Virus record (IMG/VR): IMGVR_UViG_3300006853_000021
Location: 1-52,215 of that record
Length of the DNA: 52,215 nucleotides
Strand: one strand, 5' to 3'
Source of the DNA: a virus
Notes under the pieces: generated by a model
Databases searched by the model: none
What the model saw: the letters and a program-made list of their open reading frames with translations, nothing else
Told to the model about the DNA's origin: nothing
Translations under genes and position numbers: made by a program
In this document: in pieces, positions 1 to 52,215 of the stretch
How positions within the stretch are numbered: the stretch's first letter is position 1
Layout of the letters: each line of letters opens with the position of its first letter

Positions 1-3000
1 GACCATCTCTTTGTATACCTACTTTGTGGGCGCTTTCCATGCGTACATAGTCAATACCATCTTCCTGCATGCGATTATACAATGTGCCGAGCTTAGTGCC
101 CTTCACCCATCTATAGAATAAGGGAGCCCAGGATGCTTTATCCAATGAGGCAAGAGCATTGCCATTTACTACTTGCATACCTGAATGTACCAGCTTCAGG
201 ATAGGGAACTCAACAGTTGTGTCAGCAGGAGCTTTGAGTAACTCATTATCTGCAGCTCTCAGAGAGTCGGAAGTATAGGTATAGAGCCCTTCTTTGGCTC
301 TATCCTGACGCTCCCAGGCCAATTCCCATTGGAATTGTCTCTCCTGTACATTAGTGAACCTACCACCTGATTTCCATAAGATCTCCCGGTAGGCTGTATT
401 AGACAGGTATGCTTGAGCATCTGCTTCGTTGCCCTTTCTATAAGGCTTCGCCTTTTCAGCTCCGATTGCATCCTCTATTTCGTCTATCTGGTTGGATTCA
501 AAATCTATGTCAAAAACTGTGATAGTTGTAGCGAATTCTCCAAAGTGGTGCCATCCGGGGTCTCCTTCCTTGAGAAGGACCTCGTTGTTCACCATGTTTA
601 GTGCTGTATTCGCCCACTGGTCAAACCCTTCAGAGGTTTCCAGTGTGTCGACGTGCATGACCTCTCTTCCTGAGAGGAACGATTTGATACGTTTCAGCTC
701 ATCTTTATACTGTGCAGGGTCTCCAAAGAAGAACTTATGCAGCTCAATATTATTAACGATATAGTTCATTTCACGGAAGCCCAGTAATCTTACTACTTCC
801 GTGCGTGTAAAATGTTGTCTCTTTCCCAGGTATGTATCCAGGAAGGTTCGATCAAATCCATTTAGCCTGTACTCATTTCCATCTGTGCCTGATATGCCTA
901 TAATCTTCCAGTCAATGAGATTGTTAAGTACTGCTTCTGCTTTGCGCTCTGCAAACTCTCGAATGATAGGACGTAGCTGCTCCTCCGTAATAATTCTGTC
1001 CAGGGGATGCTCATTGTCAATCACCGAGATATGAATCTTATCGACAATCTCCTTTGGTAGAATATCTTTGAAGAAGCGTAGTGAGTTACCTACAGTCCTG
1101 TCCGCTATCTTTCTATTTAGTGCTACGATATCTGTACGATCACCATAACCTTTGGCCAGTTCCACTTCTGTGTCCAGCCAGTTATACATTAGTTTGGTAA
1201 GGCGTGTTATTTCATTAGAGCGACTTGAATCATCCCCAAAGAAATTCTGTGCATTTAGGAACGTGCCCGAATTTATAGCCCATTCTGTCTTGGCATCTGC
1301 AGGGAGCAACGTGTAGAACACGCCATTTAGGTTATTATTAATCTCGTACAGCTGACGTTCAGCTTCAGTAAGCTTTGAAGCTGATCGGTTATCCTGGTTC
1401 CATGTCTCTCTTCCTTCCACTACACCCAGTTGAACTGCACGGTTGAACTTACCATCCGCATCGAAGATTACACTGTTTAACAGCCATGAGTCTTCATGGA
1501 ATATGTCGTTGAAGTATCCCATTTCCTTCTTGCTGAGGAATTCATCCCTGGTTGCTGAACTGTTCGCATCATTCAATACTGTAGACACGAAATTATTCAG
1601 CACAAAATTGCTCGTAGGTTCATTATCCAGATTCGGGTGCTGTGACTGCGTATCATCACCTGTTATATTGGTTACATAGATTTCTGCCAGGTCGCTCAGG
1701 CGGGAGTCAAAATCCATATGCTTTGCCGACATAATAGGGATCTGAGTCTTCTCCCTGGCAGCTTTCTCTATAAGAGATTTTATATTGTTGACTGCCTTAT
1801 TGAATTTTGCCTGATCGCGGGCAGATAGCCTGTCGTACTCTTTTTTCTCTATATCAATACCTACTTTGCTCAGGAATCGTAGATTATCTGCAATCCCTAT
1901 CACAGATGGCGAGAATATAAATACGTTCTCTCTGCTGGCCATCACTATACCCGATCCCTTTATATCTGCTATCCAAGCTTGCTTTATCTGATCTATCTTC
2001 GAGTTTAGCACACTGGTCTTGAAGAAAGTATTGCGCTGGAAATCCACAAACTGTCTGAAGAATTCAGGCTTCTGCTTGGAAAGGGTATTCTCCAGCGAAA
2101 GCAATAGTTTGGCCTGGTTAGGAGTCTTGCCTTCGAATCCCCTATCGAAGCTCAATCTGTTAATCAGGCGTTGTACATTCGCATCTATTGGCTTACGATG
2201 CTCCCGATCAGATGTCATCTCCTTGAGACGCTTCACAATATCATACAGCCCATTTATATTGGATGTATTGTGTAGCATATAGTTGAATACCTTCGCATAT
2301 TGGACCTGTTTAGGCAGGAACATTAGCGAATTATCCCTTTTTATGCCAATCAGCTGCGGGTTACGAGCAGCTCCTATAGATGCTGCAGTTGCCTGCTGCC
2401 AGTAAGAATCTGCCATTGTAGCAATCAGCAACTTCACCTTTAGCGAAGCTGAATTCTTGGCATCAATCCTAAATATATCGCGATCATATTCAACCTGATT
2501 TGCACTGTCTCCTACTACATCTTCTTCTACCTCTTCTGAGAAAGCAATATTTCCTTCATCATCTATCACAAACTCAACATTGAACACGCGCATATATCGC
2601 TTGTGTTCTCTTGTAAAAGAAGGCCAGTTATCCTTGATACGTTGCCAGTTCTCCAGTATAGATCTTATCTGGTTTCTCATAGCCTCACGATCATCATCTT
2701 TAGTCAACCTTTTATACCTATCATTGAATTCGGCAGCTAGTGTATCTCCATATTTTGGATCTGTCTGCTCGAAATAGTGAACTAATCTTGACCGTAGCTT
2801 TTCATACAATATCCACGAAGCGGCACCTCCCCCCTCTTCTATATTGGAGACAATATCCGAGGCTTCGCGATATGCTTGCTGGAACATTTCTATCGTCATC
2901 CCTTGCAATACATCCTGTACAAATGCTTCAGAGAATTGCTCAAGACCTACTTCACGGAATGCAGATTCTGCTGTATCTCTGAGAGGAGTAGAGTAGTTGC

Positions 3001-6000
3001 GGTAATACCCCTGATTCATACGTTTGAACAGGAGATTCACATCATATTCGTCACCAAAGATGATACGTTTGATGAAATCAAGTAATCTGCGCAGAAAGCT
3101 CTTAGCTTTTGGACCCTGTGGTAATGTGCCATTCAGCTTGTAATCACGGAACTCCTCAGCAATCTGTTCCTTCGCTTCCTTAAGACTTGCTTCGGAAAAG
3201 TTCTTGGTCTGGCCGGTGAATGTTTTAAAAGTACCATCACGGCGCAGAAACTCATTATATATATCCTGCTGCTCGCTCCCCGAAAGGAAGTGATTCCAAA
3301 TTACTTCGAATGCTTCATGGTATACAGTTCCTACTTCGGCATGCTTGTATATATATACCATCTTGTCACGTAGTGCACCCCAGGCAAATCCACCTGAAGT
3401 AGTACGTAGCAAGTGATCTGTCTGACGGATCAGAATATCATCTGGTATAATACGATGGAACTCCTTAAATTCCTCAGCGAGATTGGCTCTTTTGTAATCG
3501 TTATTAGCAGGGTTGAAAGCACGATACTGATCATCTCCTTCTTTCTTTCCTCCGTTACCACCAAGCCAGGGCATGTCATTGCCACTATTGGTATCATCCT
3601 TCTTTATCTGGCTCTTACGTATATTATCGAGAATAATCTGCTTGACTACCTCTGGTTTTGTAAAGGGCTTAATAGGTTTGCCCTCCTCTATAATACCTAC
3701 AGGTGTCAGATCTATTATATTGTCCTGGGCATCACGAACTACATCTTTGAAAACAAGTTTTACCAAGCTTCCTCCCAGATCGACCTCTACCCACTGTAGT
3801 TTTTCTGCTGCACCACCTACTCCTTGCGTCTGCGCAGCCTGTTGTGGTATGGGCTGCTGTGGTTGAATGGGGGGAGGAGTTGGGGATGAGGTTGGCTGTC
3901 CTGACGCACGGGCGTACAGATGACTGTCAAAGTCAATTCCCTTCAGGACGGAATATTTTTGGACAATAGGTACTTCTCCTTCCATAGGCACAACAATGTG
4001 TGTTGTCAATGGAGGTTCGCCCCTATTCTTACCATCAGGAGCTTTCGAAGAGAGTAGGTAATAGTTGTAATTCTTCCATCTGCGTGCAACCTTTACTTTA
4101 CCATCATATACGTCAAGTTCAGCAAATTCAAGATCGTTTGCCTTGGGATTCCTTGCAATACGAAGTAGCTCCGAATTATTTGTTACATGGTACAAATCAT
4201 TTAGGAAATCTACTATTCTTCCCCGGTGTAAATCCAAACTGGCTGGCGCTAATTGTATAGGATCCTTTGACGTTCCTAAAAACAGGCTTGATCCATCTAT
4301 TGTGATAGAGTTCGGTCCAGCCATAATACCCTTCTTTGGGTTTGCCAGGTATACTACCTTATTCAGGAATTTGAATAGAGCTGACTTATTCTCAGTTGAT
4401 GAGCGATCAGATATCACTTTCAGTAATTCGAATATATTTGCTGCTTCACTCTGTGTAAGCTTACGTGTGTTCAGGAATTCAAGATTGCCCCCAAAATTGA
4501 GTAATGGGGTTCCGAGAGGCATATTAATACCTGCTTTTGCTGCTGATATACCCTCTCCAGATGCATTATATGCACCAAGAACAGCTACATTACCTTGTGT
4601 TGCCACAGTAATAATAGGCAGGTCCATATCTTCCTCGCGGATAAGTTTGGATTCTACCACGCTATTACGTGTATCGTAGTTTGCTACATTCGGTCTTCCA
4701 CGACTTACATAAAACTGGAAGATGGGGGTTCCTTCAACAGAATCAACAGCGAGTATTTCTGCTCTCTTCTCTCTCCACCAATCCTGGACCTTTTTCTCGT
4801 CAAGGTTCTCTTTGTTAGTATAGCGCGGACCATTCTGGAAAGTAATATCTGTTGAAGCCAGATTAGTATAGATCAAGCGGTTGGGATTTGCCTCGCGTGT
4901 GATTTGGCTGAGTACATTCCCATTTTCGTCCACGTAGTAAAGCTCCCTCCCCTCTCTGAGAGCGATGATCTTATCGAGTAACTCCTCGCTCCCGGTAAGC
5001 TTAATCATTTCATCTCGGGCAGGTGTACCATAGTCAGCTCCCTCCTGAGTTAATCCTACTGCTTGCTGGTAGATGAAGTCGATAAAATCACTATTTACTT
5101 CCCACATCTTGAAAGTCCCGGGCATTTCAGGCTGCCGCTGCGTAAGAGCAGCTATGATTTCATCATGGGCCTTTTGAGGATCAACATTCATATCCACTAC
5201 ATATACTGCACGGATAGATGAATTATTCGGATCGTCGCCCTTATCAGTAATCCAATCTTCAGGAAATCCGAATAACTCCTGCGTTTTAGCTGTGATAGGA
5301 ATGATTCGCAACTTCCCTTTATTCTCCTGATTGAACAGTTCAGGATTACTGCTTCCCAGATTAAACAGGAAATTCTGATGCCTGCGTTGGAAATTATCAT
5401 CCGGCGTAGTACGTACGTTATATGTAGGATCTGTAGTTGAATACAGACCGAATGCAAGATCCTTCTTGTCTTCTCCAACTACTACATTACCAGGCTGATC
5501 GTTAGGTGGGGGAGCACTTCCATCTTTCGTTGTTGCATCATCCACCTCTTCATTAATGTCTTCTGTGAACTTATCTTCCCTGAAGAATACATCATTTGGC
5601 ACAACTGCTGTTGAACCATCTTCCTTCTCTATAACTACCCCATTTGGGTTCTGACCACGTACTTTTACCCTTTCCGGGTTAACAGCTGGGTTCGGATCAA
5701 TATTGACGAAATACCATGCGTCCTGATCGAATATGAACTGCTGATTCTGGGGAGATTTTACAATTACACTCGTAGGTGTCGTCTGCTGTGTAGTTGCTTT
5801 TGCTGGGGCGGGCGCAACAGGTGCAGTGGCAGGCTGAGGAGGGGTACTAGCTTTCTGCTGCTCTCTGGTTATAGTATTGAAATATTTATTGAACCCTTCT
5901 TCGGAAGAGAGCTTTTCAAATGCTTCGTTCGCAGCTTGCTTCATTTTCTCCAACCTATTCAGGTCTATACCATATTGGATAAGCTGGTTTACTGCTTCCT

Positions 6001-8422
6001 GAGGGATAGTAACACGAGGTTCATCTGTCTCACCATTAGCTATAAAAGTGAGTATATCAGCAAATATTCTGGCATATTTATCACCAGAAAGTTCTTTCTC
6101 AGAGAGTGCTGACTCAAGGGCTTTTAAATGCTTATTCAAAAGGTTGGCCCTTTTGGTATCAGCCTCACGATCAGGAGAAGTTTTATCATCCAATGCACGC
6201 TGTAATACTCCAGCTTCTTCCTTTAACCGGTTAATATATCTCTTTACAGAATCTCTGTTAGTGAGCATGCGTACTGCCTGAGGGCTCACTGCTGGTGTTA
6301 TAGCTGATATGGCCAGTGCAATTGTACCTTCCCTACGTGTAGCTTCAGGTAATACACGAGCCAGATATACCAACTCGTCTTTCCATTGATTGAATTGGTG
6401 ATATTTTTCATTCTCCAGCGACTGTTCTGCATTGGCCGCACGAGATTTATATGCAAAGGGGTTAGTAAAGGTATTCTCAATCAGGTTATATGTATCTCTG
6501 ATAGATATTGCTTCATTCCGAAGTGCATCTACGTATTCTGTAACAGTACGTACATTTTCAGTTGTCTTATCAAGTCCAAACGCCTTTTTGAACTCCTCAT
6601 CACTCATATCCTTGAGCATATTGAGTTGTTCTATTCTAACATCGAACCTATTTGCTCTGAGACCACTTACTACGAAATTTACGAACTGCTCATGCTGGAA
6701 GTTCTTGTACTTGAATACATCATTATTACGAGCAGCTTCTTTCATATCCTCAGCAATACGCTGAGATTTTACTGCTGCGTCATAGTTATTACGGATAGTA
6801 CCTGTGATACCTTGAGAGTTTAGCAGATTAAGTACTGCCATTCTCTCCTGATCATTTCGTGACTTAGACAGCACGTTCTGTACGCCACCAGTTAATGCAC
6901 CAGTGATAGCTCCAAGGAATACGCTTTCCAGGCCAGAATCTGTCCCATATGCACCTTCCATCCCCTCTGAGATGGAATGCATGATATTGTTCATCTGGCT
7001 GCGCGCATCCCACGGAGTTTCGTCCTTCATGTACTGTGTACCTGGGATTCCCTTATCGTAGAGATAATTTCTTACATAATAGTTTTCTGTACCAATCTGT
7101 GTAGCATATTGTCCACCTTCTTCGAAAATACCTTCACTAAAAATAGAGGGTGCTACAGGACGTATCTTACTCCATATTTTGCCAGCAACTGTTGAAGGAA
7201 CCACTTTTTCAAACACATCTATTGACCCTTCTCTGAGACCTATTTGCGATGCACTCAGCTCTTTTTGTATAGATGATCGGAAACCAGCCTTTGCTGCAGT
7301 AAACGGCTTCAAAAAAGTCTCAAATTGTATTGCATTTGATATACCAAGAAGTACCAGATTGATACCAAATCTCGTATTGCCTGCTGCTTTTGCATATCTC
7401 TCTATATCTTCCAATTCTTTGCCTGTTGCAGAGTAACCATTTTCGCGCTGGTAAGCTGTGAGCAATTCCTCACGGACTGTATTATATCCTTCGCGGGCTT
7501 CGAATCCTGCTTCAGAGGCGGCAGATCCATATAATGCAAGCGCATAACGCGTACCATTGAGTGCTCTGGTAGCAGCAGCTGCACGTGCCAGTGATTCAAG
7601 TTGTACAAGCTGCTGAGGCGTCCGCCCCACAGCCTGTCCGAGTGCCATTAAATCTGATACCTTATCTGCGCCTGTGAATATCTTGTTTAAATATAGTGCT
7701 GCTCTACCAATCTGGTTAGCAACCAATGGGATTTCACCTATTCCTTTTGTCGCAGCAGCTACTATAAGATCTGTTGCAACAGCACCACCAATTGCACCTA
7801 TGGTAAAGCCAAGATTCTTCAGAAATTTATCACCCCAGAAGTTAGCAAAGCCCCCGGAGAAAGGGACTGCGCTCATAAAAGGATGCTCCTGTTGCCATTT
7901 TGTATAATAGTTAGGAAAATCGTTCTCAAGATTTTTGAGCCACCTGTCGATGTCAGCACCAGTTTCTGTATTCCAGGGCTGCCCGGATCCGATAGAAGCT
8001 ACAGTATCCGGAATTGCTGTAACAGTGTTCCAGAATGTTCCCGCCGCGAAAGCACCTGTCTTGACAAGTGCATTTGCCCATTTATTATACCATGGTTGGG
8101 CTTTACCGAAAGCCTCCTCGCTGTCCTCTCCAGGGAGTATTGATCTATATCTTGGGTTGAATACTTCGGATGCACTGAAAGAAGGTATACGACCAGGCGT
8201 AAGTTTATCCTGAGTTCCAAGAACCGAGGCATTGAATTGCTCCATGAATCTTTCGGAGTTCTCTGCAGGCGTAAAATCACCTGTTCCTGGAATAGGAATG
8301 GGAGCAATATTGGGTACCTCGAACCCACCAGGAGAAGGTAGGTCTTCAGTGAGGAACCCAGGGTCGCGCTGTTGGGAAAGGATATCCCCTTCCCTGAGTA
8401 TATTCTCTTCTGGTAAGGCCAT
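1..8422 (-). CDS. Giant virion protein with crAss-like RNA polymerase region (3' end outside window)
   Basis: An open frame of 2,807 codons runs from the ATG at 8422 (overlapping the previous stop as TAATG) to the window edge without a stop. The N-terminal ~850 residues are helical with a hydrophobic Gly/Ala-rich stretch near 205-240, as in proteins ejected with phage DNA. Two Pro/Gln/Ala-rich linkers lie near residues 857-885 and 1505-1530. A metallopeptidase-like HEAFE motif is at about 1702. From ~2660 to the edge, the series NEADAQAY...YREIL, then a Lys/Ser-containing segment, then FxSAxKVG-like ESAHKVG resembles the first double-psi barrel of crAss-like virion RNA polymerases. The catalytic DxDGD motif would lie beyond the window. 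Family knowledge: such polymerases are packaged, injected and transcribe early phage genes. The polymerase call is from motif memory and is moderately sure; a giant virion cargo role is surer. Confidence 0.68.
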   Translation of the reverse strand, partial: MALPEENILREGDILSQQRDPGFLTEDLPSPGGFEVPNIAPIPIPGTGDFTPAENSERFMEQFNASVLGTQDKLTPGRIPSFSASEVFNPRYRSILPGEDSEEAFGKAQPWYNKWANALVKTGAFAAGTFWNTVTAIPDTVASIGSGQPWNTETGADIDRWLKNLENDFPNYYTKWQQEHPFMSAVPFSGGFANFWGDKFLKNLGFTIGAIGGAVATDLIVAAATKGIGEIPLVANQIGRAALYLNKIFTGADKVSDLMALGQAVGRTPQQLVQLESLARAAAATRALNGTRYALALYGSAASEAGFEAREGYNTVREELLTAYQRENGYSATGKELEDIERYAKAAGNTRFGINLVLLGISNAIQFETFLKPFTAAKAGFRSSIQKELSASQIGLREGSIDVFEKVVPSTVAGKIWSKIRPVAPSIFSEGIFEEGGQYATQIGTENYYVRNYLYDKGIPGTQYMKDETPWDARSQMNNIMHSISEGMEGAYGTDSGLESVFLGAITGALTGGVQNVLSKSRNDQERMAVLNLLNSQGITGTIRNNYDAAVKSQRIAEDMKEAARNNDVFKYKNFQHEQFVNFVVSGLRANRFDVRIEQLNMLKDMSDEEFKKAFGLDKTTENVRTVTEYVDALRNEAISIRDTYNLIENTFTNPFAYKSRAANAEQSLENEKYHQFNQWKDELVYLARVLPEATRREGTIALAISAITPAVSPQAVRMLTNRDSVKRYINRLKEEAGVLQRALDDKTSPDREADTKRANLLNKHLKALESALSEKELSGDKYARIFADILTFIANGETDEPRVTIPQEAVNQLIQYGIDLNRLEKMKQAANEAFEKLSSEEGFNKYFNTITREQQKASTPPQPATAPVAPAPAKATTQQTTPTSVIVKSPQNQQFIFDQDAWYFVNIDPNPAVNPERVKVRGQNPNGVVIEKEDGSTAVVPNDVFFREDKFTEDINEEVDDATTKDGSAPPPNDQPGNVVVGEDKKDLAFGLYSTTDPTYNVRTTPDDNFQRRHQNFLFNLGSSNPELFNQENKGKLRIIPITAKTQELFGFPEDWITDKGDDPNNSSIRAVYVVDMNVDPQKAHDEIIAALTQRQPEMPGTFKMWEVNSDFIDFIYQQAVGLTQEGADYGTPARDEMIKLTGSEELLDKIIALREGRELYYVDENGNVLSQITREANPNRLIYTNLASTDITFQNGPRYTNKENLDEKKVQDWWREKRAEILAVDSVEGTPIFQFYVSRGRPNVANYDTRNSVVESKLIREEDMDLPIITVATQGNVAVLGAYNASGEGISAAKAGINMPLGTPLLNFGGNLEFLNTRKLTQSEAANIFELLKVISDRSSTENKSALFKFLNKVVYLANPKKGIMAGPNSITIDGSSLFLGTSKDPIQLAPASLDLHRGRIVDFLNDLYHVTNNSELLRIARNPKANDLEFAELDVYDGKVKVARRWKNYNYYLLSSKAPDGKNRGEPPLTTHIVVPMEGEVPIVQKYSVLKGIDFDSHLYARASGQPTSSPTPPPIQPQQPIPQQAAQTQGVGGAAEKLQWVEVDLGGSLVKLVFKDVVRDAQDNIIDLTPVGIIEEGKPIKPFTKPEVVKQIILDNIRKSQIKKDDTNSGNDMPWLGGNGGKKEGDDQYRAFNPANNDYKRANLAEEFKEFHRIIPDDILIRQTDHLLRTTSGGFAWGALRDKMVYIYKHAEVGTVYHEAFEVIWNHFLSGSEQQDIYNEFLRRDGTFKTFTGQTKNFSEASLKEAKEQIAEEFRDYKLNGTLPQGPKAKSFLRRLLDFIKRIIFGDEYDVNLLFKRMNQGYYRNYSTPLRDTAESAFREVGLEQFSEAFVQDVLQGMTIEMFQQAYREASDIVSNIEEGGGAASWILYEKLRSRLVHYFEQTDPKYGDTLAAEFNDRYKRLTKDDDREAMRNQIRSILENWQRIKDNWPSFTREHKRYMRVFNVEFVIDDEGNIAFSEEVEEDVVGDSANQVEYDRDIFRIDAKNSASLKVKLLIATMADSYWQQATAASIGAARNPQLIGIKRDNSLMFLPKQVQYAKVFNYMLHNTSNINGLYDIVKRLKEMTSDREHRKPIDANVQRLINRLSFDRGFEGKTPNQAKLLLSLENTLSKQKPEFFRQFVDFQRNTFFKTSVLNSKIDQIKQAWIADIKGSGIVMASRENVFIFSPSVIGIADNLRFLSKVGIDIEKKEYDRLSARDQAKFNKAVNNIKSLIEKAAREKTQIPIMSAKHMDFDSRLSDLAEIYVTNITGDDTQSQHPNLDNEPTSNFVLNNFVSTVLNDANSSATRDEFLSKKEMGYFNDIFHEDSWLLNSVIFDADGKFNRAVQLGVVEGRETWNQDNRSASKLTEAERQLYEINNNLNGVFYTLLPADAKTEWAINSGTFLNAQNFFGDDSSRSNEITRLTKLMYNWLDTEVELAKGYGDRTDIVALNRKIADRTVGNSLRFFKDILPKEIVDKIHISVIDNEHPLDRIITEEQLRPIIREFAERKAEAVLNNLIDWKIIGISGTDGNEYRLNGFDRTFLDTYLGKRQHFTRTEVVRLLGFREMNYIVNNIELHKFFFGDPAQYKDELKRIKSFLSGREVMHVDTLETSEGFDQWANTALNMVNNEVLLKEGDPGWHHFGEFATTITVFDIDFESNQIDEIEDAIGAEKAKPYRKGNEADAQAYLSNTAYREILWKSGGRFTNVQERQFQWELAWERQDRAKEGLYTYTSDSLRAADNELLKAPADTTVEFPILKLVHSGMQVVNGNALASLDKASWAPLFYRWVKGTKLGTLYNRMQEDGIDYVRMESAHKVGIQRDG

Positions 8423-11079
8423 TACTTATTTTTCTGGAGTAAAGCGTCAATATATTGATCGTTCACCATACCGAGAAACCTGGTTATCTGTGCCTCGGAT
8501 AGGAGCTGACCAAAGTTAGCGGTTTTTTCTGTCCACTGCTTTGTGTCTTTATCATATACGTATAGCTTGGCCTGAAGACCGCCATTCTTAAGTGGCTCTT
8601 CGACGTGGTACATTACTCCATACTTCTTGAGAGAATTGTTGCGAAGTGTAAAAGCCGATGATCTGCCCGTTCCATCAACATCTGTTGTTACGCGTCCTGT
8701 GCCTCGTGTAAGTTGAAGTGCTTCACGAATGGCCTGGAAGTTATCAAGGAATTGATTGGCACCAAATAGATCTTGGGCCTGTGCCTTACTAATATCTACC
8801 TCGACTGGTTTATCTCTGACTGTTGTATTGCTTGCTCTGAGAGCATAGCGATCTCCGCCATAAGACATGAGTGAGTAAGTAGTATTGCCAGCATTTGCTT
8901 TGTTCAGCATGGAAGATAGATCGTCCTGATCATAGAGAGGATTTGGATTTTCCTTACCTTCCTTTGCAATACTATTGAGCAGATTCACTACAACCGCCTG
9001 TGTACCACCCTGATCCTCCTGTTTGAACGCTTCTACCACAAAGGAAGTAGGTTGGTCCGCACCTACAATGCTTCTCACTGCATTGTTCATATAGGTATTA
9101 CGGTTGTTTATGATGGCCCTGGCTCTGGTATTTATACTCTCATTCACACTATTCAGCCGGTTGTAAATCTCCCTCTCTGGTCCGAACATACCGGCGCTAC
9201 TATTACGTTCCATAGTCTTGGCAATACGTTGCTCTGATGGTGTCATGATTTGACGCGCTCTTGCCCAGTCTATTTCGTTGTATGGTACACCCTTTTCATC
9301 TCTGCGTTTCCTCATTACCTGTTCCAGCTTGCTATTGAAATCTACCTGCTGCTGAGCATTCCATACCTCCCCCCCTCCAATATCCAATGGTTTGACATTC
9401 TTTAAGAGATCTTTAGTATTCCATACCTGATCTGCTTCTCCTTGCAGCCCATTTATTGCAGCTTTTCTATTCTGTACACGCCTATCAGTAGTAGAGAGGT
9501 TGTCAAAATAAGTCTTCACTCCATCAGGAACTTGTTCTCCTCTATCGTACGACTCCTTGAATTTGAGAATAGTAGCCTCTGCCTCATTCTTTATGAGGTT
9601 TGGATCCTTCCCAGTCACATTATATTCGTATCTGGGTGATGTTCCATCCGGATTACGTACTACCTTGACTAGGTCTGGTCTGGCCTGTGCGAGCAATGCC
9701 ATCTTCTGTGTTTCAATGCCCTGCTCCATCTGAGATGTCTCATCAACAAATTTACTGGTGTTGATAGCTTCCAATTGTTGCTGGTCAATAGCCTCTCTGA
9801 TAGCAGCTCCGGTGAGAGTAAGAGGTGCTCCATCAGCCCCAATCCCCTTTTTCCTCAGCTCTGCCTCAGCCTTCATACGCTCAATACCCAGTCTTTCACG
9901 ATCTATATCTACACGCTGAGCTTCCAGACCTATCCTGGCAGCTTCAAACTGTTTATTGACCAGGAATTCCTGGAATTTAATGTCATTCTCTCTTTTGCGC
10001 TCAGCAGCCATGAAATAAGGATTCTCTTTGTAAGTGAGTGCATTTTCTGCATAGGCAAAGCCATCCCCAAATCTGGTAAGCCAATTCTGCATATATAGGT
10101 TAGCCTTGTAACCTTCAAGATTACTATCTATGGATTGTATATCCTTACGATAATCATTCTGATATTGAGTTGCCCTCTCTCTGAGAGAGGCGATGCGTGC
10201 ATCTACCTGAGCAACATGATTTGGATCTCCCTGGTTGGTCTGCCTATCTACCATAAGCCCTTTGATGGCATCATTGATCTGCTCCAGCCTGTAGGTATAG
10301 CTGGCATCAGATACCTGCTTCATGGTATTCTTATCGTAATCCTTGTAGTTGTATGCACCATCAATACTGAGCTGCTGCATGTCGTTCGGGTCCAGTGATG
10401 CACGAATGGCTGCCTGTATACGCTCCGGAGTTATTCCTTTTACAGATTTCTCCATCATAGCAAAGTCTATTTCTGGCAATCCATCCTTACCTAACAGAAT
10501 ATTTCCATCACGCCCGCGTTTGTATGGGATATCTTCTAATGTGGAATTGGGATCTAAATCCTTGATCACTCCGAGTACTTTCTTATTGACATCTGTAAAT
10601 GGAGTATAATCTCCATTAAACACAGATGAAATGTCTCCATCAGATAGCCAGTTATTGACCTGCTTTTGGAAGTACCACTCATTCGAAGGCGAAGAAGCTC
10701 CTTTGGATTGAGCCTCTTTCATCTTTGCCATTCCTGCTTTATATCGACGTGTAGATTGCTCAGCCCCCTGTATGATAGGATCACTGGCTATTTTGGATGT
10801 GAGTACACCCACAGAATTTACCAGTTGCTGATTGGAGAAATCACGCTGAACGATCTTACTTACTTCTCCCTGCAACTGCATAGTACGCTTCTGTAAATAG
10901 TCTTTCTGCTCAGGCTTGATTACTTCAATACCTGCAACAGAATCTATATAAGATTGGACCTTCCTTACCCCTTCATTGTACTGCATCTGCTTTGCCATGC
11001 CTACGCGCACATAGTCATCTACAGGCAGCTGTGAGATATAAGGATTGAATGGTATAAGTTGGTCTGTAAATGATGCCAT
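8422..11079 (-). CDS. Virion cargo/ejection-type protein, 885 aa
   Basis: An 885-residue, largely helical, charged protein. The N-terminus (FIPFNPYI-like opening, then PVDDYVRVGMAKQMQY near residue 20-35) matches my recollection of a conserved crAss-like cargo protein that precedes the polymerase gene. Long heptad-like stretches (residues ~390-440 and elsewhere) suggest coiled coil. There are no transmembrane segments. It starts 4 bases after the stop of the 1,776-residue gene, and its stop overlaps the start of the giant protein, so the three are translated as a unit. Likely packaged inside capsid or tail and injected with DNA. Its enzymatic function, if any, is not recognisable. Confidence 0.62.
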   Translation of the reverse strand: MASFTDQLIPFNPYISQLPVDDYVRVGMAKQMQYNEGVRKVQSYIDSVAGIEVIKPEQKDYLQKRTMQLQGEVSKIVQRDFSNQQLVNSVGVLTSKIASDPIIQGAEQSTRRYKAGMAKMKEAQSKGASSPSNEWYFQKQVNNWLSDGDISSVFNGDYTPFTDVNKKVLGVIKDLDPNSTLEDIPYKRGRDGNILLGKDGLPEIDFAMMEKSVKGITPERIQAAIRASLDPNDMQQLSIDGAYNYKDYDKNTMKQVSDASYTYRLEQINDAIKGLMVDRQTNQGDPNHVAQVDARIASLRERATQYQNDYRKDIQSIDSNLEGYKANLYMQNWLTRFGDGFAYAENALTYKENPYFMAAERKRENDIKFQEFLVNKQFEAARIGLEAQRVDIDRERLGIERMKAEAELRKKGIGADGAPLTLTGAAIREAIDQQQLEAINTSKFVDETSQMEQGIETQKMALLAQARPDLVKVVRNPDGTSPRYEYNVTGKDPNLIKNEAEATILKFKESYDRGEQVPDGVKTYFDNLSTTDRRVQNRKAAINGLQGEADQVWNTKDLLKNVKPLDIGGGEVWNAQQQVDFNSKLEQVMRKRRDEKGVPYNEIDWARARQIMTPSEQRIAKTMERNSSAGMFGPEREIYNRLNSVNESINTRARAIINNRNTYMNNAVRSIVGADQPTSFVVEAFKQEDQGGTQAVVVNLLNSIAKEGKENPNPLYDQDDLSSMLNKANAGNTTYSLMSYGGDRYALRASNTTVRDKPVEVDISKAQAQDLFGANQFLDNFQAIREALQLTRGTGRVTTDVDGTGRSSAFTLRNNSLKKYGVMYHVEEPLKNGGLQAKLYVYDKDTKQWTEKTANFGQLLSEAQITRFLGMVNDQYIDALLQKNK

Positions 11080-11083
11080 TTCT

Positions 11084-14000
11084 TTACTTTTTATTCAGTG
11101 GAGGTACAGTCATAAGCGGTAGATTTCTACGTTTCATTTCCAGATCCAGCGCTCTTTGCATCTCTCTGAGATCAAAATCATCATATTCTGTATAACCTTT
11201 CACGTTACCCTGTGCATCATATCTGGTTACTGTACGCAAATCAGGAGTCTGATTAGCTGCCCGATTTCCTGAGAAATTGAATAATGCATTAGGACCAAAG
11301 TAGGTGGCCTTCAGACCGCCATCTTCTTGGGGCACGAATCTATAATCATACAGATTTTCGTAAGCTGCCAGACGCTTGTTTTCATATCTATTCTGCATAT
11401 ACTTACTCGATAGACTGTTCACAATCATCTGGTTTGTTGCACGAGTATTACTACGTGCCTGCGACTGACGTACCATCTGAGTATCAGCCAGTGCCAGGTT
11501 CTTCAGATTGGCATCATTGAGTAATGCTACATTCTTGTTGGTTACATCACTGGCTATTGCCTGGTTAGTTCTAAACTCCTCACCTTTTACGTTAGTATCA
11601 GCAGCATATTTTTGAGCAGCAAGTTCTCCGAGAGAGGATGGATTTTGTGCTCCGACAGCCCTGCGCAGGGCATTAAATGAGTTCTGATTTGCATTCAGCC
11701 TATCCTGGAAGCTTACCTGGTAGGGTTGATAGAGTTGTGGTTCATACCGCTGTGTAGGTACGGGCTCTACACTATTGGTAGCTGCTGCATATATCTCTCC
11801 AAGGAGCTGGTTTATATGCAGCGGTTCTACATTGCTGGGCAGATTTACATCATCTGGTGGATTCAATGGATCATATGGCGGTTCCACTGTACCAGGTCTG
11901 GGTCTTTGTGCACCTGGAGTGAATCCAGGCACATTAGGAAGATCATATGGGGTAAATGGAGGTGCCACAGAAGGAGTTTTAGCCCCTGGGCCATATCGAG
12001 TACCTTCACCTTGTTTCATGGTACCAACCATGAGTTCGAACTCAGCAGGACTCAAATCACCTACTTTTGCATTACTTAATGCACTCAAGTCATACTTATA
12101 AGGATGTTTGCCAGTCCATTTATGAATGGCCTTATCAATAGGCAAATTCTTGTACTCAGAACTTTTCAAAAGGGTACGCATTGCCTTATCGCCAGCTTCT
12201 TTGTTAGGGAAAACAGCGAAGTTCCCACCATCATCAGCAGGTGGGCCTTTTATGGCACCCATTTTCTTGGCAAATTTGCCCCATTTGATATTACCTGGAT
12301 TGTTATTGCGATCCGCCATTGTGGGATCATTTATAGCTCCTCCTGCCTGGTAGTACCCCTTACCTTTTACTTTCTTTCCCTTCTTGGCTTTTGCCATTCT
12401 GCCAGCCGAGAGCTTTTCAGCATCCAGTCCAAATTCATCTGCTGTGTCCAACATTGCTTTCTGTAAAGCAGAAAGACTCTCCTTCTTCTGTGCCAGATCA
12501 CGTTGACCCAGCTCTCCGCCTTGCATCATTACCATGCCTGAATTGAACTTCAGCTTCTCGAATTTATTGGAAGGGTTGGCTTCATTGACATACTTGGATC
12601 CACTTGTTTTCAATCTATCGTAGTGTTGCTCCTTCTTGGCAATCTCTTTAGCGACAGTTTTGAACTTAGTTCTTGTACCAGGCAGGTACATATTGCCAAA
12701 TATATTCAGGTTACCTTCTGTATCCTGCGCAGCATATTCTCCACCTTCAACTTCTACAGGTGTACCATTATAGTGCATACCGATCCCACCGTTATCATGA
12801 GAAGCACCTTGAAACTCTACTGTGCCACCATCGTAGGGATTGTATGATGCAAGCTTGGAGTTGCCACCCCACATAGTTCCTATTTGTCCGCCATCATCAT
12901 AGATCACACCCCCTTTTTTAAGGCTGGCTGTAGCCCCTGCGATAGGAGGAGTAGGAGCACTTAAATAGGATGGTCTCATCGCAAGGTCACCTCTCTCAGA
13001 GAAGGATACCTGCCGTGTTTTTGGATCATACTTGTATTCTCTACCATAGCTCTTTGTACCCTCTGTGTTGCTTACGCCAACAGAAGGAGTAAGCTGGAGA
13101 CTTGCAAAGCGTCTTCCATAATTCAGATTCCTTACATCATTTTCACCTTCTTTGGTACCATATAATGGTTGACGACCCTGCTGCACATTGTAGGAATTCA
13201 CATCCTGTAATGCTCCAACATATTCATTATAGTCCTCAGGATTGAGCGTAGACTGAACTTCAGCAGGTGTCAGATAATCATCAAATGGAGTATCCTGCAC
13301 ATACTTCTCTGCACCAGCCATATCTCCTGTCCTTCTCAGACCTGTAAGACCTGTGAAATAATCTTTGAACCCTTGAGGATTCTTTGCTTTCAACTTGTCA
13401 TTTAGAATGTTCTTGAAATGACCCAGTCTGGCGCTCGCCTGATAATATTTTTCCTGCGCAGAAAGTTGGGGCGCGCCAGGTGCTGTATTATTCACCTGAG
13501 TACCCATCTGGGCCTTACCAGCAGCTACCATTCCAAAGTATTGTTTCTGCTTCTTGGTGAGTTTCTTACCGCTTGCTGTACCATCTCTGAGCATCTCTTT
13601 TGCTTTTGCTGCACTCAGGCCCGCGCGAGCCATTGGATATTCCATAACTCCATCCGCATTGAAGTTATAATCCTGTCCAGGCATCATCATCATTTCCTCT
13701 CCTAAGGAGCCTTTTTGAATAGGACGTGCCATTATAGGTTGAGAGACTCCCTGCATAGTAATATTACCACCAGGTATAATATTGTAAGGATTGTTAGCAG
13801 TTGCACTACCATCGAGATAGCCAGTATTATTGATTGGACCTCCCTGTTGGTACTGTAACCATTGCTCAAAAAGATCTGTGTTGGGGTATCGAGGACCTAC
13901 TTCACGGAATTCTCTACCATTCCAGTTGACCTGACCGCCTTCTTTATACTGAATCCACTGTTCAAGCAAATCAGTATTTGGATACCTGGCAGGCACCTCA

Positions 14001-16414
14001 CGAAACTCTTTTCCTGTCCAATTTACCTGACCGCCATCTTTGTATAGTAGCCACTGTTCCATCAGGTCAGCATTGGGATATACAGCATTCACATCATTGA
14101 TGATAGCATCACCATTTACTGATCCGCCTTGTTTGTAAAGAAGCCATTGCTCCAGCAGATCTGAATTGGGGTAGCTGGCACCTACCATCCTGATATCAGC
14201 CCCACCATTCACATTACCTCCCTGCTCATATCGCTTAGGGTAGAAGTTGCTCATGTTGTCAGGAATGATCATTCCTTCTGCGCCTTTGCGCTTTCTGGCC
14301 ATCTTTTTTAGTGTCTTTGCCAAAGCTTTCCTCCTTGGTGTGCACGTTTTTTTAGTCATTGGCGTACAGTAACCCTTGTGCTTGGGGTTGATAGCCTTCT
14401 GGATCCAGCCGCCGTCCTTCATTTTTGGCTGCTGGACATAGGGCTGTACCGTATCTACCATATTACGAATATCCTGGTTATTCCTGAGTATTTCATCTCT
14501 GAGAGAGAGAACGGTTTTTCCATAAGCAGGATTTTTCTTCAGATCCAGGGGTTGTTTCGCTGAAACAGGGATTTCATAGAATGCACGGCTGGTCCCTTTA
14601 TGATACTCCTTTTCTGTATCAGGTGTTAATACCCCCAGTCCATTATAGGTCTGAAGGCGGTAAGCGTCCGTAGCAGGAATCACCCCTTTTCGAGCAAGAG
14701 TTTTGGCATAGGTATTCTTGTCTTTTAAAGCTATACTTAGTAGGTAGGGTTCTATATCCTCATTTCTCATCTGCTTGAAAGTCTCCCAATTTGGCTCGAT
14801 ATATTCCTTACTCCTGACATGCCCAAGATTGTCATCGGTGGTTCCCAACTCACTTTCCTGCATCGCTACTGCAAGTGCATCATATGGATCAACTCCTTGA
14901 GCTTTCGCATGAGCAATGATCTTTTGTATAATGGCCTGGGGGGCATCAATAGTTTTAGCTGATTTGTTTTTGAATGGTTTGCCGGTAGCAGGATTGATTT
15001 TTCTTTTATCATCCAGATGAATACTCTTCACCGTGTCCTTTGGCAGATACAAATTCAGTATGCCATGTTCCCTCGAACGGTTATCGAGCACACCCCCCTC
15101 CTGCATTGCACGATAACCTGCTGCGGTAGCACTATCCTCTCTTTCCTCAGAGGAAATAGGTGAAATAGCTCCTGCATCCATGAAATCTCTCCAGGCTTTC
15201 TTATCCTTGAAATATATACTACGTTGTTTGCCCGGCGCATTCTCATCTCTGACAGTAACAGAATATTTGGTAGGCTTTTGAGATAGATCCGACAGTTTTC
15301 CCGATGGTGATATTCTACTTGTGGTAGTCATATCTGTACCTCTTACTCTGGAGGATTTAAGGTTCGGTAACTCTTGTTGTGGCTCACCATATCTTTGTAT
15401 TCTAATCTCCTTTTCCTTTGGACTAAGCATATCCCAAGGTTTAACTGCTACGGGATCATATTCGTATATTTTAACACTATCGCTAAAAAGACCTGATCCA
15501 GGATCAATATTATTATAGACCTTTAAATATTGTGGATTAATTCTTCTATCATATAAAGGAGCAGGAGAATTCAAATCTAATATACCATCATACGCTTCTC
15601 TCTGAGTAAATTGGTTATTATCAACTTTTTTATAAAAATCGTCTATTGTGAAATTTTTGTCATTCCATTCTCCTTGTTGAACAGACCTTGAAGTTACAGG
15701 ATAGTTTCTATCAAGAAGTTTGTTTTCCATATTTTCTCTAACTCCTGCAAGATTAGAAAATATGTTATTTTTAACTTTAAATTCGTCTTGTTTTTTATAA
15801 TTTTTGGAATTGTAATATTTCTCAATTTCCATCGCTCTTCTATATAACTTTAAACTATCTTGTCGAGTGGCCTGACCACCTGCCTGTGCGCTGGGTGTAT
15901 TACCATCATCCTTGATATATCCACCATATTCAGCAATAGCCTGCGATCCTGTACCATATAGGTCGGGGTTATAACCCATCTGGGGCTGTGCTGGCGTGTA
16001 TTTAGGATACCAGTCAGGAAGTATTGCATCAAATGCTGCAAGGCCCAATAGTGTTGCCTGACCAGGATTAAGTCCTTTCTTTCTCAGAGAGGCTGCAGGT
16101 TGCTGTGGCTGTGTTACGGGCTTTTTAGGAGCAGGTCCCCCCATAGGATCCCAGGTAGCTGTGCTGGTCATATCACCAGTAGGCTGAAAAGGTGTTATAC
16201 CCTTGATATTATCAAAGGCATTCATAGGAGGCTGCTGGGGAGGCTGGAGCATATTCTCCAGCTTCTTGAAATAGTCATCTGGCATGCTATTCAATGTGAT
16301 TGGAGGGGCCCCTGTTTCGCCCATTCGCTTCCCCATCTGGGCTTTTTTCATCTTCTTGCCTGCCTTGGCTTTAGGAAGGCTGCTGAAGAGTAGCTGCTTC
16401 GGTTTTACCTTCAT
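11084..16414 (-). CDS. Multidomain virion protein with two lysozyme-like segments and tandem repeats, 1,776 aa
   Basis: The N-terminus is Lys-rich (first ~35 residues), followed by a Pro/Gln-rich region to ~110. Around residues 500-520 the stretch DPYDALAVAMQESELG resembles the catalytic-Glu helix of lytic transglycosylases. A basic Cys-containing patch follows (~680-715), then four tandem ~31-residue repeats (~731-856). Near 1200-1225 there is a GG-rich motif (HDNGGIG...VEVEGGE) typical of crAss-like cargo proteins. Around 1365-1390 RNNNPGNIKWG resembles the start of another phage virion-lysozyme family. The C-terminus is helical and Gln/Asn-rich. It lies between the tail hub and the 885-residue cargo protein (6- and 4-base gaps). 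Inferred role: an internal or tail-associated protein that locally opens peptidoglycan during DNA entry. The enzymatic calls are tentative. Confidence 0.65.
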   Translation of the reverse strand: MKVKPKQLLFSSLPKAKAGKKMKKAQMGKRMGETGAPPITLNSMPDDYFKKLENMLQPPQQPPMNAFDNIKGITPFQPTGDMTSTATWDPMGGPAPKKPVTQPQQPAASLRKKGLNPGQATLLGLAAFDAILPDWYPKYTPAQPQMGYNPDLYGTGSQAIAEYGGYIKDDGNTPSAQAGGQATRQDSLKLYRRAMEIEKYYNSKNYKKQDEFKVKNNIFSNLAGVRENMENKLLDRNYPVTSRSVQQGEWNDKNFTIDDFYKKVDNNQFTQREAYDGILDLNSPAPLYDRRINPQYLKVYNNIDPGSGLFSDSVKIYEYDPVAVKPWDMLSPKEKEIRIQRYGEPQQELPNLKSSRVRGTDMTTTSRISPSGKLSDLSQKPTKYSVTVRDENAPGKQRSIYFKDKKAWRDFMDAGAISPISSEEREDSATAAGYRAMQEGGVLDNRSREHGILNLYLPKDTVKSIHLDDKRKINPATGKPFKNKSAKTIDAPQAIIQKIIAHAKAQGVDPYDALAVAMQESELGTTDDNLGHVRSKEYIEPNWETFKQMRNEDIEPYLLSIALKDKNTYAKTLARKGVIPATDAYRLQTYNGLGVLTPDTEKEYHKGTSRAFYEIPVSAKQPLDLKKNPAYGKTVLSLRDEILRNNQDIRNMVDTVQPYVQQPKMKDGGWIQKAINPKHKGYCTPMTKKTCTPRRKALAKTLKKMARKRKGAEGMIIPDNMSNFYPKRYEQGGNVNGGADIRMVGASYPNSDLLEQWLLYKQGGSVNGDAIINDVNAVYPNADLMEQWLLYKDGGQVNWTGKEFREVPARYPNTDLLEQWIQYKEGGQVNWNGREFREVGPRYPNTDLFEQWLQYQQGGPINNTGYLDGSATANNPYNIIPGGNITMQGVSQPIMARPIQKGSLGEEMMMMPGQDYNFNADGVMEYPMARAGLSAAKAKEMLRDGTASGKKLTKKQKQYFGMVAAGKAQMGTQVNNTAPGAPQLSAQEKYYQASARLGHFKNILNDKLKAKNPQGFKDYFTGLTGLRRTGDMAGAEKYVQDTPFDDYLTPAEVQSTLNPEDYNEYVGALQDVNSYNVQQGRQPLYGTKEGENDVRNLNYGRRFASLQLTPSVGVSNTEGTKSYGREYKYDPKTRQVSFSERGDLAMRPSYLSAPTPPIAGATASLKKGGVIYDDGGQIGTMWGGNSKLASYNPYDGGTVEFQGASHDNGGIGMHYNGTPVEVEGGEYAAQDTEGNLNIFGNMYLPGTRTKFKTVAKEIAKKEQHYDRLKTSGSKYVNEANPSNKFEKLKFNSGMVMMQGGELGQRDLAQKKESLSALQKAMLDTADEFGLDAEKLSAGRMAKAKKGKKVKGKGYYQAGGAINDPTMADRNNNPGNIKWGKFAKKMGAIKGPPADDGGNFAVFPNKEAGDKAMRTLLKSSEYKNLPIDKAIHKWTGKHPYKYDLSALSNAKVGDLSPAEFELMVGTMKQGEGTRYGPGAKTPSVAPPFTPYDLPNVPGFTPGAQRPRPGTVEPPYDPLNPPDDVNLPSNVEPLHINQLLGEIYAAATNSVEPVPTQRYEPQLYQPYQVSFQDRLNANQNSFNALRRAVGAQNPSSLGELAAQKYAADTNVKGEEFRTNQAIASDVTNKNVALLNDANLKNLALADTQMVRQSQARSNTRATNQMIVNSLSSKYMQNRYENKRLAAYENLYDYRFVPQEDGGLKATYFGPNALFNFSGNRAANQTPDLRTVTRYDAQGNVKGYTEYDDFDLREMQRALDLEMKRRNLPLMTVPPLNKK
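13847..14224 (-). repeat. Four tandem 31/32-residue coding repeats
   Basis: Four consecutive copies of 31, 31, 32 and 32 residues fill exactly 378 bases inside the 1,776-residue virion protein. Each begins with (Q/D/E)GG-x-VN and ends with YPN-x-DL(L/M/F)EQWxxY(K/Q). Copies 3 and 4 are closer to each other (both QVNW-x-G-x-EFREV) than to copies 1 and 2. A fifth QGG follows the last copy and then diverges. The repeat is not a family I recognise. Amphipathic DLLEQWLLYK helices separated by Gly-Gly turns suggest a stack of small helical modules. Confidence 0.9.
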
Positions 16415-16419
16415 TGGTA

Positions 16420-19400
16420 TTACTTGTAAGAGATCATAGTCTCTGTTAAAATGAATTGAGATGTAAGTCGTACATCTGACCTGTTATCAAGAATATGCCT
16501 TATCCGACAGTCCTTTGCTCTCAATGGATATTTCCTGAAACTGCGCACAGAATAATCCATATTGTCGTCATTAAGCACTTTGTCATCTGATAGGTTCTCG
16601 CATTGTGTCAGCCAGATAGGTTCTCCATAATCACGCACCACATCCCATAACCCATTGTAATTGTAGAAGTTATCTGACTTTACTACCAGGATATCTACCC
16701 CATTACCGTTAATGCGCGGATATTGCAGATAAGATAATAAATTATTCTTGGGTTTGAATATCAGATTTCTCATCCCTGTACATTGCTGATCGTTCGATAT
16801 AATTGCCTTATTAAAGTATATATCATTGGTCTGCACAAAGCTTTGTGCATTTGTTATCCTGTTGACTTTAGTATAATCTTTCACACTCTGCAGGATTTCA
16901 TCTTGCGCGTTATAATGAAATGGGTAGTCCAATATATAAGCATGTATATCGCCATAAAAGTTATTGAAACCAGTGTCTGTGGTATCATGTAACCATACAG
17001 AATTTCCATTCGGATTGTTGCTATAGAATCTGCTTATATCCTGGATATAGAAATTTGGTAGGTAACTATGGAAAGAAACCCACATCTTCATCGGGATCCA
17101 GTAGGAAAGAGTGAAGCTGGTACTGCAGAACATCGTTGGATCAGTAAGCGATACTTCTGCCCCATTCAGAGTAAATATGTCCAGTTCACTATCGTAAACA
17201 ATGGCACTGTTGAGTGGTCTATAATCCAGTTTCGTGATAATGATTCTGTCGTAGTAATTGTCGTATACACCATGCAGACCTATGCCTTTAAAATGATTAT
17301 CTATACTATAATTCGGGAATGCCTTCTGTATCTGGAAAGGTAGGTTGTTGGTCAGAAACTTGCTCACACCCTCATTTCCGATATTCTCCAGACTCTGTCC
17401 GCCTATCATAAATACCTGTCCACGCTTGGCATCAATAGTGAAGTGCCCATATTCCGTTTTGAGCAGGAATTTATGTTGTGTGCCAGCGTATCCTGTATCC
17501 GTCTCAGCGAAGTCCACAGGTGGAACATTGCTGTTGAACAGAGATTGTCCAAGATAAACATCTCCTATAGACGAAGCTGCAGTCAATAATGCATTGTACA
17601 ACTGCATTTTGTTCTCAAAACGTGCAAGTACCTGCCTTGTCTCCAGCCCATCCAGAGAGATTAGTCGTCCATAGTTCAATGGAAAGTCGAAGAACGCAGC
17701 TGGTCTATATATGAGCCAGTTGTTCCTGAAGTAGTTTACTACGTCTGACTGCCTCTCAGAGAAGATTGCTTTGTTAGGGAACATATGTCTGCAATCCTCA
17801 CCAGGAACAAAATCAACGGGAAGTGTGCTGAATACATTTTCTGTGTTTTGCTTTGAAAAAGTCTTGTTGTATGTATAGGTATTGTCCTGAACGATAGGAA
17901 CAAATGACTCCTGTAACCAGTCATCAGGGACATCTGTACCTACATGTGGATAGAAATCTCCTTCACGCGCATTAGTTGCCTGCCTGTAATCCACATTCAC
18001 CTGGCTTTCCACATAGAAGTTTACTATACCATAAGCGAATAGGTAGATCTTACCTGCATCATAGAAGAAAGCACTGTTTTCACAATCAAAGTTGTTTACT
18101 TTGACACCAAACAGGCTTCCTATGCCAAATCCTCCACCATCTCCACGCCTGATATCTGTAGAGAACCAGTACCTGGGAAACCCGATGTTTCCGAGCTCAT
18201 CATAGAAGACATCACTTTCATCCGGGAAACCAACCCTATTGTCAATAAAGAAGGGTATTTTTCTCTTGAATGCGAATTTGTTAATGAAGGTATCTCCGCC
18301 AAATACATCTTTGAAATGGGGACCTGTGAAGTCGGCAGATACATCTATAAGGAACTGATATCCTGTGTCAATGGCATCATACGAATAAATCTGGCCGTAT
18401 TGATCTGGGGAAGGAACCTTGATAGAACCGTAATAAGATGATATATCACGGTTGTAAAACCTATTTTGGCATCCTACTTCTCCGAGAGTGAAGCGTGAAT
18501 TATCCTGGGGAATACCAGGTATGGAATCGGGGTAGGGTAAAGGAGCAGTTGTCCTTAGGTAAACTGAGGATTCACGCTGATAATTATTTACAATGTTCTC
18601 ATCCCCTACACCCTGCAGACCAGGTGCCAAATATGCTGCAATATCTAATCTGCGGATTTTGTTGCCTGTATCATTAGGCAAAGTGGTAGTTTCTGTATAG
18701 TTACCTACCGAATTGAACTGGTAGGCCATATTCTTTTTGGGCAACAATTTGAAGATGATATCTTCCAGTATGGTAAATGCAGTGAATGCCGCTGCTCCAT
18801 CAAAAGGTTGGTTGGACACACCATACATACCTGATGCAAATCCTATAGCTATACCTACTGCCAGTGCAGTAAGGTATGATTCCAGTGAAGGAAATCTATA
18901 CTTGGAGTGATCCTTTACCTGCACAAAATGCGAACGTGTACTGCCGTATTCTACTGTTTCTATTTTGAGCACAGTACCCAGGAACGGCTGAAAGAATGAT
19001 GTATCGGGGCTATGGAAGGTATACCGCATCCCACTGGCCGTCTCAGAGAAGCCATCAAGAAGATGGCTGCCTACCGGAAGGCGTGGGGCAGCCACATAGG
19101 TTACTTCTGCACTGTTGCCAGTTATTTCACCATCTACAGCAGTACCAGGAGTTGGGAAATCATATACTTGTGCTGTTAGTACCAGTGTATGATCAATGGA
19201 AAAATCCACACCATTGACAAAGCTGTCAAACGATACAAATCTTGGAACTCCGCCCAGAATTTGCAACGTCGTATGTGTATCTATACGTGAAGAGTTAGTG
19301 CGCTTTAAATTAGTAACCAGTATCCAGGAATTTGTGTTGTCTACTGTCAGTTGTCCTGTGTCGTATATCACTGTCGAATCGAAGTACACACGAAGACGCT

Positions 19401-21327
19401 TCTTCGTAGTGGTACCACCAAATGTTCCTCTATAAGTACCTACCACCTTATCATTATCGACGGTAAGTGTATCTAATGGAATAGTTCCTTCGTATAGGAT
19501 TGTCTCAGATATACCAACACTCTGAGAAGATTCAAATGAACCAAAGAGCTGCTGACTCAACATTCCAGTAGCCGAATTACTGATAAAAGGATCCGGCCTC
19601 AGATCATTGAAGGGGTAATTGGGATAGAAATATTCAGTTCCTTCTTTTGCATATTGTCCGACATTGAAAAGCAATCCTTTTGCAATAACGGACTTTGCAT
19701 TAGCACGATTGGCCCTTACTACTTTCACCGCAGCAATATTGTTCTTCTGATCTTCGGTTAGATTAGACGACCTGATAGCCTCATAAAGAGTTTGCATATC
19801 AATACGTAGACCCAATGGATATACATTCCCTCCATCATCGTGATGATTAGTAATTGCGTTATCAGGATACTTGAAATGGCGAATGGGTCGTCCCTGGAGA
19901 TCTCCCCATACCGGCTCATTGCAGGGGTATGTCTCAGTAGATTGCCAGAAGGAGAACTCACCAAACTGGTAAGGACCCTGATAGCATGGATCGTCCGGAT
20001 CATATGCAGGATCTATACCTGTAACACTGGCTGTATTGTATACTTCCCAACGCTGTTTAGGCTCAGGTTCTTCACAAACATTTCCGTCCTGTACTACATC
20101 TGCATTATCCACAATTACCAGATCTGAGGCAAGTGGTGCTCTTCCAACCAATGGGAATCTATCTGTCTGGTGACCATTTCTCAGGATGAACACAAGATCA
20201 TAAGCATATACTTCATCTCTCATATATCCTCTGAGACCGGCTGCATTCAGTTCGTTTTTATATTGTTCCTGATCTGGCGGCAACTTCCAGCTTACCCATT
20301 GCAGTTTTACTTTACTGGCAATATCCTGGTAGTTGAGCCGCTCGGTTGTAGTCATGCCTTTGAATACCAGTATATCATTCACTGTAGTAAGGTCATCTGC
20401 TGTATCGTAGGAAGGAAAGCGTTCGAAAATATCGTTTATACTAAGTGTTATACCTGCTTTCGACTGACCTGTGTATACGATGTTCTGTACAGGACCTTGT
20501 ATAGGAAATGTCCCAACCAGATCAACAGATGGAATACTGTTGATTGTTTTGATCACTGCTATGTTGAAGAACTCGTATAAACCTGTTGTATCAATATTGC
20601 TGATGAGAAGTTCTATAGATTTACCTACTTGGTAATTGAAATCAGGAGTAACTTTCAGCGGATCGAATATAGGTAATGGATTAGTGATAGAATAATACGA
20701 TGTATATGGATCTCCCAATGAGCTTGCATACTGAAATGCGAACTGATAACTGCCAGCAGTGAGAGTACCATCCGATTCCACATCCGTATAGCTTACCTGA
20801 GGAATAAAGAACTCAGGCATCACACGCATTTTATTACAATCTATCTCCGCAGAAGTATTATTCTCACAACCTTCCAACCTTTCAACGAATGGAAGATTAT
20901 CCAAATCTATATAGCGCATAGGATTAAATCCATCTGTCCAATAGATTTCAGTAGAACAGTTTGTAATCTTGTGAACTGCCTTCATGATCGGATAGTTCAG
21001 ATTGAAGTTCAAGCAGTCCGCATTGATCACTGTTGAGTAGGTACAATCAATAACTCTACCTATCTCAGAGAGGGATGAGGTAGGATTGGCGAGGAAAAGG
21101 ATTTTGATGTTCTTCTCAACTATATTATGTGTGCCGATTACTCTATATCCATCAGGAATATCAAAGCAGAACGAATTCTGAGTTTCATTCTGGTAAGTAA
21201 TAGCATTGCCATCAAAAGCCGATATCATTGCATTCTTGGCATAGGCCAGCTGACCAGGCTTGATCTGGGCAGTGATTGAATCCAGGTTCAAACCCAGATA
21301 GGCATTGTTAGGTCTTATTTGACTCAT
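16420..21327 (-). CDS. Tail hub / muzzle-like protein, 1,635 aa
   Basis: A 1,635-residue, beta-rich, aromatic- and Asn-rich protein with few charged helices. It begins MSQIRPNNAYLGLNLD and has a repeated NPxPxx / YTSYYSI style typical of phage tail hubs. Its size and its place directly after the tail-ring genes match the crAss-like protein called muzzle or tail stabilisation protein (the phi-crAss001 gp44 class), which forms the distal tail opening. A Gly/Ala-rich hydrophobic segment lies around residue 830-860. It overlaps the 310-residue gene by 4 bases. The assignment rests on size, composition and synteny, not on a catalytic motif. Confidence 0.62.
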   Translation of the reverse strand: MSQIRPNNAYLGLNLDSITAQIKPGQLAYAKNAMISAFDGNAITYQNETQNSFCFDIPDGYRVIGTHNIVEKNIKILFLANPTSSLSEIGRVIDCTYSTVINADCLNFNLNYPIMKAVHKITNCSTEIYWTDGFNPMRYIDLDNLPFVERLEGCENNTSAEIDCNKMRVMPEFFIPQVSYTDVESDGTLTAGSYQFAFQYASSLGDPYTSYYSITNPLPIFDPLKVTPDFNYQVGKSIELLISNIDTTGLYEFFNIAVIKTINSIPSVDLVGTFPIQGPVQNIVYTGQSKAGITLSINDIFERFPSYDTADDLTTVNDILVFKGMTTTERLNYQDIASKVKLQWVSWKLPPDQEQYKNELNAAGLRGYMRDEVYAYDLVFILRNGHQTDRFPLVGRAPLASDLVIVDNADVVQDGNVCEEPEPKQRWEVYNTASVTGIDPAYDPDDPCYQGPYQFGEFSFWQSTETYPCNEPVWGDLQGRPIRHFKYPDNAITNHHDDGGNVYPLGLRIDMQTLYEAIRSSNLTEDQKNNIAAVKVVRANRANAKSVIAKGLLFNVGQYAKEGTEYFYPNYPFNDLRPDPFISNSATGMLSQQLFGSFESSQSVGISETILYEGTIPLDTLTVDNDKVVGTYRGTFGGTTTKKRLRVYFDSTVIYDTGQLTVDNTNSWILVTNLKRTNSSRIDTHTTLQILGGVPRFVSFDSFVNGVDFSIDHTLVLTAQVYDFPTPGTAVDGEITGNSAEVTYVAAPRLPVGSHLLDGFSETASGMRYTFHSPDTSFFQPFLGTVLKIETVEYGSTRSHFVQVKDHSKYRFPSLESYLTALAVGIAIGFASGMYGVSNQPFDGAAAFTAFTILEDIIFKLLPKKNMAYQFNSVGNYTETTTLPNDTGNKIRRLDIAAYLAPGLQGVGDENIVNNYQRESSVYLRTTAPLPYPDSIPGIPQDNSRFTLGEVGCQNRFYNRDISSYYGSIKVPSPDQYGQIYSYDAIDTGYQFLIDVSADFTGPHFKDVFGGDTFINKFAFKRKIPFFIDNRVGFPDESDVFYDELGNIGFPRYWFSTDIRRGDGGGFGIGSLFGVKVNNFDCENSAFFYDAGKIYLFAYGIVNFYVESQVNVDYRQATNAREGDFYPHVGTDVPDDWLQESFVPIVQDNTYTYNKTFSKQNTENVFSTLPVDFVPGEDCRHMFPNKAIFSERQSDVVNYFRNNWLIYRPAAFFDFPLNYGRLISLDGLETRQVLARFENKMQLYNALLTAASSIGDVYLGQSLFNSNVPPVDFAETDTGYAGTQHKFLLKTEYGHFTIDAKRGQVFMIGGQSLENIGNEGVSKFLTNNLPFQIQKAFPNYSIDNHFKGIGLHGVYDNYYDRIIITKLDYRPLNSAIVYDSELDIFTLNGAEVSLTDPTMFCSTSFTLSYWIPMKMWVSFHSYLPNFYIQDISRFYSNNPNGNSVWLHDTTDTGFNNFYGDIHAYILDYPFHYNAQDEILQSVKDYTKVNRITNAQSFVQTNDIYFNKAIISNDQQCTGMRNLIFKPKNNLLSYLQYPRINGNGVDILVVKSDNFYNYNGLWDVVRDYGEPIWLTQCENLSDDKVLNDDNMDYSVRSFRKYPLRAKDCRIRHILDNRSDVRLTSQFILTETMISYK

Positions 21328-22256
21328 AATCTATCATTATACCCCCAGCTACTGGAAGGCCAACCAGTTGCGCCTCTCCATCTCCACGCATTCCCATACA
21401 TCATTCTTTCATAAGGATTGAACCTGTTCTGATCCCTGCGAATACCGTATGCCTTACGATAGATGGTTTCTTTTTTAATTTCAGTATCTGCTATAATATA
21501 GGCTTCATCAGCCATTTGCTTATACATCTGATATTTGAGCTGCATCTGGTTGAAAGTCTCATCAGTGATTTGGTTGGATAACATTTCAAAGACTTTCTGC
21601 TTAATGAATGCCTCAATGAATTCCTGTATCCTGTAGTTGTCAGGTATCATTGGACATCCTGCCGCATCCACGTTCTGACCATAATATACCAGGTATATAT
21701 CTCCGAGCCTGAAATTTGTCACGAATTTCCCATCCCTGATATCAAATACATCCGGGCAGTTTGCACCATAGTTCAGACAAGGAAGATCACAGTGTTCTCT
21801 TGCTGCGATGTTGCCTGGTCTGAGCAGATATTTAAGACTTACAGGGAAGGCTATATTAGTCGTTGTTTTAGCAACTACAGTTATAATATCCGGGTTGCAT
21901 GGATCGCAGTTTACAACCGGATTACATGCATCATAGGGTTTATTCAATACTGTTGTGATCTGCTGATAAAAAGCACCAGGCTTCCTCATCTCCAGTGGAA
22001 AGGAGGTGGCTGTTAACCAGGCTTCCCTCACCGCTATAAAATCAGGTGGCAACTTTGCCTCAAATGTGTCCATGAATAATAGAGTCTGCTGAATCGGTAA
22101 GGAAGATCTACCCAACTTCTGCAAGCACTTCTTAGTCCAAACTGGAAACATAAGATCATCTACAGCTCCTGTATCAAAATAGCTTTTCAGTTCTTCCTTT
22201 ACGCGAGCATAAAGGTTATCAGGAGATTCAAATTTGTATTGATAGTAATAAGACAT
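21324..22256 (-). CDS. Tail tubular/ring protein, 310 aa
   Basis: 310 residues opening with MSYYYQYKFESPDNLYARVKEEL, followed by a helical N-terminal region. A Cys-rich middle (CNPVVNCDPCNP, ~120-130) and a helical C-terminus ending in Trp/Arg-rich WRWRGATGWP follow. In crAss-like phages the gene just upstream of the muzzle encodes a ring protein of the short tail (the P22 gp4 / T7 gp11 functional class). It overlaps the next gene's start (ATGA-type) and begins on the last base of the 160-residue gene, so the group is translationally coupled. Confidence 0.55.
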   Translation of the reverse strand: MSYYYQYKFESPDNLYARVKEELKSYFDTGAVDDLMFPVWTKKCLQKLGRSSLPIQQTLLFMDTFEAKLPPDFIAVREAWLTATSFPLEMRKPGAFYQQITTVLNKPYDACNPVVNCDPCNPDIITVVAKTTTNIAFPVSLKYLLRPGNIAAREHCDLPCLNYGANCPDVFDIRDGKFVTNFRLGDIYLVYYGQNVDAAGCPMIPDNYRIQEFIEAFIKQKVFEMLSNQITDETFNQMQLKYQMYKQMADEAYIIADTEIKKETIYRKAYGIRRDQNRFNPYERMMYGNAWRWRGATGWPSSSWGYNDRL

Positions 22257-22738
22257 TATCTACGTTTCCATTGTTTATAAATGTCGATGTACTTAGGATC
22301 ATTTGCTACATTCCCTATTGCACGGGAAGTATCGCGAGCAGGCTTGAACACCCATATAGATGCCTGGGGTAGTTTTGATTCCTGCACAAACCAGTACCAG
22401 TGATATACATACCCGTTAGTGTGTAGATTCAAATGATACACACGCTTTCCAAGTGCTTTAGATCGGGCCCAGTCTATAGGTAGCATCATTCTTTCTACCC
22501 CATCCCGGCACTTAACCATTCTACGTGCTTTCTTCTTGGATACAGCCAAAGGTCCTATTCCCCACGGAAGTTTAACCTTATCTCCTGTCGCAACCAGGTA
22601 ATCTCTATAACCCAGATTGTAAGCTTTTAATACTGCCTTCCATTCTTTATAACCTATTGTCAGTTCTGGATGACGTGCACAGAACTTCTCATATACACTT
22701 TTCGACGAGCACGAATAATCAACTCTTTGTCTTGGCAT
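22256..22738 (-). CDS. Conserved small virion-module protein, 160 aa
   Basis: 160 residues, basic, with a Trp/Tyr-rich core (YVYHWYWFVQESKLP, ~110-124) and the phrase YKEWKAVLKAYN near 25-37. It sits between two predicted tail-ring genes, 3 bases after one and overlapping the other, which implies a structural or tail-assembly role. I believe a protein of this type is conserved at this place in crAss-like genomes, but I cannot name a function. There is no signal peptide or membrane helix. Confidence 0.6.
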   Translation of the reverse strand: MPRQRVDYSCSSKSVYEKFCARHPELTIGYKEWKAVLKAYNLGYRDYLVATGDKVKLPWGIGPLAVSKKKARRMVKCRDGVERMMLPIDWARSKALGKRVYHLNLHTNGYVYHWYWFVQESKLPQASIWVFKPARDTSRAIGNVANDPKYIDIYKQWKRR

Positions 22739-22741
22739 ATC

Positions 22742-23437
22742 TTATTGTTTGTTTACCTGGTCATCCTTGTTATCACTGGTGTGGTCTACCGGAATACGGA
22801 AATATGTTTTCAGAAGTGTATCGAGGGTATCCTTTACAACTGCCTCTTCCAAATAACCTGGGCATTTGAATTCATCGTCGAGCGGATTAATACATGGATT
22901 TCTCCTGGTAGCTATGCACTCACACTCAGGATAAAGCAATTCATCTGGTATATCTTCCTCGAAATATGCCCATATATTTACTATACGTACATAAGGAGAT
23001 GAAACATACAGATATCTGTCATATACCCAGTAATATGTATCCTTTTTTGGCAATCCTAACTTTAACAAGTTGATATAGCGCGATAAGGTAACCTCTTTCA
23101 ATCTCTGAGAGGTGTCCACAGAGAATACACCATGGATAAGCAGGCCATATATCCCATCAGATATCTTGGGTAGTCTGAACCTACTCCTTGCTATTTTCTG
23201 ATCTGACTCATAATCACAACATTCGGCCATGGAAACTTCTTTCATCTCCACACATGGAATGTTGGTAAATATGGTAGATGTTTGCCAAAGCCTTCTGCGA
23301 TCTGCTTGTTGCTTGATAAAAAGGATAGCTCGACTCTTCAATTCTGCCGCAATAACGCGATCTGTAATTGAATTGTCCGAATTCAATAGCTTGTCCAGTG
23401 ATCTCACTCTTGATACAACTTGTCTGACTGTTGACAT
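22742..23437 (-). CDS. Tail ring/connector protein, 231 aa
   Basis: 231 residues starting MSTVRQVVSRVRSLDKLLNSDN. An early Ala/Lys/Arg helix is followed by a beta-rich core (YYWVYDRYLYVSSPYVRIVNIWAYFE, ~137-162) and a CEC...C segment. First gene after the terminator at 23465-23492, so it probably opens a new transcript covering the tail rings, hub and giant cargo genes. The fold type and position fit a P22 tail-accessory/ring protein of crAss-like phages. Assignment is by synteny and general look only. Confidence 0.55.
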   Translation of the reverse strand: MSTVRQVVSRVRSLDKLLNSDNSITDRVIAAELKSRAILFIKQQADRRRLWQTSTIFTNIPCVEMKEVSMAECCDYESDQKIARSRFRLPKISDGIYGLLIHGVFSVDTSQRLKEVTLSRYINLLKLGLPKKDTYYWVYDRYLYVSSPYVRIVNIWAYFEEDIPDELLYPECECIATRRNPCINPLDDEFKCPGYLEEAVVKDTLDTLLKTYFRIPVDHTSDNKDDQVNKQ

Positions 23438-23464
23438 ACGCTTTCGAAATTACGATAATGTTTC

Positions 23465-23492
23465 AAAAAAGCCTATCCAGTAATGGATAGGC
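23465..23492 (-). terminator. Rho-independent terminator (minus strand)
   Basis: A 9-bp stem GCCTATCCA/TGGATAGGC with a 4-base loop, followed on the minus strand by six T residues. It lies between the end of the 80-residue fibre gene (23520) and the start of the tail-ring gene (23437), separating the adhesin block from the tail/cargo block. Confidence 0.88.
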
Positions 23493-23519
23493 CGACCCCT
23501 TAAACCAAGAAACCGAGGT

Positions 23520-23762
23520 CTATATCGCCTGAGCCGGAAAAATTACCGGCTCAGAAAAAATCCCTCCTGAACAGCTTGGGCAAAGTGTCGTTAGTTCAAC
23601 TTCATAGTTGCCCAGTGCCAGCCCATCAAATGTGAATGGCGAATCATTGTAAGTAGGAAAAGTAGTCAGATATGTAAATGCAGCTGATGAGTTTTGGATC
23701 CTGTATCCTACTCTCATAGAAGCGCCGAAGGGTAGGCTATAGTTTATTTGTATAGATGCCAT
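23520..23762 (-). CDS. Fibronectin type III-like single-domain protein, 80 aa
   Basis: 80 residues, beta-rich, resembling one fibronectin III/Ig-like domain: INYSLPFGASMRVGYRI, then YEVELTTLCPSC. It is similar in layout to the N-terminal ~75 residues of the next gene upstream (ITWNFVPGSLSTLVEYRVQ ... YDVRLTTNGIAC), so the two are probably paralogous modules. Last gene of the fibre block, immediately before a terminator. Likely a virion surface or fibre-tip accessory protein. Confidence 0.65.
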   Translation of the reverse strand: MASIQINYSLPFGASMRVGYRIQNSSAAFTYLTTFPTYNDSPFTFDGLALGNYEVELTTLCPSCSGGIFSEPVIFPAQAI

Positions 23763-23771
23763 AGTTTGCTT

Positions 23772-25187
23772 TTATGGTGTGAATGTAATTTGCACAAAAT
23801 CTGCACCTGTAAAAGTTTGCGGATCAAATGTCTCAGTTGCTCCAGCTACCACAATTGTATCTACCGGCGAGCCGTTAATCAGTAGTGTAAGTGTTGCACC
23901 AGCGCCTCCTGTGAGATCTACAGCAATAGACATACTCGTTTCATCTCCATGGGTACCCACCAGGTTCTGACCATTTGATAATGGGAAAGATCCTCCTGTT
24001 GGTACATAAAAAGCAGGAGTTACATCATCTATAGTAGATCCTGCAACTGAATTAGCTACCTGAAAGTTGAATGTTGTTGTGGTAGTCGTTGTAGTAGTAC
24101 TTGTAGTACTTGTTGTTGTACTGGTCGTAGTAGTGGTTGTAGTTGTAGTAGTTGTAGTTGTACAAGGTATAGTCTCTGTAGTAAGAACCTGTCTGCAAAA
24201 AGCAGGTCCTTCACATAGAACTAATGAATAGTCAGTAGGGCACTCATACCCTATACCACCTGATCCTACCTGTACATCTTCGCCGATATAATCCTTGGTA
24301 GAGAATATCAACCCCGAGCCCATTGATGCATAGGAAGTGGCAGCTTGCAACTGCGCAGAAGTGAGATTGTATATCTCCGCTCCCATAGCAGCAACAGAGC
24401 TTACGTTATGTCCAATGATTTCTATCACATGATCTCCTGCAGCAAGCGAAACAGGGTAGATATGCCATAACTTAAAGGCAAGATCCACACCTATACCTGG
24501 AAAGCCATGTGTATTGAAATAGGCTGCCATTGCTGTAGGATCCATCTCTACAACAGTATTGCCATCAATACGAATGATGGACAGATTATCTGCACCCGTT
24601 CCTACATAATAAGTAGCATTGGCAGGAACTGTTACACATACCGAAAAGCCTACGTCCTGGTTAGATACTGTAGTAGTTGCCCATAACCCTGCTCGATTCA
24701 ATGGTCCATCTACCAGTGTACTACTACCATTAATCCAAAAGGAATTGCCAGTACTAATCTGTGTATAGGTACCAAATCCCTGTACATCATATCCTGGATC
24801 GTAGATCAGTGTTCCAAATTGCCCGTAATTTGTGTTATTCTGTTCTACAGTCGCCTCAGGAGAACTGGGTGGGGTTGCTGTAGTTTCGTTAATCTGAAAA
24901 CAATATGTACCGTCCTCTGAGAGGGTGTACGATGGTGGGCAGCATTCGCCCCCTGCTGTGAATATTTGAAATGTTGTAGAGCGGGGACCGCATGCAATTC
25001 CATTAGTAGTAAGCCTTACATCATAGGTAACATTTTCCTCTATTTCCAGTACATAACTGTTGGTAATAGTAGGATTGTTCGGGCTTGTTGGAGTGATCCA
25101 ATCAGGATCTCCCTGAACACGATATTCTACCAGCGTACTTAATGAGCCTGGCACAAAATTCCATGTTATCGTCGCGAATGCACTCAT
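23772..25187 (-). CDS. Modular fibre/adhesin protein with FN3-like domain and Thr/Ser linker, 471 aa
   Basis: Domains in order: a fibronectin III-like domain (~1-75); a Cys-containing hinge (~78-95); a larger beta-rich domain (~100-300) with sugar-binding-like features (YYVGTGADNLSIIRIDGN; HVIEIIGHNV); another Cys-rich hinge; a Thr/Ser tract (~342-371); and a C-terminal beta domain of ~95 residues ending ITFTP. The stop lies 9 bases before the 80-residue gene. The layout is that of a host-surface recognition fibre or decoration protein. No enzymatic motif is visible. The middle domain recalls PA14-type carbohydrate-binding domains, but only loosely. Confidence 0.65.
   Translation of the reverse strand: MSAFATITWNFVPGSLSTLVEYRVQGDPDWITPTSPNNPTITNSYVLEIEENVTYDVRLTTNGIACGPRSTTFQIFTAGGECCPPSYTLSEDGTYCFQINETTATPPSSPEATVEQNNTNYGQFGTLIYDPGYDVQGFGTYTQISTGNSFWINGSSTLVDGPLNRAGLWATTTVSNQDVGFSVCVTVPANATYYVGTGADNLSIIRIDGNTVVEMDPTAMAAYFNTHGFPGIGVDLAFKLWHIYPVSLAAGDHVIEIIGHNVSSVAAMGAEIYNLTSAQLQAATSYASMGSGLIFSTKDYIGEDVQVGSGGIGYECPTDYSLVLCEGPAFCRQVLTTETIPCTTTTTTTTTTTTTSTTTSTTSTTTTTTTTTFNFQVANSVAGSTIDDVTPAFYVPTGGSFPLSNGQNLVGTHGDETSMSIAVDLTGGAGATLTLLINGSPVDTIVVAGATETFDPQTFTGADFVQITFTP
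24073..24162 (-). repeat. Internal Thr/Ser tract in 471-aa fibre protein
   Basis: About 30 consecutive Thr/Ser codons (ACN with occasional AGT) separating the main body from the C-terminal beta domain. Codon third positions are mixed, so it is not a simple trinucleotide microsatellite. Confidence 0.9.
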
Positions 25188-26600
25188 TTATGGGGTTGTA
25201 GTAGTAGTTGTGGTTGTTGAAGTAGTTGTAGTAGTGGTTCCACCTGGTGTATATATTACCTGTACATTACTCGGCGCATCACATGGAGAAGGACATCCTG
25301 CTACAGCGGAGCAAAATGCCTGATATAAACCTGTATCTGTCTGCAATGCATCAATCAATGATTGAAATAGTGTAACCGCATTTACTCCTACGTTGAGTAC
25401 AACTACTTCATTGGTGGTATCTACTGATGGTATTACCTGAATACCATTGGTGACCCCACCTGCTGTGATCTTGGCTCCCAGATAATCCGGGCTGCCATCT
25501 GTTCCATCTACGGCTACTTTATGATCTCCTGTTCCTGATCCACCTGTGCTATTTATTATCACAGAGTCAGGGATAGTCAGGAAGTCAAATGTTATATTGG
25601 TTCCTGGGACAACTTTATCCTGGAATACACCAGGAGACATATCTGATGCTGTTACAGCAAATAATCTGTCTGCATTCACCAATGGAGCAAGCTCAACATT
25701 CTTACCCAGACACAGATTCCCGTTACTTACATTACTTATAGTAAAGTCTCCTGACCACTGGGTAGGCAATGCCTGAGCAATAGCTGTGACCCGGGTGAGT
25801 ATATTCTGTAGTGTATCTTGCAGGTTCTGTGCGCCCGATGGTTGCGTTACACAACCCCAGGTGAGCGTAGTAGTATCCAGAGTACCAGTCTGACAAAGTC
25901 TTGTCTTGATTTTGTTGACAGTATCTACCAATGTGTCACTGGCCGTGAGCGGTGCAGGCAAACAACTTCCTATATTATTGAAAGTTGGGAGTACAGCTCC
26001 TGCATCGACAGCTGTTTTCAGCAGGCATATCTGGTCAATGAGTATATTGAATCCTTCCTCTGGAGTATCCGGAGCAGGACTAACTACATAACAGCTGCTC
26101 CAGTCTGCTGCAGATACATCGAGCAGCGCATCTATAGCACCGAACTTAGTACAGTAAGCATTCAGCACTTGCTGTAGGGTCATTCCTGATGTTACACTTG
26201 CAGTAGCACACGTAATACCTGGCACTTCCAGGGCATCCAGCCTTCCATCAATAGTAGTCTGGTAAGCAGGGAAGGTAGTATCTACGAATGTATCGAACTC
26301 ATCTCTGAGATCGCACACAAAGGCGGAGATGGATTCAACAAATTCCTGCTGTGTGGAGATAGGCGCAAGACAGAATGTATTATACTGCGAGTAATCTCCT
26401 GTTGATGCACACAGTAATGGATCTATCTTCTGCAAGATTGTCTGTAGGTCATCATTAGTCTCAATACCTGAGCATTCAAGGGCAGGTCCTGTATATATTA
26501 CACAGGCTGCATCAAGTGCGCAGGGAGTAGTGCTGGTGCAGTTAGCTGGAACAAATCCAGTTACTGTAGCAGTTGTTTGTATGCAATTTGTACAGGCCAT
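25188..26600 (-). CDS. Modular fibre-type structural protein with Thr-rich C-terminus, 470 aa
   Basis: 470 residues with an N-terminal Cys-rich module (MACTNCIQ...; ACVIYTGPALECSGI near 33-47) that is paralogous to the start of the 358-residue neighbour (CVQYTGPDIPELGI). Several helical segments of the form (D/N)LQxxLxxI with short Cys-containing strands follow to ~270, then a beta-rich region. The C-terminus is a ~16-residue Thr/Ser tail ending TTTP. Start and stop abut the neighbouring genes within 0-1 bases. Probable trimeric fibre or baseplate-decorating protein; precise role unknown. Confidence 0.62.
   Translation of the reverse strand: MACTNCIQTTATVTGFVPANCTSTTPCALDAACVIYTGPALECSGIETNDDLQTILQKIDPLLCASTGDYSQYNTFCLAPISTQQEFVESISAFVCDLRDEFDTFVDTTFPAYQTTIDGRLDALEVPGITCATASVTSGMTLQQVLNAYCTKFGAIDALLDVSAADWSSCYVVSPAPDTPEEGFNILIDQICLLKTAVDAGAVLPTFNNIGSCLPAPLTASDTLVDTVNKIKTRLCQTGTLDTTTLTWGCVTQPSGAQNLQDTLQNILTRVTAIAQALPTQWSGDFTISNVSNGNLCLGKNVELAPLVNADRLFAVTASDMSPGVFQDKVVPGTNITFDFLTIPDSVIINSTGGSGTGDHKVAVDGTDGSPDYLGAKITAGGVTNGIQVIPSVDTTNEVVVLNVGVNAVTLFQSLIDALQTDTGLYQAFCSAVAGCPSPCDAPSNVQVIYTPGGTTTTTTSTTTTTTTTP
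25194..25240 (-). repeat. C-terminal Thr/Ser tract of 470-aa protein
   Basis: About 16 Thr/Ser codons immediately before the stop, encoding a tail that ends TTTP. Same composition as the tails of the 305- and 373-residue proteins. Confidence 0.88.
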
Positions 26601-27676
26601 TATGGGATATACATTATATAGTTAGCGCCCATTGAAGGCTGAATATTGTTATGTGGCTGTCCTCCACCTGAGCTTCCCAGAGTTATACCAGTAGTTGCCG
26701 TTTGACAAGCTGTTGTATTGGTGAAGAAGAAGCCACTTTCATTTTGTCCTTTATCTCCACCTGCAAACCGGGTAGTATTGTTATTATCGTTATTGTCACC
26801 ACCTGTCTGACCAAGGATGTTATGTTTGTGACCGGGATCTGTCACGCCATGGGTATGAGCAGGTGTTTCAGGTATGGTAAGTGTATGACCACCTTCACCA
26901 AACTTCATAGATAGTTCCCAATTGGGGTTGAAGGTGCTTACTGCAGGATCTACTGCAGCATCCAGGCTTCCACCAGGGACACTTCTTATTGCACCGACAA
27001 TTGTCCGACCTCTGAGATCAGGCGTTCCGTTCTGCCCATTGCATAGGTATATCTTTTGATATCCAAGGGCTGTTACACCTATCCCCCCCGAGTCAAAATT
27101 GCTGAGCGGACCAAAGTAAGCTTGTGCTACATAAGGTACCATCCTGCTATTAAACTGCGATGTGCCAGCATTATCATTTATAATTTGTATGACCAGATTA
27201 GTAAGATCACTCAGGCGCACGTACGTTGTTGGGATTTCATCCACCGTAGCACTTACTTCACAGAGAAGGGTAACGGCGGCTTGGAGAATATCATCCCTTG
27301 TTGGGTTACTGCCCAGTCCTGTAAGACATGCTGTATTAAATACGGGATTATCGGCAAGCTGCTCATCTATCCCATCAATTAACTCCTTAAGCGTACAACC
27401 CGTATTCCATAGAATCTGTAGTATATTCTGCAACGTTTTTGGCAGGACGCCTAACTGATCCTCCATGAAGCTGCAGCCAGATACAGTAAGTTCTTCTATG
27501 GTAATGCCTGTACCATCAGAAAGAGAAAGCAGTCTCTCCACTATGGCAGCTTCAAGTTGAGACAAAGTATCTCCCTGGCAAATGCCCAGTTCCGGGATAT
27601 CAGGACCCGTATACTGCACACATCTGTCTGACAGTATTGTTTCACAATTTTGAAGACAATCTCTACAAATTGCCAT
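26600..27676 (-). CDS. Phage tail-collar domain fibre protein, 358 aa
   Basis: The C-terminal half carries a phage tail-collar domain: YLCNGQNGTPDLRGRTIVG (~213-231), His-rich PAHTHGVTDPGHKHN (~269-283) and the family ending PHNNIQPSMGANYIMYI (~342-358). The HxH pairs recall the metal-binding collar/needle of T4 gp12-type fibres. The N-terminal ~60 residues are a Cys-rich module shared with the 470-residue neighbour. Likely a trimeric receptor-binding or short tail fibre. It sits inside the adhesin block, with one-base junctions on the 470-residue side. Confidence 0.82.
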   Translation of the reverse strand: MAICRDCLQNCETILSDRCVQYTGPDIPELGICQGDTLSQLEAAIVERLLSLSDGTGITIEELTVSGCSFMEDQLGVLPKTLQNILQILWNTGCTLKELIDGIDEQLADNPVFNTACLTGLGSNPTRDDILQAAVTLLCEVSATVDEIPTTYVRLSDLTNLVIQIINDNAGTSQFNSRMVPYVAQAYFGPLSNFDSGGIGVTALGYQKIYLCNGQNGTPDLRGRTIVGAIRSVPGGSLDAAVDPAVSTFNPNWELSMKFGEGGHTLTIPETPAHTHGVTDPGHKHNILGQTGGDNNDNNNTTRFAGGDKGQNESGFFFTNTTACQTATTGITLGSSGGGQPHNNIQPSMGANYIMYIP

Positions 27677-27678
27677 AT

Positions 27679-28596
27679 CTAAGGTGTTGTTGTAGTTGTA
27701 GTTGTGGTACTTGTCGTCGTAGTAGTGGTAGTCGTTGTAGTTGTTGTCGTACAGACATTACCTGTATCTGTAACAATGATCACCACTGCCTGCGAGTTGT
27801 CCACCACTACACCTGTGAACGTATATATTGATGCTCCGCTATAATTCTGACACTGAGCTACATCATCACTTCCAGTAATCTGTATATAACCAAACGGATC
27901 CCCGTCAACTGTTATAGTGAATTCACCAGGAATAAAGCTGGCAGGTATATCTGCTGTTTTGCTCTGACCTGCAAGCACAGGGTATGCACCTGTGGCAGGA
28001 CCATTTTCATTTGGCGGGTACCTATCGTATTCCACAAGCAATACTGCAACTCCACCCACATTGGCATTATTGGTCACCGTTAGCTCCGGTGAAGCTGTAG
28101 TGGTTGTAGTGGTTGTAGTACTGGTGGTGGAAGAAGTACTTGTACTTGTCGTGCTACTTGTTGTGGTGGAAGTAGTCGTACTGGTGGTAGTACTTGTCGT
28201 TGTACTCGTAGTACTGGTCGTCGTGGATGTAGTTGTAGATGTCGTAGTCGAAGTAGTCGATGTAGTTGTACTGGTGGTAGTTGTCGTCGTGGTATACGTC
28301 GGCAAAAATATCCCCCTTGCTACTTTCTGTACTCCGGCTGTCAGGGCATTTACCCTGGAAACTATCTGTGCGACTGTATAGTCGCAATAAAATCCTTGAT
28401 TCCATCTGAGGTCTTCAAGTATCTTACGATAATAAATCAGTGCCCGTACTCTCCCAAAGGGCGTCGGTCGGGTGGTAAGATACGTTACATTTTGCCAACC
28501 ATTCTTACCATACTGGGCCAGTACTGCATCAACTGCACAGATGGCATCCTCTAAAGAGGAGCAATCTGAACAATCCTTTACCAGAAATCCGACCAT
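27679..28596 (-). CDS. Structural protein with long internal and terminal Thr/Ser tracts, 305 aa
   Basis: An N-terminal helical domain of ~100 residues (MVGFLVKDCSDCSSLEDAICAVDAVL; Cys 9 and 12) is followed by a ~65-residue Thr/Ser tract. A beta-rich domain of ~115 residues (ASPELTVTNNANVGGVAVLLVEYDRY...) and a second Thr/Ser tail ending TTTP complete it. Its start lies within the 3' end of the small Cys-rich gene. The architecture, an anchor domain, a stalk and an exposed domain, suggests a virion surface fibre or decoration. The tracts could be stiff O-glycosylated or flexible linkers; the sequence alone does not decide. Confidence 0.66.
   Translation of the reverse strand: MVGFLVKDCSDCSSLEDAICAVDAVLAQYGKNGWQNVTYLTTRPTPFGRVRALIYYRKILEDLRWNQGFYCDYTVAQIVSRVNALTAGVQKVARGIFLPTYTTTTTTTSTTTSTTSTTTSTTTSTTTSTTSTTTSTTTSTTTSTTTSSTTSTSTSSTTSTTTTTTTTASPELTVTNNANVGGVAVLLVEYDRYPPNENGPATGAYPVLAGQSKTADIPASFIPGEFTITVDGDPFGYIQITGSDDVAQCQNYSGASIYTFTGVVVDNSQAVVIIVTDTGNVCTTTTTTTTTTTTTSTTTTTTTTP
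27682..27750 (-). repeat. C-terminal Thr/Ser tract of 305-aa protein
   Basis: About 22 Thr/Ser codons directly before the stop at 27679-27681; mixed ACN codons, ending TTTP. Confidence 0.88.
28095..28293 (-). repeat. Long internal Thr/Ser tract (about 65 residues)
   Basis: The longest of five tracts in this block. On the plus strand it reads as GT-rich triplets, which creates a spurious Val-rich plus-strand frame. The mixture of ACT, ACC, ACA, ACG and AGT/TCC codons indicates selection on the Thr/Ser composition rather than slippage alone. Confidence 0.9.
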
Positions 28597-28727
28597 CTCT
28601 TTATAAATTTACTTGTCGTGTTCTTAAACTTTTCATAGCATGCTACACAATATCCATTGATCAGTTGGCAAGCTGCCATCCGAATATTACAGTCTGGATT
28701 CTTGCACTTTTTACTGGCACATCCCAT
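28578..28727 (-). CDS. Small Cys-rich (zinc-binding-like) protein, 49 aa
   Basis: The ATG at 28727 opens a 49-codon frame, MGCASKKCKNPDC... ending KRWSDFW. Six Cys residues (3, 8, 13, 20, 27, 30), including a CVAC pair, suggest a small zinc knuckle. It fills the gap between the 190-residue gene (ends 28739) and the 305-residue gene (starts 28596), overlapping the latter by 19 bases in another frame. This overlap and the clean fit to the gap support translation. Function is unknown; it could be a structural chaperone or a small virion component. Confidence 0.62.
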   Translation of the reverse strand: MGCASKKCKNPDCNIRMAACQLINGYCVACYEKFKNTTSKFIKRWSDFW

Positions 28728-28738
28728 ACACTTGGTTT

Positions 28739-29311
28739 TTAGCACCACAGAGTCGGCGCAACACCCCTACACCTATCTCTGAGGAAGTTGTCAATCATAG
28801 TATTGGCAAGCTTGTATAGATTCATAGCCAATAGATTATTGCACTGGTTGGCTGCTGCTATAGCTGCCTGTATATAAAACCATACCTCATCAAGCACTTT
28901 CATCTGTTCTGTCTTTACATCCTGATTGCATTGCACCAGGTCAGTCTTCAGGAAAGCACGTCCAAATTTCTGTTCCAGTTTAGTGGTGCGGATAAATGTT
29001 CTTTCTATATTGAAAGTGATTGGTGGAGCAATAGTTTGTTTGACCGTCCATATTCCATCTGGCAGATCAATTAACTGGCTTACCTCACTCACGCAGGTGA
29101 TGTTGAGCGTGTTACTATTGAATACCGTCATAGCACCTGCTGTATATGCCACTGTTGCCTTCATGAAACTGGGCGGCGTTATCTCCAATGTAGGGTTAGT
29201 TACTGCAAAATTTGACGGATAAAATGAAGTATCCGCAATCCCTAATGTTAGGGTGTTGTGGGTATCTACCACTACAAAGTCTAATATAGGTGATGTCTCT
29301 GGATAAGCCAT
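28739..29311 (-). CDS. Structural protein of the fibre/head module, 190 aa
   Basis: 190 residues: a beta-rich N-terminal domain (~1-110; DFVVVDTHNTLTLGIAD) and a helical C-terminal part (EQMKVLDEVWFYIQAAIAAANQCNNLLAMNLYKLANTMIDNFL) ending with Cys-containing DRCRG...LWC. The two-part layout looks like an attachment domain plus oligomerising helices. It overlaps the upstream endolysin-like gene at one base. I recognise the helical Cys pattern as recurring in crAss-like structural modules, without a known function. Confidence 0.6.
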   Translation of the reverse strand: MAYPETSPILDFVVVDTHNTLTLGIADTSFYPSNFAVTNPTLEITPPSFMKATVAYTAGAMTVFNSNTLNITCVSEVSQLIDLPDGIWTVKQTIAPPITFNIERTFIRTTKLEQKFGRAFLKTDLVQCNQDVKTEQMKVLDEVWFYIQAAIAAANQCNNLLAMNLYKLANTMIDNFLRDRCRGVAPTLWC

Positions 29312-29841
29312 TACTGCTCGTTTGTTGATATTTGACCATCAGCCGAGATCCATATAGGCCGTATATTCGCTGGCTGAGCAATTTTCCATATAGGTCTGCG
29401 TACAGCTATTGCCCTATTCTTCATAATGCGAGTGATAGTCACTGCATCAGATTGGTTACCACCTATTACATGATAGGTCGTTGCATCTTCAGCAACATAT
29501 AATGCTACATGACCACCTTTCTCTCTTTTAAATACTACCACATCTCCGAGAGATGGTAAGGGGGATGGGTTACCAAATTTCTTCCAGCTAAGAGCCCATA
29601 ATGGGTCAGTAGGAATCTCTTTGTCAGCCCATTTAGCTACAATAGCCATAAAAAGTCCACACCAAGGAACACTATCCGCCGAATAGATCTTCTGCAGACC
29701 CAGTTCCCTGGCCCAAGATAGGATCTCTTCGTTGTCGGCATTACCAGGTTGCTCCTTGGTGCCATATAGCGCGAGAGCTACATCCAGCATCTTAGGACCC
29801 GGTTCATCCATCAACCATTGATATTTCTGCGGTAGTATCAT
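29311..29841 (-). CDS. Cell-wall hydrolase (NlpC/P60- or CHAP-like, TIGR02594 type), 176 aa
   Basis: The catalytic pattern is visible: DSVPWCGLFMAIVAKW with Cys 61, GDVVVFKREKGGHVALYV with His 111, and GGNQ at 127-130, followed by the arginine-rich strand AVRRPIW. This is the order seen in TIGR02594-type papain-fold peptidases/amidases. The N-terminal YQWLMDEPGPKMLDVALALYGTKEQPG also fits. Likely the endolysin that cleaves peptidoglycan for lysis, or a virion hydrolase given its place in the structural operon. First gene after the terminator at 29853-29888. No signal peptide; no holin recognised next to it. Confidence 0.82.
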   Translation of the reverse strand: MILPQKYQWLMDEPGPKMLDVALALYGTKEQPGNADNEEILSWARELGLQKIYSADSVPWCGLFMAIVAKWADKEIPTDPLWALSWKKFGNPSPLPSLGDVVVFKREKGGHVALYVAEDATTYHVIGGNQSDAVTITRIMKNRAIAVRRPIWKIAQPANIRPIWISADGQISTNEQ

Positions 29842-29852
29842 AGTCTTTTAGT

Positions 29853-29888
29853 AAAAAAGGCCAGGAGCGGAAACTCCTCCCCTGGCCT
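29853..29888 (-). terminator. Rho-independent terminator (minus strand)
   Basis: An 8-bp stem AGGCCAGG/CCTGGCCT with an inner GGAG/CTCC pairing, followed on the minus strand by about six T residues. It lies after the 373-residue gene and before the cell-wall hydrolase gene, closing the head block. Confidence 0.88.
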
Positions 29889-29916
29889 GAAACGGCATTA
29901 TGATGAAAAACCCCTC

Positions 29917-31038
29917 TTACGGTATCAATGTAGTTGTACTGGTTGTCGAAGTAGATGTAGTCGATGTAGTGGTAGTAGTTGTTGGATTAGTACCACTGAA
30001 ATCTTCAACGTCTCCCAGATACACTTCCAGTAAGGTCTCAAAGTCTGTACCTGTACCTGTAGGGAATGCCAGGATGATTGTTTGATCCTGAGGCACGCCC
30101 GGATTCCAGGTGTCCAGATACTCATCGTACGGATAGTACTTGATGTAGTATGTATCATAGTAGGTACCGGCTGTCACATAGCTTTGGAAAGCCTGGTTCC
30201 AGCTTTGGTACTTATAAAGCGATTTGAAATGACTTGTCTGGTAGCTGTAGAAATCCTTTTCCATCTGCGCGATTTCTGCCGAAGATCCAGTACCAAAGTC
30301 TGATCGCTGAACTACAGTAGAAGTAGCAATGATATCACATGCATCATTCACAATGAAGTCCTGTGTAGTTACCGGACCATTGATCACGAAAGCACGGAAC
30401 CACAGCCTGTCATACTCCCAGGGGTAAGCTTCCAGATCGCAAGGATTGCCATATACTGTCAGCGGCTTCTCAGTAATGTACATGACAGAGTTGTCACCTG
30501 TACCAAACCTGGAGAAGGTCAGGAACTGGGAGAGCATAGGATCTGCATTACCCTTAGCAGCAGCCTCATCTACGAAATTCTGTAATGCTGTACCTGATAC
30601 GTCCGTACAAGGATTTGCGCCACATTCGCAACAAGGAGTATCTATCACAAATGAACGGGTAAGACCATTGAAGAACCCAGTATCAATGTAGCTCGAATGT
30701 AGAACAAACGAGAAGGTTACCTGCTGGCTACACTGCAGATTCCAACCACTTATAGACTGGATCTGAGTTGGTATGTTTGAAACAGCTGTGATTTTATACC
30801 ACTCAATCACCTTGTTTGCAGCGATCTTGTCCGAAGTCTTGCTGCCCAGACCGGGAATAGTTTCAATTCTTCCCTCACGGATGTAGATGTACTTCGCAGC
30901 GGCAATATTACCTGCATTTGCTATAGTATAGTCAGGCAGGAATACTCCGATTTGTCCACCAGTAAGGTTCTGCGTAGAACCGCTGGATGCCAAGGTACCC
31001 GAAGTAGCAACAAAGAGTGACGTTAAAGAGTAATCCAT
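29917..31038 (-). CDS. Auxiliary capsid / head decoration protein candidate, 373 aa
   Basis: 373 residues, beta-rich, aromatic-rich C-terminal half (YYDTYYIKYYPYDEYLDTW, ~305-323), with a CCECGANPC patch (~135-143) and a Thr/Ser tail ending TTTLIP. It is the last gene of the head block, downstream of the capsid protein and two connector-type genes, and just before a terminator. In phi-crAss001 an auxiliary capsid protein is encoded in this neighbourhood, so that role is the best guess. The call is inference from position and composition, with no diagnostic motif. Confidence 0.52.
   Translation of the reverse strand: MDYSLTSLFVATSGTLASSGSTQNLTGGQIGVFLPDYTIANAGNIAAAKYIYIREGRIETIPGLGSKTSDKIAANKVIEWYKITAVSNIPTQIQSISGWNLQCSQQVTFSFVLHSSYIDTGFFNGLTRSFVIDTPCCECGANPCTDVSGTALQNFVDEAAAKGNADPMLSQFLTFSRFGTGDNSVMYITEKPLTVYGNPCDLEAYPWEYDRLWFRAFVINGPVTTQDFIVNDACDIIATSTVVQRSDFGTGSSAEIAQMEKDFYSYQTSHFKSLYKYQSWNQAFQSYVTAGTYYDTYYIKYYPYDEYLDTWNPGVPQDQTIILAFPTGTGTDFETLLEVYLGDVEDFSGTNPTTTTTTSTTSTSTTSTTTLIP
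29929..29982 (-). repeat. C-terminal Thr/Ser tract of 373-aa protein
   Basis: About 18 Thr/Ser codons just before the terminal LIP and stop. It is the only one of the five tracts located upstream of the hydrolase gene. Confidence 0.88.
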
Positions 31039-31054
31039 TTTCTATGATTTATTG

Positions 31055-31783
31055 TTATTCAGATGTCTTTATTCGTTGTTGGGTGAACTGCACTGCTGGT
31101 ACATTCTCTGTATCCATTGCCAGTTCCTCAATAGTAAAATTGAGGAGTTCATCTTCCAGATATTCGTTCAGTTCACAATCAGCATGAGCAGAAGCAGTAC
31201 CATCGAAATTCACATATCCTGGATAATCTATCTTCTGCGGATACCTAATGTATGAAACATATATGGTGTTGGGAGTAAAGGTTCCGTCAGTATAGATACC
31301 CAGTCTCATCCCTGAGATGGTGCAGAAGGTTTCCTCGTACTCGAACGAAGGTTTGTAATTGGAGTTGTTAAGAAGTGTTACAACATCAGCATGCTTTGCC
31401 AGATCGTTGTTTACATAGATGAGACGATTCTTACAATCGCCCTTATCTGCCACAACATAGCTGTCTACATAAAACATGTACTGAGGATCAAGATCTTCCA
31501 GATTACAGGTCCACATATGGAGCTTGTTATCATCCTCTATGAGAGGAAGGGGGTGTGCTCCAGGAACCTCTATCAGGATCTCGACATCCTCGTAACGTTT
31601 CTTAAAACTATCCAGTCCTAACCCCAATGTGTTGTTTGGACTGATCTTCGTTTTTACCAACTTTAGTTGGGCCTCGTTAAGGGCCAATATCTTATTCTCA
31701 AGCGGTATGATCTGATGATCGAGAGCCGCTACTTTATTGAGTTTTTGATCAATCTTGTACAGCAGGCTCTCTACAACTATCAT
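31055..31783 (-). CDS. Head-tail connector/virion protein, 242 aa
   Basis: 242 residues: an N-terminal coiled-coil-like segment (MIVVESLLYKIDQKLNKVAALDHQIIPLENKILALNEAQLKL) and a beta-rich body with TIYVSYIRYPQKIDYPGYVNFDG (~183-205). The C-terminus is acidic and helical (CELNEYLEDELLNFTIEELAM). The RYPxxI/ELxxYLxDEL pattern is one I associate with head-completion or ring proteins of crAss-like phages. Its ATG overlaps the stop of the 317-residue gene (TATGA). The exact ring identity cannot be fixed from sequence. Confidence 0.56.
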   Translation of the reverse strand: MIVVESLLYKIDQKLNKVAALDHQIIPLENKILALNEAQLKLVKTKISPNNTLGLGLDSFKKRYEDVEILIEVPGAHPLPLIEDDNKLHMWTCNLEDLDPQYMFYVDSYVVADKGDCKNRLIYVNNDLAKHADVVTLLNNSNYKPSFEYEETFCTISGMRLGIYTDGTFTPNTIYVSYIRYPQKIDYPGYVNFDGTASAHADCELNEYLEDELLNFTIEELAMDTENVPAVQFTQQRIKTSE

Positions 31784-32733
31784 ACTTCAGCTATCTTTTT
31801 GAGTTTTAATTTCCGCTCCAGATCCAGGAGATCTTCCTGATGCGCATCATCGAGCAAATGCTCTACCAGTTCTTCCTTATCTTTAAACAATTCCAGCTCT
31901 CCCTCATAAACTTTTCCACCTTGTTTGAGCCGGTAAATATGGTGTGTGAATGCCATCTCTACTACATCCTTAACATACAACACATCATCTTTGAGATTTG
32001 CATACACTGAGAACACTTTGATGGGATCTTGCCCTTTGAAAGGTCCGCTATCTGCGGATTGCTTCTTCAGGAATGTATCTACCATATTGTAGACAACTTC
32101 CTCACGGGTATCCTCGGTGACAGGTAGCCCCAGTAATCGGGCAACTTTACGACGCTTCTCCAGCGACCAACTATCAAACTTAATGATAGCATCATTGGAA
32201 TTTTTCTTCTTACGATAGAGTATCTCATTTTCCACATCCTCATCATTGATGAAGTATTGAGTGTCGTGAGGATACTCACCCCGCTCGTAAGCCTGCAGAC
32301 TGGAAGCTATTGTTGGGTGTGCCTTTAACCAGCAGTAGGTGATATATTGTAAAGGAACATCGAGATTGAATATATTATCTCCGTCGATCAGCTTTACAGG
32401 TTCCACCTTCTTATGTGAACCTTTGGACGTATAGTTGTAGTATGGTGACATTGGAGACAGATCAAGACCACTTTCATACTCCAGTTTCTTTCTAAGTTCT
32501 ATGATCCTATTCCTCTCGATGTCCCTCATTTTAGTATCAGTGATTCTATCGAGGTATTTGGCATCTGGATCAAGTCCTGTCCTGTACTTACCATTGAGCT
32601 CCCTATAAGGAAAGATCATCTTTACTGTACCAGGGATCCTACTCATTCCTTTCTCTCTCAGAGATTTCTCCATGGTCGGAAAGGCTGAACTAAAGTCCTT
32701 CGGTATCACGCTGATTTTACCGATTCTACCCAT
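31780..32733 (-). CDS. Conserved head-module protein, 317 aa
   Basis: 317 residues, basic and helical, with the phrase TDTKMRDIERNRIIELRKKLEYESGLDLSP around 65-95. The C-terminus (KEELVEHLLDDAHQEDLLDLERKLKLKK) looks like a charged helical hairpin. It follows the capsid gene after a 109-base gap containing an inverted repeat, and is coupled to the 242-residue gene. I recognise the MRxIERxRI...YYNYT region as conserved in crAss-like head modules; the function is not known to me. Confidence 0.6.
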   Translation of the reverse strand: MGRIGKISVIPKDFSSAFPTMEKSLREKGMSRIPGTVKMIFPYRELNGKYRTGLDPDAKYLDRITDTKMRDIERNRIIELRKKLEYESGLDLSPMSPYYNYTSKGSHKKVEPVKLIDGDNIFNLDVPLQYITYCWLKAHPTIASSLQAYERGEYPHDTQYFINDEDVENEILYRKKKNSNDAIIKFDSWSLEKRRKVARLLGLPVTEDTREEVVYNMVDTFLKKQSADSGPFKGQDPIKVFSVYANLKDDVLYVKDVVEMAFTHHIYRLKQGGKVYEGELELFKDKEELVEHLLDDAHQEDLLDLERKLKLKKIAEV

Positions 32734-32751
32734 TATTTAGTTGTTTTGTGC

Positions 32752-32794
32752 CCCTCAGCATGGTTGCGAGCCAATAGGTCTTTCACCCTGAGGG
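32752..32794 (-). promoter_or_regulatory. Inverted repeat between capsid gene and next gene
   Basis: The 7-bp arms CCCTCAG/CTGAGGG are separated by about 29 bases, in the 109-base gap after the capsid gene. No T-tract follows in either direction, so it is not a standard terminator. It could be an attenuating or mRNA-stabilising hairpin that lets the capsid gene be expressed more than its downstream neighbours. Confidence 0.45.
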
Positions 32795-32842
32795 ATGAAG
32801 AGACGGACAGCTTTCAATCAGTCCTCCTCCTCGTTTTGTATC

Positions 32843-34387
32843 TTAGAACTGAGGTACTTCCTCAATTACAACACATCTTGAAAGGTCTTCGATGAACACG
32901 TCGTAGCGGTCATCCATGAAGATGGTATAACCATCAAACATGTTGGCAGCTGAGTGTCCCTGAGAGCGGAAAGCGCCCAGGTGATGACGACGACCATCAA
33001 TATAACCCCAGGTCATTGATGGACGACCTTGCATGCGCACTTCACGAATGTTGTTGCGCAGCGTGCCATCTCCTTCTGGAGATACATCAAATACCAGGAA
33101 GAGTGGAGTTGATTTCTTGTTCTGGCCAAACTCCAGGTTAGATTGTGGCAGATCCAGTTCTTTTAAGTGAACCAGCTCTATTCTACCAGTCTCACGAGTT
33201 ACCATCGAGCTGAAGGCATAGTTCAAGGTAAGCTTCTGCTCTGCACCCTGAATAAAGCGTTCGTCAGCTATAATGGTCAGACCTGAGTTTAATGCGTCTT
33301 CCTTCAGAGCCTGATCGAATACATCGAAGCCAGCCTCATTGGTATAAATCTTCACACGACGATCCTTCACATCTACCCTACGATAGAACAAGTCTCCAAA
33401 TACTGCACGTAGGATGTTGGTGGAGAACTCACCACGATTATATTGAACCAGGTTGCCATTATTGCGCATACGATAGTACACGCCAGCAGATACCTTTTTA
33501 ATTTCTTGTTTGGCACCACGGGTACGCACTGTACCTGGCTTACCCCAGATCATCTTCTGTACCTTCAGATCCATCATCGCTTTACGCATCCAGAATTCGA
33601 TAAAGGGTTCCCAACGGATGTCATGACGGGTGACTGGCTTCTCATTGCGCTTGCCATTAATATATACCATCAGATCCAAAGGCATACCATTGCTATTGCG
33701 TAGCATGCGGTCATCTGCCCAACCAGTGATGGTGTGTTTGTAACCTACTGCAGATCCAAGTGATTCAAACATGGTAATCTTCTCAGCCATACGAGGCAGA
33801 CCCAGCAGATCTTCGTCGAACTCACCGATAGAGGCATTCACCAGAGTATACTCTATACCTGCCTGCAAATATGTTGGATCCACAAACTCCGTCTTGGGGT
33901 TGTTGGATATAAGTGCAAGGGTATAGAGGAAACCACGATTGGCTGGCTGAGGATCCTTAAGTACAACAAACTGAGGACCATAGATTTTATGCGGGGTAAT
34001 GATTGCGTTCTGGGTAAACTCGGCTGAGTCCATGATGATCCAGAACTCCTGACCATCTATACCAGGAGTGGTAAGATTGACGGTTTGAGTAGGAATCTCA
34101 GTAATCTTGGGGAATTTATAAGGTACTTCGATATCCCATTTCCACGCGTCTGAATTAGTGTTGATATAGAACGGTGTGGACTTGTTAATCATATCCAGAA
34201 AATCATTCGCATATAGCGAGCTCTGGGTATAAATGGATATGATCTTCTTGTCATAATCCGCCGGGTCTGTGGTGTGAAAGCTTTCCAGGTGGTTAGTGTC
34301 CGTAAGCTTACCGACAGCGCGTTTGTCCATCGAGGCAACTCGGGCATACGCAAACCCAGTAAATCCAGGTATTGTTTGTAAGGCCAT
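32843..34387 (-). CDS. Major capsid protein (HK97-fold, crAss-like), 514 aa
   Basis: 514 residues beginning MALQTIPGFTGFAYARVASMDKRAVGKL. The mixed alpha/beta composition, length and position after portal and scaffold-like genes match the major capsid protein of crAss-like phages. Visible stretches include YLQAGIEYTLVNASIGEFDEDLLGLPRM and EFWMRKAMMDLKVQKMIWGKPGTV (~265-290), which fit a long spine-helix-like region, and a basic segment VRMQGRPSMTWGYIDGRRHH near 445-465. The gene is free of the dispersed CTCTSAGAG palindrome that marks most of the window, consistent with strong codon or expression constraint. Confidence is high from synteny and length. Confidence 0.82.
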   Translation of the reverse strand: MALQTIPGFTGFAYARVASMDKRAVGKLTDTNHLESFHTTDPADYDKKIISIYTQSSLYANDFLDMINKSTPFYINTNSDAWKWDIEVPYKFPKITEIPTQTVNLTTPGIDGQEFWIIMDSAEFTQNAIITPHKIYGPQFVVLKDPQPANRGFLYTLALISNNPKTEFVDPTYLQAGIEYTLVNASIGEFDEDLLGLPRMAEKITMFESLGSAVGYKHTITGWADDRMLRNSNGMPLDLMVYINGKRNEKPVTRHDIRWEPFIEFWMRKAMMDLKVQKMIWGKPGTVRTRGAKQEIKKVSAGVYYRMRNNGNLVQYNRGEFSTNILRAVFGDLFYRRVDVKDRRVKIYTNEAGFDVFDQALKEDALNSGLTIIADERFIQGAEQKLTLNYAFSSMVTRETGRIELVHLKELDLPQSNLEFGQNKKSTPLFLVFDVSPEGDGTLRNNIREVRMQGRPSMTWGYIDGRRHHLGAFRSQGHSAANMFDGYTIFMDDRYDVFIEDLSRCVVIEEVPQF

Positions 34388-34411
34388 TTTACTTTACAGT
34401 TTTTGTTTATC

Positions 34412-35728
34412 TTATGATTGGAACCAACTCTTTGGCTCCGAATTTTTCTTTGGCTGATCTCCTGATTTTATGGCGGTTCTTTTCAATCCCTTGAATAGCT
34501 CGTTGGTTTCTTTGCTTACAGCTTTTTTAGCAAGCTTAGATAGTGTCGGATCTTCTCTGAGAAGCTGCATGAGCATAGCAAGTTTGATCTTCATCTCGTG
34601 ATTCTCCGGGCGATTCAGATCCAGAATATCCTTGTCGAACTCAGTTAGTGTCTGTCGATCCTTCGTTTCATAACGCTCCTGAGTAATATATGCATAAGTA
34701 CGTTCTGCAAAGTTTTTGTCTATGGGTATACCATCAAACTCCTTGGTACGTATCTTATCATTGAGTATTCTGGAGACATTGGTGATGTACTCACTACGGA
34801 TCATCTGTTTGCGTTTATTCTCCTGATCCTTATTAGCTTCAGCTTCCTGGACAGCTTGTTCCTCGCGTTGAACAAGGATACGCTGTGCTTCAGTAGCTTC
34901 ATCAGCCAGATCACTATAATTCTTGAGTTGAGTAATCCTTTTTTCAATATACTCAGTTGAGCGACCTTCTGTACGATAAAGTTCGCGCACCACTCTTTCC
35001 TGATTACCCTCATCAGAAAGGTCAAGGTTCTTGACAGTTTCTATCTTGGCATAACGATTCAGGTAGTCGAGTGGGTTAACCCCTTTTACAAAAACACTGT
35101 TGAACATTTCTCTGTAATCATCTCCAAAACGTCCGAGGAACTTATTGATAACAGCGGTAGCATGTTTCTGACCTTCGTACTGAAATCTTTCCAGTAACTC
35201 CTCCGGAGTTTCTATCTGGACTTCCTCTTCTCCTTCATCCAGTGTGATTATACCATGAGTCACTAACTCTTTAGCGATTGTAGAATAGACAGATTCTTCC
35301 TCTTCTCCTTCGGTAGATTGTTCTTCGATCCCTTCCTCAGTTTTGTCTGGTGCAGACTCTAAGGTTTTTTGAGCTCCGACTTTCTTTTCCTTTTTCTCAA
35401 CCGGCTTTTCCTCCTCTTCTTCCTCTTCATCTTCATTATCAGTAGTGAATGAGGTGAACATATCCTCCTCACTTAGCTCATTGGGTATAGCAACTGCCTC
35501 TTTAATAGGCTTCTTTTCCTTGATCTTTAACTTGTCTTCCTTGCTTTCGATTTCATCTTCAGATTCATCTTCGTCTTCTTCCTGCTTTTTCTTGGAGGAT
35601 TTCTTTCGTGGGGCGAGTGTAATATCATCAGGATTAGAGTTCAGAAAATTTTCACCGGCAATGACTTCTTCTGTGGAAAGGATACCCAATTCTCCTGCGG
35701 AGAGGGCGAACTCCTGTCTTTCCGCCAT
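34412..35728 (-). CDS. Acidic scaffold-like protein, 438 aa
   Basis: 438 residues. The N-terminal ~150 are extremely Glu/Asp/Lys-rich (runs of E near 100-110 and 130-145) and look disordered. The rest is helical (QRVVRELYRTEGRSTEYIEKRITQLKNYSDLADEATEAQRILVQREEQAVQEAEANKDQ). The position between portal and capsid genes and the acidic coiled-coil character fit a capsid scaffold or capsid-internal protein. It is preceded by an 86-base leader and starts with the leader AACAACTAAAT before ATG. No protease motif is seen. Confidence 0.62.
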   Translation of the reverse strand: MAERQEFALSAGELGILSTEEVIAGENFLNSNPDDITLAPRKKSSKKKQEEDEDESEDEIESKEDKLKIKEKKPIKEAVAIPNELSEEDMFTSFTTDNEDEEEEEEEKPVEKKEKKVGAQKTLESAPDKTEEGIEEQSTEGEEEESVYSTIAKELVTHGIITLDEGEEEVQIETPEELLERFQYEGQKHATAVINKFLGRFGDDYREMFNSVFVKGVNPLDYLNRYAKIETVKNLDLSDEGNQERVVRELYRTEGRSTEYIEKRITQLKNYSDLADEATEAQRILVQREEQAVQEAEANKDQENKRKQMIRSEYITNVSRILNDKIRTKEFDGIPIDKNFAERTYAYITQERYETKDRQTLTEFDKDILDLNRPENHEMKIKLAMLMQLLREDPTLSKLAKKAVSKETNELFKGLKRTAIKSGDQPKKNSEPKSWFQS

Positions 35729-35814
35729 ATTTAGTTGTTTTTGATATGCGTAAAATTATAGTTCGTCAGTGTGTTACGCGAGTGTTAAGTATGATTTTTT
35801 TGCTCAGTATAGCG

Positions 35815-38385
35815 TTATGTTTTCTTTTTGGTCTTGACTTGCTGCCTTTTGAGAGCTCTATCGGCCTTTTTGTCGGCCATCTGGGCACGTAGCTTCTCTT
35901 TCTCAAGTTGGATCTTCCTAAGTTCAAGTGAGATATAATCCTGGTTCTCTCTCTGTTTCTGATCGAGCTGTTGGCGTTTCAATTCCAGTTCCCTATCAGC
36001 AGTAGCCTGATCTATACGTCTATCATCTATCTCAGAGAGAGTGGTAGAGTTGTCCGGAGTACGGTCAGCTCCTCTTGCTGCGGCACGGATAAGCTCAACC
36101 TCTCTGTCATTCATACGATCAAGCTCTTTCTGCTGTGCTTCGAACTGGCGATCAATCTCCTGTTGTTGCATCTGTGCCTGTAGATTAGCCTCAGCTATAG
36201 CCTGCTGATTTTGCATTTCCTGCTGTTGCATTTGCATCTGTTGCTGTTGCATTGCCTCCATCTTATCTCTGAGACTCTTGAAGATCTGTCTCATCTGTCG
36301 TACAGAATTAGTGCTGTATAGTACAGAGATTTCATATGGTGTAGCACCATTCTGCAACATTGGTTGGGCAAGCTGACGGAATTCCTGGAACTCCTGTACA
36401 TCCCTTGCGCGTGATGTAGCAAATACTTTGAGATCGCGCATGGAGATATCCTCTCCATTTACGCGTATGAAACCTTGTTCTCCTTCCGTATTTACATATG
36501 AGATAGTAGAATATGGTTTCTTGGTTTCTATATACTGCACTGCATCAAGCATTGCCTGATACAGATCATTCATGACATATTCGTGCTGTGCAAAATAGGG
36601 TTCTGTCTGAGCATAGCTCTGAGAGAGCGCTGCATTGGTGCCTGTTGCAGTTTGTGTGGCAGCCACCCCACCCGTGCGCTCGCGCGTAATACCTACAAGC
36701 TCCCATGCCTCTATCTTGAGTTGTTGAGCCAGTGTGTATCTGGATTGGATCTCACTGGTACGTGTAAGATCTACATTCTTAAACATATTAAAGTTGGAAG
36801 GACTCTTGAGATTCTCTGGCGAATCATCAATCATAACAATACCACGTTTACGTGCTTCCAATTCCCAGATATCTAGCGCATCTTGTCCATCACCATCCTT
36901 TGGTGTTGGTACGTGCCGGATAGATCCTTGGTATACATTACCAATTTCCTTTTCCAGGAGTTGGTACAATTGATTAAGGCAGATGTTATACAATACCTGG
37001 TAAGGTTTCAACATATCCACCAGGCTCTTTGCTTCATTAACGTTCTTGATTTCATGCACCACACCTATTATAGGACAGTGATCGAGCAGCTCGTAGGGTT
37101 CTACCTTGTATACATCCGAACCAATTTTATATCCCTTGTACCACTGATTCACATAATTCCATTCGATAGATATTTCACCGGGTACCTTACGATAATTCTC
37201 ATCCACCATTGTACTGAACTCCTCACCACTCTCATCCACATATGTAAGTTGGCCCACTTTCTTTTTGCTCAGCCAATATGCCTGCACAACAACATATTTA
37301 TTCCCGAACGTGTTGACATTCGAAGACAGACCAAGCCAATTGCCCAAAGAATCCGTATTCTCTTTCAGTTGAGATTCGATGAATAATCGTTGCTGAACTA
37401 TATAAGGGGAGTAAGTATCATATTTGATCGAATCCCAACCACTGGTTGTAGGATTCTCGAAGTTGGACTCTCTCGGAGAGAAGAGCGAGAGCTCGCGCAC
37501 ACCTTTTCGCAGATGATCTATTTCATCTTTAGTCAGATCAAAGCGCTCAATGATCTCAGATAGTTCCATTACATGTACTGTACCTGCAGCGAACGCATCC
37601 TTATGAATATATTTTTTATCGGGAAGTGTAAGATACCATACGTTCTTTGGGTTCAGGTTCTCCACACCCAGACCAAGCTTGCTGTTATTTTCAAACACAT
37701 GAGCGAATTCCCTGGAGCTTATCAACAGATCGCGCATGCAATCTTCAGATAACTCCTTCATGTTGAGTTCTACCTTCAAAGCTTCGATTACATGATTGCC
37801 CCACTTTTCAGCAGTAGAAGTGTAATCCGTAAGATATTCCTGAACCTGCTCCAGCGACATCTGTTGAAGTTGTTCCTCTTCCACCTCTTCTCCTGCCATC
37901 GCCAGTTTCGATCTTATTTGCTGCATAGCATTTTCCAGGATGTAATTCTGCATTACCTCTGTCATATACTGCAGTTGTTCATTCTTGGATTCCTCATCCA
38001 TGGCTTTTATCCTTACCTGATCGGGTCGCTTGGACAACTCACCGACCATTGTATTAAGTGGAGGGTTGAGTATTGGATAATGTTTTACATGTGGAGGCAG
38101 TTCGACTTCCTTGAGAAGTGTCTCTGCGAAAGATTGCATATCAGATGGGGCCTCTTCTATATAAAAATCTCTGGGTCCTATGATGCCCTTCACCAGATTA
38201 TAGTTACGCACAAACGTATCTTTGGCCTTTATGAATTGTGAATAAGCTACATTGGCAAAGTAGTCCATATTGGACTTGACCCAGTTCTTGCCACGCTTCT
38301 CCTTTTCAGTAACAAATTGATCCGGGTAGATATTCCACCTGGCCCAGTCCATATTCTGGTACTCCGAATGAATGATGATAGGCAT
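35815..38385 (-). CDS. Portal protein, 856 aa
   Basis: 856 residues, immediately after the terminase gene (they share one base). The N-terminal part shows HYPILNPPLNTMVGELSKRPDQVRIKA (~100-126), a pattern I associate with crAss-like portals. The middle has helical crown/stem-type segments. The C-terminal ~150 residues form a Gln-rich coiled coil (runs of Q and M near 690-720), then a very basic end KTKKKT. Expected role: a dodecameric channel at the capsid vertex for DNA packaging and ejection. Longer than most podovirus portals, in line with crAss-like ones. Confidence 0.82.
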   Translation of the reverse strand: MPIIIHSEYQNMDWARWNIYPDQFVTEKEKRGKNWVKSNMDYFANVAYSQFIKAKDTFVRNYNLVKGIIGPRDFYIEEAPSDMQSFAETLLKEVELPPHVKHYPILNPPLNTMVGELSKRPDQVRIKAMDEESKNEQLQYMTEVMQNYILENAMQQIRSKLAMAGEEVEEEQLQQMSLEQVQEYLTDYTSTAEKWGNHVIEALKVELNMKELSEDCMRDLLISSREFAHVFENNSKLGLGVENLNPKNVWYLTLPDKKYIHKDAFAAGTVHVMELSEIIERFDLTKDEIDHLRKGVRELSLFSPRESNFENPTTSGWDSIKYDTYSPYIVQQRLFIESQLKENTDSLGNWLGLSSNVNTFGNKYVVVQAYWLSKKKVGQLTYVDESGEEFSTMVDENYRKVPGEISIEWNYVNQWYKGYKIGSDVYKVEPYELLDHCPIIGVVHEIKNVNEAKSLVDMLKPYQVLYNICLNQLYQLLEKEIGNVYQGSIRHVPTPKDGDGQDALDIWELEARKRGIVMIDDSPENLKSPSNFNMFKNVDLTRTSEIQSRYTLAQQLKIEAWELVGITRERTGGVAATQTATGTNAALSQSYAQTEPYFAQHEYVMNDLYQAMLDAVQYIETKKPYSTISYVNTEGEQGFIRVNGEDISMRDLKVFATSRARDVQEFQEFRQLAQPMLQNGATPYEISVLYSTNSVRQMRQIFKSLRDKMEAMQQQQMQMQQQEMQNQQAIAEANLQAQMQQQEIDRQFEAQQKELDRMNDREVELIRAAARGADRTPDNSTTLSEIDDRRIDQATADRELELKRQQLDQKQRENQDYISLELRKIQLEKEKLRAQMADKKADRALKRQQVKTKKKT

Positions 38386-40478
38386 TATATAAAGAGTTTA
38401 GACCCATGTGATTTCTTCATGGCGTTTGTCCTGGCAGACATATCTATCACCGATCGTGCTGTATTGCGCTTGTTACCGAAATATGCTTTTAACCTCGGAT
38501 CTATCTTCGTATCAGATACATAAAACTGCGCATTCAGGTGATCAGCCATTACTACTGCCAGTTCAGCTGCCACAAGCCGGTCAAAATTACCTTCGTCGAA
38601 GTTAAATCTAATAATTTCTTCCAACAGCATGGAATCAAATACCTTGGTAATACCTAGAACTTCGCGTATGATAGATCCATTTTCATCCTTTTCGATGAGG
38701 ATAGGCTCATCAAGATACTTTTTGAATAAGCCATCAAGATGCCTTCTCACCCTCTCTGAGGCACGTGAGATTCCGTAATCCCTATAAACTCTGGAGTTAG
38801 GTGAAACTTCTCTTAGCCATGAAGGTTGGGGAGCCAGGTAGATAGCTGCATCTCCTTTCTTGATCATATAGTCAATGAAACTATACTCATCGTTCTCTAC
38901 TAATGTATACGCATTGTAATACTTGATCAGCAGACGTGCCTGTTCATTCCATACTTCCTTGCTGCCAGGTCTGGCCACATAAGAAGCTACCAGCATATTT
39001 TGGTACTTCTCCCCCTGTATATCATGTATGCGCTTGAAGATATATACAGCACCTAATGACTCACTCCATTCAGAATTCTCCTGACGATAAGGGTCAACGC
39101 CAGCAGTATAAAGCCCAAATGGTGGAACCTCCTCTATCGGAAATTCCCAGATAACTACCGGAGCATCTGTATTCTGATCCTTAATTGGATATTGGGTAAT
39201 GGGAACCTTATCCGTGAAGTCATGTCTTACCTTCTCACCATCGTGATATAACCATACAAGTTTGCCGGTCTTCTCCAGCCCTCTGAGTCTTGCTTGCTGA
39301 GAACGAGCCGCATCTGTATTAAAATCATTCTTAGTGATAACTAAGAACGAATCGCTGGGATTGAGTGGCTGATATGCCTTGAATTTAAGAATGGTTTTCA
39401 GGTTACCGCTCTTGAGTGCTCGCTGATAGGCAGGTTCCCACCACTCTTTAAGAGCTCGTTCTTCATTAGCTACCCTGATCTTAACGTGGGATATTGCTCT
39501 TTCTTCTATACCGAGATATTCGGATAAAAACTTCTCTTCTTTAAAAGCCATCTTGGCCTTCAATGCATTAACAAATCTGCCTATCCTTCCCAACCCTTCG
39601 TAAGTATCCTGGAAACTTAGCATGTTATAAGAGTCCGGATTACGGAATATTTCAGCTGCTTCTGCGCCTACTTCCATGTCACCGCCTGTACCTGCCAGCA
39701 TAGCCAGGCACGATGGTTTCGAACTATCGCCTTCGCCTGACCACCAGGCACCTTCACTATCTTTTGTACATGCTATAACATTGGGGAAAGCCCCTATCTC
39801 ATCTATCAGATGAAAGCCCGGACGGGTACCTTGAGCTGCCATCGTTTTTGACCCCATCTCGTAGTTACGAATTTTTATCGAAGACAAGGATGATTTATCA
39901 GAAGCGGTGTTGGTAGCCTTATCTTTCCAGCCTGCGGTGATCTCCCGTTTCCAGTCATTAGTAAGGCGCTGCTTCCGGAAGATGGGATGTATATTAATAA
40001 GACCATCTTCTATTTTATCGGTGACCAGTTTAATGAATGTCCCCTCGCCTGAGCTGATCACTGCTTCGGACTTATCGAACATAGTATATAGCCATCCAGC
40101 ACGGGAGGCAGCCATTACAGATTTTCCGAAGTCACGGGCCCCTACCAGGATATAGAATTTGCCCTGGTCTTCACAAGCAGTGAAGTCGCCGGCAATGTCC
40201 CATTCTATGTCTCTGAGAAATGGCGTACAGGTGACGCGTACTTTTCTGCTGGAGCGGGCATCTTCTATATAAGTAACTATCTTCCAGTATACAGTATGCC
40301 AATACAACCACCCGGAAACAGACACTTCGCCCAGCTTAAATCCATATTTTAGTCGGTCGGTTTCTTTGTTCCAATAAGCTTTGAAGGCACGCATCGCCCG
40401 GGCATCCTGTGGATCGTACACCGGCTCTTTCTGGTTGGGGAACCAGATATTGACTGTGTCCTGCCTATACTCTTGCAT
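38385..40478 (-). CDS. terL: Terminase large subunit (packaging ATPase/nuclease), 697 aa
   Basis: Walker A GARDFGKS at ~113-120, Walker B-like FHLIDEIGAF at ~222-231 with the catalytic DE pair, and a nuclease-domain start AGVDPYRQENSEWSES around 465 with the expected Asp. Together these identify the two-domain packaging motor that pumps DNA through the portal and cuts it. The length of 697 residues is typical of crAss-like TerL. It abuts the 98-residue gene upstream and the portal gene downstream at single-base junctions. Confidence 0.92.
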   Translation of the reverse strand: MQEYRQDTVNIWFPNQKEPVYDPQDARAMRAFKAYWNKETDRLKYGFKLGEVSVSGWLYWHTVYWKIVTYIEDARSSRKVRVTCTPFLRDIEWDIAGDFTACEDQGKFYILVGARDFGKSVMAASRAGWLYTMFDKSEAVISSGEGTFIKLVTDKIEDGLINIHPIFRKQRLTNDWKREITAGWKDKATNTASDKSSLSSIKIRNYEMGSKTMAAQGTRPGFHLIDEIGAFPNVIACTKDSEGAWWSGEGDSSKPSCLAMLAGTGGDMEVGAEAAEIFRNPDSYNMLSFQDTYEGLGRIGRFVNALKAKMAFKEEKFLSEYLGIEERAISHVKIRVANEERALKEWWEPAYQRALKSGNLKTILKFKAYQPLNPSDSFLVITKNDFNTDAARSQQARLRGLEKTGKLVWLYHDGEKVRHDFTDKVPITQYPIKDQNTDAPVVIWEFPIEEVPPFGLYTAGVDPYRQENSEWSESLGAVYIFKRIHDIQGEKYQNMLVASYVARPGSKEVWNEQARLLIKYYNAYTLVENDEYSFIDYMIKKGDAAIYLAPQPSWLREVSPNSRVYRDYGISRASERVRRHLDGLFKKYLDEPILIEKDENGSIIREVLGITKVFDSMLLEEIIRFNFDEGNFDRLVAAELAVVMADHLNAQFYVSDTKIDPRLKAYFGNKRNTARSVIDMSARTNAMKKSHGSKLFI

Positions 40479-40774
40479 CAGATATCTTTAGTTTCAAGAG
40501 GGGAAAGTTCGTGATTTCCACGAACAGTAGATTGCTTGGCCTCTTTCTTTTCACGCAGTTCGTCGATTGCTGCCAGGATATCTATATAGTCTTTCAGTGT
40601 ATCCCGGATACACTTGATTTGTTGCTCTATAGTTGCCGTCAGTTTACCTGCAGTTATTCTATCTCTGAGATCGGACACAGGATTTTCGTCGCAGTACTTT
40701 CGGAGTTCTGATGCCTTGGCTTCGAGCCACTCCAGATCCTGACCTATATAACTATTCTTCTTCCTGGTAGCCAT
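40478..40774 (-). CDS. Small helical protein before terminase, 98 aa (possible small terminase)
   Basis: The ATG at 40774 is preferred over the TTG two codons earlier. The product, MATRKKNSYIGQDLEWLEAKASELRKYCDEN... followed by DRITAGKLTATIEQQIKCIRDTLKDYIDILAAIDELREKKEA, is helical. Being directly upstream of terL with a one-base junction it may be a small terminase, but no DNA-binding motif is clear. It overlaps the 104-residue gene by 23 bases. Confidence 0.6.
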   Translation of the reverse strand: MATRKKNSYIGQDLEWLEAKASELRKYCDENPVSDLRDRITAGKLTATIEQQIKCIRDTLKDYIDILAAIDELREKKEAKQSTVRGNHELSPLETKDI

Positions 40775-41066
40775 GAACAATCATTTGTATTTCGTTATTG
40801 ATAAATTCAGAAACCCGCTTTTGAAACTTCGTGCGCACTTTGTGTGGTATATCTTCTCCAAGCTGAGCTTCAAAATAATGAACGAGTCCTCTGGTAGTAT
40901 CCCAATTGGCAGATGCTTTACACTTATACTCAGGTATCTCCTTCATTGAGAGGATCCTTTCTACATATTCCCGAACCCAATCGTGCTCTGCATAGATAGT
41001 ATGTTGTATTGATCTGCGCTCGTTCAGCCAATCGGGCGACGAGAATACATAATCCTCGTGAGTCAT
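40752..41066 (-). CDS. Hypothetical protein, 104 aa
   Basis: 104 residues, MTHEDYVFSSPDWLNERRSIQHTI..., charged and probably alpha-helical, ending in acidic GYQEEE. Not recognised. The ATG at 41066 follows the leader ACTAAAAGACTGTT, similar to the leader of the hydrolase gene. It belongs to the small-gene run leading into terL and overlaps the next gene's start, so it is probably co-translated with the packaging genes. Confidence 0.6.
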   Translation of the reverse strand: MTHEDYVFSSPDWLNERRSIQHTIYAEHDWVREYVERILSMKEIPEYKCKASANWDTTRGLVHYFEAQLGEDIPHKVRTKFQKRVSEFINNEIQMIVHGYQEEE

Positions 41067-41079
41067 AACAGTCTTTTAG

Positions 41080-41268
41080 TTATATAAGATCACGGATATT
41101 CATATCCGTAATTCTGAAAACAATCTTTTCCGGTTCTTCCACAGGGAAGATATGCAATGTCCGGGTTTCGTCATCAACAACAATATCTACCCGCTCATAT
41201 TCGCTTTTCAGCTCTATGATGATCCTTTCCAAATCTTCTATCTTAACATCATTCACTCGTATTGTCAT
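41080..41268 (-). CDS. Hypothetical acidic protein, 62 aa
   Basis: 62 residues, MTIRVNDVKIEDLERIIIELKSEYERVDIVVDDETRTLHIFPVEEPEKIVFRI... with a strand-helix-strand layout. Not recognised. The start codon lies inside the 3' end of the zinc-ribbon gene (20-base overlap), which supports co-translation. The stop is 13 bases before the next gene's ATG. Confidence 0.6.
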   Translation of the reverse strand: MTIRVNDVKIEDLERIIIELKSEYERVDIVVDDETRTLHIFPVEEPEKIVFRITDMNIRDLI

Positions 41269-41566
41269 CTTCTTTGAGTTTTTCTTCCATCCGTCTCTCC
41301 TCTTCCTCTGAGAGAGTGGGCATCCATTTCTTAATGGGGCATTCGCAAGACATACATCTGGTCTTCAGCTCCAGATTACACCCACATATTGTACAATGAA
41401 CATCTGGGCGGAAACTTTTATAATTGTTGAACTTTTTCTGGTGATCCGAGTTGTATGAACATCCCCTGCAAATGTTCAGTCTCTGCGTGGCTACTATCTC
41501 TACTGACTCCTTCACAAACAGACTGTTCCATGTTCCCTCCAGCAACCCCTTTATATCTAACTTCAT
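41249..41566 (-). CDS. Zinc-ribbon protein, 105 aa
   Basis: 105 residues with Cys pairs CRGCSYN (~33-36), CTICGCNL (~57-61) and CMSCECPIKKW (~69-75), a zinc-ribbon layout common in small phage proteins found beside packaging genes. The acidic C-terminus LSEEEERRMEEKLKEDD carries a copy of the dispersed palindrome. Its first ~50 codons overlap the 3' end of the 159-residue frame in a different phase. Function unknown; nucleic-acid or protein binding is likely. Confidence 0.68.
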   Translation of the reverse strand: MKLDIKGLLEGTWNSLFVKESVEIVATQRLNICRGCSYNSDHQKKFNNYKSFRPDVHCTICGCNLELKTRCMSCECPIKKWMPTLSEEEERRMEEKLKEDDNTSE

Positions 41567-41897
41567 AATCCATTTTTGATCTTAGAAACTCAATCGTTTC
41601 TCTAATACTTTTGAGTTTGGCATTGCAGCTGCTGATCTTGAGCTCACTCATATCTGTCTCACGGTTAAGTCTATCCTCAATTTTCTTCTCCAGATCAATT
41701 AACCTTGCGATATGTCTACGGCACTTTCCGGGAGAGGCATACCACTTACCGAACCAGGTCATTTCCATATTTCTTGAAGTGCGAGCAGCTCTGAGAATAT
41801 CCTTGAACTGGAAACTCACAATCTTTCTGACTATCTCCTTATCCATTCCCAGATCAGTGGCCACCTTTTGCGTCAGCTCTTCATTAAATTTATCCAT
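41418..41897 (-). CDS. HU/IHF-like DNA-binding protein candidate, 159 aa
   Basis: The first ~60 residues, ELTQKVATDLGMDKEIVRKIVSFQFKDIL ... EMTWFGKWYASP, follow the HU/IHF plan: helix, turn, helix, then a GFGxF-like strand start (here WFGKW). The rest is helical with Lys/Arg. IHF-like proteins are known in crAss-like phages, which supports the guess, but the beta-arms are not obvious. The last ~50 codons overlap the zinc-ribbon gene in another frame. Its ATG overlaps the stop of the 106-residue gene. Confidence 0.58.
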   Translation of the reverse strand: MDKFNEELTQKVATDLGMDKEIVRKIVSFQFKDILRAARTSRNMEMTWFGKWYASPGKCRRHIARLIDLEKKIEDRLNRETDMSELKISSCNAKLKSIRETIEFLRSKMDYEVRYKGVAGGNMEQSVCEGVSRDSSHAETEHLQGMFIQLGSPEKVQQL

Positions 41898-42210
41898 CTT
41901 CCAGGCTTATTTGCAAACTTATTTTATCCTCAAAGTTCAACTCCACTGCAGGGTTCACTCTCAAAAAGTCATCCTGCTTTATGAGCCACCCTCCTCTGAG
42001 AAGGCGTGACCTCATATTCCCAACACTGGCCTGCGAACTACGTGCCACCTTAATAAAATCTGTTATCGTCCCACCTGTTGCTATATGTGCAAGCAGGTCT
42101 ATCTCCATCTTCCTTAAGCTACCCCCATTCAATACATTCAGTACTGTCAGATAAGTTACCGCTTTTTCCTTTGGAGTTTTATACTTCTTCCTGATCTTCT
42201 GTACCATCAT
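41890..42210 (-). CDS. Winged-helix-like small regulator candidate, 106 aa
   Basis: 106 residues: a basic N-terminus MMVQKIRKKYKTPKEKAVTYLTVLNVLNGGSLRKMEIDLLAHIATGG, then TDFIKVARSSQASVGNMRSRLLRGGWL (a possible recognition helix, ~53-77) and a strand-rich end. This looks like a helix-turn-helix or winged-helix protein. It lies downstream of two tandem terminators and opens the run leading to the packaging genes, so a role in late-gene control is possible but unproven. Confidence 0.6.
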   Translation of the reverse strand: MMVQKIRKKYKTPKEKAVTYLTVLNVLNGGSLRKMEIDLLAHIATGGTITDFIKVARSSQASVGNMRSRLLRGGWLIKQDDFLRVNPAVELNFEDKISLQISLEDG

Positions 42211-42240
42211 TTAATCTATGAAGTTAATGCAAGATATTGA

Positions 42241-42275
42241 AAAACAAAACCCCCTGACTGGAAAGTCAGAGGGGG
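42241..42275 (-). terminator. Rho-independent terminator (minus strand), second of two
   Basis: The stem CCCCTGACT/AGTCAG-GGGG has one bulged A and a 4-base loop, followed on the minus strand by an interrupted T-tract. It lies 40 bases beyond another terminator, in the gap before the 106-residue gene. Confidence 0.82.
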
Positions 42276-42316
42276 GTGGGTGTAAAAAGAAAGCTATATA
42301 CTTTATGACCAGATCG

Positions 42317-42344
42317 AAAAAAACCTCTGCCTTTAAGCAGAGGT
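42317..42344 (-). terminator. Rho-independent terminator (minus strand), first of two
   Basis: The 8-bp stem ACCTCTGC/GCAGAGGT with a 6-base loop is followed on the minus strand by seven T residues, just after the 107-residue gene. Confidence 0.88.
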
Positions 42345-42358
42345 CTTACCTTAAAAAC

Positions 42359-42682
42359 CTATCTAACCGATGACATAAACTCATTTAACCTTTTCTCAAA
42401 TTCCTGTTTCTTCCAACCACAAACAAACTCTCCATAATCCTGTGTACATATAATAGTCAAATCAAATCCATCTTGTTCAATATCTTCAACTGTCCTGTTC
42501 CTCGAAAATCCTTCATACCAATAAAGCCTGCCATTCTCAAAAATACTCCTATGTAACCTGGCCGTTCCAACAGCCCATTCGGGATCAGCCGGTACACCAG
42601 TCAATCTCTCCGTCTCCTCTGCCATCCTATAGTCAACTCCATTATATATCCTGATCGGGACTGCAAAAAATTCCTTCGTATA
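42359..42682 (-). CDS. Hypothetical protein, 107 aa
   Basis: I choose the ATG at 42682 (MYTKEFFAVPIRIYNG...). The frame is open back to a TTG at 42745, which would give 128 residues. The product has Trp/Tyr-rich strands (RLYWYEGFSRNRTVEDIEQDGFDLTIICTQDYGEFVCGW) and a helical end. Not recognised. It is the last gene before the two tandem terminators. Confidence 0.62.
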   Translation of the reverse strand, partial: YTKEFFAVPIRIYNGVDYRMAEETERLTGVPADPEWAVGTARLHRSIFENGRLYWYEGFSRNRTVEDIEQDGFDLTIICTQDYGEFVCGWKKQEFEKRLNEFMSSVR

Positions 42683-42755
42683 CATCCTGCAAGATAATGA
42701 TCCTTCTATTTTTCTCTGAGAGAAGTCGGAGATGGTTCGGATCAAACTGTTCCAT
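42642..42755 (-). CDS. Possible 37-aa small protein
   Basis: The ATG at 42755 opens MEQFDPNHLRLLSEKNRRIIILQDVYEGIFCSPDQDI, ending at 42642. It starts 5 bases after the stop of the Ig-like gene and covers the gap before the ATG at 42682, overlapping the following gene in another frame. The amino-acid composition looks protein-like. It competes with a TTG-start extension of the next gene in a different frame, so only one of the two is likely. Confidence 0.4.
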   Translation of the reverse strand: MEQFDPNHLRLLSEKNRRIIILQDVYEGIFCSPDQDI

Positions 42756-42760
42756 TCTAA

Positions 42761-43291
42761 CTACGGTGTTATACTTGTCGAACTTGTCAGACCTGATCCA
42801 CCTGATGGCTGCTCCTGTGGGGTACCAAAAGATATCCCAAATCCTATCGCCATTGCCGGCAAAACTTCCACTGCTGTGAATCCCTCAATTGTCACAACCT
42901 CACCATCATCCAGATCAGCATCTGCAGTATATCTCAGCTCAGCTACTCCTTCACCAACTGCTATAACCTTCACCTTCAGCTGATCATTCGGATCTTCTTC
43001 TACCACAAAAACATCCGGGTTACTCGACATGAACTCCACCGAGTTCTCATCTACCTGGGCGGGTCTGCCCTTTGAATCCACCGGTTGTAGAGTACCTTCT
43101 ACAAACTGGGTAGTTGTCAATGTCACTGCCATAATTTGTCCTTTAATTATTACGTTATCAAATTTAAGTTCCAGAAACATCCTCGGCCCACAACCTCTTC
43201 TCACCCATCCAAGTGCCAGCAGCGCCGCTACTACTACCGCCAAGCTGATGATAAGCATCATTTCTACTACTGAAGCCTGGATCATTATCAT
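42761..43291 (-). CDS. Ig-like (BIG2-type) protein, 176 aa or 123 aa by internal start
   Basis: The C-terminal ~120 residues (TTTQFVEGTLQPVDSKGRPA ... NSVEFMSSNPDVFVVEE ... VKVIAVGEGVAELRYTADAD) follow the bacterial Ig-like group 2 pattern seen in phage decoration and adhesion proteins. The longer form adds a hydrophobic helix (MMLIISLAVVVAALLALGW, ~11-29), which would anchor it in a membrane. An internal ATG at 43132 has an AAAGGA sequence 9 bases upstream and would give a soluble 123-residue protein. I cannot decide between them; both may be made. Confidence 0.62.
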   Translation of the reverse strand: MIMIQASVVEMMLIISLAVVVAALLALGWVRRGCGPRMFLELKFDNVIIKGQIMAVTLTTTQFVEGTLQPVDSKGRPAQVDENSVEFMSSNPDVFVVEEDPNDQLKVKVIAVGEGVAELRYTADADLDDGEVVTIEGFTAVEVLPAMAIGFGISFGTPQEQPSGGSGLTSSTSITP

Positions 43292-43324
43292 ACCATAATA
43301 TATTACAAATCTCTTACCACAACA

Positions 43325-43771
43325 TTAATTCTTCTCCCTCTCCTTCAACGCTTCTCCGAGATAGATGATGCCCGGAGTATCAGTCCAGTATACCTTAGCA
43401 TCCGCTCCCACTTTATACTTCTTCCTTCCATACTCATTTACTTCATCTGTCTCCTCAATCCCAATTTCATGTCCACCAAACACCAGCTCCACAATATCCT
43501 TAACCTTATGCCGGCTAAGTTCTACCTTTTTATCCTCTTCCTTATAATGATCATATATCACCTGCAACTGCTCTATCCTACTGAGCCTCATTATTTCCGT
43601 CCTCTTAACCGGCCCCCAAAGCCTGGGGTACATACTTTCAATCAACCCATATGGATCCTGTATATTCATCATAACCTTTGGTTTACCTTTTTGGGGAGCC
43701 TGCATAGTAGCACTTTCGGCCCATCGCTCGTCCCACTTCTTCTTTCCTTCCACACCAGTCTGTATAATCAT
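43325..43771 (-). CDS. Hypothetical protein, 148 aa
   Basis: 148 residues, Lys/Glu-rich, with MYPRLWGPVKRTEIMRLSRIEQLQVIYDHYKEEDKK in the middle and a strand-rich end KYKVGADAKVYWTDTPGIIYLGE. Not recognised. The ATG overlaps the stop of the 67-residue gene (ATGA), so translation is coupled. Part of the first minus-strand operon. Confidence 0.62.
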   Translation of the reverse strand: MIIQTGVEGKKKWDERWAESATMQAPQKGKPKVMMNIQDPYGLIESMYPRLWGPVKRTEIMRLSRIEQLQVIYDHYKEEDKKVELSRHKVKDIVELVFGGHEIGIEETDEVNEYGRKKYKVGADAKVYWTDTPGIIYLGEALKEREKN

Positions 43772-43971
43772 ACATTTATTATTCTTTCTCTGAGAGACGA
43801 TGGTAGTAATTTTACACCCTGCTCTGACAGTATAAATATACCATCACTATTCCGGCTACCTCTAAACCTATAGAACCCGGCAACCCTATCAACTTTCACC
43901 CCCGGCCTGTCAAGCCACCAGGTGACCTGGCCCACCAGCTCCTCTACCTTCTGCACATTGATCTTATCCAT
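43768..43971 (-). CDS. Hypothetical protein, 67 aa
   Basis: The ATG at 43971 (MDKINVQKVEELVGQVTWWLDRPG...) is chosen because the upstream extension would need a TTG start and runs into the preceding gene. The ending SLRERIINV contains a copy of the dispersed palindrome. Not recognised. Confidence 0.6.
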   Translation of the reverse strand: MDKINVQKVEELVGQVTWWLDRPGVKVDRVAGFYRFRGSRNSDGIFILSEQGVKLLPSSLRERIINV

Positions 43972-44027
43972 TTTTATAAAATTACTCAAGTTCGAACAAC
44001 AATTCCAATGCTGCCTCGCTTCATAAT

Positions 44028-44207
44028 TCAAATATACTTCCTTCCTCTGAGAGAGGTTAGGTGTAACTCGCCATTGATCGCATGTATGCCATACCCACCA
44101 TGTTGCAGTATCCTGCTTATCACAAAAAGCAGATCCAACCCTTGTGTCCTGGTCCGAAAGAATTTACCGGTCCGCAACTCAAAAAGTATCAAATGACAGG
44201 CTTCCAT
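44028..44207 (-). CDS. Hypothetical basic protein, 59 aa
   Basis: The ATG at 44207 opens MEACHLILFELRTGKFFRTRT... ending SLRGRKYI at 44028. It begins 12 bases after the stop of the 72-residue gene and fills an otherwise empty 250-base gap in a tightly packed operon. A plus-strand frame overlaps the same bases but runs against the operon, so the minus-strand reading is preferred. Basic, possibly nucleic-acid binding; not recognised. Confidence 0.52.
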   Translation of the reverse strand: MEACHLILFELRTGKFFRTRTQGLDLLFVISRILQHGGYGIHAINGELHLTSLRGRKYI

Positions 44208-44219
44208 ATTTGTTCGGGT

Positions 44220-44438
44220 TTAGCTCATTCCAAAGTTACTCTTTTCTCTGAGAGAGCTGAGATGTTCCTGGCGAACGGATTGTTCCACATCATAAGCCAT
44301 CTTGGCCCTCAAATAATTAAACAACATCTGCTGTGGCCTCATTATATCTACCATGCTAAGTCCCGTCTTGTCCCGCTTTTCCATATCCTCAACCGCTTTC
44401 TTCAAACCTTCCAAAATAGGATCTTCCTGTTCATTCAT
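44220..44438 (-). CDS. Hypothetical helical protein, first gene of leftward operon, 72 aa
   Basis: The ATG at 44438 (MNEQEDPILEGLKKAVEDMEKRDKTGLSMVDIM...) lies 21 bases from the TACTTTTG box at 44460-44467. Upstream ATG/TTG codons would place the start inside that box. The product is charged and helical and ends SLREKSNFGMS. Not recognised. Confidence 0.62.
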   Translation of the reverse strand: MNEQEDPILEGLKKAVEDMEKRDKTGLSMVDIMRPQQMLFNYLRAKMAYDVEQSVRQEHLSSLREKSNFGMS

Positions 44439-44459
44439 ATTCTTGGTTTTTAGTATAAA

Positions 44460-44467
44460 CAAAAGTA
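44460..44467 (-). promoter_or_regulatory. Candidate Bacteroidota -7 box for the leftward operon
   Basis: The minus strand reads TACTTTTG, matching the Bacteroidota TAnnTTTG -7 consensus, 21 bases upstream of the first leftward ATG (44438). No good TTTG -33 element is visible at the usual spacing, so the call is tentative. Confidence 0.4.
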
Positions 44468-44485
44468 ACCTACATTTGCCTTCCA

Positions 44486-44661
44486 TGTTCACTTACAAGA
44501 AATCATGCTTCGAGCGGCGGCTTACCCAAAAGACCAAAGTGCTTATATGGATCAACCCCAGACTAAATATTCGAAACGCCACTCTCTACAATGGCAGAAT
44601 AGATAAGTCCTATGTTGAACCCCTCTACCTTTTTCGAGTCAAATCCTTTAAGATTTACTAA
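44486..44661 (+). CDS. Possible small basic protein, 58 aa
   Basis: ATG at 44486: MFTYKKSCFERRLTQKTKVLIW... to FKIY at 44661, followed directly by an inverted repeat. It diverges from the first leftward gene with only 47 bases between starts. Basic with plausible composition, but there is no clear initiation signal. It may be an early small protein or a chance frame. Confidence 0.35.
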
Positions 44662-44663
44662 CG

Positions 44664-44697
44664 GTGGGGCTTGAAAAAACCCGGGTTTTGGCTCCAC
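44664..44697. terminator. Nested inverted repeat, possible bidirectional terminator
   Basis: The outer arms GTGGGGC/GCTCCAC (one G-T mismatch) enclose a perfect 14-bp palindrome AAAACCCGGGTTTT at 44676-44689. A- and T-tracts on both sides would give U-tracts in either direction. It lies between a rightward and a leftward candidate small gene, so it may insulate them. Confidence 0.5.
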
Positions 44698-44915
44698 TAA
44701 CACTTGTTAGCTTTCTTCATATTCTCTTGATTGTCATTTCCTTGCACCAAAAGTTTTCGCATAACCATGATTTCCCATTTTTTCTCCCATTTTTGAAAGC
44801 TTTTTATGTGTATAGGTTGGATAGGTACACCATCCCATGACCCCCCGGTCAAAGCGCAGGTCGGGGGTACCCCCCCATAACCCTTTGGGGCACTTGTGAT
44901 TATGTGTTTCTTCAT
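44697..44915 (-). CDS. Doubtful small frame, 72 aa
   Basis: ATG at 44915: MKKHIITSAPKGYGGVPPTC ... NMKKANKC. The A/T-rich leader before the ATG is normal for this genome, and the frame ends against the inverted repeat at 44664-44697. It crosses a GC-rich block of inverted repeats that may have its own function, and nothing in it is recognisable. It would be divergent from the 141-residue gene, 20 bases away. Confidence 0.3.
   Translation of the reverse strand: MKKHIITSAPKGYGGVPPTCALTGGSWDGVPIQPIHIKSFQKWEKKWEIMVMRKLLVQGNDNQENMKKANKC
44839..44874. repeat. GC-rich inverted repeat with perfect GGGGGTACCCCC palindrome
   Basis: ACCCCC (44839-44844 region) pairs with GGGGGT (44863-44868) around an AT-poor loop. 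The second arm is itself half of the 12-bp palindrome GGGGGTACCCCC at 44863-44874. This is the most GC-rich spot of the strand-switch zone, just upstream of the 141-residue gene. It could be an operator or the 5' structure of a transcript. Confidence 0.6.
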
Positions 44916-44935
44916 AACTTAAAAATATCAACTTT

Positions 44936-45361
44936 ATGGCTAAAGTAAGTGGTGCAGACGTTTACACTGCAATCGGCGTAGATAAAGCCGAGCAAACTAT
45001 TTCGAGCGGCCCAAATCAGGGTCAGCCTTATTATCGTGCCAGGTACGACGGTAAGGGATTCGTCATTACTCCTGAATTCCTAAAGGACTGGGAATCAGGC
45101 AATATCGTCGAGGTGAATCTCACTGAGAGCGAGTATCAGAGCGATGATCCGCTGAATCCTGGTGAGAAGATTACGCGCAAGGGCTGGCAGATGACGGCAT
45201 ATGGTACTATTGCGCAGCTCGAAGGCGTCGCTAAGAATGAAGGTCGCCTTGCGAAAGTGCGTAAGCAGAACGAGATTGATCTGCAAATCCTTGAGAGCCA
45301 GGCACTTGATTCGCTGAAGTTGAGCGATAAGATGATTGCCCAGCTGAAGGGCGCGATCTAA
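44936..45361 (+). CDS. Monocistronic protein of unknown function, 141 aa
   Basis: 141 residues: MAKVSGADVYTAIGVDKAEQ, a beta-rich middle (GQPYYRARYDGKGFVITPEFLKDW ... IVEVNLTESEYQ) and a helical end (IDLQILESQALDSLKLSDKMIAQLKGAI). It stands alone, with a strong hairpin structure at its stop codon, and its codons seem richer in GC-ending triplets than the neighbours', which suggests high expression. It is the first gene right of the strand switch. A compact single-strand-binding or virion-associated role is possible, but no motif supports a name. Confidence 0.7.
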   Translation: MAKVSGADVYTAIGVDKAEQTISSGPNQGQPYYRARYDGKGFVITPEFLKDWESGNIVEVNLTESEYQSDDPLNPGEKITRKGWQMTAYGTIAQLEGVAKNEGRLAKVRKQNEIDLQILESQALDSLKLSDKMIAQLKGAI

Positions 45362-45390
45362 TTCGCGCTCTTCCCCTTCGGGGTTCTATT
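45351..45390 (+). terminator. Double hairpin at the end of the 141-aa gene
   Basis: GCGCGA/TCGCGC with a 6-base loop spans the stop codon. It is followed by a CCCC-TTC-GGGG hairpin (UUCG-type) and a T-rich run. Together they probably stop rightward transcription. Confidence 0.65.
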
Positions 45391-45404
45391 TTCGCCCCGT
45401 AACA

Positions 45405-45474
45405 CTTTGATTATCACCTTGATGTGATGAAAAACGCTTGATGTGAGGTGAAATCTTTGATGTGATGCAAAACC
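45405..45474 (+). repeat. Iteron-like direct repeats (TTGATGTGAxG)
   Basis: Three adjacent copies spaced 18-20 bases: CTTGATGTGATGAAAAACG (45418), CTTGATGTGAGGTGAAAT (45437) and CTTTGATGTGATGCAAAAC (45455). A degenerate copy, CTTTGATTATCAC, precedes them. The roughly two-helical-turn period would place bound proteins on one DNA face. Confidence 0.75.
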
Positions 45475-45814
45475 TACGGATAGATTTGATTGTCAGACAG
45501 TTATGTGAGTGTATAAGAGGGTTGGACAGGCATATAAAAACGATATGGACTACTGTTTTTTTATGATCTGTCCACTCTTATACTCTACAGTTTAACTGAT
45601 CTCTTATCCCACTATGCTAATCATTGTACTCATTGTCTAATAGGCCACTGTTGCGGGATATTTAATGGTTACCCTATAATGGCTATAAATAGAAATGGAT
45701 ATTATTCTCTCTCAGAGATAGGATACATTGTGCTTAACTGGCTGATAATGAATATCCTTTGTGAGGTGAGAAACCTTTGGCCTTTTCGTTGATTGTTCAT
45801 TTTATTGAATGGTG

Positions 45815-45835
45815 TTTGATGTGATCAGTGACTCG
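45815..45835 (+). repeat. Distal copy of the TTTGATGTGAT repeat
   Basis: TTTGATGTGATCAGTGACT repeats the core of the 45.4 kb array some 340 bases away and could let a protein bridge the two sites. Confidence 0.55.
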
Positions 45836-45949
45836 CTATAGTATGGTCTCATTAGTGATGTAAGCATATGAACTCTGTGTTGATAAATAATGAGATCATA
45901 CTTAATAGCGCAGGCAACCAATATTTTACGATTAAATAATACTGTATTT

Positions 45950-46120
45950 ATGAGCAATAATCCAAATGAAGTAGTTGATATAATCCTTGCACTTATCTCT
46001 GAGGAGATGGTAAAGAGGGAGCGAAAAGATGGGCCTGTGACATGGTTTGAGCTAATACATATTATTTCCATTGTGAAAGTGAAACTTCAGATGGGTATTA
46101 AACCAGAACAATATGAATAA
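45950..46120 (+). CDS. Hypothetical acidic-helical protein, 56 aa
   Basis: The ATG at 45950 (MSNNPNEVVDIILALISEEMVKRERKDGPVTWFELIHII...) follows the typical TGTATTT leader. An upstream extension is open but lacks an ATG in good context. Helical; a CTCTGAGG palindrome variant encodes ISEE. Not recognised. Confidence 0.55.
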   Translation: MSNNPNEVVDIILALISEEMVKRERKDGPVTWFELIHIISIVKVKLQMGIKPEQYE

Positions 46121-46396
46121 TAATAAATCTATGTCCACGGACTATTGTTCGTGCTGATGAAAAGTAAATAAAGAGAGTTATTAGTACTGTTCCCAAACTG
46201 GTAGCACAGTTTACATGAATCCTCGTGGCTTTAAGTAGCAAGGTAGGTTAGAGGGAGGGAATAAGGATAGGGTTGAGATACATTGCGCCCTTACAGTACG
46301 CTGTATCCTCACAGCAGTAGCTCTCTATATTTATGACCTAATTGAGGGTCGAAACAGATAAAACCTGATTTGTAAACAATTCAAACTTAGCGTAGT
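46121..46396. other. 276-base gene-free stretch with small inverted repeats
   Basis: No frame stands out. The hairpin TACAG-TACG-CTGTA near 46297, enclosed by partly overlapping GATACA/TGTATC arms, and an ACTGT...ACAGT pair near 46185-46215 suggest a structured leader for the 178-residue gene, or a small RNA. No tRNA signature was found. Confidence 0.35.
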
Positions 46397-46933
46397 ATGA
46401 AATCATTACATGTGGTGAATGAATCAATCACCCAAATGCCACCTTTCAACAAGACAATCAGTATTGAAGTAGATGTTGACATGATCAACCGTAAGTTCCT
46501 TGATCTATTGCCTGAAGACTATAAGCACCGCGAGGTGCTAAGCCATGCTGTTATTGGATCAGCTGTTGAGAAGGGCAATATAGGATATATTTATAATGCT
46601 CTCAATGGCTATGATAATAGCATTGATTTCAAGGAAGGCGATAGAGTTATCTGCACAGAGACAGAAAGAGTGGAATATTACGATGCGAATAAAGAAGGAG
46701 AAGATGGCACACTTGTGATAGGATGGGTAGATCCACATCCAGACGACGCTATCTACAAACCTGACTGGAAGACGCGTTCTGTTATTATTGGTGAATGCAT
46801 AGTAAAATCTATTAATCTGTATGCCAGTGATAAACTGCAGGTGGAATTCGCAACAGCTCATCATTACAAGCCAGGCGTAATGAAACAGGTCATACGCCAG
46901 GTAAATCATAAGAACTGTACCCGCGTAATATAA
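46397..46933 (+). CDS. Hypothetical protein, 178 aa
   Basis: 178 residues: MKSLHVVNESITQMPPFNKTISIEVDVDMINRKFLDLLPEDYKHREVLSHAVIGSAVEKGNIGYIYNALNG, then beta-rich segments with GDRVICTETERVEYYD and VIGWVDPHPDD. The middle resembles small cytosolic beta-barrel proteins that many phages encode, but I cannot name the family. The ATG follows a 276-base leader; a terminator-like hairpin follows the stop. Confidence 0.65.
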   Translation: MKSLHVVNESITQMPPFNKTISIEVDVDMINRKFLDLLPEDYKHREVLSHAVIGSAVEKGNIGYIYNALNGYDNSIDFKEGDRVICTETERVEYYDANKEGEDGTLVIGWVDPHPDDAIYKPDWKTRSVIIGECIVKSINLYASDKLQVEFATAHHYKPGVMKQVIRQVNHKNCTRVI

Positions 46934-46938
46934 GGCAT

Positions 46939-46962
46939 AGGGAGAGCAATCTCCCTCTTTTT
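46939..46962 (+). terminator. Hairpin with T-tract, 18 bases before next ATG
   Basis: AGGGAGA-GCAA-TCTCCCT followed by CTTTTT. It ends 18 bases before the ATG at 46981. Either a terminator or a leader/attenuator of the following gene. Confidence 0.8.
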
Positions 46963-46980
46963 AATCTTAATCGCAATAAA

Positions 46981-47259
46981 ATGGCACATAAACCCAAATC
47001 TCACTGGAACTATCGCATTATGGCTCATGCCCCAACAGAAGATGCAAAAGATGAAGTCTATCTGCAAATGCATGAGGTCTATTACAAAAAGGGTAAGCCC
47101 AAATCCTATACGACAGAGCCTATTATAGTTGGATCTGAAGATAAAAAGGGTATCAGGTGGTCACTCAGACAGATGAAAAGGGCACTGAAAAAGCCTATCC
47201 TTTGGCATGGTGACCGATTCCCTGGTAAATACAAGCCTGGCAAAAACATTAAATCCTAA
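46981..47259 (+). CDS. Hypothetical basic protein, 92 aa
   Basis: 92 residues: MAHKPKSHWNYRIMAHAPTEDAKDEVYLQMHEVYYKKG, then WSLRQMKRALKKPILWHGDRFPGKYKPG. I recall this strand-helix type as a common small phage protein of unknown function. It is followed after 3 bases by the next gene. Basic C-terminus, cytosolic. Confidence 0.65.
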   Translation: MAHKPKSHWNYRIMAHAPTEDAKDEVYLQMHEVYYKKGKPKSYTTEPIIVGSEDKKGIRWSLRQMKRALKKPILWHGDRFPGKYKPGKNIKS

Positions 47260-47262
47260 TAT

Positions 47263-47472
47263 ATGAGCAAAATATTAACTGCTAAGAACATTATGCAGGA
47301 TCTCAGTGTCCGTGAGTTGAAAATACTGCAGCGCTGGATAACTGATGAAATAGCTATCAAAGAACGTAATCAGGAGCTCTCTGAGAGTAAGAAGATTCCT
47401 ATTGAGGCTGAAAGCAGAGCTGACAGAGCAGGGAAACAAACGGCCAAAACGCTTACCAATTATGGACAATAA
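47263..47472 (+). CDS. Hypothetical helical protein, 69 aa
   Basis: 69 residues: MSKILTAKNIMQDLSVRELKILQRWITDEIAIKERNQELSESKK..., largely helical. A perfect CTCTGAGAG copy encodes ELSES. Its last codons overlap the start of the NADAR gene. Not recognised. Confidence 0.6.
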   Translation: MSKILTAKNIMQDLSVRELKILQRWITDEIAIKERNQELSESKKIPIEAESRADRAGKQTAKTLTNYGQ

Positions 47473-47935
47473 AAATAATACGGACTGGTCTGAGCATCGT
47501 CCTGCTGAGTTCAAGTACAACGGGAGATGGATACATAACTGGTTTAGTAATATGCTCTCTTCTCCAATAACCATTGATGGAATCCGGTACAACAGCGTTG
47601 AGAACTATTACCAGGCTATGAAATCTCTTGATCCGGATGATTGGGAGAGAGTAGCTATTATGTCTCCTTCCGGATCTAAGAAATGGGGCAGAAAGACTAA
47701 GCTGCGTCCTGACTGGGAGCTTGTGAAAAGGGACGTGATGAAAAAGGCACTATTGGAGAAGTTTTCACACGAACCCTGGACTATAATGCTCAAAGCCACA
47801 GGAATTGAGGTCATTGTTGAGTGGAATAACTGGGGTGATAGAATATGGGGTGTTGAAATCAGTGATAATAAAGGTCAAAACCTACTGGGTAAATTGCTTA
47901 TGGAGATCAGGGAGGATCTCAAACATGGAAAATAA
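47462..47935 (+). CDS. NADAR-domain protein (ADP-ribosyl/NAD-type N-glycosidase family), 157 aa
   Basis: Start at ATG 47462, overlapping the previous stop. The NADAR (YbiA/DUF1768-type) signature is seen in order: WFSN with PITIDG (27-40), SVENYYQAMKSL (45-56), WNNWGDRIWGV (121-131) and NLLGKLLMEIREDL (140-153). Family knowledge: NADAR proteins hydrolyse N-glycosidic bonds in NAD/riboflavin-type metabolites, and some remove ADP-ribose from guanine in DNA, reversing DarT1-type toxins. In a phage early region a counter-defence or nucleotide-modification role is the natural guess. The domain covers nearly the whole protein. Confidence 0.84.
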   Translation: MDNKNNTDWSEHRPAEFKYNGRWIHNWFSNMLSSPITIDGIRYNSVENYYQAMKSLDPDDWERVAIMSPSGSKKWGRKTKLRPDWELVKRDVMKKALLEKFSHEPWTIMLKATGIEVIVEWNNWGDRIWGVEISDNKGQNLLGKLLMEIREDLKHGK

Positions 47936-48122
47936 TACACCTCTCTCGGAGAGAGAGAAGAGTTTACTTGCACTGGCCCTATTTGGCCTGGGCTTGAGAC
48001 ACAAAGAACAGATTACACCTGAAGAGGTGGGAACTATTGCCCAGAAACTGGGTGTTGCGCCACTTCTTGCCGAATATGCTGAAGACTGGCTGGCACATAG
48101 TGAAAAGCTACCTAAGGCATAA
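47925..48122 (+). CDS. Small helical domain protein, 65 aa (paralogue of the 133-aa protein C-terminus)
   Basis: The ATG at 47925 lies inside the NADAR gene's end. MENNTPLSEREKSLLALALFGLGLRHKEQITPEEVGTIAQKLGVAPLLAEYAEDWLAHSEKLPKA aligns by eye with the C-terminal half of the 133-residue membrane protein (LSKKEKELIALALFSIY ... KLGI). It forms a compact three-helix domain of unknown role, soluble here. A 15-bp palindrome copy (47941-47955) encodes LSERE. Confidence 0.65.
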   Translation: MENNTPLSEREKSLLALALFGLGLRHKEQITPEEVGTIAQKLGVAPLLAEYAEDWLAHSEKLPKA

Positions 48123-48199
48123 TATTCGTATCTTGGTGATCAGACCTGAAATCAAAAAAAATGCTCTTCGTTAGATTTGGATTGTTATTGCAAAATGGA

Positions 48200-48228
48200 G
48201 GGTATCGTGAAATGCGATACCCTTTTTT
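48200..48228 (+). terminator. Rho-independent terminator-like hairpin
   Basis: The 8-bp stem GGGTATCG/CGATACCC with a 7-base loop is followed by six T residues. It ends 27 bases before the lipoprotein ATG at 48256. Confidence 0.85.
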
Positions 48229-48255
48229 ATTACAACACTAAAAACGACTATTTAT

Positions 48256-48513
48256 ATGAGAAAACTATTAATCTATCTGGTGCTTTGTACTGGTCTGGCT
48301 GGCTGTGCACGATCATGCGAAGGATGTAATCGTGACCTTCAGATGGGATCTCGTACCTATGAAGTAATTATGTATAGTGGCGGCGATACAGTATTCTATG
48401 ACAAATTCAATGGAATTGTTAATAACTCTGAGAATAGTGATGGTTGTTACTATCATAAAGGAGATACACTTATTGAAGTGAGCGGAGACTATATAATCAA
48501 ATCTGTAGATTAA
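48256..48513 (+). CDS. Small lipoprotein, 85 aa
   Basis: A lipobox signal peptide: MRKLLIYLVLCTGLAGC with the modified Cys at 17. The short Cys-rich mature region CARSCEGCNRDLQMGSRTYEVIMYSGGD... has Cys 17, 21, 24 and a later Cys near 63. Phage lipoproteins of this kind often act on the host envelope, for example as superinfection exclusion or receptor masking; that is inference here. It follows a hairpin-T element and precedes the two-helix membrane protein by 16 bases. Confidence 0.75.
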   Translation: MRKLLIYLVLCTGLAGCARSCEGCNRDLQMGSRTYEVIMYSGGDTVFYDKFNGIVNNSENSDGCYYHKGDTLIEVSGDYIIKSVD

Positions 48514-48529
48514 TCTCAAAAATCTTTTT

Positions 48530-48931
48530 ATGAACCGACAACTTGTATATCTCATTGTAGGTGTTCCAATGCTCTTCGTATTTGACTTCTCTCTGAGATC
48601 GGGTAATCTCGTACTGGTGTATGTCAGCATGATGGTTATAAGCGCCTGTGCAGTACTGGCCATAATGTATGAGCCTACCCATAAGGCTATCAAGAAGGCT
48701 TCCAAACCCGAACTGTCCGAATCCATATTAGTGACACTCAGTAAGAAAGAGAAGGAGTTAATAGCCCTTGCTCTATTTAGCATATATGCACATGTGCCTG
48801 ACAAGGTCACGTTGGAAGTAGCCTATCACATCGCCATCAAACTTGGAATAAAGAAGGAACTTGTGAGCTATATTCGTGATGCTGAAATAGAGAGATATAA
48901 GAAAGGCACTAATTTTCCAGACCAAAACTGA
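48530..48931 (+). CDS. Two-helix membrane protein with C-terminal small domain, 133 aa
   Basis: Two transmembrane helices (~5-20 and ~27-47) then a linker and the domain LSKKEKELIALALFSIYAHVPDKVTLEVAYHIAIKLGIKKELVSYIRDAEIERYKKG (~74-127), similar to the soluble 65-residue protein 400 bases upstream. The domain would face the cytoplasm if both termini are inside. Function unknown; the pair may work as soluble and membrane forms. Confidence 0.65.
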   Translation: MNRQLVYLIVGVPMLFVFDFSLRSGNLVLVYVSMMVISACAVLAIMYEPTHKAIKKASKPELSESILVTLSKKEKELIALALFSIYAHVPDKVTLEVAYHIAIKLGIKKELVSYIRDAEIERYKKGTNFPDQN

Positions 48932-48937
48932 ATTGTA

Positions 48938-49153
48938 ATGCGCAAAATTATTTGGATCTCTGGACACATGCCCGGTAATCATACTCAGGATACCTATCAG
49001 CAGTCTATTGAGCAGCTTGCAACCTATGTGGGCGGAGAATGTGTGCACTTTGGTACGGATGGATTTGCTGTTATAGGCGATGAGGAAGGAGAGAAGAGAA
49101 TAGCATTACTGAACGAGGAGAAAAAGGAAGCATCTAAATCAATAACATCATGA
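48938..49153 (+). CDS. Hypothetical protein, 71 aa
   Basis: 71 residues: MRKIIWISGHMPGNHTQDTYQQSIEQLATYVGGECVHFGTDGFAVIGDEEGEKRIALLNEEKKEA... a mixed strand/helix fold. Not recognised. Its stop overlaps the next start (ATGA type), so the two are coupled. Confidence 0.55.
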   Translation: MRKIIWISGHMPGNHTQDTYQQSIEQLATYVGGECVHFGTDGFAVIGDEEGEKRIALLNEEKKEASKSITS

Positions 49154-49446
49154 ATACTATCCAGGGTACTTACGAAAATCATGAGTCCCTACGCATGCGA
49201 ATGATGCAGGGGGATTCGCGCTGCCCTATACAGATAGATGATCGTGTAGAGAAAATCAATACTGAACCCGGCGACGCTACGGAAGATGGTCATCTGGGAT
49301 ACTGTCGGGGCAATACCTATATCGGCGATGGACTATGTGCATACCTCGTAGAATGGGATGGCTTGGTATTGCCTGCTGAAGTAAACGGTGATCCTGTAAT
49401 AGTGCCATATGTATTTATAGGCTCGTCAAGAGTAAAGAAAGTCTGA
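49150..49446 (+). CDS. Hypothetical beta-rich protein, 98 aa
   Basis: 98 residues with DDRVEKINTEPGDATEDGHLGYCRGNTYIGDGLCAYLVEWDG. The GDxxxDGxxGxVxG and YLVxWD phrases recur in small phage and plasmid proteins of unknown function. Coupled to the preceding gene by a 4-base overlap and followed by a terminator-like hairpin. Confidence 0.6.
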   Translation: MNTIQGTYENHESLRMRMMQGDSRCPIQIDDRVEKINTEPGDATEDGHLGYCRGNTYIGDGLCAYLVEWDGLVLPAEVNGDPVIVPYVFIGSSRVKKV

Positions 49447-49463
49447 TCCGGTCTTTACATATG

Positions 49464-49504
49464 TTAGCCCAATAACCAGGTCGGTGGGTGAGGGCTAATT
49501 TTTT
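49464..49504 (+). terminator. Hairpin with T-tract, 18 bases before next ATG
   Basis: TTAGCCC/GGGCTAA with a ~21-base loop, followed by six T residues. It ends 18 bases before the ATG at 49523. Confidence 0.8.
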
Positions 49505-49522
49505 AACCCTTAAAACTTAAAT

Positions 49523-49708
49523 ATGAAAAAATGGGAATACATAATAGTCGTAAGATCTGTAGATATTGAGAATAGACTTGATCATGACCAATTCCTGAAT
49601 CGTATGGGAGGGGAAGGCTGGGAACACTATATGAAAGAATCAGACGAACGCTCACGTGCAGAAAGATATTATTTCAAGCGTGCTATCGAAGATTCCGATA
49701 AGCACTAA
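49523..49708 (+). CDS. DUF4177-like small protein, 61 aa
   Basis: 61 residues: MKKWEYIIVV...LDHDQFLNRMGGEGWEHYMKESDE...YYFKR. This fits the DUF4177 pattern (WEYxVV, then LNxLGxEGWE, then YYFKR). The family is widespread in bacteria and phages without known function. Leader TTAAAACTTAAATATG follows a hairpin-T element. Confidence 0.72.
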   Translation: MKKWEYIIVVRSVDIENRLDHDQFLNRMGGEGWEHYMKESDERSRAERYYFKRAIEDSDKH

Positions 49709-49769
49709 ATTCGCTTTCGCATAAAGCCCTGGCTACTCACGCCAGGAAAGGGATAATGATTAATGGCAC

Positions 49770-49803
49770 AGCCCGGAGATTTCGCATCTCGCGGGCTTTG
49801 TTT
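49770..49803 (+). terminator. Rho-independent terminator
   Basis: AGCCCG-GAGAT-loop-ATCTC-GCGGGCT followed by TTTGTTT. It closes the DUF4177-like unit. Confidence 0.82.
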
Positions 49804-49811
49804 AATGTAGC

Positions 49812-49871
49812 TACTGAAGGAGACAAGCGGGCCCAGGCCCATGGATAACTGGGTTCCCCTCTCCTCCAGTA
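49812..49871 (+). ncRNA. Structured 60-nt element, candidate small RNA or leader
   Basis: Nested pairings: TACTG/CAGTA (49812-49816 with 49867-49871), AGGAGA/TCTCCT (49818-49823 with 49860-49865), GGG/CCC (49829-49831 with 49856-49858) and CCCAG/CTGGG (49832-49836 with 49849-49853). The single unpaired bases between the two outer stems face each other. It lies in a 219-base gene-free stretch after a terminator and before a 34-residue membrane protein. It could be the 5' leader of that gene or an independent RNA. Strand cannot be fixed from pairing alone. Confidence 0.5.
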
Positions 49872-49927
49872 CAGGTCACAAGCCCTGAAGCACTAATGTG
49901 TATACAGAGTGAACAAAACTAAATTAT

Positions 49928-50032
49928 ATGACTATAAGTGTGATCGCAGCTGCGGTAGCTATTGCGATATTTGCTGCTGTGGGTATAGTAGCCCTAGGTG
50001 ACAAGAAATCTGTTGATAAAGAAAAAAACTGA
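49928..50032 (+). CDS. Single-helix membrane miniprotein, 34 aa
   Basis: The ATG at 49928 opens MTISVIAAAVAIAIFAAVGI, then VALGDKK and a charged end EKN, stop at 50032. One transmembrane helix (~4-23) and a short charged tail. It follows the typical leader ACTAAATTAT and ends 5 bases before the next gene. Function unknown; holin-, inhibitor- or anchor-like roles are all possible. Confidence 0.55.
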   Translation: MTISVIAAAVAIAIFAAVGIVALGDKKSVDKEKN

Positions 50033-50037
50033 TTTGT

Positions 50038-50502
50038 ATGTCTAAACATTACACTCTCGAAGAATTACTTAATATGACTCAGGTGATGAAACGTAAAGGA
50101 TGGTCTGCTATCTATATTAAGGAGCAGGGAGTATTTAAAGTGTCTAAGCGATATCTCCACATCTTAATGGATCCTGGTATGTTCCAGGAAATATTTATAG
50201 AGCGTGCTGGCAGGAGCTATATAAATCGCGGCATTCCTATGAGTAAACATAATATGTTTACAGCAGATTTGCGCGTAGGTGCAATGTTATATATTGATGA
50301 TGAGTATTATGTGGTACTTTCTATCGGATGTGCAATGCATCGTGGTGGTAATTTGCAAGCTGCGCGCGATTTTGCAATAGTAGCTCATGTATCAATAGAA
50401 GACTTAGTGCTTTGCAACCTTGAGCTCCACCCTGCTCCTGATAGTATTGATGCCATAATGTATTTGTCAAAAATAGACGTTCACAAAACACATTTAAACT
50501 GA
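50038..50502 (+). CDS. Hypothetical protein, 154 aa (paralogue of next gene)
   Basis: 154 residues: N-terminal helices (MSKHYTLEELLNMTQVMKRKGWSAIYIKEQGVFKVSKRYL), then a beta-rich domain FTADLRVGAMLYIDDEYYVVLSIGCAMHRGGNLQAARDFAIV ... EDLVLCNLELH (~74-132). That domain aligns by eye with the N-terminal domain of the next gene. Not recognised. Confidence 0.6.
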   Translation: MSKHYTLEELLNMTQVMKRKGWSAIYIKEQGVFKVSKRYLHILMDPGMFQEIFIERAGRSYINRGIPMSKHNMFTADLRVGAMLYIDDEYYVVLSIGCAMHRGGNLQAARDFAIVAHVSIEDLVLCNLELHPAPDSIDAIMYLSKIDVHKTHLN

Positions 50503-50506
50503 TTAT

Positions 50507-51082
50507 ATGGCAAAAACCGAGACATTGAATCCAAAAAAGAGATATACTGCACGTAGCCTTAAGCAAGGTCAACTACTTGAGATAGATGGTATAAATTATG
50601 TAGTACTGATAATAGGTGCTATGTGGGGGAAGGGTACATTCACCCGTAGAGGTGAACAATTGCTCCCTGCTCATAACCGTGCTATTATAGCACCTTATGA
50701 TGACCCCGGTACTAACCTCAACCTGGTATTACATAATCATGACGCCGAAGAGGCACAGGATGATCGAGATGTCATGGAGCAATGGAGCAAGTTTGATCTC
50801 TCTGAGGAGCAAAGAGAGCGAATTCTAAATACACCTATCAATGTTACTGAATATGGTGATCGCACATATTTGCAGAACCTTCTGTTTAGTGTGCACTCCC
50901 ATCCGCCTGAGGGTTTGGGTATCATATACAGTGAGGTAGATCTTGAGCGTGTGTGTGATCATATGATCAATTACCTGGAATCCAAAAAGGTGCATGATAT
51001 CAGTCCCGAAACACTTGCTTTTTTCAATGGTAAAATAGAAGCGTTCGAAGAAATGAAAGCATTTTTCTCACATAAATCGTAA
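50507..51082 (+). CDS. Hypothetical protein, 191 aa (paralogue of previous gene)
   Basis: 191 residues: an N-terminal beta domain (YTARSLKQGQLLEIDGINYVVLIIGAMWGKGTFTRRGEQLLPAHNRAIIAPYDDPGTNLNLVLHN, ~12-77) like that of the preceding gene. A helical part follows with DLSEEQRERILNTPINV and a C-terminal helix (LAFFNGKIEAFEEMKAFFSHKS). Four bases after the previous stop; the next gene begins 4 bases downstream. Not recognised. Confidence 0.6.
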   Translation: MAKTETLNPKKRYTARSLKQGQLLEIDGINYVVLIIGAMWGKGTFTRRGEQLLPAHNRAIIAPYDDPGTNLNLVLHNHDAEEAQDDRDVMEQWSKFDLSEEQRERILNTPINVTEYGDRTYLQNLLFSVHSHPPEGLGIIYSEVDLERVCDHMINYLESKKVHDISPETLAFFNGKIEAFEEMKAFFSHKS

Positions 51083-51086
51083 TACT

Positions 51087-51374
51087 ATGCAAGGGTTCAC
51101 AATACTACTGACTATATTTCTTGTCCTGGGCTTTGCATCGCTTGCTCTTTTAGAATACAAGATCAGAAAGGCACGGAAGTTACGCGATAAACTCGTTGAG
51201 CTTGCAAGGAGAGGACCTGAAGTATTTGGCAGTAGTGAGAAGTTTGACAGGTGGTTAGGTAGCGAGATCCAAGCCTTGGGTGGCGTGAAGCCTATAACTA
51301 TGATCCACACTGTAGAGGATGTGGATAAGCTACTAACCATACTGGGGAGGATAGAGTATGGCGTGTATTCTTAA
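51087..51374 (+). CDS. Membrane-anchored protein with Xre/MbcA/ParS antitoxin toxin-binding domain, 95 aa
   Basis: Residues ~3-22 form one transmembrane helix (FTILLTIFLVLGFASLALLE), followed by a basic helix (KIRKARKLRDKLVELARRG). Residues ~42-94 carry VFGSSEKFDRWLGSEIQALGGVKPITMIHTVEDVDKLLTILGRIEYGVYS. The WL-x-alLGG-xP and LGRIEYGV signatures are those of the DUF2384 (MbcA/ParS/Xre C-terminal) domain. In bacteria it binds RES- or MbcT-type NAD-degrading toxins. The usual N-terminal helix-turn-helix is missing and replaced by the membrane anchor. No toxin gene is adjacent. Inferred role: a decoy antitoxin that neutralises a host toxin at the membrane. Confidence 0.72.
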   Translation: MQGFTILLTIFLVLGFASLALLEYKIRKARKLRDKLVELARRGPEVFGSSEKFDRWLGSEIQALGGVKPITMIHTVEDVDKLLTILGRIEYGVYS

Positions 51375-51503
51375 AACTACTATCATGGAAAAATATGCTG
51401 ACCTATAGGTAGACGATGTCCTTTTTCACTGAACAATCCAAAGAACTTATTTTATCTTGATATTCATCTACGCTACAAATCAGGCCTTAACCAAGGACTC
51501 TAA

Positions 51504-51538
51504 AGCCCGCACATTTCTATGTGGCGGGCTGATTTTTT
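51504..51538 (+). terminator. Hairpin with T-tract, 18 bases before next ATG
   Basis: AGCCCGC-ACAT-TTCT-ATGT-G-GCGGGCT followed by GATTTTTT. It ends 18 bases before the ATG at 51557. Confidence 0.85.
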
Positions 51539-51556
51539 AATCTTAAATCCTTATAT

Positions 51557-51760
51557 ATGTGGAAACAAATATTTCGAGCAGTTGCAGGTTCGGCTTTCTT
51601 GGGTTTTATAGCAGTGATATTCTGCTATACACATGACATGGCTATAGAAGGAAATGAATGGCTGTTGGGTCTGGTCTCTTTTGCTATCATCCTGCTTGCT
51701 GTAGGAGCTGCGTGGATGTTTGCATCTATGGTTAACAATGACATGGTAGATAAATGGTAA
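51557..51760 (+). CDS. Two-helix membrane protein, 67 aa
   Basis: 67 residues, two hydrophobic helices (~5-24 and ~35-57): VAGSAFLGFIAVIFCYTH and LLGLVSFAIILLAVGAAWMFA. A short acidic loop (DMAIEGNEW) lies between them. It has the size and layout of holins and of many phage membrane miniproteins; position in the early-type arm argues against a holin. Leader TTTTTTAATCTTAAATCC precedes the ATG. Confidence 0.62.
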   Translation: MWKQIFRAVAGSAFLGFIAVIFCYTHDMAIEGNEWLLGLVSFAIILLAVGAAWMFASMVNNDMVDKW

Positions 51761-51774
51761 AATCTCAAATTTAT

Positions 51775-52152
51775 ATGCTATTGGAAATACTTAATTCAAT
51801 AATCGCTCATAAAAAACGAATCATGGAAGTAAGCAGCAGATTACACACACAAAAAAATCTGGTTACACTCGGCGAGCTCGTCGATATGGTTAAGGATAAC
51901 AACTGGAAGAAGGGTGTATCCTATATACTTTTCGAGGCACTTGACGTGAAGAATAACAAATGGAAGGAAAGGGGTGCCGTCGAGTCTGTAAGTAATATTG
52001 AAAATATTGATTTCAATTCGAAGGAGGGGGTCCTTCTGATAGTAACGCCCGGGATGCATCTTCAATTCTCTGGTGTTACAGAGAGTACGCTAATACGAGA
52101 GATTGTGACAAGCAATGACCCGAACTTTCGTATCACTGCCTATACAACCTAA
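51775..52152 (+). CDS. Hypothetical protein, about 125 aa
   Basis: The ATG at 51775 (MLLEILNSIIAHKKRIMEVSSRL...) follows AAATTTAT, the usual leader here. An ATG at 51754, overlapping the previous stop, would add 7 residues, and one at 51823 would shorten it. The C-terminal part is strand-rich (VSYILFEALDVKNNKWKERG; GVLLIVTPGMHLQFSGV). Not recognised. Confidence 0.6.
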   Translation: MLLEILNSIIAHKKRIMEVSSRLHTQKNLVTLGELVDMVKDNNWKKGVSYILFEALDVKNNKWKERGAVESVSNIENIDFNSKEGVLLIVTPGMHLQFSGVTESTLIREIVTSNDPNFRITAYTT

Positions 52153-52175
52153 GACAATCATCAAAAACTCATTTT

Positions 52176-52215
52176 ATGGGATATGCAATACTCCTTGGAA
52201 TAGGACTTGCGCTCG
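52176..52215 (+). CDS. Start of a small membrane protein (cut by window end)
   Basis: The ATG at 52176 opens MGYAILLGIGLAL, hydrophobic from the first residues, with the usual A/T-rich leader AAAAACTCATTTT. Only 13 codons are visible. Confidence 0.4.
   Translation, partial: MGYAILLGIGLAL

Follow-up and report, generated by a model that had tools for sequence, protein, structure and literature searches.

A tailed-phage gene that joins a predicted membrane helix to the toxin-binding domain of RES-Xre antitoxins

The gene, its operon and its phage

The gene 51087-51374 lies in the right arm of the window, by which we mean the whole stretch of 52,215 nucleotides that was analysed (positions 1 to 52,215 of IMGVR_UViG_3300006853_000021). 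It is the last gene of an operon of four (beginning at 49928, 50038, 50507, and 51087) that has a hairpin on either side. The features of this region are:

47462..47935, + strand: NADAR (PF08719) protein of the upstream operon (PF08719 E 1.6e-24; PHROG 1017)
49769..49799, + strand: terminator-like hairpin upstream of the operon (fold z -3.5)
49928..50032, + strand: first gene of the operon, for a small peptide (about 34 aa) predicted to lie in the membrane (hydropathy 2.92)
50038..50502, + strand: protein of 154 aa in the same operon, no family assigned, paralogue of the next gene
50507..51082, + strand: protein of 191 aa in the same operon, no family assigned, 4 bases upstream of the gene under study
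51087..51374, + strand: the gene under study, encoding 95 aa with a predicted transmembrane helix and a PF09722 domain (from the list of open reading frames, profile matches, and hydropathy)
51096..51152, + strand: predicted transmembrane helix, residues 4-22, followed by the basic stretch KIRKARKLRDK (Kyte-Doolittle; part of helix 2-47 in the structure model)
51219..51362, + strand: PF09722 domain, the C-terminal toxin-binding domain of Xre/MbcA/ParS (profile match; fold like that of the antitoxins in 8gug, 6gw6/9r35, 6d0h, 6fkg, and 8qnl)
51342..51371, + strand: C-terminal LGRIEYGVYS motif, end of the last helix and tail (conservation in RES-linked antitoxins; analogy to NatR helix 7, PMC11535050)
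51504..51540, + strand: terminator-like hairpin after the gene, AGCCCGC...GCGGGCT followed by a T-run (-18.4 kcal/mol, z -5.5)

The start codon lies four bases past the stop of the preceding gene, a spacing also found among the neighbouring genes, there is no in-frame ATG between it and the PF09722 domain, and the codon usage fits the phage in this single frame (+0.15 bits/codon) while the other five frames are negative. The membrane part of the protein is therefore probably translated. Taken by part, the codon signal is clear in the domain (+0.21) and weak in the hydrophobic part alone (+0.03). The 3' end of the reading frame corresponds exactly to the natural C-terminus of the antitoxin family.

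The second and third genes of the operon are paralogous (35% over 81 aa, E 3e-6). No relatives of either were found in the viral contigs or phage records, and none of the gene at 44936 in the viral contigs. The two hairpins at 49769 and 51504 have a near-identical AGCCCG...CGGGCT stem with U-rich tails and apparently represent a recurrent terminator of the phage. The small genes of the right arm include several that encode membrane proteins (48530, 49928, 51557, and 52176) and one for a probable lipoprotein (48256-48513; MRKLLIYLVLCTGLAGC, lipobox-like). The NADAR gene is located about 3.2 kb upstream on the same strand, and the theme that it would have in common with an antitoxin of the RES-Xre type is ADP-ribose metabolism. 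Its product also matches the PADLOC candidate model PDC-M42C (2.7e-11). NADARs take ADP-ribose off guanine, and a role in phages has been suggested but is unproven; a phage NADAR that was tested did not rescue cells from DarT1 (PMC11125620). A profile search for RES toxin genes (PF08808) in the window, in a second contig from this virus (73.8 kb), and in a relative (20.7 kb) found none, in agreement with the sequence-only reading that no RES toxin adjoins the gene.

The terminase and portal proteins of the window match PHROG head-and-packaging families (phrog_6681, E 7.6e-70, and phrog_6547, E 4.8e-92, respectively). The 73.8 kb contig, IMGVR_UViG_3300050509_000509, is identical to the window (100%) in the compared stretches, window positions 1-3874 and 28388-39685. 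It ends within the terminase gene, which continues unbroken across that point in the window, and the right arm, in which 51087-51374 lies outside the overlap, thus belongs to the same phage. On a contig of the same virus (L004) we also found a ThiF/E1-like gene (4867-5568, E 2e-18) and a full RecA gene (9870-10880, E 5.9e-81), and near these a PD-(D/E)XK-like gene (DUF3799) and a uracil-DNA-glycosylase-like gene. Among isolated phages, the most similar terminase is that of the Leptolyngbya phage Lbo-JY46, which has a cyanobacterial host (35% identity); the terminases of crAss-like phages and of Bacteroides, Flavobacterium, and Cellulophaga phages are also similar (about 27%). Judged from the kin of the PF09722 domain, the host is likely a member of the Bacteroidota.

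An antitoxin domain behind a predicted membrane helix

The C-terminal ~53 residues had been read as carrying the DUF2384/PF09722 signature, and the profile searches bear this out. PF09722 matches residues 45-92 (E 2.8e-11, 43.7 bits against a cut-off of 24.5) over profile positions 4-51 of 51, and the NCBIfam family NF049845 'RES/Xre antitoxin' matches residues 35-95 (E 3.6e-16) over profile positions 52-112 of 112. Only the C-terminal half of NF049845 is matched, so that the score of 59 bits stays below the full-length cut-off of 90, as expected from the missing N-terminus. Antitoxin homology thus starts near residue 35. The AlphaFold2 model (mean pLDDT 88.8) comprises a continuous helix from residue 2 to 47 and helices 50-57, 69-72, and 76-90. 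In a Foldseek search its only credible PDB matches are antitoxins of RES toxins, namely VPA0769 (8gug), which is the best match, XrePp (6gw6, 9r35), ParS (6d0h), MbcA (6fkg), and NatR (8qnl). The probability is 1.00 for 8gug, 6gw6, 9r35, and 6d0h, with TM-scores of 0.5-0.6 of the query length; the top E-values (1.7e-3 to 0.05) are weak because the domain is short. The C-terminal domain and its fold are therefore common to the phage protein and the RES-Xre antitoxins, including the Xre of P. putida, and the closest of these antitoxins also end in LGRIEYGV(Y/F)S.

For a measure of conservation we used 75 antitoxins with an adjacent RES toxin gene. R88 is found in 74 of these, and G92 and V93 are found in all. 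The phage protein keeps the consensus at W56, L64, P69, G87, R88, I89, E90, G92, V93, and S95, and has thus retained most of the strongly conserved positions, above all W56, P69, R88, E90, G92, and V93. The one departure is D78, where all 75 RES-linked antitoxins have a glycine. Aspartate is present in the same column in VPA0769, which has been solved bound to its toxin, and in the Pseudomonas and Alginatibacterium orphans described below. In the NatR-NatT complex, NatR inserts its C-terminal helix into the NAD-binding cavity (PMC11535050), and GndX has been modelled likewise, with the C-terminal antitoxin helix in the NAD cavity (PMC12457610). By analogy to NatR, the intact LGRIEYGVYS tail may enter the active site of a toxin.

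The phage protein differs from the RES-Xre antitoxins in what precedes this domain, in lacking an adjoining RES gene, and in being encoded by a tailed phage. An N-terminal Xre-type helix-turn-helix (HTH) is absent according to both the NF049845 profile and the hydropathy, and residues 1-34 instead consist of a hydrophobic helix and a basic stretch. Residues 4-22 have a mean Kyte-Doolittle hydropathy of 2.59 over 19 residues, with basic residues thereafter (YKIRKARKLRDK), and the replacement of the HTH by a transmembrane helix, as had been proposed from the sequence, is accordingly upheld as a prediction. From the hydropathy and the flanking basic residues we predict a single-pass inner-membrane protein, whose PF09722 domain would, because of these basic residues and the positive-inside rule, be exposed on the cytoplasmic side. 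The value of the anchor may be that it stabilises the domain or that it holds the domain away from DNA-bound complexes.

Relatives in bacteria, plasmids and phages

The comparison covered 80 bacterial homologues that were fetched, 395 genomes of the phylum of one Bacteroidota genome, and 398 of the phylum of a Pseudomonas genome, the short members being read. PF09722 is present in 107 of the 395 Bacteroidota genomes. Among the first 98 proteins examined, RES adjoins the antitoxin in 75, normally within about 20 bases downstream. No N-terminal membrane anchor was seen in apparently intact proteins among the ~140 PF09722 proteins extracted and read. One protein with a hydrophobic start (L091) was rejected as having the same architecture; it adjoins a 47-aa RES remnant and belongs to a degenerate module.

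The absence of the HTH is not special in itself. Orphans of 60-90 aa that consist of the domain alone and have no RES gene nearby recur in Bacteroidota (L089, L090), Pseudomonas (L013, L042), Alginatibacterium (L033), other Pseudomonadota, and on the plasmid pKF715A, and the domain without an HTH is also met in proteins of other phages, so that this part of the sequence-only reading cannot be kept. Several of them have an aspartate at the position of D78, as in the phage protein; unlike the phage protein, none of those named has a membrane helix. By bit score, the phage protein is closest to the Bacteroidota orphans L090 and L089 (70-72 aa), which are 69% identical to each other. A RES toxin was not detected in the two genomes that hold them (G264 and G300, respectively), which may be incomplete. 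G300 contains a second, broken copy 5 kb away. Because the genomes of the closest orphans are without a detectable RES, a PF09722 domain is not by itself proof of a RES target. A 56-column tree of the domain points to independent losses of the HTH, but it does not show where the phage copy came from.

The domain is rare in viral collections, and five queries against 50,697 phage records gave no convincing match to it. The tblastn match in Arthrobacter phage Atuin (E 0.01) falls within a very large helicase gene (coordinates 32692-42033) and is a chance match. MT836610 was also discarded as kin: it is an unverified scaffold, found with an invented consensus probe, and its HTH-less PF09722 reading frame has no membrane helix. 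The IMG/VR contigs contain one canonical Xre-RES pair, which is complete and located on a viral contig with tail genes (L007, IMGVR_UViG_3300037346_000514). A structure search of viral models (BFVD) revealed several small proteins of uncultured phages with a PF09722-like fold (A0A6J7XBF0, 73 aa; A0A6J5P0S5, 95 aa; A0A6J5LGC4, 75 aa; A0A6J5PX87, 57 aa), of which A0A6J5P0S5 aligns over 95 columns; with 15-18% identity, these are compared to the phage protein by predicted fold. A second contig or record that combines the transmembrane helix with PF09722 was not found in the searches of viral contigs and phage records. This failure to find a relative of like architecture leaves selection across phages unsupported, which counts against the explanation proposed below.

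Proposed neutralisation of a RES toxin of the host, and rival explanations

We tentatively regard the neutralisation of a host RES toxin as the best single explanation for the gene. The phage would make a protein that crosses the inner membrane once and exposes the RES-binding domain to the cytoplasm. During infection this domain would dock on a RES-type NAD+ phosphorylase of the host, with its last helix and tail (LGRIEYGVYS) plugging the NAD+ site of the toxin as NatR does to NatT. Because the anchor replaces the HTH, the toxin would be neutralised and held at the membrane while its operator is left unoccupied by the phage protein. From the domain and its context we infer both the toxin binding and a benefit to the phage. 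That an HTH-free domain can bind the toxin is suggested by the solved ParT-ParS complex, in which the ParS chain has 72 aa and is labelled a fragment (6d0h), and a 2:2 Xre-RES complex that does not bind DNA has been described as still neutralising the toxin (PMC12204516). The frequency of PF09722 in the surveyed Bacteroidota genomes, and of adjoining RES genes among the proteins examined, also speaks for this explanation, as targets would be common, and so does the NADAR gene on the same strand. Against it stand the HTH-less orphans that persist in genomes without a detected RES, as the domain may have other partners, and D78, although the aspartate of the toxin-bound VPA0769 softens the latter point. 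In addition, we found no demonstrated anti-phage role of RES toxins in the literature consulted. More than 50 phages were unaffected by NatT of P. aeruginosa, and the authors of the NatRT study argue against an anti-phage role (PMC11535050).

The main rival is the binding of another partner. The PF09722 fold might have been repurposed as a small module, tethered to the membrane, on which some phage or host protein docks or dimerises, and RES toxins would then play no part; we consider this somewhat unlikely. Such a change of use would fit the orphans L090 and L089 among the closest relatives by bit score, the repeated loss of the HTH, and the loss of the invariant glycine at D78, and the other membrane peptide and the two unassigned proteins of the operon could be the partners. 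However, the C-terminal plug motif is fully conserved, and a general scaffold would not need such a motif; the missing RES genes of the orphans' possibly incomplete genomes are, moreover, weak evidence. In a separate rival explanation, the phage protein would capture the host Xre or the Xre-RES complex via the shared domain and remove it from its operator, so that the expression of the host module is altered and the toxin is not simply neutralised. In the 4:2 complex RES is placed between Xre dimers and DNA binding depends on the assembly (PMC12204516), so that an HTH-less domain held at the membrane would be expected to break it. Such interference is rather improbable, as derepression of a toxin operon would normally harm a lytic phage.

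There are two further explanations. The gene might be a relic of a captured host antitoxin with a non-functional hydrophobic part, or its start might be wrong, and it is true that the same architecture was not met elsewhere and that the hydrophobic part has a weak codon signal. The reading frame is open, though, with a start spaced like those of the neighbours, no later in-frame ATG before the domain, a clear codon signal in the domain, and the natural end of the family, all of which makes decay improbable. It is very improbable that the protein belongs to a toxin-antitoxin pair of the phage, with the RES gene in a part of the phage genome that was not sequenced. The window is a fragment, RES pairs on phages have been reported (PMC9503650), and L007 carries one, but RES usually comes within about 20 bases after its antitoxin, whereas the gene is here followed by a terminator-like hairpin and an unrelated gene, and no RES gene was found in the window or the overlapping 73.8 kb contig.

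Neutralisation of a RES toxin would place the protein beside the phage mimics and NADase inhibitors (Gp145 against DarT, Dmd, and Nip against SpbK), with which it shares the proposed role of a small phage protein binding a host toxin or NADase, whereas the sequences and targets are unrelated. A phage antitoxin mimic of 77 aa is known to block DarT (PMC11481870), Nip counters the SpbK NADase, and counter-defence genes are often clustered (PMC11984713). Gp145, Dmd, and Nip are not described as membrane-anchored, and none is aimed at RES toxins as far as the literature consulted shows. The suggested counter-defence would be of a new form in one part only: an antitoxin domain moved to the membrane by fusion to a predicted anchor was not found described before, but phage antitoxin mimics as such are established (PMC11481870). 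As a whole, the sequence-only interpretation is partly supported, its structural side also by the modelled fold of the domain.

RES-Xre modules are among the widespread NAD-depleting toxin systems, and the sole direct test cited of a part in phage defence, that of NatT, was negative. A phage that has kept the toxin-binding domain and dispensed with the operator-binding part suggests that, somewhere, infections may be affected by RES toxins. It is possible, if doubtful, that the protein is a membrane-tethered decoy for RES-type NAD+ phosphorylases, and it would then be the first inhibitor of these toxins known from a phage. If so, RES-Xre modules would act against phages, and some phages would carry linked counter-measures around NAD and ADP-ribose, here a NADAR protein and the decoy.
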